From positions 1 to 37,793 of the forward strand of contig JBFMBH010000026.1 of the NCBI GenBank assembly GCA_040755095.1: 37,793 nt of DNA, given 5' to 3'. The translations under genes were made by a program, and so were the position numbers. Below are positions 1 through 37,793 of this stretch, one piece after another. This DNA is from Thermodesulfobacteriota bacterium. Lineage in GTDB: Bacteria > Desulfobacterota > Desulfobulbia > Desulfobulbales > JBFMBH01. The notes beneath the pieces were generated by a model. That model saw only the letters and a program-made list of their open reading frames with translations, was not told the DNA's origin and did no database searches. The stretch's first letter is position 1; every line of letters starts with the position of its first letter.

Positions 1-115
1 AAACCGTGGACATGCCGATGGGGATCTCGGCCGCTCCCGCGGCAACCGCCGCCATGACCACCAGACACCCCGTCGCCAAACCTGCCTGCCCCACCAACGT
101 CCTCCGCTTCGCCAT
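1..115 (-). CDS. Secreted protein, N-terminal part only (cut by window edge)
   Basis: An open frame on the minus strand starts at ATG 115 and runs off the left edge, giving only about 38 residues. A very strong G-rich ribosome binding site (GAGGGGGGGG) lies just upstream of the ATG, which decides the start. The residues look like a signal peptide: a basic start (MAKRRT), a hydrophobic core rich in Ala, Val and Gly, and an AxA-type cleavage site before a Glu. The product is therefore probably exported, but nothing of the mature protein is visible and I cannot assign a function. It lies downstream of the decayed DUF4258 gene in the same direction. Confidence 0.6.
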   Translation of the reverse strand, partial: MAKRRTLVGQAGLATGCLVVMAAVAAGAAEIPIGMSTV

Positions 116-318
116 GCCCCCCCCTCACTTGGCTTCCTGATGGTGACCGCGCCCCGGCCGCGCCGGCGCCCCGCCGCAAGCCCTGGGACGTGCCCCACGC
201 CCCAGGGGCCGATATGCGTTGCAACGCGCAACGCGGACTTCAGGATAGAACAAGCCGGGAGGAGAAGACAAGGCCGCCCCTCGTCCTGCCGGAGGAGGAG
301 TTGGTGCTGGTCCAGGTC

Positions 319-593
319 TCAGCCAGCCTCCGGCAGCCGGAGCCCCGGACCCGGGAGGTACGCGCCCTGCGGGAGGGAATGATGACGATGACCTCGAGGG
401 TGGTTGTACACACGACGTGTAGAAAGCGCCCCGAGGCCGTGCGACCGCCCATAAGGCAGCAAGGTCCCCGTTGATGGTCCGGGTAATTCTCAAGGACCGT
501 GCAGTCCCGGAGCGCTTCCCGAACCGCCTCATAGGATATGTCCTCGGCCACCATCTCTCGGTGACCGTGCACCGCTACGCGGATTCCGTCCGC
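319..593 (-). pseudogene. Decayed DUF4258-family gene
   Basis: The minus-strand translation between about 593 and 378 matches the DUF4258 pattern as I remember it: a VHGHREM segment (the His-x-x-x-Arg/Met start of the fold), an IS..AVREAL helix, an LENYP segment, a glycine-rich turn and a FLHVV...EVIVII strand pair. After the EVIVII strand (about 378) the expected tail appears only in another frame (AYLPGPGLRLPEAG, stop at 319-321), so there is a frameshift. No convincing ATG or RBS precedes it. DUF4258 proteins are small and often sit next to MqsA-like zinc-finger antitoxins; none is visible here. I call it a broken remnant. Confidence 0.55.
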
Positions 594-759
594 CAATGCC
601 TGTTCCTCCTGCCCCGCGGCCAGGTCCGGACGGTCGTCAGCCGGCAGGCGCCGGCACCGTGCCGGGCGTGGGCGACGGCCGGACGCGCTCACGGAAGAGG
701 GTGAAGTCACCTCCACGGTCCTGCCGGCGCCGGAATTCGTCGCTGGCCAGAGGACCTGG

Positions 760-1596
760 GTGTCCGAGCGACAGGGGGGAAAGTACACAAGGTCTCGGGA
801 ATACTGGAGCAACACCCAGGGGGGGCGGACCCACAAGCTCCTCTACCCCGATGGGCTCATGCAGGGAGCCCCCCCGGGGATCGTCGAGGTCGTCTTTGAT
901 CCCCCGATGCTCATGATGGGCAAGGGTCAACGGCTGGGCGAGGCTGTGACCAGCTCCGGCAGTGCGACCTATGTCATCGGTGGCCAGCTGTACATGGCCG
1001 CCAGCTACACCTGCACCGCCCGGGCGGTCCGCTTCGAGGATGTGCTCGTACCGGCCGGCACCTTCCACACCCTGCGCCTGGAGGTCACCATGGGGATGTA
1101 CGCTAATCCTTTCGGGACCCCCGTCTCCTCCACCGAGACGGCGCAGATCTGGACCGCCCCGAACATCGGGCCGGTGAAGGAAGCCTATGCTCTGGACGGC
1201 GCTCCGGCGCGGGAAGGCGTGCTCCTCGCCACCAACCTGCCCTTGGGGCCGGCGTTCCCGGACGCCCGCGCCAACGGCGAGCCGGAGATCCTGGCCGTGA
1301 CCCCGGAGGAGGGTGTGACCATCGCTCTGGGCCTCGATCCAGGCACCTATCTCGCCAAGGTCTGCGACTGGTATGTGGTGCTGGCCACCCCTGCGGGTCC
1401 CTTCTCGTTGACCCGCCACGGCTGGCAGCGGGGGGTGATCCGGTTGGGACAGCTCGGGCTGCTGCCCTTCACCGACCTGCCGATCCTGGAAACCACCCTG
1501 CCCGCCGGGAGCTACACCCTGTACTTCGCCCTCCGCGGCCACCAGACCTGGACCGACACCGTGGAGATCCGGGTGGAGCCAGTCCCGCAGCAGTGA
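760..1596 (+). CDS. Hypothetical surface/secreted protein, apparently 5'-truncated
   Basis: The open frame runs from after a stop at 564 to 1596; the first usable start is GTG 760. Protein-like residues continue upstream of 760 (for example EGEVTSTVLPAPEF), but no signal peptide or good start exists there, so the gene has probably lost its 5' end. The first part (to about residue 145) contains a VPAGTF-type strand and a WTAPNIGPVKE strand resembling the repeating strands of secreted deltaproteobacterial lipoproteins. The last about 110 residues look like a beta-sandwich ending in a PAGSYTLYFALRG motif that often closes cell-surface proteins in this group. This is pattern memory, not a match search. 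Function unknown. Confidence 0.5.
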   Translation: MSERQGGKYTRSREYWSNTQGGRTHKLLYPDGLMQGAPPGIVEVVFDPPMLMMGKGQRLGEAVTSSGSATYVIGGQLYMAASYTCTARAVRFEDVLVPAGTFHTLRLEVTMGMYANPFGTPVSSTETAQIWTAPNIGPVKEAYALDGAPAREGVLLATNLPLGPAFPDARANGEPEILAVTPEEGVTIALGLDPGTYLAKVCDWYVVLATPAGPFSLTRHGWQRGVIRLGQLGLLPFTDLPILETTLPAGSYTLYFALRGHQTWTDTVEIRVEPVPQQ

Positions 1597-1690
1597 GCGG
1601 CACCGCAGCGGCGGTGCCCCAGGCCCACCGGTGTGGATCAGGCGCCAGTGCTTGCCGCGAGGTTGACGTCGCCTGCCCGGTCACCGAGGC

Positions 1691-1905
1691 AAGGGGTACG
1701 GGGCCGGTGCGCACCAGGAGGTGGAGGTGGTTGGGCATCAAGGCCCAGGCCAGAACGGTCCACCGCCCCCGTTCGGTAGCCACTGCCAGCCGGCGCAGGA
1801 AGTCGTCGTCATCGACCAGCCCATGAACAGTGGACGACGTTCAATCCCGCGGGCGATCACATGATGCAGGGTGCCTGGGGCGTCCAGGCGGCTCTGGCGA
1901 GGCAT
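1691..1905 (-). pseudogene. REP-associated/IS200-like Y1 transposase, N-terminal remnant with frameshift
   Basis: The minus strand opens with MPRQSRLDAPGTLHHVIARG and RRPLF, the typical N-terminus of REP-associated tyrosine transposases (RAYT, Y1_Tnp family). Near 1822-1826 the frame changes, and the next frame continues with VDDDDFLRRL and then WALMPNHLHLL, which carries the His-x-His (HUH) metal-binding pair. Homology disappears after PLAS at about 1691; the catalytic Tyr and C-terminal two thirds are missing. These enzymes normally have about 150-300 residues. It is therefore a dead fragment of a single-strand DNA transposase, consistent with the decayed neighbourhood. I saw no flanking REP-like repeats. 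Confidence 0.7.
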
Positions 1906-1984
1906 GGCCACTCCGCACCATCCATGGCTGGGCAGGTCAAGCACCTTCTGCACCAACGTCCCTGTTGCCCTGTGTTGCCCCTGG

Positions 1985-2173
1985 TCAGTCGTCAGACCGC
2001 AGGCGGGGTTGGCTCTTGGCGATTTCCACCAAGGTTTCCAGGCGAATGAGCCTGTCGTTCATCCGGCGCATGTCCTGGTCCATGCGGTCAATCTTGACGA
2101 TGAGGCTTGTGATCCGTTCGTTGAGAAGAATCCCTGCCCTCAGGGCCTCCATAATCTTTTCGCTGATGCTCAT
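1985..2173 (-). CDS. Small coiled-coil protein, second gene of a ribbon-helix-helix pair
   Basis: This 62-residue protein starts at ATG 2173, which overlaps the stop of the upstream gene by 4 bases (ATGA), so the two are translationally coupled. Residues about 17-50 show heptad-like spacing of hydrophobic residues (NERITSLIVKIDRM, DRLIRLETLVEIA) and should form a coiled coil. There is no signal peptide, membrane segment or enzymatic motif. Together with the putative DNA-binding partner it resembles the size and order of a two-gene toxin-antitoxin or small regulatory module, but I do not recognise the family and no toxin activity can be read from the sequence. Confidence 0.65.
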   Translation of the reverse strand: MSISEKIMEALRAGILLNERITSLIVKIDRMDQDMRRMNDRLIRLETLVEIAKSQPRLRSDD

Positions 2174-2454
2174 TTCGACGCCCCAAGAGCGGCATGTGTG
2201 TCATCGAGCCTTCTTTCTGTTTTTTCGATCTTTTCGACAACCTCCCGGGTTGTTGTGATCATGGTTTCGGCCAGGGTTTCAAGGATGGCCTCGTCGTCTG
2301 CGGCGGCGTCGTTGAAGGCCCTGACTGCCTCCCGTACCACCTTGGCAAAGGAGACTTTCTTCCTTCTTGCGATCCTATCCACTTTTTCAATCATATCAGG
2401 CGGCATGAGGATCGGTTTTCTCAACATGGTCTCTGGTTGTGCTGAGGCGCCCAC
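2170..2454 (-). CDS. Ribbon-helix-helix-like DNA-binding protein with coiled-coil tail
   Basis: The core segment, RKPILMPPDMIEKVDRIARRKKVSFAKVVREAVRAF with its break after MIEK, has the strand-helix-helix pattern of CopG/MetJ-type ribbon-helix-helix repressors: a short beta strand, a helix with basic residues, a turn at VSFAKVV and a second helix. About 45 further residues form a charged helix, likely a coiled coil that could pair with the next gene. I chose GTG 2454 because a GGAGGA ribosome site sits 5 bases upstream; ATG 2472 and ATG 2427 are alternatives with poorer sites. The promoter upstream contains a perfect 7-bp inverted repeat in its spacer, which fits autorepression. Function inferred from fold pattern only. 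Confidence 0.65.
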   Translation of the reverse strand: MGASAQPETMLRKPILMPPDMIEKVDRIARRKKVSFAKVVREAVRAFNDAAADDEAILETLAETMITTTREVVEKIEKTERRLDDTHAALGASK

Positions 2455-2508
2455 CAGTGTCCTCCGGGTCATCGAGTATGGGTATATGGTCTGACCGACT
2501 GTGACGAA

Positions 2509-2537
2509 CCTGTAGCACATGTGCACACCATGTGCAA
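2509..2537 (-). promoter_or_regulatory. Candidate promoter for the ribbon-helix-helix operon
   Basis: Reading the minus strand, a -35-like TTGCAC (2537-2532) and a -10-like TACAGG (2514-2509) are separated by exactly 17 bases. The predicted transcription start near 2502 lies about 48 bases before the GTG start at 2454. The -10 is a moderate match only. Confidence 0.45.
2515..2535. promoter_or_regulatory. Inverted repeat in promoter spacer, candidate operator
   Basis: GCACATG (2515-2521) and CATGTGC (2529-2535) form a perfect 7-bp inverted repeat with a 7-base centre that itself is TGCACAC. It fills the spacer and reaches into the -35 box of the promoter described above, the usual position for a repressor site. 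Binding by the ribbon-helix-helix protein encoded downstream is an inference. Confidence 0.45.
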
Positions 2538-2634
2538 GTTTCGGGGCGACCAACGTCAGCATGTGCCGGCATGGGAGTGGCCTCTGTCGTGCGCAGCCCC
2601 TCCCGGTTCATCTCTCCCCTCAATGAAGGTGCAG

Positions 2635-3954
2635 TCATACCGTCACGTGTTGGACCCGGCCCTCCTGGTCGACGAAGATGGCCGAGAGCGTCGTCCGTGC
2701 CCGGGCCAGCCCGGGAAGTCCTTCCCAGAGCCGCCGAAACTGCGGCATGTCCGGCAGGGCGATGCTGTACCGGGCGCGCGGGTCGTCCATCCGATGCAAG
2801 ATCGTGCCAAGCACCGCCAGGAAGTAGTTGACCCGCATCTGAGGCCGAGAGCCAGATCCCTTGGCCTCGATGATCCACCGCTGCCCACCCCGATGCGCCT
2901 CGATATCGATGCCACGCTCGCGACCAGGCTGCACCTTCGTCTCCCAACCCTCGGGCCTGAGCCACCGGTCAACAGCCTTCTTCACCTGGTCTTCGGTGAG
3001 ACCATCGGCCTTGATCTGCTTCTCTGCAATCTCCTGCAACGGCAAGGCAGGGAGTTGTCCAGAGGGGAAGTTGCCAATCCTGCCGTCCGCTCGTTTCGTC
3101 ACCTGATTCTGGGGCACTCCCCCCCATCGGAAGAGCTGGTGAGCCAGATCGATGAGCTGCTGCTCCTCGTCGACGGTCCACCGCTGGCCAGCCTCGATCT
3201 TCCTGGCCAGCCGGGAAAGCCCATTCTGGATCGGGACCATCTGCTGGTGCACCTCCTTGTACCCGGTTTGCGGATCGGGCCAGAAATACCCGCGCAGTCT
3301 GCTGTCCCACCCGACGATTGGTCGTCCAACCGGCCGTTGCCGGTAGTGGGCCTGGAAGGGTTCCTCGTGAATCCAGGCAACCAGCTTCTGGACGATGTCG
3401 ACACGACGGTCGCCGGTCTGGGCAGCGAAGAGCTGCGGGCAGGTATGCTCCGCTGGCACGTCTGCGCCCGCGGTCGCCGGCCCTTCGACTTCTGCCTGGA
3501 CGATCGCCTCCCCGTTGTCATCCACCTCGACATCCGTTTCGAGCAGAGCCCGGACATCCCTCTCCAGGGCGACTCGTTCGGCCTCGCCCAGCTCGTCCCA
3601 GGCGCCGATGGCCTCGTAGGTGGGCCGGGCCCCCTGGACCTGCATGCCAGTCGCGGGATTCAGGACGCGATCAACCCGATCCAGCGCCCTCTGGTTCGCA
3701 GCCATGAACGGACTGGTAGCGTGCATGGTGTTTCGATAAGGCGGCGTGACCAGGAAACGGCAAAGGACATCCACGGAGAAACAGCGGTCGCCATCAAGCT
3801 GGGCCTGCAAGCCCGTAGCGCGGTTGCAGCGAGGCATGGCAGCTTCCCGCCAACTGCCTTTCGGGTTGTACCTCTCGAACCAGACCTTCCAGGCTGCGAC
3901 AAACCGGACGGCCGGTATCTCCTGCCTGTTGACATGGGGGAAGAAGACGACCAT
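2635..3954 (-). CDS. Hypothetical protein with C-terminal PD-(D/E)xK nuclease-like domain
   Basis: This 439-residue protein starts at ATG 3954 behind a textbook AGGAGGTGAGCC ribosome site. The C-terminal third reads like a restriction-endonuclease fold: RGIDIEA followed after a short loop by RWIIEAKG, the Asp...Glu-x-Lys pattern of PD-(D/E)xK nucleases. A helix-rich stretch follows (NYFLAVLGTILHRM, ARYSIALPDMPQFRRLW). The segment before it (EIAEKQIKADGLTEDQVKKAVDRWL) looks like a small helical DNA-binding or linker region. The N-terminal 250 residues are not recognisable; one part is Asp/Glu-rich (around residues 135-165). No signal peptide or membrane segment. It lies just downstream of a WYL-regulator/ARPP-1 remnant on the same strand. 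Enzymatic activity is inferred, not shown. Confidence 0.6.
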   Translation of the reverse strand: MVVFFPHVNRQEIPAVRFVAAWKVWFERYNPKGSWREAAMPRCNRATGLQAQLDGDRCFSVDVLCRFLVTPPYRNTMHATSPFMAANQRALDRVDRVLNPATGMQVQGARPTYEAIGAWDELGEAERVALERDVRALLETDVEVDDNGEAIVQAEVEGPATAGADVPAEHTCPQLFAAQTGDRRVDIVQKLVAWIHEEPFQAHYRQRPVGRPIVGWDSRLRGYFWPDPQTGYKEVHQQMVPIQNGLSRLARKIEAGQRWTVDEEQQLIDLAHQLFRWGGVPQNQVTKRADGRIGNFPSGQLPALPLQEIAEKQIKADGLTEDQVKKAVDRWLRPEGWETKVQPGRERGIDIEAHRGGQRWIIEAKGSGSRPQMRVNYFLAVLGTILHRMDDPRARYSIALPDMPQFRRLWEGLPGLARARTTLSAIFVDQEGRVQHVTV

Positions 3955-3982
3955 GGCTCACCTCCTGGGCTGCGATTGGCGA

Positions 3983-4729
3983 TCATTCGCCGTGCCTGGC
4001 AAGGAAGCGCCGGCGGCAGCTGTAGTTGGCCAGGGCGGGCATCTCCGGCCGCTCTGTCTGCGGCGGCAGGCTGAAGAGCCCGACGTGGATGACCTCGTTG
4101 CCGGCGACCAGGGCGGAGCCCACCAGGTCTTCGTGGCGAAGGCGGTGATCCTCGCCGTAGCCGGGAGAGGGCACGATCTCCTCGGACACGGCGGCCGCTG
4201 TTGTCAGGAAGGCGTGGATCCCCTCCACCCCGCCGCCGCCACCTGCCGCGGGAACGTCCAGAAGCTCCATGGCGTAGCTGCTGATGAGGCGGTGGAAACA
4301 GTGCCGGAAGGCAGCAGGGGACGAGAGGAAGTCCAGGCCAAGGACCCGCCTGCCGCAGACAACCGCCAGGCCCTGCTGCCCTTCAGCGCAGGCGAAGGCC
4401 TCGCGAAAGGTTCTGAGGCTCTCCTCTTCCCCGGCGTAGGGGTCCGCCATGGCCTCGGTGGGGCTTGCCATTCCCCGCCTGTCCATCATCTGCCGGATGC
4501 CGGCCCAGACCTCCCCCTGATCCGACGCAAAGGAACGGCCGGCGCGCAGGCTGGCGCTGACCGACGCCGCCTTTCTCGCCCGGAGCGAGCGCTCCATGAT
4601 CACCGGAGAAGAACTGAACTCCTTGCTGGCGTACCGCCAACGCTCCCGCTCCACGCAACTGACCGGAATCTCCAGGTCTCGATGCGGCGGGACCAGGATG
4701 GTGGTGTTGAGGACCCGGTTCTGTTTGGC
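3983..4729 (-). pseudogene. ARPP-1 (DUF6569) family protein, C-terminal fragment
   Basis: The minus-strand frame shows the C-terminal part of the ARPP-1/DUF6569 family: AKQNRVLNTTILVPP, then EIPVSCVE.ERW, a basic SLRARK helix, QGEVWAGI and SPTEAM motifs, and the closing EVIHVGLFS strand. A complete member would have a further N-terminal region before the KQNR motif. Instead the reading meets the N-terminus of a different protein (a WYL-type regulator, other frame) at about 4729. No start codon with a ribosome site exists at the junction, so this is a truncated gene. The molecular function of the family is not firmly known to me. Confidence 0.65.
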
Positions 4730-4956
4730 CGTACCACCGGGAGTTGGAAGTCCGGTTGGCTGTAGGAGTAGCCGCGCCGGCGGTGATCGAAGACCAGGGG
4801 CGCCAGCAGCCGGTCCCGGAAGTATTCGATGTGGCGTTGTGCAGTCTTGTGGGTGACCTCGAACTCGTCGGCCAGGTGGCGGGCGTTGGGATACTTCCCC
4901 TCCCGGACCCGCTGATCGAACCAGAGGAAGTGCTCCAGGAAGATCTGCTCACCCAT
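4730..4956 (-). pseudogene. WYL-type transcriptional regulator, N-terminal fragment
   Basis: Starting at ATG 4956, with a strong GAGGAGG site 8 bases upstream, about 75 residues match the N-terminal winged-helix region of WYL-domain regulators: FLWFDQRVREGKYPNARHLA, EFEVTHKTAQRHIEYFRDRL and a wing ending YSYSQPDFQLP. In intact relatives the WYL ligand-binding domain follows. Here the frame runs directly into ARPP-1 sequence in another frame near 4730, so the sensor domain is gone. The well-kept start and helix-turn-helix suggest the deletion is recent. The truncated product might still bind DNA, which is speculative. Confidence 0.65.
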
Positions 4957-5114
4957 ACCGCGTTTCCTCCTCAACCGGGCGAACTGCCCTTGTCACCGGC
5001 ACCGTGGGGCAACCAGGGGAGCATCAACGATGCAGGGCCACAGCCCTCCCGGTGGCGAGATCCCTCGCGACCTGCTTCTGGCCATAGGCAGAAGAATCGT
5101 CTATTTTGTATACC

Positions 5115-5966
5115 ATGTATATCAAAAGAGAGCTTGAAAACGATCTCCTCACCTCCCTGGCCAGTGGCAAGGTGGTCCTCCTGCTCGGCGCCCGCCAGGT
5201 GGGGAAGACCACCCTGGTGGAGGAGAGCCTGCGCGGCCGGGACGCGAAGGTTCTCAATTTCGATGTCGAGATCGACAAGGCCCGTTTCCTGGCTGCGGCC
5301 TCCCTGGCGCCGGGCGAGGCGCTGCGCAGCCTGGGCAGCCCGGCGGTGCTGGTGCTCGACGAGGCGCAGCGCCTGCCCGAGGCGGCCCGCATCGTCAAGG
5401 GCTGGCACGACGTCCGGCTGCCGGTCCAGATCCTGCTCCTGGGCTCGTCCTCCTTCGACCTCCTGGATCAAACGGCGGAGAGCCTCACCGGCCGCAACCG
5501 CAAGCTGGTGCTGCCGCCCCTCATCTTCACCGAGGCGCTGCGCACCCAGGATTGGCATGAAGCGGGACTCGACCGGCCGGAGATCCGCCAGCAGTTCGCC
5601 GCGCCGCTCAAGGCCTTCTTGTTGCAGCGTCTCGCCTTCGGCAGCTACCCAGAGGTGGTGCTCACCGCCGAGCCGCGCCGCCTGCTGCGGGATCTTTGCT
5701 CCGACTATCTGTGGAAGGACATCCTGCAGACCGGGTTGGTGAAAAGCCCGGATCCCATCCGCCGCCTGTTGCAGCTCCTCGCCCATCAGGCCGGCAGCGA
5801 GGTGTCGGTGAACGATCTGGCCGGCCAGCTCAGCATGGCGCGGCCCACCGTGGAACGCTACCTCGATCTCCTGGAGCGGTCCTTCGTCATCTTCCGGCTG
5901 CCCGCCTTCAGCACCAACCCACGCAAGGAGATCTCGAAAAGCCACAAGATCTATTTCTGGGATACT
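5115..5966 (+). pseudogene. AAA_14/DUF4143 ATPase, C-terminally truncated
   Basis: The frame opens at ATG 5115 and shows a P-loop (GARQVGKTTL, about residues 24-33), Walker B (VLVLDEAQ), a sensor motif (LLLGSSSFDLL) and the start of the DUF4143 half: SYPEVV, YLWKDIL, a winged-helix segment VNDLAGQLSMARPTVERYLDLLE and KIYFWDT. Intact relatives (about 380-400 residues) continue from KIYFWDT with a further 80-100 residues including a nuclease-like region. Here homology stops at about 5966 exactly where a group II intron reverse-transcriptase fragment begins on the opposite strand; the open frame continues as nonsense to 6083. Such ATPases are common in mobile and toxin-antitoxin-like contexts; cellular role uncertain. 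Confidence 0.75.
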
Positions 5967-6377
5967 CCCGCACCTGGAGCACCGCCTGCTGCGCCGATCG
6001 CCCCGGCCGGTAGGCATAGCTGCCTGCCGAGAAGCCGGGGGCGAAGATCGGTTCGAGCTGCTGGGCGATGGCCTGCTGGATGAGGCGGTCGCAGACGGTG
6101 GGGATCCCCAGGGGACGAACACCCCCGGTTTCTTTCGGGATCTCCACCCGCCGGACCGGCGAGGGTTGGTAGGTGCCAAGATGGAGCGACTCGTGAGCGC
6201 GAGCCACAGAGATCGGAAGCAGTCGGGAAACTGATCGACGGTGATGCCGTCAACCCCGGGGGCACCCTTGTTGGCCTGCACCCGTTTCCAGGCCGGCGCC
6301 ACATTCCCATGGGCGAGGATCCGCTCCAAGAGGTGATCGTCCGGGGCGGGTTGATCGGCGACGCGCCCCATGCACAC
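5961..6377 (-). pseudogene. Group II intron reverse transcriptase/maturase, N-terminal fragment with frameshift
   Basis: On the minus strand, 6377 to about 6215 encodes HLLERILAHGNVAPAW, KRVQANKGAPGVDG and VDQFPDCFRSLW, the hallmark N-terminus (RT-0/RT-1) of group II intron-encoded proteins. After a frameshift near 6210 the next frame continues TYQPSPVRRVEIPK, GGVRPLGIPT, DRLIQQAI and SYAYRPGRSAQQAV (RT-2/RT-2a). Homology ends at about 5961 where the truncated ATPase begins. The catalytic YADD block, maturase and endonuclease domains are absent (about 125 of about 420 residues remain). It marks a past mobile-element insertion followed by deletion. Part of the intron's 5' RNA could lie in 6378-6600, but I cannot confirm the fold by eye. 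Confidence 0.8.
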
Positions 6378-6618
6378 TCCCCCGGTCGGGTCGACATGGC
6401 ATGAGAGCTCATCGAGACACCACCCCCTCTTCGTGTTTGGCCCTTGGGCGGAGTGCGACCGTCCCGGCTTTCATCACCGGGCTCGTTTCCAGCCACCGGG
6501 TCGCTGCCGGTGACGCCAATCCATCGGGCGGCGCGAGCGTTCCAATCGATAACATCCGATTCGAGGAAGTGACACCGGTTCCGGTGCCTTCCACCATGCT
6601 TCTCCTTCGGTACCGATC

Positions 6619-7332
6619 ATGACCGATTTCCTGAACGACCTGATCGACCTCCTGGGCGCAGGCGGCGAGGAGGCCATCTTTCCGTGCATCGCCGATCTGG
6701 CGGCCGGGGGGGTGCAGCCATCCCGCTTCCCGCCGCCGGATTGCCCTCCCCTGCGCTACGAGGTCACTCAATACCTGGCCTCCTGGTGCAGGGAGACTGG
6801 CCTGCCCCAAGACGTCTGCCGGAGCTGGCTCACCGACTATGCCGTGGCCATCCTCCGGCCGATCTCCCGTTCGACTCCCGCTGCCATCCGCCACAGCACG
6901 AAGTCCATCGTCCAGTACGTATACCGCAGCGAGCTGCCGTTTGCTTGCGGCCGGGAAGGCAACCGGTTCCGGGCGCGCTGCGATGCCGCGTGTCCAGCCT
7001 TCAGCAGGCCGGCGCCTGAGGCCATGGCACCAGGGGTCATGACTCGCCCGCTGGCGTGCCAGCCGGCCGCTCCCTTGCAGCCGGTGAAACGGATCTACCG
7101 GGAACAGTTCGAGAACGCCCTGCAGCTCATCTGCCGGGAGCTGGCGAAGGGCACGCCCGCCGCCCGTATCCTGACCCTGTTGCATGAAGAGGGCTTGAAG
7201 ACCCGAACGGGCCGGGAATGGCGCCTTGGCACCCTGCGCCTCGAGATTCTGAAGCTCGGCCCGGCAGCCCGCTGCGGCCTGGCCCCGGCCGGCCAGACAG
7301 ACCTGCCGGATTCCAAGCCAGCTCTGCCCTGA
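6619..7332 (+). CDS. Hypothetical protein with recombinase-like C-terminal segment
   Basis: A 237-residue protein starting at ATG 6619. The N-terminal half is helical (YLASWCRETGL, SWLTDYAVAILRP, AAIRHSTKSIVQYVYRSELPF) and is followed by a Cys-containing stretch (RARCDAACPAF). A linker rich in Pro and Ala leads to a C-terminal helical part, FENALQLICRELAKG and ILTLLHEEGLKTRTGREW, whose 'L..EGLKTRTGREW' phrase recalls the helper domain of serine recombinases and some DNA-binding proteins. No nuclease or recombinase catalytic motif is visible. It stands alone between the intron fragment and the PilZ gene. Function unknown; the start is not supported by a clear ribosome site. Confidence 0.6.
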   Translation: MTDFLNDLIDLLGAGGEEAIFPCIADLAAGGVQPSRFPPPDCPPLRYEVTQYLASWCRETGLPQDVCRSWLTDYAVAILRPISRSTPAAIRHSTKSIVQYVYRSELPFACGREGNRFRARCDAACPAFSRPAPEAMAPGVMTRPLACQPAAPLQPVKRIYREQFENALQLICRELAKGTPAARILTLLHEEGLKTRTGREWRLGTLRLEILKLGPAARCGLAPAGQTDLPDSKPALP

Positions 7333-7443
7333 CCTTGCCTTCCGGATGCCGGCCTGGTAAGCTGCCCGCAGGGTGGGCTCTCTCCTTTGGTGGAGCAGAG
7401 CGGACAGCCACGCGGGGTTCGGACTCTTGGAGGGAGGTGCGCC

Positions 7444-7764
7444 ATGCTGGTTCGGGACAAGCGGCAATATCCCCGGTACAAGACCGCCATCGACGTGATG
7501 TACTCCACCTCCCACGAGGAAGACTTCTTTGCCGGCCGGCTCCACCACTTCGGTCAGCTGGTGGATGTCAGCCGGTACGGGGCACGCATCCTGGCCGACA
7601 CGGCGCACCAGCCCAACGAGGAGATCATCCTGAGCTGCCGCGGTGCCAAGACCGAGGAGGTGGCCTGCCGGGTGCGCTGGATCACCCGCACCCGGGACCA
7701 CTACACCGTGGGGGTCCAGACCGCGGTGCCGCTCCTGCGACTCATGCCGGTGTCCGTGGGCTAG
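7444..7764 (+). CDS. PilZ-domain protein
   Basis: This 106-residue protein is essentially a single PilZ domain. It opens with RDKRQYPRYKT, supplying the Arg-rich c-di-GMP-binding start, continues with the strand VDVSRYGARI in the position of the [D/N]xSxxG motif, and ends with VACRVRWI...YTVGVQT, the typical closing strands. ATG 7444 is chosen because GGAGGGAGGTGC lies just upstream. In the family such short proteins act as c-di-GMP receptors, binding partners directly. A GGDEF-EAL protein that could make or degrade the messenger is encoded 4 kb downstream. The motif is DxSRYG, so the second Ser/Gly pair is slightly off consensus and ligand binding should be treated as likely, not certain. 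Confidence 0.8.
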   Translation: MLVRDKRQYPRYKTAIDVMYSTSHEEDFFAGRLHHFGQLVDVSRYGARILADTAHQPNEEIILSCRGAKTEEVACRVRWITRTRDHYTVGVQTAVPLLRLMPVSVG

Positions 7765-7849
7765 GCGCGCCTCCGCTCCTGGTCACCCCCGCCCCCTACT
7801 GCGGCCGCCGTTTGTCCCTGCCGGCCGGAGCAAGCAGGACCGTCAGCCC

Positions 7850-9643
7850 TCAAGCCAGTCCGGCTTGCAGCGCCTCCATCTCCGCCAGCATGCCCTCGAT
7901 GATGGCGAGCCCTCCCTGCCAGAACGCCGGGTCGTCGAGGTCGATGCCGAAATCCCCTGCCAGCTCATAGGGCGAGCGGCTGCCGCCGGCGGCCAGGAGC
8001 CCCAGATAGCGGCGCACGAAGGCCGGGCCTTCCGCCTGATAGCGGGCGTAGAGGGCCAGGACCAGCAGCTCGCCGAAGGCGTAGGCGTAGACATAGCCTG
8101 GGGTGTGCAGGAAGTGCGGGATGTAGGACCACCAGATCCCGTAATCCTCCCGCAGGGTCACGCTGCCCCGGAACATCTCCTCCTGGGTGGCCAGCCAGTG
8201 GCTGGCAATGGCCTCGCTGGTCAGCTCGCCCTCGGCCCGCCGGGCCTCGTGCACCCGGGCCTCGAACCGGTGCATGGCCACCTGCCGGAAGACGGTGGCA
8301 AAGATCGACTCCAGCTTCTGGGCGATGAAGGCCAGCCGCTCCCGGGGTGCGGTCAGACGCGCCAGCTGGGCGCGGAAGACCAGAAGCTCGGCGAAGACCG
8401 AGGCGGTCTCGGCCAGCACCAGGGGCGTCTGGCTCTGGAAATAGCCCTGGCGGTGCGCCAGGAGCTGGTGCACGCCGTGGCCCAGCTCGTGGGCCACGGT
8501 GGAGACATCCCGGAGGTTGCCGGTGTAGTTGACCAGGATGTACGGGTGCACCTCCGGGATGGCCGGGTGGGCGAAGGCGCCGGAGCGCTTGCCGTCCAGG
8601 ACCGGGGCGTGGATCCAGGCCTCGTCGAAGAAGCGGCGGGCCAGCGCCCCCATCTCCGGAGAGAAGCCCTGGAAGGCCTCCAGCACCATGGCCCTGGCCT
8701 CCGGCCACGGGACCTCCACGGTGGGCAGATGCGGCAGCGGGGCGTAGCGGTCGAAGTCGCAAAGCTCCGGCAGGCCCAGAAGGCTGGCCTTGGCCCGGTA
8801 GTACCGCTCCGGGATGTCGAACCGGCTTTGCACCGCGGTCACCAGGACCTCGACGGTCCGGTCCGAAAGCTCGTTGTCCAGGTTCATGGAGGCGAGCCAG
8901 GTGGGGTAGCGGCGCAGCCGGTCGTCCAGCATCTTGTCCGCCAGCAGGGTGTTGAAGATGTGGGTCAGGATGTGGAGCTGGCCCTTGAGGCCCGCGGTAA
9001 GCTCATCAGCGGCGGCGGCCCGCTTCGGCCGCTCCGGGTGGTAGAGATCGGCCAGCACCTCCTCCTCGGTGCGGCCCTGGGGACCGAAAACGAGGTGGCC
9101 CAGGACTTTTTCGAAGAGGGTGGTCCAGGCGCCCCGGCCCACCGGCGCCTTGGCCAGGAGGATCCCCTCCTCGGCCTCGGACAGGAGATGGCTCCGGTAG
9201 CGGCGCAGGTTGGCCAGATGGTGGCGGCAGCCCGCCGTGGCCGGATCGGCCAGCAGCGCGGCCGCCCGCTCGTCGTCCAGGCGCGCCCATTCCAGCTCGA
9301 AGAAGACCAGCTCCCGGGAAACCTCGCTGGCCTTCTCCCGGATGCGCTGCAGGAAGGCAGCTACCGCCTGATCCTTGGCCGCCACCGCAAAACGCAGGGA
9401 GGCAAAGGAGGACAGCCGGCCCAGACGCACGGCCAGGGCCTCCAGGCGGGCGACCAGACCGGCCAAGGTCGGCCCGGACAGACCATCCAGGCGGCCGGCC
9501 CACTGGGCGCGGATGGCGGCCGCCTCCCCCAGGCACCACTCGATATCCCGGGGGATGGCCGGGTCGGCAGAATCATGGTAGAGATCCTCCAGCCGCCACA
9601 GGCAGTCGGTGGTGGCAAGGCGCTCGTTCAGGGCTTGGCTCAT
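7850..9643 (-). CDS. pepF: Oligoendopeptidase F (M3 family metallopeptidase)
   Basis: The product (597 residues, the usual family length) is an M3B peptidase that cleaves short peptides in the cytoplasm. The zinc site HELGH is at residues 385-389 (plus strand 8489-8477), and the third ligand lies in the following ETASVFAE helix. Upstream family features are RTEEEVLADL and ILVNYTGNLRDVSTVAHELGHGVH; downstream IPHFLHTPGYVYAYAFG is the conserved substrate-binding tyrosine stretch. ATG 9643 is chosen from family length and a GAGG site upstream; a longer reading to 10069 is an artefact that overlaps the divergent dacB gene. The start codons of pepF and dacB are only 40 bp apart, so their promoters must overlap the coding ends. 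Confidence 0.93.
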   Translation of the reverse strand: MSQALNERLATTDCLWRLEDLYHDSADPAIPRDIEWCLGEAAAIRAQWAGRLDGLSGPTLAGLVARLEALAVRLGRLSSFASLRFAVAAKDQAVAAFLQRIREKASEVSRELVFFELEWARLDDERAAALLADPATAGCRHHLANLRRYRSHLLSEAEEGILLAKAPVGRGAWTTLFEKVLGHLVFGPQGRTEEEVLADLYHPERPKRAAAADELTAGLKGQLHILTHIFNTLLADKMLDDRLRRYPTWLASMNLDNELSDRTVEVLVTAVQSRFDIPERYYRAKASLLGLPELCDFDRYAPLPHLPTVEVPWPEARAMVLEAFQGFSPEMGALARRFFDEAWIHAPVLDGKRSGAFAHPAIPEVHPYILVNYTGNLRDVSTVAHELGHGVHQLLAHRQGYFQSQTPLVLAETASVFAELLVFRAQLARLTAPRERLAFIAQKLESIFATVFRQVAMHRFEARVHEARRAEGELTSEAIASHWLATQEEMFRGSVTLREDYGIWWSYIPHFLHTPGYVYAYAFGELLVLALYARYQAEGPAFVRRYLGLLAAGGSRSPYELAGDFGIDLDDPAFWQGGLAIIEGMLAEMEALQAGLA

Positions 9644-9683
9644 GGGCTGGTCCTCGATCAGGGGGTGGAAGCTTAAGGAAGCG

Positions 9684-10964
9684 ATGGGGTCGAAGAGCGG
9701 CGAACGGCGGCAGGATACCACAGGCCGGCGCAGGCTGTCAGGGGGCCGCGCCGGCCGCTGGCTGGCGCTGGCCCTGGTCGCGGCGGCGCTCTTCCTCCTC
9801 CTGCCCGGCCCGCTGCCCGCCGCAACCGTGCACCTGCCGGCCGCCCTGGACAGCCGTCTGACCCGGGCGGGCTTCCTGGTCGGGCCGCCCGACCACCCGG
9901 TGCTGGCCCGGGACCCTGACCAGGCCCTGGTGCCGGCCAGCATCCTCAAGATCGCCACCTCCCTGGTCGCTCTCACCCTGCTCGGCCCGGACTTCCACTT
10001 CCACACCCAGTTCTTCCAGGACGGGGCCGGCCATCTCATCGTCCGCGGCCTGGGGGATCCGGGCCTCACCTCGCGGGAGGTGGCGGCGGCCGCGGCCCGG
10101 CTGGCCGCTCTCGGTCTGGCCTCCTACCAGGACCTGGTGCTGGATGCCAGCGCCTTCCAGGTGGGGCCCACCGATGGGGCCGAGGGCAGCTTCAACCCGT
10201 ACGATGCCGCCTGCGGCGCCCTGGTGCTCAACTTCAACACCGTCGCCCTGGAGAAGACAGCCGCCGGCCACGTCCGCTCCGCCGAGGCCGAGACCCCGGA
10301 TCTGCCGATGATGGCCGAGCTGAGCCAGGGGCTGCCGCCCGGCCGCCATCGGCTCAACGTCAGCCGCCGGCCGGGAGAAGCGCTCCGCCATGCCGGCCAG
10401 CTGCTGGACGCCCTGCTGGCCCAGGCCGGCATCCGGCGCCGGGGCGTCATCCGGCAGGGGACGCTGCTGGAGCCGGCCAGGCTGCTGCTCGACTATGAAA
10501 GCCAGCCGGCCCTCACCGGCACGGTCCAGGGCCTTTTGGCCTACTCCAACAACCTGGTGGCCAATCAGCTCTTCCTCCAGTGCGGCGTGGTCCGGGAGGG
10601 CCTGCCGGCCACCTTTGCCAAGGGCCAGCGGACCGTGGCCGCCGTGCTTCGGGAGCGCTGGGGGCTGGCCGTGCCGGCCATCCGTCTGGAGGAGGGCTCG
10701 GGGCTCTCCCGGCAGAACGCTGTCACCCCGGCCGCCATGGCCGTGGTCCTGGAGGCCTTTCGCCCCTATGCCCTCCTGCTGCCGGAGGCCCACGGCCAGC
10801 TCCTGAAGACCGGCACCCTCCGGGGTGTGTACTCCTACGCCGGCTACTTCCGGGATGGCAACGATCTGGTGAGCGTGGTCCTTATGCTGAACCAGACCGA
10901 GAACCTGCGGGAGGAGCTGCTGGCGGCGCTGCTGGCCGCTTGGCACCAGGCCGCCAACCGTTAA
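9684..10964 (+). CDS. dacB: D-alanyl-D-alanine carboxypeptidase/endopeptidase, PBP4-type (peptidase S13)
   Basis: This 426-residue protein has all three penicillin-binding motifs: SILK (S86-K89), SNN (S288-N290) and KTG (K375-G377). The about 200 residues between the first two fit the inserted domains II and III of the PBP4 (S13) class. An N-terminal Arg-rich stretch and hydrophobic helix (about 24-47) ending PLPAA form a signal peptide, placing it in the periplasm, where it trims or cleaves peptide cross-links in peptidoglycan. ATG 9684 is preferred because AAGGA lies just upstream; GTG 9609 and ATG 9642 would overlap pepF. The mgtC-family gene follows after 9 bases, indicating an operon. 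Confidence 0.9.
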   Translation: MGSKSGERRQDTTGRRRLSGGRAGRWLALALVAAALFLLLPGPLPAATVHLPAALDSRLTRAGFLVGPPDHPVLARDPDQALVPASILKIATSLVALTLLGPDFHFHTQFFQDGAGHLIVRGLGDPGLTSREVAAAAARLAALGLASYQDLVLDASAFQVGPTDGAEGSFNPYDAACGALVLNFNTVALEKTAAGHVRSAEAETPDLPMMAELSQGLPPGRHRLNVSRRPGEALRHAGQLLDALLAQAGIRRRGVIRQGTLLEPARLLLDYESQPALTGTVQGLLAYSNNLVANQLFLQCGVVREGLPATFAKGQRTVAAVLRERWGLAVPAIRLEEGSGLSRQNAVTPAAMAVVLEAFRPYALLLPEAHGQLLKTGTLRGVYSYAGYFRDGNDLVSVVLMLNQTENLREELLAALLAAWHQAANR

Positions 10965-10973
10965 CAGGGGATC

Positions 10974-11696
10974 ATGACCTCCATGCTGACCAACCTGGAC
11001 CCCTTGCTGCCAAGCCTCATGGGCCGCATCCTCCTGGCCGCTGTCCTGGGTGGCCTGATCGGTATCGAGCGGGACATGCACGGCCGAGCGGCCGGCCTGC
11101 GCACCCATCTGCTGGTGGCGGCTGGCGCTGCCCTGTTCACGATCCTCTCCGAGCTGATCCCCGGCCAGGCCGCCCTGCGGCCAACGGCCTCGGGCCTGCC
11201 CGCCTTCGCCGATCCGGCCCGCGTCGCCTCCCAGATCGTGGTGGGCATTGGCTTTCTGGGCGCCGGCACCATCATCAAGGAGGGGCTCACCATCCGCGGC
11301 CTCACCACCGCGGCCTGCCTGTGGATCGTGGCCGCGGTGGGCATGGCGGCCGGCGCCGGCCGGCCCATCCTGGCGATCGCCACCACCGCGCTCGCCCTCC
11401 TGGCCCTGGTCTTCCTCCAGTACCTGGAGCGCTGGTATCCCAAGGTCTCCTACCGGACCCTGACCCTGGAGACGGCGGCCGAGGTGGAGATTCCCCAGGT
11501 GCTGGCCGTCCTGGCCAACCTGGGCCTGGAGACGGTCTATGTGGAGATCGACCGGAACTATGGCCGGAGGGAAACCGTGCTGCGGCTGTACCTGCGGCTG
11601 TTCCACCGCGGCCTCACCGACCGGCTGGCGCACCGGGTGATCACCGCTATGGAGAAGGCCGGCATCCCTTTGCAGCGCTTGCGCTGGAGCCGTTGA
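10974..11696 (+). CDS. MgtC/SapB family membrane protein
   Basis: This 240-residue protein starts 9 bases after dacB. The first 150 residues carry the MgtC signature: GRILLAAVLGGLIGIERDMHGRAAGLRTH, then VGIGFLGAGTIIKEG, GLTTAACLWIVAAVG and a last hydrophobic stretch AIATTALALLALVFL, giving four or five membrane helices. Residues from about 160 to the end form a soluble ACT-like regulatory domain typical of the longer members. MgtC proteins are inner-membrane proteins linked to Mg2+ limitation and ATP-synthase modulation in pathogens; in environmental bacteria the role is not settled. The GGDEF-EAL gene follows about 120 bp later. Confidence 0.9.
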   Translation: MTSMLTNLDPLLPSLMGRILLAAVLGGLIGIERDMHGRAAGLRTHLLVAAGAALFTILSELIPGQAALRPTASGLPAFADPARVASQIVVGIGFLGAGTIIKEGLTIRGLTTAACLWIVAAVGMAAGAGRPILAIATTALALLALVFLQYLERWYPKVSYRTLTLETAAEVEIPQVLAVLANLGLETVYVEIDRNYGRRETVLRLYLRLFHRGLTDRLAHRVITAMEKAGIPLQRLRWSR

Positions 11697-11813
11697 CCGC
11701 CCGGGCCGCGCCCCCGGCGGCTCGGCCTGCGACAAGCGTGGACGATGGCGCTGCATCTGCCCTATACTGGCGGAAGAATGTCCCGGCTACCCCCAGCTGA
11801 CAGCGGCCATGCC

Positions 11814-14090
11814 ATGAGCCCCTCCTGCTACCGAATCCTCCTGGTGGACGACGAGGAGGGTGACTGTCGTCCCATCGCCGGCCTCCTGGCCCAGCTGCCC
11901 GGCCTGGCCTGCGATCTGACCTGGCTGGCGGATTTCGATCAGGCCAGGGAGGCCATCGCCCGCCAGGAGCACGACCTCTATCTTCTGGGCTACCGGTCCG
12001 GGAAGGGCCAGGGCCTCGACCTGTTGGACCTGGTGCACAAGCAGGGCAGCCCAGCGCCGGTCATCCTCCTGGCCGACACCGATGATCAGGTCACCGCCCG
12101 CCGGGCCATCGAGGCCGGTGCCGCCGATTGTCTGGTGAAAGACCAGCTCGACCTCCCCCTGCTGGGCCGGGCCATCCGCTACGCCATGGAGCGCAAGCAG
12201 GCCGAGGCGCAGATCCTGTCCATGGCCTACTACGACGGCCTGACCGGGCTGCCCAACCGGACCCTGTTCCGGGATCGGCTGCAGGCAGCCCTGGCCCAGG
12301 CCCGGCGCTACCGGCGCACCGCCGCGGTGCTGCTCCTGGACATCGACAACTTCAAGCGCATCAACGACACCCTGGGCCACGGGGTGGGCGACCAGCTGGT
12401 CCAGGAGACCGGCGGCCGCTTGCGGGAATGCCTGCGGGGGAGCGACACCCTGGCCCGCCTCGGCCAGGAGGGCGAGGAAACGACGGTCGCCCGCCTGGGC
12501 GGCGACGAGTTCATCATCCTGCTCACCGAGCTGCGGGATGTGCACGATGCGGCCCGGGTCGCCCAGCGCATGCGGGATGCCATTGCCCTGCCCTTCCGCA
12601 TCAACGGCCACGAGCTGTTCGTCTCGGCCAGCATCGGCATCGCCTGCTACCCCCAGGACGAGGGCTGCGACACCGTGGACGGCATCCTCAAGAACGCCGA
12701 CACGGCCATGTACCATGCCAAGGAGCTGGGCAAGAACAATTACCAGTTCTACAAGGAGTCCATGAACTCCAGCGCCATGCAGCGGCTGGTGCTGGAAAGC
12801 CAGCTGCGCTGGGCCCTGGAGCGCGAGGAGCTGGAGCTTTTCTACCAGCCCCAGGTGGCCCTGGCCTCCGGCCGGCTGGTGGGGGTGGAGGCCCTGCTCC
12901 GCTGGCGCCATCCGGGGCTGGGCCTGGTTCCCCCGGCCCGCTTCATCCCCCTGGCCGAGGAGACCGGCCTGATTGTGCCGATGGGCGACTGGGTGCTGCA
13001 TGCCGCCTGTCGTCAAGGCCAGCGCTGGCACGAGGAGGGCTGGGCGCCGGTGCGGGTGTCGGTGAACCTGTCCTCCCAGCAGTTCCGGCAGCCGGGGCTG
13101 GAGGAGACCGTGACCGCGGCCCTGGCGGCCTCGGGCCTGGCACCGGCCTCCCTGGAGCTGGAGATCACCGAGAGCATCATGATGCAGAACCTGGCGGCCA
13201 GCCGGCAGGTTCTGGAGCGCCTCAAGGCCATGGGGGTGCGGATCAGCCTGGACGATTTCGGCACCGGCTATTCATCGCTGAGCTATCTCAAGAGCTTCCC
13301 CCTGACCGCGCTCAAGATCGACCGCTCCTTCTTGCGGGACCTGGCCAAGCGGCCCGAGGACACCGCCATCATCAACGTCATCATCGCCATGGCCCGGCAT
13401 CTGGGCATGGAGGTCTGTGCCGAGGGTGTCGAGACCGTGGAGCAGCTGGGCTTTCTGGTCGAGCAGGGCTGCGACGTCATCCAGGGCTACCTGATCAGCA
13501 CCCCGCTGCCAGCCGGCGAGGTGGTGCGCTTCTTCTCCCCGGCCCAGCCCCCGGGGGCCGCCTCGCCCGCGGTCCTGGCCCGGGCCGGGGGAGCGCTGCC
13601 GGCGCTGCCGGCCGCCGGCCCTGCGGCCGCGGCCGGCAGCGATCTCCGGGAGCGGCCCCTGAGCATCCTTTTGGCCGGTGCCAGCGACGAGGAGCAGCGG
13701 GCAGCGCGCGAGACCCTGCGCCAGGCGCGACTGGCCAACGAGCTGGTCACCGTGTCCGATGCCGCCGAGCTGGCCCGCCTTCTCCAGCCCGCGGCCGACC
13801 AGGGGCCACCCGAGCCGGCCTTGCGGCCCGGCCTTATCCTGCTGGACCGGGGCCTGACGGGGCTGGACGAGCCGCAGGCCCTGGCCGTCATCCGGGCCGG
13901 CGCCGAGCGGCAGCGCATCCCGATCCTGCTGCTGGCGGACGCCGGCGGCGACCAGCCCGGCCAGGCCATTGAGGAGCTGGGATGCACGGCCGGCCTCGCC
14001 AGGCCCATCTCCTTGCCCGGACTCCTGGCGGCGCTCGAGGCCTGGCCGGGCCTGTCTATCGAGCTCGTTCGTCCCCCCGCCGGAGAGTGA
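11814..14090 (+). CDS. Multi-domain c-di-GMP regulator: REC (degenerate)-GGDEF-EAL-REC
   Basis: A 758-residue cytoplasmic protein. Residues 1-125 are a receiver domain with the acidic pair VDDEE, but the phospho-acceptor position reads LLGY (G59) where LLDY is expected. A GGDEF domain (about 135-315) has an intact GGDEF (229-233) and a product-inhibition RGSD (208-211), separated by a 12-residue repeat-like insertion (QEGEETTVARLG). An EAL domain (about 325-590) keeps EAL (E359-L361), NLSSQQF, EITES, DDFGTGYSSL, KIDRSF and EGVET, so phosphodiesterase activity looks intact. After an Ala/Pro linker a second, Rcp-like receiver (about 632-750) keeps LLD (D678) but lacks the acidic pair. ATG 11814 begins the receiver; ATG 11778 is an alternative. 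It lies between mgtC and uvrC and could feed the PilZ protein at 7.4 kb. Confidence 0.9.
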   Translation: MSPSCYRILLVDDEEGDCRPIAGLLAQLPGLACDLTWLADFDQAREAIARQEHDLYLLGYRSGKGQGLDLLDLVHKQGSPAPVILLADTDDQVTARRAIEAGAADCLVKDQLDLPLLGRAIRYAMERKQAEAQILSMAYYDGLTGLPNRTLFRDRLQAALAQARRYRRTAAVLLLDIDNFKRINDTLGHGVGDQLVQETGGRLRECLRGSDTLARLGQEGEETTVARLGGDEFIILLTELRDVHDAARVAQRMRDAIALPFRINGHELFVSASIGIACYPQDEGCDTVDGILKNADTAMYHAKELGKNNYQFYKESMNSSAMQRLVLESQLRWALEREELELFYQPQVALASGRLVGVEALLRWRHPGLGLVPPARFIPLAEETGLIVPMGDWVLHAACRQGQRWHEEGWAPVRVSVNLSSQQFRQPGLEETVTAALAASGLAPASLELEITESIMMQNLAASRQVLERLKAMGVRISLDDFGTGYSSLSYLKSFPLTALKIDRSFLRDLAKRPEDTAIINVIIAMARHLGMEVCAEGVETVEQLGFLVEQGCDVIQGYLISTPLPAGEVVRFFSPAQPPGAASPAVLARAGGALPALPAAGPAAAAGSDLRERPLSILLAGASDEEQRAARETLRQARLANELVTVSDAAELARLLQPAADQGPPEPALRPGLILLDRGLTGLDEPQALAVIRAGAERQRIPILLLADAGGDQPGQAIEELGCTAGLARPISLPGLLAALEAWPGLSIELVRPPAGE

Positions 14091-14139
14091 TCCCGATCGC
14101 CCGGCGGCGGGCCGGAGCCGCCCTCCGCCGGCCGCCCTG

Positions 14140-15951
14140 GTGACGCCCGCCGTGTCCTTTTCCGAGCTGATCGCCCAGGCCCCCCACCACTCCGGCGTCT
14201 ATCTGATGCGGGATGCCGGCGGCACGGTCCTCTATGTCGGCAAGGCCCGGGACCTCCGGAAGCGGCTGGCCAGCTATGCCCGCGCTGCCGGCAGCGGCAA
14301 GACCGGGGCGCTTCTGGCCCGGGTGCAGCTGGTGGAGACCATGGTCACCGCCACCGAGAAGGAGGCCTTGATCCTGGAGGCCAGCCTCATCAAGCGCCAC
14401 CGGCCCCGCTACAACGTCATTCTGCGGGACGACAAGAATTATCCTCTTCTCAAGGTGACGGTGACCGAGGCCTTCCCCCGCCTGGTCATGACCCGCCGGC
14501 GGGTGCCGGACGGCAGCCGCTACTTCGGGCCCTTCGCCTCGCCGGCGGCCATGTGGGAGACGGTGCGTCTGCTCAACCGGCTCTTTCCCTTGCGCCGTTG
14601 CCGGGGCAGCCAACTGGCCCCCCGGGACCGGCCCTGCCTCAACCACCAGCTGGGCCGCTGCTCGGCGCCCTGCCACGGCAAGGTGAGCGCCGAAGACTAC
14701 CAGGCCATGGTGCGGGAGGTGCTGCTGTTTCTGGAAGGCCGCAACCAGGAGCTGGTGGCGAGCCTGCGGGCCCAGATGCAGCAGGCCGCCGCAGCCCTGG
14801 ATTACGAGACCGCCGCCCGGCTGCGGGATCGGCTCCAGGCCATCGCCACCACCCTGGAGCGGCAGCGGGTGGTGGCGAGCCATTGCGGGGATCAGGATGC
14901 GCTGGCCCTGGTGCGGCGGCCAGGGATCGTGGCGGTGGCGATGCTGCAGGTGCGCTCCGGTGCGGTCAGTGGCGGGGAGACCTTCTCCCTGCTCGATCCG
15001 GTGGGCACCGACGCCGAGATCCTGGCCGCGGTGCTCCAGCAGTATTACGGCAACGAGCGGCCGGTGCCGGCCGAGATCGTGCTGCCGATCCCGCCCACCG
15101 ACCAGGGTCTGCTGGCCGACTGGCTTGCCGATCTGGCCGGCTGCCGGGTGCGGCTCGTGGTGGCCAAGCGGGGCGAGCGGCGGCAGCTTCTGGATCTGGC
15201 CGCCGCCAACGCCGAGCAGCTGTTGACCGAGGAGGCCAGCCGCCGGGTCGCGGGCCAGGCCCTGGCGGAAGGGCTGCGGCAGACCCTGGGCCTGGCGGCC
15301 CCGCCCTCCCGGATCGAGGCGGTGGACATCTCCAACCTGGGCGCCGAGCAGGCGGTGGGCGCCCTGGTGGCCTTCGTGGATGGCGAGCCCTGGAAGAAGG
15401 GCTTTCGCCACTACCGCATCAAGAGCGTCACCGGGCCCGACGATCCGGCGATGATCGGCGAGGTGGTGCGGCGGCGCCTGCGGTCGGCCGGGGACCTGCC
15501 TGACCTCCTGCTGGTGGACGGCGGTCGCACCCAGCTGGCTGCGGCCACCGCCGCAGTGGCCGAGCTGGGCCTGACGGCCGTCGTGGGCCTGGTGGCCATG
15601 GCCAAGGAGCGGGCCGAGGAGGGGGAGAAGCTCTACCGCCCGGGTAGCGCCCTGCCCCTCATGCTGCCCGGCCACCAGCCGGTGCTCCTCTACCTGGCCC
15701 GGATCCGGGACGAGGTGCACCGTTTCGGCATCAGCCTGCATCGCCGCCTCCGGCGCCGGCAACGCCTGGCCTCGCCCCTGGACCGCATCCCCGGAGTAGG
15801 GCCTTCCCGGCGCACCGCCCTCTTGCGCCAGCTGGGCAGCCTGCGGGCGGTGACCCGGGCCAGCGTCCCGGAGCTGGCCGCGGTGGCCGGCATCGGCCCT
15901 GCCCTGGCCCAGGTCATCTGGGAGCATCTCCATCCCGGCAGCGGCCAGTGA
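14140..15951 (+). CDS. uvrC: Excinuclease ABC subunit C
   Basis: UvrC makes both incisions in nucleotide excision repair with UvrA and UvrB. The 603-residue product has the family architecture: GIY-YIG nuclease at the start (SGVYLMRD...LYVGKARDLRKRL), a Cys-containing linker (CLNHQLGRCSAPC), a UVR domain (about 200-240, ALDYETAARLRDRL), the UvrC-type RNase H-like nuclease (VDISNLGAEQAVGALV, LLLVDGG) and a tandem helix-hairpin-helix at the end (IPGVGPSRR, VAGIGPALA). GTG 14140 gives the family length; GTG 14152 is possible, and the longer frame from 13969 overlaps the upstream gene in another frame and is rejected. The gap to the GGDEF-EAL gene is 49 bp, so co-transcription is likely. Confidence 0.95.
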   Translation: MTPAVSFSELIAQAPHHSGVYLMRDAGGTVLYVGKARDLRKRLASYARAAGSGKTGALLARVQLVETMVTATEKEALILEASLIKRHRPRYNVILRDDKNYPLLKVTVTEAFPRLVMTRRRVPDGSRYFGPFASPAAMWETVRLLNRLFPLRRCRGSQLAPRDRPCLNHQLGRCSAPCHGKVSAEDYQAMVREVLLFLEGRNQELVASLRAQMQQAAAALDYETAARLRDRLQAIATTLERQRVVASHCGDQDALALVRRPGIVAVAMLQVRSGAVSGGETFSLLDPVGTDAEILAAVLQQYYGNERPVPAEIVLPIPPTDQGLLADWLADLAGCRVRLVVAKRGERRQLLDLAAANAEQLLTEEASRRVAGQALAEGLRQTLGLAAPPSRIEAVDISNLGAEQAVGALVAFVDGEPWKKGFRHYRIKSVTGPDDPAMIGEVVRRRLRSAGDLPDLLLVDGGRTQLAAATAAVAELGLTAVVGLVAMAKERAEEGEKLYRPGSALPLMLPGHQPVLLYLARIRDEVHRFGISLHRRLRRRQRLASPLDRIPGVGPSRRTALLRQLGSLRAVTRASVPELAAVAGIGPALAQVIWEHLHPGSGQ

Positions 15952-15953
15952 GG

Positions 15954-15983
15954 GGCCGCCCAGGCACTCTTCCTGAGGCGGCC
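15954..15983 (+). terminator. Stem-loop after uvrC, possible terminator
   Basis: GGCCGCC (15954-15960) and GGCGGCC (15977-15983) form a perfect 7-bp GC stem with a 16-base loop, starting 2 bases after the uvrC stop. No T-run follows, so it is not a classical intrinsic terminator; it may still mark the 3' end of the dacB-uvrC transcript. Confidence 0.35.
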
Positions 15984-16015
15984 GGCCCTGCCCGTCCCTC
16001 TCTGCTGGGCGGATG

Positions 16016-16046
16016 TTGACAAGGTGCATGCATCTTTGCATATACA
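16016..16046 (+). promoter_or_regulatory. Candidate promoter of the defence operon
   Basis: A perfect -35 TTGACA (16016-16021) is followed, after a 19-base spacer, by TATACA (16041-16046). The surrounding bases are unusually A+T-rich for this window and contain the palindrome TGCATGCA and a further GCAT copy, which could be regulator contacts. The first gene starts at 16106, about 52 bases after the predicted start of transcription. Confidence 0.5.
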
Positions 16047-16105
16047 GGCCATGAAGATGCTGGGCACCCCGTGCGGCGCAGGACGGGCACGAGGAGGGTA
16101 ACGGG

Positions 16106-19100
16106 TTGAAACTCGTCCGCAATACCGGCAGTGACCGGGTCGCCGACATCATCCGACCGCAACTGCAGCAGGGCCGTCGCATCGATGCGGTCACCCCGGC
16201 CCTGTCCATCTTCGCCTGCGGCGAGCTCTTCGCGGGACTCCGCCGCGCTCCGACGTGTCGACTGGTATTGCCGGCGGACCTGGACGGCCACACCCTGCTC
16301 GGCTCAAGCGCTGATCGTCCCATTCGCAATCGAATGCAGTCCCGATGGCTCGCGGCGCGACTCCATACCTGGATAAGCAACTGCGCTGAGGTCTGTGTCG
16401 CCCGGAGTGGGGTTCCACAGGGAGCCCTGGTCATCCGCGAGCAGTCCAACAAGCCCGTGCAAGCTCTCCTGGGGGCCATCGCCCTCACCACAGACGGCCT
16501 CGGGCTCGCGCCGGGCAACCCCCTGGGCATCATTCAGGCCTCCGAGACACCCGAGGAAGCCGGGATGCTGGCCCAGTGGTTCGATGCGCAGTGGGCGGGC
16601 CTGCCGGACACGCCGGCCGCCAAGGAGGGACTGCTCGGGCTGCTTGCGAGCATCGCGCGCCACCGTGCTCCCTACCTGATATATACCCTCGTCCTCCATC
16701 ACCTTTTCTCCACGCAGGGCGACGCACTCGACGAGGAGCAGATCGTCAAGTCGGCCACGGGCATCCGCAACACCGTGGTGTGGAAAAAACTCTACAAGTT
16801 CCAACGCGACGGGGTCGTTGGCGCCATCGACAAGCTCAACCGCTTCGGCGGCTGCATCATCGCCGACAGCGTGGGCCTTGGGAAGACCTTCGAGGCGTTG
16901 GCGATCATCAAGTACCACGAACTGCGCAACGACCGGGTGCTGGTTCTCTGCCCCAAGCGGCTGCGCGACAACTGGACGCTTTACAAGGCCAACGATCGCC
17001 GCAATATTCTGGCCTCCGACCGCTTCAACTACGACGTCCTGAGCCATACCGATCTCTCTCGCGACGGCGGCCTCTCGGGCGATATCGACCTCGCGCACGT
17101 GAACTGGGGGAACTACGACCTGGTCGTGATCGATGAGTCGCACAACTTCCGCAACAAACGGACGCCCCAGAAGGGCGGCGAGACGCGCTACGACCGCCTC
17201 ATGCGCAAGATCATCCGCGAGGGCGTGAAGACCCGGGTACTCATGCTCAGCGCCACGCCCGTGAACAACCGGATGGCGGACCTGCGTAACCAGATCGTGT
17301 TCGCCACGGAGGGCGATGACACCGCATTGCTGGAGCACGGCATCGGCAGCATCGACAGCACGACCCGCCTGGCACAGAAGCAGTTCAACCGCTGGCTCGA
17401 TCTCGATGACGCGGAGCGCTCACCCAGCCGCCTGATCGAGATGCTGGGGTTCGACTACTTCACGTTGCTCGACCTGCTGACCATCGCCCGCTCGCGGAAG
17501 CACATCGAGAAGTACTACGGGCTCGCCGAGACCGGGCGCTTCCCGGATCGCCTGAAGCCGATCAACATCAAGGCCGACGTGGATCTTCAGGGCGCTTTTC
17601 CCGCCATCCGGGCGATCAACCTCGAGATCCGCCGCCTGAACCTCGCCGCCTACGCGCCCCTCCGCTACGTGCTGCCCCACAAGCAGGAGGCCTACGACCA
17701 GAAGTACAGCACCGAGGTGAAGGGTGGCACCGGCTTCTTCCGCCAGGTGGACCGCGAGGAGAGCCTGATCCACCTCCTTCGCGTGAACGTCCTCAAGCGC
17801 ATGGAGAGCTCGGTCGTTTCGTTCGCGTTGACCGTCGAGCGGCAGCTCCGGGATGTGGAGGCAACCCTTGCCCGCATCGAGGCGCAGGCGGGGGAGCTGG
17901 AAGAGACCGACATCGAGGACATCGACATCGAAGACCCTGCCTTCGAGAGCCTCCTCGTCGGCCGCAAGGTCAAGGTGCTCCTTCAGGACGTGGACCTCGT
18001 GCGCTGGCGGCAGGACCTCCTGGAAGACCGCAACCGCCTGGCGACGCTGGCGGCCGCGGTCCGCGCGATCAGCGCCGGGCGCGATGCCAAGCTGGCGGCG
18101 CTTAGGCGAGTGATCACGGACAAGTGCCGAAACCCGATCAACGGGGTCAACCGCAAGGTGATCGTGTTCACCGCTTTCGCGGATACCGCCCGTTACCTTT
18201 ACGGCCAGCTCGCCCCCTGGGCGAAGGCGAGCCTCGGGTTGGAGAGCGCCCTCGTCACGGGCACCGGCGGCAACCAGACGACCCTGCCGCAGCTGCGCCG
18301 GGACCTTGCCTCGATCCTCACCGCCTTCGCGCCCCTTTCAAAAGAGCGGCCGGAGGACCTCGCCGCCGACGGCGACCTCGATCTGCTCATCGCCACCGAC
18401 TGCATCTCGGAGGGCCAGAACCTCCAGGACTGCGACTGGCTCGTCAACTACGACATCCACTGGAACCCGGTGCGCATCATCCAGCGCTTCGGGCGCATCG
18501 ACCGCATCGGCTCGCCGAACGAGCGTATCCAACTCGTCAATTTCTGGCCCAACATGGAGCTTGAGGAGTACATCAACCTGGAACAGCGCGTCAGCGGCCG
18601 CATGGTGCTCCTCGACATCTCGGCCACCGGCGAGGAGAACCTGATCGAACAGCAGTCCGGCAACCAGATGAACGACCTCGAGTACCGCCGCAAGCAGCTT
18701 CTGAAGCTCCAGGACGCGGTGATCGATCTCGAGGATCTTTCCTCCGGCGTCTCCATCGCTGATCTCACCCTCACCGACTTCCGCATCGACCTCGCCGAGT
18801 TCCGCAAGGCGCACCCCGGCATGCTGGAGGCCTCACCGCTCGGCACCTTTGCGGTCACGACGAGCAGTGATGCCGAGGTCCCGCCCGGCATCGTCTTTTG
18901 CCTGCGGGCGGAAGGCGAGGCGGCGGCGCGCCTCCCGGAAGGCGGCTATCCCCTCGCCCCGCACTACCTGGTCCACGTGGGCGATGACGGCACGGTGCTC
19001 TTGCCCTACTCGCAGGCCAAGCAGATCCTCGACCGCCTGAAGCGGCTCTGTCTCGGCCGCGATCTGCCCGACGCCGGCGCCGGCGCCCGCTTCGACAAGA

Positions 19101-19303
19101 CGACCAGGGACGGCGAGGATATGCGCCACGCCCAAAGGCTCCTTGCCGCCGCGGTGGCCGCGGTGGTCGGCAAGAGCGAGGAGCGCGCGGTGGCGAGCCT
19201 GTTTGCGCCCGGCGGTACTTTCGCCCTGGCCGGGGAGTTCGCCGGCATCGACGACTTCGAGGTGGTGGCCTACCTCGTGATCCTGCCAGAGGCCTTCGGA
19301 TGA
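16106..19303 (+). CDS. SNF2-family helicase with PLD-like N-terminal region (defence operon gene 1)
   Basis: A 1065-residue superfamily 2 ATPase. The start is TTG 16106, fixed by GAGGAGGG at the right distance. Residues 1-190 resemble the phospholipase-D-like region found before such helicases (IDAVTPALSIF, ALTTDGLGL, AQWFDAQW), but I see no intact HxK nuclease motif. The helicase core follows: DSVGLGKTFEAL (motif I), VIDESHNFRN (motif II), LSATPVNN (motif III), then, after a long helical insertion (about 480-660), KVIVFTAFADTARY (IV), ATDCISEGQNLQ (V) and QRFGRIDRIGS (VI). Such translocases occur in DISARM and related restriction systems. Its stop overlaps the DUF4391 start by 4 bases, tying it to the operon. 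Confidence 0.9.
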   Translation: MKLVRNTGSDRVADIIRPQLQQGRRIDAVTPALSIFACGELFAGLRRAPTCRLVLPADLDGHTLLGSSADRPIRNRMQSRWLAARLHTWISNCAEVCVARSGVPQGALVIREQSNKPVQALLGAIALTTDGLGLAPGNPLGIIQASETPEEAGMLAQWFDAQWAGLPDTPAAKEGLLGLLASIARHRAPYLIYTLVLHHLFSTQGDALDEEQIVKSATGIRNTVVWKKLYKFQRDGVVGAIDKLNRFGGCIIADSVGLGKTFEALAIIKYHELRNDRVLVLCPKRLRDNWTLYKANDRRNILASDRFNYDVLSHTDLSRDGGLSGDIDLAHVNWGNYDLVVIDESHNFRNKRTPQKGGETRYDRLMRKIIREGVKTRVLMLSATPVNNRMADLRNQIVFATEGDDTALLEHGIGSIDSTTRLAQKQFNRWLDLDDAERSPSRLIEMLGFDYFTLLDLLTIARSRKHIEKYYGLAETGRFPDRLKPINIKADVDLQGAFPAIRAINLEIRRLNLAAYAPLRYVLPHKQEAYDQKYSTEVKGGTGFFRQVDREESLIHLLRVNVLKRMESSVVSFALTVERQLRDVEATLARIEAQAGELEETDIEDIDIEDPAFESLLVGRKVKVLLQDVDLVRWRQDLLEDRNRLATLAAAVRAISAGRDAKLAALRRVITDKCRNPINGVNRKVIVFTAFADTARYLYGQLAPWAKASLGLESALVTGTGGNQTTLPQLRRDLASILTAFAPLSKERPEDLAADGDLDLLIATDCISEGQNLQDCDWLVNYDIHWNPVRIIQRFGRIDRIGSPNERIQLVNFWPNMELEEYINLEQRVSGRMVLLDISATGEENLIEQQSGNQMNDLEYRRKQLLKLQDAVIDLEDLSSGVSIADLTLTDFRIDLAEFRKAHPGMLEASPLGTFAVTTSSDAEVPPGIVFCLRAEGEAAARLPEGGYPLAPHYLVHVGDDGTVLLPYSQAKQILDRLKRLCLGRDLPDAGAGARFDKTTRDGEDMRHAQRLLAAAVAAVVGKSEERAVASLFAPGGTFALAGEFAGIDDFEVVAYLVILPEAFG

Positions 19304-20055
19304 CCGGCGACGAGGTCATTGCCGCGCTTGATCTTCCCGCGACCGCGCGGGTGGACCGCCGGGTGCCGAAGACGCTGCTCCTGGAGCACGGCGCGCCCAC
19401 CGCTGCCGACAAGCGCCGCATCAACGATGGGATCGAGCAGATCCAGTGGGTGGCGGCCTTGAAGCCCACCACCATCGGCGTGGCCGCGTACCGGGACGAG
19501 GGCCGCGAGTACCTGGAGATCGCGGTGCTTCGGCTGGCGTTCCGGGCCGCGGCCAAGGCGCCCCGGCTCATCGAGCTGCTGCACCGGGCGGTGCCGTACC
19601 CGGTGCTCGCCGTAACCGAGCTGGGTGACCGCCTGAACCTGTCGCTCGCGCACAAGCGTTGGTCCCAGGGCCAGGCCGGGAAAACCGTGCTCGACGGCGA
19701 CCTCGTCTCTGCGGGCGTCCCGCGCGACGGAGAGCCCCACGGGACCGCGTTCGCGGCAGCCCTCGCCCTCGGCCAGCAGCCCCGGGCCTCGCTCCTCGCG
19801 CTTTATCAGGGGTGGATTGACACGGTGCTGGCGCTCGAGGCCGCGCGCCGAACAGGACGATTCGAGATGCTGCCCGCACCCGAGAGCCGGACCGCTCGCC
19901 GCGAGGCGCTCCGGGATTATGCCCGCCTGGAGGCTGAGGCAGCGCGTCTGCGGGTGGTGGCGGCCAAGGAGAAGCAGATGGCGCGGCAGGTGGAGCTGAA
20001 CCTGGAGCTGAAACGCGCCGAGGCTGCCAAAACGGCGGCGCTTGCGCGACTCTGA
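19300..20055 (+). CDS. DUF4391 domain protein (defence operon gene 2)
   Basis: This 251-residue protein starts at ATG 19300 inside the end of the helicase gene (ATGA overlap). It shows the DUF4391 pattern as I remember it: an N-terminal ALDLPATARVDRRVPKTLL..H segment, a central DGIEQIQWVAALKP strand-helix, EYLEIAVLRLAF..AAKAPRLIELLHRAVPYPV, and LNLSLAHKRWS. The tail (about 200-251) is a highly charged helix, likely a coiled coil (LEAEAARLRVVAAKEKQMA). From memory, DUF4391 genes recur between an SNF2 helicase and a Mod methyltransferase, so the protein is probably a structural or adaptor subunit. No catalytic residues can be named. Confidence 0.85.
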   Translation: MTGDEVIAALDLPATARVDRRVPKTLLLEHGAPTAADKRRINDGIEQIQWVAALKPTTIGVAAYRDEGREYLEIAVLRLAFRAAAKAPRLIELLHRAVPYPVLAVTELGDRLNLSLAHKRWSQGQAGKTVLDGDLVSAGVPRDGEPHGTAFAAALALGQQPRASLLALYQGWIDTVLALEAARRTGRFEMLPAPESRTARREALRDYARLEAEAARLRVVAAKEKQMARQVELNLELKRAEAAKTAALARL

Positions 20056-20063
20056 GGATTGGG

Positions 20064-21995
20064 ATGACGATGAAGAAACTGACCGCCAACGACCCCGAGA
20101 CCCGCTCGCCCGATCTTGTCGCCGACAACATCGAGCGGCTGAAGGCGCTCTTCCCGGAGCTGGTCACCGAAGGCCCGGACGGCGTCGCCGTGAACGTGGA
20201 CGTGCTCAAGGCGCTGGTGGGTGATGCGACTGTCACCGACGCGGACGAGAAGTACGGCCTCAACTGGCACGGTAAGCGCCGCGCCCGCCAGCTTGCGCTC
20301 ACCCCCTCCACCGGCACGCTGCGGCCCTGTCCTGAAGAGAGCGTGGACTGGGACACCACGCAGAACCTGATGATCGAGGGCGACAACCTGGAGGTGCTGA
20401 AGCTCCTGCAGAAGAGCTACGCGGGCAAGGTGAAGCTCATCTACATCGACCCGCCGTACAACACGGGCAAGGATTTTGTGTACCCCGACAATTTCCAGGA
20501 CAGCATCAAGAACTACCTGGAGCTGACGGGGCAGGTGGAGGGCGGGAGGAAGATCAGCAGCAACACCGAGGCGAGTGGGCGGTTTCATACGGATTGGCTG
20601 AACATGATGTACCCGCGGCTGCGGCTGGCCAGAAATTTTCTTCGAGATGATGGACTGATACTCATCAGTATCGATGATGCAGAGATCGATAATCTCCGAA
20701 AGCTATGCGCCGAAATTTTCGGTGAAGAGAACTTCCTTGCAAATTTCGTACGCCGAAGGCGCATGGCAACCGGAATGCGCGATACCCCGATCTCCCCAGA
20801 TCATGAGTATGTTGTTGGCTATGCGAAACACCTCGACTCCGTACATCTCTTTGGTTTCGCTCGTCAAGAGACCGATTTCCCGTTTGAGGATCGCCTCGGC
20901 CGCTTCCGAAGCACTGATTTGACCGTGGGAATGACGAAAGAGATGCGTCCGAACCAGTTTTACGCCATCAGAAACCCTCGTACAAGATCGGAATATTGGC
21001 CCCCGAACGAGAGGGTATGGAGATTTGAGCCTTTGACGATGCAAAGGCAAATTGATGACGACAACATCATCTGGCCTGATGACAATCCGAACGGTCGGAT
21101 GTCACGCCCGCGCTTCAAGACGCGATTCGAGGAAGGAAACAACGCCAAGACAAATCCTGTCTCAACGTGGATGGAACAGAGGGGAAGTGTCGCCGATGAC
21201 GACTCATCGTGCGTGGTTTCATTGACGGCTGGGCTCAATCAGGAAGGTACAAAGGAGCTGCGCGAACTCCTGGGCCAGCAACTGCTGGAATATCCGAAGC
21301 CCGTGTCTCTGATCAGAGGGTTGGCAGCCGTTGCCTCTAGGGGCGATGACATCATATTGGACTTCTTCGCTGGCAGCGCGACCATGGGAGATGCGGTGTG
21401 GGATCTGAATAGACGTAATGGTGGCCGCCGGCGGTTTGTTTTGGTTCAGCTGCAGGAGCCGACGGGGCGCACCGATTTCCCATCGATCGCTGACCTTGCA
21501 AAGGAGCGCCTCCGCCGCGCCGCCAAGAAGATCAAAGCCGAGAATCCGACGTTCGCTGGCGACCTCGGCTTTCGCGTCTTCAAGCTCGACTCCAGCAACA
21601 TCCGCGCCTGGGACCCCGACCGCGACGACCTCACCAAGACACTCTTCGACGCCGTGGAGCACCTGAAGCCCGGTCGCACCGAGATGGACGTGCTCTACGA
21701 GCTGTTGCTCAAGCTCGGCCTTGACCTGTGCGTGCCGATGGAGAAGCGCACAGTCGCCGGCAAGGACGTGCATGCGGTGGGCGGTGGCGTGCTCATGGCC
21801 TGCCTCGCCACACGGATCGAGCGGGGCGAGGTGGAGGCGTTGGCGCAGGGCATCGTGGACTGGCACCGGGCGCTGGCGCCGGCCGGGGACACCACCTGCG
21901 TCTTCCGGGACAGCGCCTTCGCCGACGACGTGGCCAAGACCAACCTGGCGGCGATCCTGGAGCAGCACGGCATCGCCAACGTGCGGAGCTTGTGA
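20064..21995 (+). CDS. mod: Type III-like DNA adenine methyltransferase (Mod, beta class; defence operon gene 3)
   Basis: A 643-residue N6-adenine methyltransferase. The motif order is beta class: DPPYNTGKDF (motif IV, about residues 129-138) precedes LDFFAGSATMGDAV (motif I, about 432-445), with the target-recognition region between. Before motif IV stands NLMIEGDNLEVLKLLQ, standard for Mod subunits. ATG 20064 lies 8 bases after the DUF4391 stop; the ATG two codons later is equally possible. Bases from about 20630 to 21470 are clearly poorer in G+C than both flanks, suggesting that the recognition region and motif I side were replaced by recombination. The C-terminal 110 residues (ELLLKLGLDL, AVGGGVLMACL, DDVAKTNLAAILEQ) match the family tail. 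It should protect host DNA against the Res subunit at the operon end. Confidence 0.93.
   Translation: MTMKKLTANDPETRSPDLVADNIERLKALFPELVTEGPDGVAVNVDVLKALVGDATVTDADEKYGLNWHGKRRARQLALTPSTGTLRPCPEESVDWDTTQNLMIEGDNLEVLKLLQKSYAGKVKLIYIDPPYNTGKDFVYPDNFQDSIKNYLELTGQVEGGRKISSNTEASGRFHTDWLNMMYPRLRLARNFLRDDGLILISIDDAEIDNLRKLCAEIFGEENFLANFVRRRRMATGMRDTPISPDHEYVVGYAKHLDSVHLFGFARQETDFPFEDRLGRFRSTDLTVGMTKEMRPNQFYAIRNPRTRSEYWPPNERVWRFEPLTMQRQIDDDNIIWPDDNPNGRMSRPRFKTRFEEGNNAKTNPVSTWMEQRGSVADDDSSCVVSLTAGLNQEGTKELRELLGQQLLEYPKPVSLIRGLAAVASRGDDIILDFFAGSATMGDAVWDLNRRNGGRRRFVLVQLQEPTGRTDFPSIADLAKERLRRAAKKIKAENPTFAGDLGFRVFKLDSSNIRAWDPDRDDLTKTLFDAVEHLKPGRTEMDVLYELLLKLGLDLCVPMEKRTVAGKDVHAVGGGVLMACLATRIERGEVEALAQGIVDWHRALAPAGDTTCVFRDSAFADDVAKTNLAAILEQHGIANVRSL
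20630..21470. other. Lower-GC segment inside mod (target-recognition region)
   Basis: A 60-base line at 20641 contains about 43% G+C and several lines up to about 21360 stay near 50%, whereas the flanking parts of the same gene and operon are near 65-70%. The reading frame stays open across both borders. Codon choice also shifts towards A/T-ending codons here. The boundaries are estimates by eye. Confidence 0.65.
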
Positions 21996-22007
21996 GGGGG
22001 GTAGAAC

Positions 22008-23723
22008 ATGGCCGCGACCAACTTCAACACGGAAAACCGTACCTATCGGCAGCTCCTCGGCAACGGCCTGACCTACTTGATTCCGCGCTTCCAGCGCGAC
22101 TATTCCTGGGGCGAGGAAGAATGGGAGGACCTGTGGGCGGACATCCTCGGCACCTTGCCCGCCGACGGCGAGCCGGCCCATTACATGGGCTATCTGGTCC
22201 TGCGAACCACGGACAACCGCGTTTTCGAGGTCATCGACGGCCAGCAGCGCCTGACGACCATCAGCCTCATCGCGTTGGCTACCATGCGCCTGCTCAAGAG
22301 GTCCGCGGCCGAAGGCGGGCACGCCGCGGCCAATCAAAAGCGGCTCGACCAGTTGCGGGCCAGCTACATCGGCTACCTCGACCCGGTAACCCTTACGGCG
22401 CGGAACAAGCTCTCGCTGAACCGCAACAACGATCCCTACTACCGCGATTACCTGGTGCCCCTGGCCGATCATCTGCCGCAGCGCGGTTTTCCCGCCTCGA
22501 CCCATGCCATGCGCAAGGCCTTCGAATGGCTCGAGCGGCGCCTGCGCGAGCACGTCAAGGGCCAGATCGACCCCGGCGTGGCGCTCGCCCAGTTCGTCGA
22601 GACCATGAGCGACAAGCTCTTCTTCACGGTCATCACCGTGGCGGACGAGCTCAACGCCTACAAGGTGTTCGAAACCCTGAACGCGCGCGGGGTGCGTCTG
22701 TCGGCCACCGATCTCCTGAAGAACTACCTGTTCTCGGTACTGGCGCGGGATCAGGAGACTCAACACCAGATGGACGAGCTGGAGCGGCGCTGGGAGGCCA
22801 TGGTGGGGCGCCTGGGCAGCGAAAGCTTCCCCGACTTTCTGCGCATGCACTGGAACAGCCGGCAGAGCTTTGCTCGACAGTCGGAACTGTTCAAGACCAT
22901 CCGTCATCGTATCCAGAACCGTGAAGCCGTGTTCGCGCTGCTCCGCGACATGGATGAAGACATCGACACCTACCTGGCGCTCACCCAGCCGGAGGGTGCG
23001 CAATGGCCCCCGACCTGGAGGCAAAGCGCTCAGGAGCTGCGTATGTTCTCGGTGCGCCAACCCTTCCCGATGTTGATGGCAGCCAGGCGCCGGCTCGCCG
23101 ACAGCGATTTCGAAGGCCTGCTGCGCGCCACGGTCGTGATCGCCTTTCGCTACAACGTCGTCGGCGCCCAGCATACCGGGGAGCAGGAGCGCGTGTATCA
23201 CAGCGTGGCCGCGCAGCTGCACCGCGGCGAGGCGGCGACCCTGGCCCAGGTGTTGGAGGGTTTGCGCCCGATCTATCGGGGTGACGATGCCTTCCGCGCC
23301 GACTTCGCCGAGAAGAGCGTCAAGACCACGCAAAGCCGCAACGCCAAGATCGTGCGCTACGTCCTCGGCAAGCTGGAAAGGCAGGCCGGCGGCATTGACT
23401 TCGACCCGGACTCGCCCGCATACACCATCGAGCATGTCCTTCCCCAATCGCCCGAGGTCGGCTGGGATACGTTCCACGACCGCGACTTGGGTGTCTTCGT
23501 CTTTCGGCTGGCGAACATGGTGATGCTCGAGACCGGCAAGAACCGCGACCTGGGCAACCGGCCCTATGCCGAAAAGCGGCCGGTGCTGCAAACGAGCGCC
23601 GTCCTTCTCACGCGCACGCTGGCGGAAGAGAACGCCGAGTGGACGCCCGAACGGCTCGACGCCCGGCAGCGGCAGCTCGCCAACCTCGCCACGGCCGTTT
23701 GGCGTGTCGCCCAGCTTTCGTGA
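22008..23723 (+). CDS. DUF262/DUF1524 protein, GmrSD-like nuclease (defence operon gene 4)
   Basis: This 571-residue protein joins a DUF262 domain (ParB/sulfiredoxin-like nucleotide-binding fold: YLIPRFQRDYSW, then VIDGQQRLTTISLIAL) to a C-terminal DUF1524 HNH-type nuclease region (YTIEHVLPQSPEVGW, RLANMVMLETGKNRDLGN). A middle helical region holds AYKVFETLNARGVRLSATDLLKNYL, the usual DUF262 continuation. Both halves are those of GmrSD-type IV restriction enzymes, which cut modified phage DNA using nucleotide hydrolysis. The HNH His (IEH) and the Asn near its end are present, so it looks active. It starts 12 bases after mod stops, inside the operon, a place where type III systems normally have nothing. 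Confidence 0.9.
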   Translation: MAATNFNTENRTYRQLLGNGLTYLIPRFQRDYSWGEEEWEDLWADILGTLPADGEPAHYMGYLVLRTTDNRVFEVIDGQQRLTTISLIALATMRLLKRSAAEGGHAAANQKRLDQLRASYIGYLDPVTLTARNKLSLNRNNDPYYRDYLVPLADHLPQRGFPASTHAMRKAFEWLERRLREHVKGQIDPGVALAQFVETMSDKLFFTVITVADELNAYKVFETLNARGVRLSATDLLKNYLFSVLARDQETQHQMDELERRWEAMVGRLGSESFPDFLRMHWNSRQSFARQSELFKTIRHRIQNREAVFALLRDMDEDIDTYLALTQPEGAQWPPTWRQSAQELRMFSVRQPFPMLMAARRRLADSDFEGLLRATVVIAFRYNVVGAQHTGEQERVYHSVAAQLHRGEAATLAQVLEGLRPIYRGDDAFRADFAEKSVKTTQSRNAKIVRYVLGKLERQAGGIDFDPDSPAYTIEHVLPQSPEVGWDTFHDRDLGVFVFRLANMVMLETGKNRDLGNRPYAEKRPVLQTSAVLLTRTLAEENAEWTPERLDARQRQLANLATAVWRVAQLS

Positions 23724-23792
23724 AGGAATGCCGTGAAGCGCCGCCCGTCGAGCTCCGGCCCGACTGGTACTCCTGACGAGGAGGTGTCAGCC

Positions 23793-24854
23793 ATGATCGA
23801 GTATCGTACCGGCGACATCCTGAAGGACGATGCAGTGGCCCTGGTCAACACCGTCAACTGCGTCGGCGTGATGGGAAGAGGGGTGGCCCTGCAGTTCAAA
23901 AAGGCCTTCCCCGAGAACTTCAAGGCGTACGCCGCAGCCTGTCGGCGCGGCGAGGTGCAGCCGGGGCGGATGTTCGTGTACGAGACCGGGCGCCTTACGC
24001 CGCCCCGCTATGTCGTCAATTTCCCCACCAAGCGCCACTGGCGCGGCAAGAGCCGGATCGAGGACATCGACGCCGGTCTCGCTGCCCTGGCCGCCGTGAT
24101 CCGCGATCGGCGCATCGCGTCCGTGGCCCTGCCGCCCCTGGGGAGCGGCCTGGGCGGGCTTGCCTGGCAGGATGTCAAGCCACGCGTCGAGGCGGCCCTG
24201 GCGGGGCTCGCGGACGTGCGCGTGGTGGTCTACGAGCCGCGGGAAGGGCTGACGCCGGGTGTGGTGGTCCGGAACCGGGAGGTGCCGGTCATGACCGCCG
24301 GCCACGCGGCCCTGGTGGAACTGGTGGCCCGCTACCTCGACGGGCTGCTCGACCCGTTTGTCACCCTGCTCGAGATGCACAAGCTCATGTATTTCCTGCA
24401 GGAGGCGGGAGAGCCGCTGCGGCTGCGCTTCAAGCCCGCCCTTTACGGCCCGTACGCCGAGAACCTGCGCCACGTGCTCCACGCCATCGAGGGTCACCTG
24501 ACCGCCGGCTATGCCGACGGCGGAGACGCCCCGGCCAAGCCGATCTTCCTGGTGCCCGGGGCTGCGGCGGACGCCGCGGCGTTTCTTGCGGGTCTCCCGG
24601 GCACCCGAGAACGGACCGCGCGGGTGGCGGAACTGGTGCAAGGGTTCGAATCCCCCTTCGGGCTGGAGCTCTTGTCCAGCGTCCATTGGGTGATGACCCG
24701 TGAGACGGCGAAGCCGCTCGGCGAGGTGGTGGAACGGACCTACGCCTGGGGCGAGCGCAAGCGGCAGTTCACGCCCCGGCAGATTGGCATTGCCGCCGCG
24801 GTGCTGGCCCGCAAGGGCTGGGTGGCCGGCCCGGCCTTGGACGCACCCGCATGA
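23793..24854 (+). CDS. darG: DarG-like macrodomain protein, ADP-ribosyl-DNA hydrolase type (defence operon gene 5)
   Basis: A 353-residue protein with an N-terminal macrodomain (1-150): NTVNCVGVMGRGVALQFK (ADP-ribose loop), VNFPTKRHW with the Lys associated with DNA-ADP-ribose removal in DarG, and ALPPLGSGLGGLAW (phosphate loop). The C-terminal half (LLEMHKLMYFLQEAGEPL, YGPYAENLRHVL, ESPFGLELLSSVHWV) is the conserved DarG tail and looks somewhat like SocA/Panacea-type domains. DarG normally neutralises DarT, which ADP-ribosylates thymidine in single-stranded DNA. No DarT gene lies in this window. ATG 23793 follows a strong GAGGAGGTG site; a 70-bp gap precedes it and its stop overlaps the res start (ATGA). 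The odd partnership makes the role uncertain. Confidence 0.88.
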   Translation: MIEYRTGDILKDDAVALVNTVNCVGVMGRGVALQFKKAFPENFKAYAAACRRGEVQPGRMFVYETGRLTPPRYVVNFPTKRHWRGKSRIEDIDAGLAALAAVIRDRRIASVALPPLGSGLGGLAWQDVKPRVEAALAGLADVRVVVYEPREGLTPGVVVRNREVPVMTAGHAALVELVARYLDGLLDPFVTLLEMHKLMYFLQEAGEPLRLRFKPALYGPYAENLRHVLHAIEGHLTAGYADGGDAPAKPIFLVPGAAADAAAFLAGLPGTRERTARVAELVQGFESPFGLELLSSVHWVMTRETAKPLGEVVERTYAWGERKRQFTPRQIGIAAAVLARKGWVAGPALDAPA

Positions 24855-27826
24855 AGCTCCTTTTCGAGCCCAACCTCGACTACCAGCTCCAAGCCATCGA
24901 GGCGGTCTGCGACCTCTTCCGGGGCCAGGAGGTCTGCCGGACGGAGTTCACCGTTACCAGGTCAGCGCTTGGGGGTGCGGTTCTGCCTGGCATGGAAAGC
25001 AACCTGGGTCTTGGCAATCGCCTGACCCTCCTGGACGACGAGCTCCTGGGGAACCTGAACAGCGTCCAGATCCGCAACGGTCTGGCCCCGTCGGCGACGC
25101 TTGCCTCCGGCGACTTCACCGTGGAGATGGAGACCGGTACCGGCAAGACCTACGTTTACCTGCGCACCATCTTCGAGCTCAACCGGCGCTTCGGCTTCAC
25201 CAAATTCGTGATCGTGGTGCCGTCCATCGCCATCAAGGAAGGCGTCTACAAGGCCCTCCAGATCACCGAAGACCACTTCAAGGGCCTCTATGCCGGCGTG
25301 CCCTGCGAGTACTTCCTCTACGACTCGGCCAAGCTCGGCCAGGTGCGCAACTTCGCCACCAGCGCCCAGGTCCAGATCATGGTGGTGACGGTCGGCGCCA
25401 TCAACAAGAAGGACGTCAACAACCTCTACAAGGACAGCGAGAAGACCGGCGGCGAGAGGCCCATCGACCTCATTCGGGCCAGCCGGCCGATCGTTATCGT
25501 GGACGAGCCGCAGAGTGTGGACGGCGGCCTCCAGGGGCGGGGCAAGGAGGCGCTCGACGCCATGAATCCGCTCTGCACCCTGCGCTACTCAGCCACCCAC
25601 GCGGACAAGCACCACATGGTCTATCGGCTTGATGCGGTGGACGCCTACGAACGGCGGCTGGTGAAGCAGATCGAGGTGGCGGCGGCCACGGTGGAGGACG
25701 CCCACAACCGGCCCTATGTGCGCTTTCTGAAGCCGGTCCTGCGCGGGAAGATGGTGTTCGGCGCCGAGGTTGAGATCGATGTCCAGACAGCCACAGGGGT
25801 ACGCCGGCAAACAAAGACCGTGCAACCCCTCGACAACCTGGAACAGACCACAGGACGCGCGGTCTACCGGGATGTGCTGATCGGGCAGGAGATCCGGGCC
25901 AGGAAAGGCGACGCGCTCATGGAGCTGCGCTTCCCCGGCGGCGAGCAGTTCCTGCGCCTCGGGCAGGCCTGGGGCGATGTGGGTGCGCTGGCCGTGCAGC
26001 GCGAGATGATCCGGCGCACGATCAGGGAGCACCTGGACAAGGAGAAGCGGCTGCGGCCCCAGGGCATCAAGGTGCTCACGCTCTTCTTCATCGACGAGGT
26101 GGCCCGCTACCGCCAGTACGACGCCGACGGCAACCCGGTACAGGGCGAGTACGCCCGGATCTTCGAGGAGGAGTACCGGCGGCTGGCCAACCACCCCGAC
26201 TACCGGACGCTCTTTGCCGAGGTGGACCTCTCCCGCGCCGCCACGGAGGTCCACGACGGCTATTTCTCTGTGGACAAGCGGTCGAAGCGGGTGGTGGACA
26301 CCGAGGAGGGGAACCAGGCCGGCCGCGACGCCGCCGAGCAGGCGTACAACCTGATCATGAAGGACAAGGAGAAGCTGCTCTCGTTCGAGACGCCGCTCAA
26401 GTTCATCTTCTCCCATTCGGCGCTCCGGGAAGGCTGGGACAACCCCAACGTCTTCCAGGTTTGTACCCTCCGCGACATCCGCACCGAGCGCGAGCGGCGC
26501 CAGACCATCGGCCGGGGGCTCCGGCTGTGCGTCAACCAGGACGGCCAGCGGCTGCGGGGGTTCGAGGTGAACACCCTCACCGTGGTGGCGACGGAGAGCT
26601 ACGAGGAGTTTGCCGCCAATCTGCAGAAGGAGATCGAGGAGGAGACCGGCGTCCACTTCGGCATCGTCGAGCCGCACCAGTTTGCCGCTGTCACGGTGAC
26701 GGCCGAGGACGGCAGCACCATGCCGCTGGGCGTCGAGCCCTCGAAGGCGCTCTGGGAGCACCTGCGGGAGCAGGGGTATATCGACTCCCGGGGGAAGGTC
26801 CAGGATGCATTGCGCACCGCCCTCAAGGCGGACGCGGTGAAGATCCCGGCGGCCTTCGCGCTTCAGGCCGGCCAGATCACCCCGATCCTGCGCAAACTCG
26901 CCGGCCGCCTCGAGATCAAGAACGCCGACGAGCGGCGCCAGGTACGCCCGCGCCAGGCCATCCTCCACAGCCCGGATTTCAAGGCGCTCTGGGACCGCAT
27001 CAAGCACAAGACCACGTACCGGGTGGAGTTCGACAACGAGAGGCTCGTAGAGAGCTGCATCAAGGCTCTGCGCGACGCGCCCCCGATCCCGAAGACCCGC
27101 CTGCAGTGGCGCAAGGCCGAGATCGCCATCGGCAAGGCGGGCGTGGAGGCCAGCGAGCGCCAGGGGGCACAGGCCATCGTCCTCGACGACGCCGGCATCG
27201 AACTGCCGGACCTCCTGACCCAACTCCAGGATCAAACCCAGCTCACCCGCCGCACCATTTGTCGCGTGGTGACCGCGAGCGGGCGGCTCGACGACTTCAA
27301 GCGCAATCCCCAGGCATTCATCGAGCTGGCCGCCGAGGCCATCAACCGCCGCAAGCGCCTGGCCGTCGTGGATGGCATCAAGTACCAGCGCCTCGGCGAC
27401 GAGCACTACTACGCCCAGGAGCTCTTCGAGCAGGAGGAGCTGACCGGCTATCTCAGAAACATGCTCGCCGAGACCAGGAAGTCCGTTTACGAGCAGGTGG
27501 TCTACGACTCGGCCACCGAAGCGGCATTCGCCGACGGCCTGGAGAAGAACGAGGCGATCAAGGTCTACGCCAAGCTGCCGGGCTGGTTCACCGTGCCCAC
27601 ACCTCTGGGTCCTTATAACCCGGACTGGGCGGTACTCGTGGAGAAAAACGGCGCGGAACGGCTCTACCTGGTCGTGGAGACGAAGAGCGGCCTGTTCACT
27701 GACGACTTGCGGGAGAAGGAAAGCGCGAAGATCGAGTGCGGCAAGGCGCATTTCAAGGCGCTGGGGGGGCGGGAATCGTCGGCGCGGTATGTCGTCGTCC
27801 GGTCCGTCGACGAGATCCTTGCGTAG
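24851..27826 (+). CDS. res: Type III-like restriction endonuclease subunit (Res; defence operon gene 6)
   Basis: A 991-residue helicase-nuclease. The N-terminal half is a superfamily 2 translocase: METGTGKTYVYL (motif I, about residues 95-106), VDEPQSVDG (motif II with the DEPQ variant), YSATHAD (III), REGWDNPNVFQVCTL (V) and RQTIGRGLRLC (VI). The last about 130 residues contain a PD-(D/E)xK endonuclease: YNPDWAVLV followed by LYLVVETKSG, giving Asp, Glu and Lys of the active site. The length matches type III Res subunits (about 900-1000). It is coupled to darG by a 4-base overlap and ends the operon. Cleavage should require Mod as specificity partner, an inference from the family. Confidence 0.92.
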   Translation: MKLLFEPNLDYQLQAIEAVCDLFRGQEVCRTEFTVTRSALGGAVLPGMESNLGLGNRLTLLDDELLGNLNSVQIRNGLAPSATLASGDFTVEMETGTGKTYVYLRTIFELNRRFGFTKFVIVVPSIAIKEGVYKALQITEDHFKGLYAGVPCEYFLYDSAKLGQVRNFATSAQVQIMVVTVGAINKKDVNNLYKDSEKTGGERPIDLIRASRPIVIVDEPQSVDGGLQGRGKEALDAMNPLCTLRYSATHADKHHMVYRLDAVDAYERRLVKQIEVAAATVEDAHNRPYVRFLKPVLRGKMVFGAEVEIDVQTATGVRRQTKTVQPLDNLEQTTGRAVYRDVLIGQEIRARKGDALMELRFPGGEQFLRLGQAWGDVGALAVQREMIRRTIREHLDKEKRLRPQGIKVLTLFFIDEVARYRQYDADGNPVQGEYARIFEEEYRRLANHPDYRTLFAEVDLSRAATEVHDGYFSVDKRSKRVVDTEEGNQAGRDAAEQAYNLIMKDKEKLLSFETPLKFIFSHSALREGWDNPNVFQVCTLRDIRTERERRQTIGRGLRLCVNQDGQRLRGFEVNTLTVVATESYEEFAANLQKEIEEETGVHFGIVEPHQFAAVTVTAEDGSTMPLGVEPSKALWEHLREQGYIDSRGKVQDALRTALKADAVKIPAAFALQAGQITPILRKLAGRLEIKNADERRQVRPRQAILHSPDFKALWDRIKHKTTYRVEFDNERLVESCIKALRDAPPIPKTRLQWRKAEIAIGKAGVEASERQGAQAIVLDDAGIELPDLLTQLQDQTQLTRRTICRVVTASGRLDDFKRNPQAFIELAAEAINRRKRLAVVDGIKYQRLGDEHYYAQELFEQEELTGYLRNMLAETRKSVYEQVVYDSATEAAFADGLEKNEAIKVYAKLPGWFTVPTPLGPYNPDWAVLVEKNGAERLYLVVETKSGLFTDDLREKESAKIECGKAHFKALGGRESSARYVVVRSVDEILA

Positions 27827-28361
27827 AGACGCGAGTCCGGAGGTGGACAGTCAGACCTGTGGCGAGGCACCTGACCGCTTGCGGCAGATGGTCCGCTGCG
27901 CGGCGCCGCAACACCGGGTCATTCTTGCACAAAGCCAAACGGATCGCCGGCCAAACCGGGACTCGACCTGGGCAAAGGCCGTCCAGGTGCTTCATGGCGC
28001 CACCTGCGCCGGATCATCGGGGAGGAGATCGATCTGGCCATGTATCCCGATTGGGTGCATTCCAGGTTTGTTCTGTGAGACGGGACACACCTGCCCGGCC
28101 TGTGTGTCGGAGCCATGACATCCGTGATCGTCCCGGGCGCAGACGAACCCCGCACCGGCAAGACCGTGGAAGACCCACCACCACCGATCCCCACCCCGCG
28201 CTGACGCCGTTTGTTGCTTGCTGCTTGTTCCGTGTTTCTTCCGTGCTCTTCCGTGCTGATCCCCTCTTTCGCTGCGGATCTGTCTCGTGCTAGCATGAAC
28301 GCTGCTGGGGGGCGGGGACGCGGCTTCTTCTGGCCGCGACAAGGGCAACAGGAGGCGAGGC
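27827..28361. other. Gene-free stretch between defence and hydrogenase operons
   Basis: About 535 bases without a convincing gene. A short frame ending at about 28078 (RHLRRIIGEEIDLAMYPDWVHSRF) reads like the tail of a lost protein but has no start. On the minus strand, translation around 28210-28260 gives TEEHGRNTEQ, produced by tandem CACGGAA repeats listed separately. A small open frame at 28208-28296 is not supported. The left boundary may mark the end of the mobile defence island. Confidence 0.5.
28228..28255. repeat. Three tandem TTCCGTG repeats (CACGGAA on the minus strand)
   Basis: TTCCGTG occurs at 28228-28234, 28239-28245 and 28249-28255, starts spaced 11 and 10 bases, close to one helical turn. 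They lie about 107 bases upstream of the hydrogenase start, so they could be contacts for an activator. Alternatively, similar CACGGA-type runs recur in environmental genomes near GxxExxY-protein genes (from memory), in which case they are repeat debris. Confidence 0.6.
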
Positions 28362-29873
28362 ATGAAGGTCGATCTGGGACCGGTCACGCGGCTGGAGGGG
28401 CATCTCAACATCCAGACCACGGTGACCGACAACGTCATCACCGATGCCCGCTGCATGGGCGAAATGTTCCGAGGCTTCGAGGAGATCCTCCGGGGCCGGG
28501 ATCCTCTGGACGCCCAGCAGATCACGCAGCGCATCTGCGGCGTCTGTCCCTATGCCCACGCCATCGCCTCCTGCTATGCCCAGGAAGCGGCCTTCGGCAT
28601 CACCCCGCCGGCCAACGGCCGTATCCTCCAGAACCTCATCCAGGGCGCCAACCACCTCTACGACTATCCCCTGCACTTTTATCAGCTGGCCGCCCTGGAC
28701 TTCGTGGACGTCACCGCCATCCTCGGCTACACCGGCGCCGACCCGGAGCTGGTCAAGGTCAAGGCCTGGGTGGCGGCGGAGCTGGCGGCCAAGAAGCCGT
28801 TTCCCGCCGCCCCCTTCCTGCCCCGGCTGGAAGGGGCGTATCTGGCCGATGCCGAGGCCAACATCGGTGCCCTCAAGCATTACCTGGAGGCCCTGGCCAT
28901 CGAGCAGAAGGCCAACCGGGCGTCGGCCATCTTCGGCGGCAAGTTTCCCCACGCCACGGCCATCTTCCCGGGCGGCTGCAGCCAGCCGGTGAGCATCGAC
29001 CTGGTGGCCACCTACCAGGCTTTGATCCTGGAGGTGCGGGAGTTCCTGGTCCACAAGTACCTGCCGGACGTGCTGGCGGTGGCCAAGGCCTTCCCGGAGT
29101 ACTGGGAGATCGGCGCCTCCAAGGGTGGCTTCCTGTCCTATGGCCTGCTGCCCTTCGGGCCGGAGGCGGGTGCCAAGCGGCTCTTTGCCCCGGGGATCCT
29201 GCTTGATGGCAAGGTGCAGACGGTGGATTTCGGCCGCATCACCGAGGATGTCCTCTACTCCCGGTACAGGAGCCCCAGCCACCTGCCGGTGCGGGACAGT
29301 GCCCTGGATCCGGAGCCGAGCAAGGCCGGGGCCTACACCTGGATCAAGGCGCCGCGCTACGACGGCCGGATGGTGGAGGTGGGGCCGGCGGCTCGGGTGC
29401 TGGTGGACTACCACCAGGGCAACAACCCGACCGTCAAGAAGCTGGTGGACAGCCTGGCCGCCGAGCTGGGCATCACGCCCAGCCATTTCAACTCCGTCCT
29501 GGGCCGCCACGCCAGCCGGGCGATCTCGGCCGTGGTCATCGCCGACTTCCTGCTGGCCGAGACCGAGCGCCTGGATCCGGGCCAGCCCACCATGGCTGAT
29601 CTCGCGATCCCGGCCACCGGCGAGGGCTTTGGCGCCACCGATGCCTCCCGGGGGGCGCTCCTCCACTACATCCGCCTGGCGGATCACAAGATCGAGCAGT
29701 ACGCCTGCGTGGTGCCCACCACCTGGAATGCCTCGCCCCGGGATGATCGGGGCCAGCCCGGGGCCATGGAATCGGCCCTCATCGGCACCCGGGTGGCGGA
29801 TCCCCCATCCCAGATCGAGGCCGGCCGCATCGTCCGCTCCTTCGATCCCTGCCTGGCCTGCGCCATCCATTGA
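28362..29873 (+). CDS. [NiFe] hydrogenase large subunit without C-terminal extension
   Basis: The 503-residue product carries the Ni-Fe active site. The L1 motif RICGVC (C59, C62) and the terminal L2 motif DPCLACAIH (C497, C500, H503) supply the four ligands; EMFRGFEEILRGRDP and FPGGCSQPV are further group 1-type signatures. The protein ends exactly at His503, whereas most large subunits have about 15 more residues removed by a HybD-type protease after Ni insertion. H2-sensing (HoxC/HupV) and a few other hydrogenases share this lack. ATG 28362 follows AGGAGGCGAGGC. The small subunit and a heme-type chemoreceptor follow in one operon. No accessory (hyp) genes are in the window. L2 codons are TGC, so this is not a selenoprotein. 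Confidence 0.93.
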   Translation: MKVDLGPVTRLEGHLNIQTTVTDNVITDARCMGEMFRGFEEILRGRDPLDAQQITQRICGVCPYAHAIASCYAQEAAFGITPPANGRILQNLIQGANHLYDYPLHFYQLAALDFVDVTAILGYTGADPELVKVKAWVAAELAAKKPFPAAPFLPRLEGAYLADAEANIGALKHYLEALAIEQKANRASAIFGGKFPHATAIFPGGCSQPVSIDLVATYQALILEVREFLVHKYLPDVLAVAKAFPEYWEIGASKGGFLSYGLLPFGPEAGAKRLFAPGILLDGKVQTVDFGRITEDVLYSRYRSPSHLPVRDSALDPEPSKAGAYTWIKAPRYDGRMVEVGPAARVLVDYHQGNNPTVKKLVDSLAAELGITPSHFNSVLGRHASRAISAVVIADFLLAETERLDPGQPTMADLAIPATGEGFGATDASRGALLHYIRLADHKIEQYACVVPTTWNASPRDDRGQPGAMESALIGTRVADPPSQIEAGRIVRSFDPCLACAIH

Positions 29874-29888
29874 CCAGCCCTTTCAGCC

Positions 29889-29914
29889 GGCCGGCGGGGT
29901 CACTGCTGCCGGCC
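29889..29914 (+). repeat. Inverted repeat between the hydrogenase subunit genes
   Basis: GGCCGGC (29889-29895) and GCCGGCC (29908-29914) form a perfect 7-bp GC stem with a 12-base loop in the 58-bp gap between the two subunit genes. It could modulate relative expression or RNA processing; no T-run follows, so a strong terminator is unlikely. Confidence 0.4.
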
Positions 29915-29931
29915 CGGACCGCGGAGGAGCC

Positions 29932-30852
29932 ATGCTGAACCGCCGCACCTTTCTCAAAATCGCCGCCAGCCTCAGCGCCGCTTTTGCCCTGCCGGCCCTG
30001 CCGGAGCCGGTGGCCGCAGCCTTGCAGGCCGTGGATCCCCGGGCGGTGCCCAAGCTCATCTATCTCCAGGGCCTGTCGTGCACCGGCTGCTCCATCTCCC
30101 TGCTCCAGGCCCAGTCGCCGTCGCCGCTCAGCCTCATCACCGACTACTCGCAGCTGGTGTTCCACGCCGACCTTTCCGCCGCCTCCGGTCATCTGGCCAT
30201 GGAGGTCATCGAGCGCCATCTGAGCGGCAAGGCCGGGGACTATGTCCTGGCTCTGGAAGGGGCGATCCCGGACGGCATGCCCCTGGCTTGCACCATCGGG
30301 GAGAAGACCCTGGCCCAGCTCTTGGAGGCCGCGGCCACCACCATGAGCGCTGCGGTGGCGGTGGGGGCCTGCGCCTCCTATGGCGGCATCCCGGCGGCCG
30401 AGGGCAATCTCACCGGCGCCGTGGGCCTCCGGGAGTTCTTCCGTCGCCGGCAGATCGACAAGCTGGTCATCGATATCCCCGGCTGCTCGGTGCATCCGGA
30501 CTGGGTCTGGCACTCGGTCATCCATCTGGTCAAGGTGGGGCTGCCGGCCCTGGAGGAGAACCGGCCGGCGCTTTTCTTCTCCCGCAAGGTCCACGAGACC
30601 TGCCCCCGCTACCACGATTTCCAGCAGGAGATCTTTGCCACGCGCCTGGGGGATCCGGGCTGCCTGTTCAAGCTCGGCTGCCTGGGGCCGGAGACCAAGG
30701 CTGACTGCGCCAACCGCTGGTGGAACGGCGGCCAGACCTGGTGCATCGACGCCAACGCCCCGTGCATCGGCTGCGCCTCGCCCGATTTCGCCCTCCGGCG
30801 GCAGTTTCCCTTCTACCGGCTCGGCGAGCGAGCGCTTTCCAGGAAAGGGTGA
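29932..30852 (+). CDS. [NiFe] hydrogenase small subunit, Tat-exported
   Basis: A 306-residue iron-sulfur subunit. The N-terminus holds a Tat signal, RRTFLK (4-9) with a hydrophobic stretch to about residue 30, which would carry the folded heterodimer to the periplasm. Cluster ligands are visible: proximal C50, C53, C147 and C185; distal H221, C224, C244 and C250; medial C259, C271, C278 and C281. Position 271 is Cys where standard group 1 enzymes have Pro, so the medial cluster is probably [4Fe-4S]. The proximal site is CTGCS, without the extra Cys of O2-tolerant enzymes. No C-terminal membrane anchor exists. The gene follows the large subunit (reverse of the usual small-large order) and precedes the chemoreceptor by 5 bp. 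The start follows GGAGGAGCC. Confidence 0.93.
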   Translation: MLNRRTFLKIAASLSAAFALPALPEPVAAALQAVDPRAVPKLIYLQGLSCTGCSISLLQAQSPSPLSLITDYSQLVFHADLSAASGHLAMEVIERHLSGKAGDYVLALEGAIPDGMPLACTIGEKTLAQLLEAAATTMSAAVAVGACASYGGIPAAEGNLTGAVGLREFFRRRQIDKLVIDIPGCSVHPDWVWHSVIHLVKVGLPALEENRPALFFSRKVHETCPRYHDFQQEIFATRLGDPGCLFKLGCLGPETKADCANRWWNGGQTWCIDANAPCIGCASPDFALRRQFPFYRLGERALSRKG

Positions 30853-30857
30853 ATCCC

Positions 30858-32276
30858 ATGGCCAGCTCTTCCCTCTCCCGCTTTTCGGTGGCTACCCGCA
30901 CGGTGGGGGCCATTTTTCTGGTCCTGGCCCTCTCCCTTGCCCTCTCCGCGGTGCTGGTGATCGGCTTCGCCACCGCCGAGATGGAACGGGGCTACCTGCA
31001 ATCGGTGGCCAACCTCGCCCATTCCCTGGAGCAGGGCACGGCCGACTCCCTGGAGCGCGGCCAGATGAAGAACTTCAAGGAGCTGTTGGCCAGCCAGCGC
31101 CAGATTGCCGGTGTCCTCGATGTCTCTCTTTATGACCGCCAGGGCCGCTTGAACCTGTCCTCCTCCTCGGAGGACGTGGCGGACAAGCGCCTGGCGGAGG
31201 AGCTGTGGCAGGCAGTACAGGCGGAGCGCCAGCCGGTAACCCGCCAGGACGCGGGGGCGGTGCGGGTGCTCATTCCCCAGTTCGCGGACGGCGACTGCGT
31301 CCGCTGCCATCCCGGCTGGGCCATCGGCGAGATCGGCGGCGTCCTGTCCGTCACCTGCGACCTCAGCGGCCTCCGGGATTCATCCCGCCGGCTGCAGCGG
31401 GGACTCGCCGCCGGCGCGCTGGTGCTCCTCCTCGTCACCAGCGGCGTTCTCTTCCTGCTGTTGCGGCGGATCGTCATGGCGCCCCTGCACGGCATCATCA
31501 CCGATCTGTCCCAGACCGCGGAAGAGGTGGACGGGACGTCCCGCCGGGTGTCCGAGGCCAGCCAGAACCTGGCGGATGCCGCCTCCCGCCAGGCCGCCTC
31601 CCTGGAGGAGACCAGCTCGTCCCTGGAGGAGCTGTCCGCCATGACCCGCCGCAATGCCGACAGTGCCGAGATGGCCAACACCCTGGTGGCCGACTCCGTC
31701 GAGGTGGTCGATGCCGCCAACCGCTCCCTGGATCAGCTGGACCATGGCATGTTTGAGATCACCAAGGCCAGCGAGGAGACCTTCAAAATCGCCAAGGCCA
31801 TCGACGACATCGCCTTCCAGACCAACCTCCTGGCCTTGAACGCCGCCGTGGAGGCGGCCCGGGCTGGCGAAGCCGGCGCCGGCTTCGCGGTTGTCGCCGG
31901 CGAGGTCAAGAGTCTGGCCTCCCGCTCCGCTGACGCGGCCAAGAGCTCGGCCCAGCTCATCGAGGGCATCCTGGCCAAGATCCGGGAAGGACAGGACAGC
32001 GCCGAGGCCACCCGCAAGGCCTTTGCCGAGGTCACCGACCGCTCCGGCAAGATCGCCGGGCTCATCGGCGAGATCGCCGTCGCCTCCAAGGAGCAGGCCT
32101 CGGGCCTTGACCTCCTCAACTCCACCGTGCTGGAGCTGGACAAGCTCACCCAGCAGAGCTCGACCCACGCCGCCGACTCGGCCGCCATCGCCGGCGAGAT
32201 GGAGGACCAGTCCGGCCACCTGCAGGCCTTCATCGCCGAGCTGGTGAGCCTCGTGCGGGGGAGCAGACAGACTTGA
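30858..32276 (+). CDS. Methyl-accepting chemotaxis protein with CxxCH heme motif in periplasmic sensor
   Basis: A 472-residue chemoreceptor. A first membrane helix (about 15-40) and a second (about 185-203) enclose a periplasmic sensor of about 145 residues that resembles the single-Cache/heme-PAS type and carries CVRCH (C147-H151), a c-type heme site close to the second helix. A very short linker with a MAPL motif replaces a full HAMP domain. The signalling rod follows, with the tip IDDIAFQTNLLALNAAVEAARAGEAG...FAVVAGEV broken here for length, that contacts CheA/CheW. ATG 30858 lies 5 bases after the hydrogenase small-subunit stop, with AAAGGGTG as ribosome site. Heme-containing receptors of this kind are known in Geobacter. 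Redox or H2 sensing is inferred from the context. Confidence 0.9.
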   Translation: MASSSLSRFSVATRTVGAIFLVLALSLALSAVLVIGFATAEMERGYLQSVANLAHSLEQGTADSLERGQMKNFKELLASQRQIAGVLDVSLYDRQGRLNLSSSSEDVADKRLAEELWQAVQAERQPVTRQDAGAVRVLIPQFADGDCVRCHPGWAIGEIGGVLSVTCDLSGLRDSSRRLQRGLAAGALVLLLVTSGVLFLLLRRIVMAPLHGIITDLSQTAEEVDGTSRRVSEASQNLADAASRQAASLEETSSSLEELSAMTRRNADSAEMANTLVADSVEVVDAANRSLDQLDHGMFEITKASEETFKIAKAIDDIAFQTNLLALNAAVEAARAGEAGAGFAVVAGEVKSLASRSADAAKSSAQLIEGILAKIREGQDSAEATRKAFAEVTDRSGKIAGLIGEIAVASKEQASGLDLLNSTVLELDKLTQQSSTHAADSAAIAGEMEDQSGHLQAFIAELVSLVRGSRQT

Positions 32277-32353
32277 GGCGTGCGGCGGGCAGGATGCTGC
32301 CACCGACCTGATTCGTGTGGCGAAGAAGCTCGCCGGCCTGACCTGAAGGCGGC

Positions 32354-33748
32354 TCAGCGCAGCTTATGGAGGTCGAGCTGCGTGACCTCGCCGAAAAGGA
32401 TCTTGCCCCGGCGCTGGCTGCGGGTGTAGGTCTTGCTGGCGATGACCCCGTCGCCGGACCCTTGCTGCCAGCCTTCGATGGAGTAGGACAGCCCCGTCTG
32501 GGTCAGGCCGGCCTGCTCCGGATTGTGCAGCAGGGCGAAGGCGGTGTACCAGAACAGGGCCCGCACGGGCGGCAGCGGCACCGGCGGGCAACTTAAGCGC
32601 AGATTTTCGGCCGGCGCCCCCAGAGCCAGCACCATGTCCGCCACCGAGGGCGGCGCCTCCGGGTTTTCGGCATCCTGCTCCAGGAGGAGGGAGACCACCT
32701 GCACCGGGGCGCCGGCGGTGGTGGCGGTGACCGTGCACGGGCGGGGCACCACCATATCAAATTCCGGATAGGTCAGGGTGGACTGGCCCGTGAGGAGCAG
32801 GGCGTCGGCGCCGGCCGGCCGGTGCAGAGGAATCTCCGCCTGCACCTCGCCCCAGGCAGCGAAGTTGGCCACGACATAGGCCCAGGAATCCACGGTCAGG
32901 AGGTACTCCGGCCCAATGGTCAGGAGCTCGGACTCCAGGACGTTCTTGAGCCGCTTGCTGGGCCGCTGGTAGCCGAAGTAGATGGCCAGGGTGACGTCGG
33001 CGCTCTCGCCCGGGGCCGTATAGTCGAAGGACGCCTGGCCATCGGCGTCCGTGGTCAGGCTGGTGGCGCTGACCTCGCCTCCCCCCTGCGGCCGCACCTC
33101 CAGCTGCCGATCCGGCAGCGTCTCGCCGTCGCAGTCGGTGAGCCGGATCTCCACGGTCTGGGTCTCCCCCCGCTCCATCTCCCGCTGCACGGTCACAAAC
33201 TCGATCCGGGCGTCGATGGCCGTCAAGGGATTGCGATCCCGCTCCGGCAGCTCGTAGTCGCTGATGACCCGGGACAGGGCGGTCGAGCCGCCGCCGGTGG
33301 CGCCGATATGGAGGAAGGCGAAGGAGCCGGCGCTCCTGGCCTGCCCGCCCTCGGCGAACGAGCTCTGGCCTTCGGCGATGAACAGCCGCTCGCTGTTCAC
33401 CAGCACCGCCCGGACCGTGTAGTTGCCGGGACCGCCCCGCACCTCGCCATAGGCCTCGTAGTCGTAGTTGCCCTGGGCTCCGCCGCCGGGGCCGATGGGC
33501 CCGGACATGGGCAGCACGGTGACACAGTCGCTCTGGGACTGGAAGGCCGCCTGGCTCAGAAAGCCATCCGTGGCCGCAGCGATGATGGCCGGATCGTGGT
33601 CAGTGGTGAAATCGTCCAGCTGGTAGACCAGAATGAGCGGCGGCGGGCAGTCCTGGCAGCCGGCCTCGGCCTGGGAGGGCGGCGGGGCCAGGAAGCTGGC
33701 GGCAAGGAGCACGACCATGAGACAGCCAAGACGGGTCAGCGACGGCAT
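32354..33748 (-). CDS. Secreted hypothetical protein with Ig-like domain
   Basis: A 464-residue exported protein. The first about 28 residues form a signal peptide (MPSLTRLG, hydrophobic core, SQAEA cleavage). Residues about 40-170 contain a GNYDYEAYGEV strand region and SFAFLHIGATGGGSTAL, recalling curli-CsgG/FlgO-like periplasmic nucleotide-free folds only vaguely. Residues about 185-250 look like a bacterial Ig-like (Big_1) domain: TVEIRLTDCDGETLPDRQLEV...TDADGQASFDYTAP. The remaining half is beta-rich and unrecognised. Cysteines are few. GGAGGAGCC lies 9 bases before ATG 33748. It converges with the chemoreceptor gene (78-bp gap) and shares a strand with the tungstate operon, but a 145-bp gap and its own upstream TTGACA suggest separate transcription. 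Confidence 0.75.
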   Translation of the reverse strand: MPSLTRLGCLMVVLLAASFLAPPPSQAEAGCQDCPPPLILVYQLDDFTTDHDPAIIAAATDGFLSQAAFQSQSDCVTVLPMSGPIGPGGGAQGNYDYEAYGEVRGGPGNYTVRAVLVNSERLFIAEGQSSFAEGGQARSAGSFAFLHIGATGGGSTALSRVISDYELPERDRNPLTAIDARIEFVTVQREMERGETQTVEIRLTDCDGETLPDRQLEVRPQGGGEVSATSLTTDADGQASFDYTAPGESADVTLAIYFGYQRPSKRLKNVLESELLTIGPEYLLTVDSWAYVVANFAAWGEVQAEIPLHRPAGADALLLTGQSTLTYPEFDMVVPRPCTVTATTAGAPVQVVSLLLEQDAENPEAPPSVADMVLALGAPAENLRLSCPPVPLPPVRALFWYTAFALLHNPEQAGLTQTGLSYSIEGWQQGSGDGVIASKTYTRSQRRGKILFGEVTQLDLHKLR

Positions 33749-33893
33749 ACGAGGGCTCCTCCAAGGCCTGGTGATGGCATCGAGGGCCGGAAGCAGCAGG
33801 GTGCTCTCCGGATCGGACGTGGAGGCTACTCACATTGCCACCCCACTGTCAACAGCAAATTTCACAGAAGGGCAGGCAAGGGCCAGGGACCGA

Positions 33894-34982
33894 TCAGGAG
33901 GCGGTCATGGCATGGACAGCCCGGGCCGCCACCCCGGCGAGCACGGAGTGCCCCGGGGCCAAGGCCAGCTGCCGGGCCTGTTGCGGGGTGGCGAAGGCGG
34001 CCAGGGGAAAGCCGCAGTCCAGGGTCACCTTGAGAAAGGGGCCGGCGGGCACGAGGTGGCGCACTGTGGCAGGCAGCAGGTTGGCGTCGGCCGCCGGGGC
34101 CGACAGCGCGGCGGGCTGCCGGAGGACCACATCCTCGGGCCGGATGCCCAGCAGCACCGGCTCGCCAGATCGGGCCTCGCCCGTGGCCTGCAGGGTCAAG
34201 CCGGCGGCCGCCACCTGCAAGAAGCCGTTGACCTGGGCCAGCACCCGGGCCGGCACCAGGGTCTCCATGCCCACAAAGGCGGCCACCTCGGCATCCCGGG
34301 GTCGGGCCAGTACCTGGTCCGGGGTGTCGAGCTGCCGCAGCGCGCCGCCGATGATCACCCCCAGCCGGTCTGCCAGCCGCACCGCCTCGCTGCGGTCGTG
34401 GGTAACGAGGATCGCCGTGGTGCCACCGCCCCGCAGGACCCGGTCCAGGTCGGTCAGAAGCTCCTCCCGGGTGGGAGGATCCAGACCGCCAAAGGGCTCG
34501 TCCAGAAACAAAAGCTCCGGCTCGTAGGCCAGGGCCCGGGCCAGGCTCACCCGCTGGGCCTCGCCGCCGGACAGGGTACGGGCGGCCCGCCCGGCCAAAG
34601 GGGCGATGCCCAGGCGGTCCAGGGCCGCCACCACCCGCTCGTGCCGCTCCCGGCCACCGACGCCCCGGAGCTTGAGGCCGGTTGCCACGTTGTCGGCCAC
34701 GCTGCTGTTGAGCAGGAGCGGCTCCTGGAAGACCACCGCCAGCCGGCGGCGGTAGGGGAGCAGCTCACCCCGGGCCACCGGCCGGCCGTGGAGGCAAAGC
34801 TGGCCGCCGGCCAAGGGCAGGAGGCCGGCCAGGGCCAGGAGCAGGCTGGACTTGCCGGCGCCGTTCGGGCCGATGAGGGCCAAAACCTCGCCCTTGGCCA
34901 CAGCCAGCTCGCCAATCCGGAGCACGGTGGCGCCACCCCGGGCCAGCACCAGATCGTAAGCCGCCAGGAGAGGCGCCGTCAC
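33894..34982 (-). CDS. tupC: Tungstate ABC transporter, ATP-binding protein
   Basis: A 362-residue ATPase that powers the TupAB tungstate importer on the cytoplasmic side. Motifs: GPNGAGKSS (Walker A, about 38-46), Q-loop VFQEP, LSGGEAQR (ABC signature), LLFLDEPFGGLD (Walker B/D-loop) and VTHDRSEA (switch His). After the nucleotide-binding domain, about 110 residues form a TOBE-type domain (LLGIRPEDVVL, LLPATVRHLVPAG) as in molybdate/tungstate ATPases, where it can bind oxyanion for feedback. The start overlaps the tupB stop by 4 bases (34979-34982). It is the last gene of the minus-strand operon; no other gene follows for 145 bp. Confidence 0.9.
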   Translation of the reverse strand: MTAPLLAAYDLVLARGGATVLRIGELAVAKGEVLALIGPNGAGKSSLLLALAGLLPLAGGQLCLHGRPVARGELLPYRRRLAVVFQEPLLLNSSVADNVATGLKLRGVGGRERHERVVAALDRLGIAPLAGRAARTLSGGEAQRVSLARALAYEPELLFLDEPFGGLDPPTREELLTDLDRVLRGGGTTAILVTHDRSEAVRLADRLGVIIGGALRQLDTPDQVLARPRDAEVAAFVGMETLVPARVLAQVNGFLQVAAAGLTLQATGEARSGEPVLLGIRPEDVVLRQPAALSAPAADANLLPATVRHLVPAGPFLKVTLDCGFPLAAFATPQQARQLALAPGHSVLAGVAARAVHAMTAS

Positions 34983-35677
34983 CGCCGCCGCTCCTGCTGC
35001 TGCACCCAGGTGAGAACCGCGTTGACCGCCAGCATCAGGAAGAGCAGGATGACGCTCAAGGCAATGGCGATGTCAAAGTTGCCCCGGGATGTCTCCATGA
35101 CCGTGGCGGTGGTCAACACCCGGGTCTGTCCCCTGATGTTGCCGCCCACCATGATCGAGGCGCCGATCTCGGAGATGACGCCGCCGAAGCCAGCCATGGC
35201 TGCAGCCAGGAGGGGCAGGCGCGCCTCCCGCACCAGGAGCGCCACCAGCTGCAGGCGGCTGGCGCCCAGGGCCAGGATCTGCAGCCGCAGCTTCTCCGGC
35301 AGACTGCCCATGGCCGCAAGACTGATGCCTGCCACGATGGGCGTGGCGATGAGGGACTGGGCCACCACCATGGCCAGGGGGGTGTAGAGGATGCCCAAAA
35401 AGCCCAGGGGACCGCTCCGCCAGAGGAGGATTGACACAACAAGTCCCACCACCACGGGCGGCAGCCCCATGCCGGTGTTGACGATGCTGATGCAGAGCCG
35501 GCGGCCCGGGAAGCGAGCCAGGGCCAGGAAGGCGCCGGTGGCCAGACCCAGGACCAGGCTCACCAGCGTGGCAGCTCCGGAAATCTTGAGGGAGAGGAGG
35601 GCCACCGCCAGCACCTCCGGATCCCCGGCGAACAGCAGGCGGAAGGCTTGGCAGATCCCTTCCCAGATCAGATCCAT
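34979..35677 (-). CDS. tupB: Tungstate ABC transporter, permease
   Basis: A 232-residue inner-membrane permease. Hydrophobic helices are evident, among them SGAATLVSLVLGLATGAFLAL, GMGLPPVVVGLVVSILLW and IAIALSVILLFLMLAVNAVLTW. The EAA-type loop that contacts the ATPase lies around KLRLQILALGASRLQLVALLVREARLP, and FGGVISEIGASIMVGGNIRGQTR is the conserved TupB segment. Length is typical (about 230). It lies between tupA (21-bp gap) and tupC (4-base overlap), giving a standard tupABC order. Confidence 0.9.
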   Translation of the reverse strand: MDLIWEGICQAFRLLFAGDPEVLAVALLSLKISGAATLVSLVLGLATGAFLALARFPGRRLCISIVNTGMGLPPVVVGLVVSILLWRSGPLGFLGILYTPLAMVVAQSLIATPIVAGISLAAMGSLPEKLRLQILALGASRLQLVALLVREARLPLLAAAMAGFGGVISEIGASIMVGGNIRGQTRVLTTATVMETSRGNFDIAIALSVILLFLMLAVNAVLTWVQQQERRR

Positions 35678-35698
35678 GGCCTCACCGGATGACTCCGC

Positions 35699-36544
35699 TC
35701 AGCGGCCCAGCTCCTCGACCTTCTTGCCGGCGTCCGGGAAGAAGAGCGGGGAGCCGAAGCGGTCCACCCCGAAGGTCCTGATCATTTCCTGGGTGGCCGG
35801 CGCCACCATGAAGTCGGCAAAGGCCTTGCCGCCGGCCACGTTCACCTTGGGGAAGCGGCTGCCCTCCAGCTCGATGACGTGGTAGACATTGAGCAGCCCC
35901 TTCTCCCCTTCCACCAGGATCTCCAGGGCCAGATTCTTGCGGGCAGCCAGATAGGTCCCCCGGTCGGCCAGGGTGTAGCCACCCTTCTCGCTGGCCACCG
36001 ACAGGGTCTGGCCCATGCCCAGCCCGGTCTCCTGGTACCAGGCCCCGGCCGGGGACAGGCCGGCCTCCTTCCAGAGCTTCTGCTCCTTGGCGTGGGTGCC
36101 GGACTTGTCGCCGCGGCTCATGAACAGGGCGCCCGTGGTCGCGATCTTGCTCAGGGCCAGTGCCGCGGTGGCGCTGCCTCTGATGCCGGCCGGGTCGGCC
36201 GCCGGCCCCACCAGGACGAAGTCGTTGTGCATGACCAGCCGCCGGTTGGCGCCAAAGCCGGCCTCCATGAACCTCTTCTCCGCCTCCGGCGAATGCACGA
36301 GCAGCACATCCGCCTCCCCCTTTTCGCCCATGGCCATGGCCTGGCCGGAGCCCACCGCGATGGTCTTGACGGTGATGCCGGCCTCCGCCTCGAAGATGGG
36401 GGTAAGCAGATCCAGCAGCCCGGAATCCTGGGTGCTGCTGGTGGTGGCGAGGATGATGGCCTGGGGCTCAGTGGCACCGGCCAGCGGAGGGGACAGCAGG
36501 AGCGCGGCCAGAAAGAGCGCGGCAGCAACGAAACGTCTGTTCAT
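35699..36544 (-). CDS. tupA: Tungstate-binding periplasmic protein
   Basis: A 281-residue binding protein that captures tungstate in the periplasm. A signal peptide covers residues 1-24 (MNRRF, hydrophobic core, LAGA). The family-defining oxyanion motif TTSSTQDSGLLD follows at about 34-45, then VGSGQAMAMGEKGEADVLLVHSPEAE and MHNDFVLVGP.ADPAGI, all TupA hallmarks, and RGDKSGTHAKE, another ligand loop. ATG 36544 is set by the signal peptide and overlaps the end of the upstream regulator by 4 bases; the much longer open frame to 37663 is not real. Specificity for tungstate over molybdate is inferred from the TTTS-type motif. Confidence 0.92.
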   Translation of the reverse strand: MNRRFVAAALFLAALLLSPPLAGATEPQAIILATTSSTQDSGLLDLLTPIFEAEAGITVKTIAVGSGQAMAMGEKGEADVLLVHSPEAEKRFMEAGFGANRRLVMHNDFVLVGPAADPAGIRGSATAALALSKIATTGALFMSRGDKSGTHAKEQKLWKEAGLSPAGAWYQETGLGMGQTLSVASEKGGYTLADRGTYLAARKNLALEILVEGEKGLLNVYHVIELEGSRFPKVNVAGGKAFADFMVAPATQEMIRTFGVDRFGSPLFFPDAGKKVEELGR

Positions 36545-37479
36545 GAGCTTTCTCCACGGTTGGGGTTTTTCGGGTACATGATGCGGCCGGCGTCGGCCAG
36601 ATCGTATCCCCAGAAGCCGGCCGCGGCGGTCCGGAAGCTGTCGGCCCGGAGCACCGCGAGAAGATCCTGGACCGGCCGCTGGAAATAGGTTTCCTGGAGC
36701 AGCACCAGATCGAAGCGCTCGTCGGTCACCGGCAGGAAATGGAGACCCAGCTGAAGGGCAACGCCACCGGTGGCGAGACCAGTGTCTGCCTCCCCGGCCA
36801 GCACCGCCAGCCCCACCTCGAGATGGGTGCAGACCTCCCGCCCGTAGCCAGCCACTGCGCTGCCTTCCACGCCCGCCTCCGCAAGGAGCAGATCCAGGAG
36901 CACCCGGGTGCCGGCGCCGCCCTGGCGGTTCACCAGGCGCACCCCCGGCCGGGCCAGGTCGCCGGCGCCCTGGATCCCCAGCGGGTTGTTGGCCGCGGCG
37001 AGCCAGCCCAGACGGCGGCGAAACAGGTTGACCACCACCGGCTGGCCGGGCAGAGGATGGCGAGCCAGCCAGGGAAAGTTGTAGTCGCCGCTTTCCGGAT
37101 CCAGGAGATGGGACCAGGCCAGATCGGTATGGCCAGCACGCAAGGCCCGCAAACCGGCGGTGCTGCCGGTGGTGGCGCTGAAGATGAAGCTTTCCGGATG
37201 GGCCTGGTGGAACTGGCCCAGGAGCAGGTCGAGAAGCGGATCGTTGCTGCCGGCGGCCAGAAGGCCGGCGCCCACCTGGCGGCTCTTCTCCCGGGCCTGA
37301 GCGAGTCCTGCCCGGGCGTCTTTTTCCAGCCACTCGTCCAGAAGCCGCCGGGGAAAGACCCACTTGCCGGTCAGCCGGCTGCCCGGCAGCCGGCCGGCCT
37401 TGACCAGGGCGTAGACCTGCTTCTCGTGGATCCCCAGGTAACGGGCCACCTCTTTGGTGTTGAGAAGCTCTTCGGTCAT
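36541..37479 (-). CDS. HTH/substrate-binding-domain regulator of the tungstate operon
   Basis: A 312-residue regulator. Residues 3-50 are an excisionase/MerR-like helix-turn-helix (LLNTKEVARYLGIHEKQVYALVKAG, then KWVFPRRLLDEWL). The rest is a periplasmic-binding-protein-like domain (SNDPLLDLL, FSATTGSTAGLRAL, TDLAWSHLLDPESGDYN, VNRQGGAGTR, TGLATGGVAL) related to the PBP_like_2 family fused to ModE-type regulators. It therefore likely binds molybdate, tungstate or a cofactor-derived ligand in the cytoplasm and controls its own operon. ATG 37479 follows AGGGGAAAGCC; a start at 37500 lacks a site. Its end overlaps tupA by 4 bases. Ligand and sign of control are inferred. Confidence 0.85.
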   Translation of the reverse strand: MTEELLNTKEVARYLGIHEKQVYALVKAGRLPGSRLTGKWVFPRRLLDEWLEKDARAGLAQAREKSRQVGAGLLAAGSNDPLLDLLLGQFHQAHPESFIFSATTGSTAGLRALRAGHTDLAWSHLLDPESGDYNFPWLARHPLPGQPVVVNLFRRRLGWLAAANNPLGIQGAGDLARPGVRLVNRQGGAGTRVLLDLLLAEAGVEGSAVAGYGREVCTHLEVGLAVLAGEADTGLATGGVALQLGLHFLPVTDERFDLVLLQETYFQRPVQDLLAVLRADSFRTAAAGFWGYDLADAGRIMYPKNPNRGESS

Positions 37480-37497
37480 GGCTTTCCCCTGCCGAAA

Positions 37498-37509
37498 CAT
37501 GCACGCATG
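37498..37509. promoter_or_regulatory. Palindrome upstream of the tungstate operon, candidate operator
   Basis: CATGC (37498-37502) and GCATG (37505-37509) form an inverted repeat with a 2-base centre, in the leader between the predicted transcription start and the ribosome site of the regulator gene. The position suits a repressor roadblock by the regulator encoded next to it; this is inference. Confidence 0.4.
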
Positions 37510-37539
37510 AAAAAAATAACCAGAACCGACCCAGGACTC

Positions 37540-37569
37540 CTTTTAGTGTGGCCTGGCTGGACAAGTCAA
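37540..37569 (-). promoter_or_regulatory. Candidate promoter of the tungstate operon
   Basis: On the minus strand TTGACT (37569-37564) and TAAAAG (37545-37540) are separated by 18 bases. The predicted start of transcription near 37533 lies about 54 bases before ATG 37479. Both boxes are good but not perfect matches to the sigma-70 consensus. Confidence 0.5.
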
Positions 37570-37637
37570 GGGGAAAATGGGCGAACCGCAGAATGTCCAA
37601 CAGGGAATTTTCAAGATACGATCCCGCCCACCCCCAT

Positions 37638-37651
37638 GCCGTCAAGACGGC
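37638..37651. repeat. Short inverted repeat at the right edge
   Basis: GCCGTC and GACGGC flank a 2-base AA centre, giving a 6-bp perfect inverted repeat just before the YD-repeat frame. The loop is too small for a simple hairpin without opening a pair; it may be a degenerate terminator or a junction of the RHS fragment. Confidence 0.35.
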
Positions 37652-37660
37652 GGGCGGCAC

Positions 37661-37793
37661 CACCTAACTTACGACGCCAACGGCAACATGCTCACCGGCA
37701 ACGGCCGCACCCTGACCTGGGATGCCGTCAACCGGCTCAGCTCAGTCACCATGACCGGTCAGACCACCCGGTTCTGGTACGATCACCAGGGCC
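37661..37793 (+). CDS. RHS/YD-repeat protein, partial (cut by window edge)
   Basis: From about 37664 the plus strand reads LTYDANGNMLTGNGRTLTWD and continues AVNRLSSVTM...RFWYDHQG to the edge. This is the YD repeat of RHS-type proteins (YDANGN, WDAVNRL, WYD), which form a shell around polymorphic toxins or surface polymers. No start codon with a ribosome site lies upstream. The bases just before it (GGCACCACC then TAA in the expected frame) suggest a frameshift or a recombination joint. It is therefore probably an internal piece of a silent or broken RHS copy. Confidence 0.7.

Follow-up and report, generated by a model that had tools for sequence, protein, structure and literature searches.

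The window analysed here, an entire contig of 37,793 bases (C26) from a host genome of 4.5 Mb, carries on its plus strand three tightly spaced genes for a [NiFe] hydrogenase large subunit, a [NiFe] hydrogenase small subunit and a methyl-accepting chemoreceptor (MCP), in that order. The genes and their features are as follows.

28362–29873, plus strand: [NiFe] hydrogenase large subunit, 503 aa (PF00374, E = 2e-143; Pfam/NCBIfam)
28530–28547, plus strand: L1 motif RICGVC (residues 57–62) with Ni-Fe ligands C59 and C62 (sequence)
29844–29870, plus strand: L2 motif DPCLACAIH (residues 495–503) with ligands C497 and C500, stop directly after (sequence)
29932–30852, plus strand: [NiFe] hydrogenase small subunit, 306 aa (Oxidored_q6, NiFe_hyd_SSU_C, Tat signal)
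29938–29958, plus strand: Tat motif NRRTFLK (sequence; PF10518; RR conserved among the clade's small subunits)
30841–30848, plus strand: AGGAAAGG, likely ribosome-binding site of the MCP gene, within the 3' end of the small-subunit gene (sequence)
30858–32276, plus strand: heme-containing MCP, 472 aa (MCPsignal, E = 3e-39; topology)
30912–30968, plus strand: TM1 of the MCP (residues 19–37; hydropathy)
31065–31067, plus strand: Met70 of the conserved SLERGQM, predicted distal heme ligand, equivalent to GSU0935 Met60 (sensor alignment, 3b47 match)
31296–31310, plus strand: CVRCH c-type heme site (residues 147–151; sequence, topology)
31404–31460, plus strand: TM2 of the MCP (residues 183–201; hydropathy)
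31695–32150, plus strand: cytoplasmic signalling domain of the MCP (residues 280–431; PF00015)

Pfam and NCBIfam confirm the families that an earlier note on this DNA had assigned to the packed plus-strand genes, and the MCP ATG indeed follows the small-subunit stop codon after 5 bases (30853–30857). Nothing informative came out of scans for promoters and terminators. No cytochrome or membrane-subunit gene lies within the cluster, as the same note had pointed out in arguing for a missing electron acceptor. The absence stands, but it is weak evidence, because operons of soluble periplasmic NiFe/NiFeSe hydrogenases often contain no acceptor gene. Upstream, a defence-like island (16106–27826, plus strand) encodes an SNF2-type helicase, DUF4391, a type III methyltransferase, GmrSD/HEC-06, a DarG-like macrodomain protein and a type III restriction enzyme; no DarT was recognised beside the DarG-like protein. 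On the minus strand, an ABC transporter operon with a solute-binding protein and an excisionase-type HTH/PBP-like regulator (33894–37500) resembles tungstate/molybdate uptake.

The nearest solved relatives of the large subunit are [NiFeSe] hydrogenases (PDB 4kl8 and 1cc1). The protein matches NF045520 and also NF033181, the latter at 568.9 bits against a curated cut-off of 600, and its L2 residue is Cys, not selenocysteine. All four Cys ligands of the Ni-Fe site are present, and the Ni-Fe ligands are kept throughout the 43 members compared of the receptor-linked clade described below, with R57, C59 and C62 invariant (43/43). The small-subunit ligands predict three [4Fe-4S] clusters (C50, C53, C147 and C185; H221, C224, C244 and C250; C259, C271, C278 and C281), the medial one with four Cys, as in [NiFeSe] enzymes. 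These Cys residues are kept in the 44 members compared, save C53 (93%). In the small subunits of a divergent subgroup (L170 and L188), the second Cys of the proximal CxxC is apparently Asp or Glu (CSGD, CSGE). Hydropathy gives no transmembrane segment in either subunit and no C-terminal membrane anchor in the small subunit. HypD, the component of the Hyp machinery that was searched for, was found in the host genome.

The stop codon directly follows the last nickel-site His (H503), leaving the large subunit without a C-terminal propeptide. Respiratory [NiFe] enzymes have this propeptide, and it is absent in the H2-sensing groups 2b and 2d and also in 4c, 4e and 4g (PMC7294309). The enzyme thus shares with the periplasmic group 1a/[NiFeSe] hydrogenases of the HysAB type its closest sequence kinship, Tat export, the lack of an anchor and the four-Cys medial cluster, but it differs from them in that the large subunit comes first, L2 has Cys, the cleavable propeptide is absent, the NCBIfam cut-off is not reached and a heme transducer gene lies downstream. 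The host genome encodes a second group-1 large subunit (L057:3250–4911, contig C14), which has a propeptide, Cys at L2 and an in-frame TGA in L1 (RFCGV-TGA-TSVH); one TGA in the N-terminal part also appears in the search rows of several order-mates of the host. This TGA possibly encodes selenocysteine; the RNA fold downstream of it is not unusual (z −0.23).

Among hydrogenases that act as sensors, HoxBC/HupUV (group 2b), which work with the kinase HoxJ, resemble the present enzyme in lacking a propeptide and in having three [4Fe-4S] clusters, found in the regulatory hydrogenase (RH) and predicted here from ligands (PMC7294309, PMC5665086). Those enzymes are cytoplasmic and act on a soluble kinase, whereas the present one is Tat-exported, group-1-like in sequence and paired with a transmembrane heme receptor. 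We therefore reject membership of group 2b, and the best reading is that the hydrogenase works like a regulatory hydrogenase outside that group. By output, the nearest precedent is the putative chemotactic [FeFe] group C2 of HydDB, proposed to act through MCPs (PMC5037454). Group C2 is an unrelated enzyme class, with no periplasmic heme Cache partner mentioned there (PMC5037454), and membership was likewise rejected: the present protein is a PF00374 [NiFe] protein and the H-cluster domain was not found.

The third protein has an MCP signalling domain with the conserved hairpin. Since CVRCH lies between TM1 and TM2, the heme site is predicted to be periplasmic, which agrees with its earlier assignment to a periplasmic sensor. 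Kinship of the sensor with known heme domains is faint in sequence: a single phmmer search against the PDB returned spurious alpha-Rep matches only, the heme-Cache family PF21563 scored 22.4 bits against a curated 27, and a profile search ranked GSU0582 (3b47) first, at a weak E of 0.41, the GQM Met and CXXCH being in register. Profile and predicted fold were both needed. The fold, predicted with a pLDDT of 91, matches the Cache domains of GSU0935 (3b42, E = 1.5e-5), GSU0582 and Tll0287, and the Met70–His151 spacing of 81 resembles that of 84 between Met60 and His144 of GSU0935 (PMC8396549). In its periplasmic single-heme Cache-type domain, Met/CXXCH spacing and MCP output, the receptor resembles GSU0935/GSU0582 (Mcp40H-20, sCache_heme, Tll0287) and Desulfovibrio DcrA (PMC8396549, PMC12889525); in contrast, no dedicated electron donor is described for those receptors in the literature searched, and the sequence similarity is weak, below the Pfam cut-off. 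On the modelled fold, we assign the sensor to the redox-switching GSU0935/GSU0582 type, with a covalent heme and a Met switch predicted from CXXCH and Met70. In GSU0935 and GSU0582, Met is bound to the reduced heme and released on oxidation, with potentials of −251 and −156 mV (PMC8396549), which H2 can reach.

Conservation of the cluster was examined beyond the first orthologues, in a scan of species-representative genomes and a sample of the phylum. Each orthologue with 68–73% identity has the same order, with the small-subunit gene and then a CxRCH receptor gene downstream. In total, a related hydrogenase with the large-subunit gene ahead of the small-subunit gene precedes a homologous transducer at 50 loci (47 chemoreceptors and three CheA-like kinases), although these loci were gathered by similarity to the window's hydrogenase and close relatives among them are not independent. 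The main table, which counts each locus once, provides 43 of the 50, and in it every propeptide-less large-small locus with enough downstream sequence had a transducer; the other seven (L188, L206 and L208–L212) came from other searches. At two loci (L207 and L213) the hydrogenase is present but the receptor is missing, and at L066 and L167 the contigs end too early for receptor presence to be judged. One locus (L061) has two hydrogenase pairs and two receptors. The carriers belong mainly to Desulfobacterota and relatives, and also to Verrucomicrobiota, Planctomycetota, Riflebacteria and Campylobacterota, at least five phyla. The earlier note had staked its hypothesis on a neighbourhood conserved in relatives, and on this point the hypothesis holds.

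The propeptide is absent in all large subunits of the receptor-type clade, which end at the last nickel-site His. Among the 85 other relatives, 83 have the propeptide and nearly all are in small-large order; the remaining two (L094 and L116) end in Gln and form a separate branch. None of the 85 has a receptor within 4.5 kb downstream, although some of these contigs end soon past the gene. In the large-small loci surveyed, the absence of the propeptide thus coincides with the large-small-transducer order. In one genome (G353), an orphan heme receptor lies roughly 6.7 kb downstream of a propeptide-bearing hydrogenase. With 50 paired loci against 0/85, we reject a chance or merely local adjacency, whose probability we consider negligible. 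The receptor heme may instead sense NO or another gas, the hydrogenase merely keeping it reduced or being functionally separate. Related heme-Cache receptors do respond to NO, which sCache_heme domains fused to signalling modules bind (PMC12889525), and GSU0582 and GSU0935 bind both NO and CO (PMC8396549). A separate function, however, leaves the recurrent pairing over several phyla unexplained, and we regard gas sensing as very improbable.

A large-subunit tree of 131 rows groups the receptor-linked rows together with two truncated contigs (SH-aLRT 96). In a more careful tree of 77 rows, which is unrooted, a single branch (UFBoot 90, SH-aLRT 96) separates the propeptide-type rows from the rest, and the receptor-less L207 and L213 are nested among receptor-linked loci, as losses would be. 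In the reverse direction, a search of 395 genomes of the phylum with a sensor profile gave 33 hits with E < 1e-25. Such a hydrogenase adjoins 24 of them, 23 by position plus L188, whose hydrogenase is divergent and propeptide-less, and all of the 18 strongest; the other nine lie away from such a hydrogenase. At L195:3388–8020, where no hydrogenase is nearby, an orphan heme sensor-HAMP protein that lacks a signalling domain precedes a Cache-HATPase protein, a CheX-like protein and a response regulator.

Pairwise distances of the large subunit correlate with those of the small subunit (r = 0.96), the sensor (0.89) and the signalling hairpin (0.40); shared ancestry feeds all three values, and what matters is the contrast between them. 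Among the 42 transducers scanned, MCPsignal occurs in 39, HAMP in 24, and Hpt together with HATPase_c in three; downstream of the one of these three that was checked lie CheX and a response regulator. The sensor is thus retained while the signalling output is swapped. These results bear on a more general redox or energy taxis, in which the hydrogenase would feed a periplasmic cytochrome pool and the receptor would read the redox state of the pool, not H2 specifically. Soluble periplasmic hydrogenases commonly use pool cytochromes, which favours such a scheme. The Geobacter relatives of the receptor are also described as redox sensors (PMC8396549). On the other hand, hydrogenase and sensor co-diverge side by side while outputs swap, and propeptide loss separates the lineage from its respiratory relatives, so that we consider pool sensing unlikely.

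Nearly all members other than the heme-less ones retain CXXCH, and very few of those with one heme lack the redox-ligand Met. In two receptors (L063:10503–12134 and L211:5494–7131, minus strand), CXXCH and the GQM/GEM Met were lost together, and both loci keep the hydrogenase; other transducers have two hemes and lack the Met. Because of these exceptions, the redox switch in this form cannot apply to every member. The existence of heme-less members makes contact signalling the main rival explanation: the hydrogenase would dock on the Cache domain and H2 turnover would reshape it, as proposed for HoxBC-HoxJ, with the heme being structural or setting a threshold. A Cache fold is still predicted for the heme-less L211 sensor, and RH binds its kinase tightly (PMC5665086). 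Since the heme-less receptors belong to a single small pair in the large-subunit tree, and CXXCH and Met are so widely kept elsewhere, we give contact signalling only a minor share of the probability, and direct electron transfer to the heme remains the likeliest mechanism.

Flagellin-domain genes were found in 38/38 genomes tested. Within the phylum sample, all 21 system-bearing genomes have flagellin, compared with 217 of 374 others (a background of 60%; p = 1.7e-5, relatedness ignored), and the host genome has flagellin and 17 CheW-domain matches besides HypD. One genome, taken as Desulfurivibrio alkaliphilus AHT2 (G004), has two systems; this species was first described as non-motile (PMC5016858) and is a motile vibrio in a 2025 paper (PMC12142623). 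L209, in which the hydrogenase is directly followed by a two-heme MCP, appears, partly on the basis of homology, to be GAmH_0978-0979 of Nautilia profundicola Am-H, an anchorless NiFeSe-type enzyme named the second uptake hydrogenase (PMC2628731). This published uptake enzyme is probably a sensor.

We consider it probable that the three genes encode a dedicated chemoreceptor for H2 in the periplasm, whose heme is reduced when H2 is oxidised; this is the reading that best fits the conserved pairing, the loss of the propeptide, the intact chemistry and the redox-type sensor. Both hydrogenase subunits would be exported together through Tat. H2 would be oxidised at the Ni-Fe site, and electrons would travel through the three [4Fe-4S] clusters and on to the Cache domain's c-type heme. 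Met70 would bind the reduced, low-spin heme and be released from the oxidised heme, and this switch may act through TM2 on the signalling domain and on CheA activity, so that the cell would steer by H2 or by local H2/redox conditions. We infer physical contact and direct electron transfer between hydrogenase and receptor, and likewise H2 taxis and the sign of the response. The H2- or redox-taxis hypothesis of the earlier note is thereby supported by the order at 50 loci, the propeptide-less lineage, co-divergence, the GSU0935/GSU0582-type heme domain and flagellin in all system genomes tested, but heme reduction does not hold as the sole route, given the two heme-less receptors.

In the open-licence literature searched, we found no description of a [NiFe] hydrogenase-MCP operon of this kind, which is not proof of absence, and the literature searched describes neither a molecular receptor for H2 taxis nor a dedicated electron donor for heme-c chemoreceptors. 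The hydrogenase-MCP module offers a testable answer to both. We hold it somewhat better than even that these loci represent a widespread family of periplasmic sensory [NiFe] hydrogenases that hand electrons from H2 straight on to a transmembrane chemoreceptor's heme; the ligand of the receptor would then be an electron from a dedicated enzyme partner. The carriers include H2-living bacteria of hydrothermal vents, soda lakes and sediments. Some enzymes annotated as respiratory, such as that of N. profundicola, are probably sensors, which would alter genome-based predictions of H2 metabolism, and the pairing over several phyla points to a so far unrecognised mode of extracellular H2 sensing and steering.
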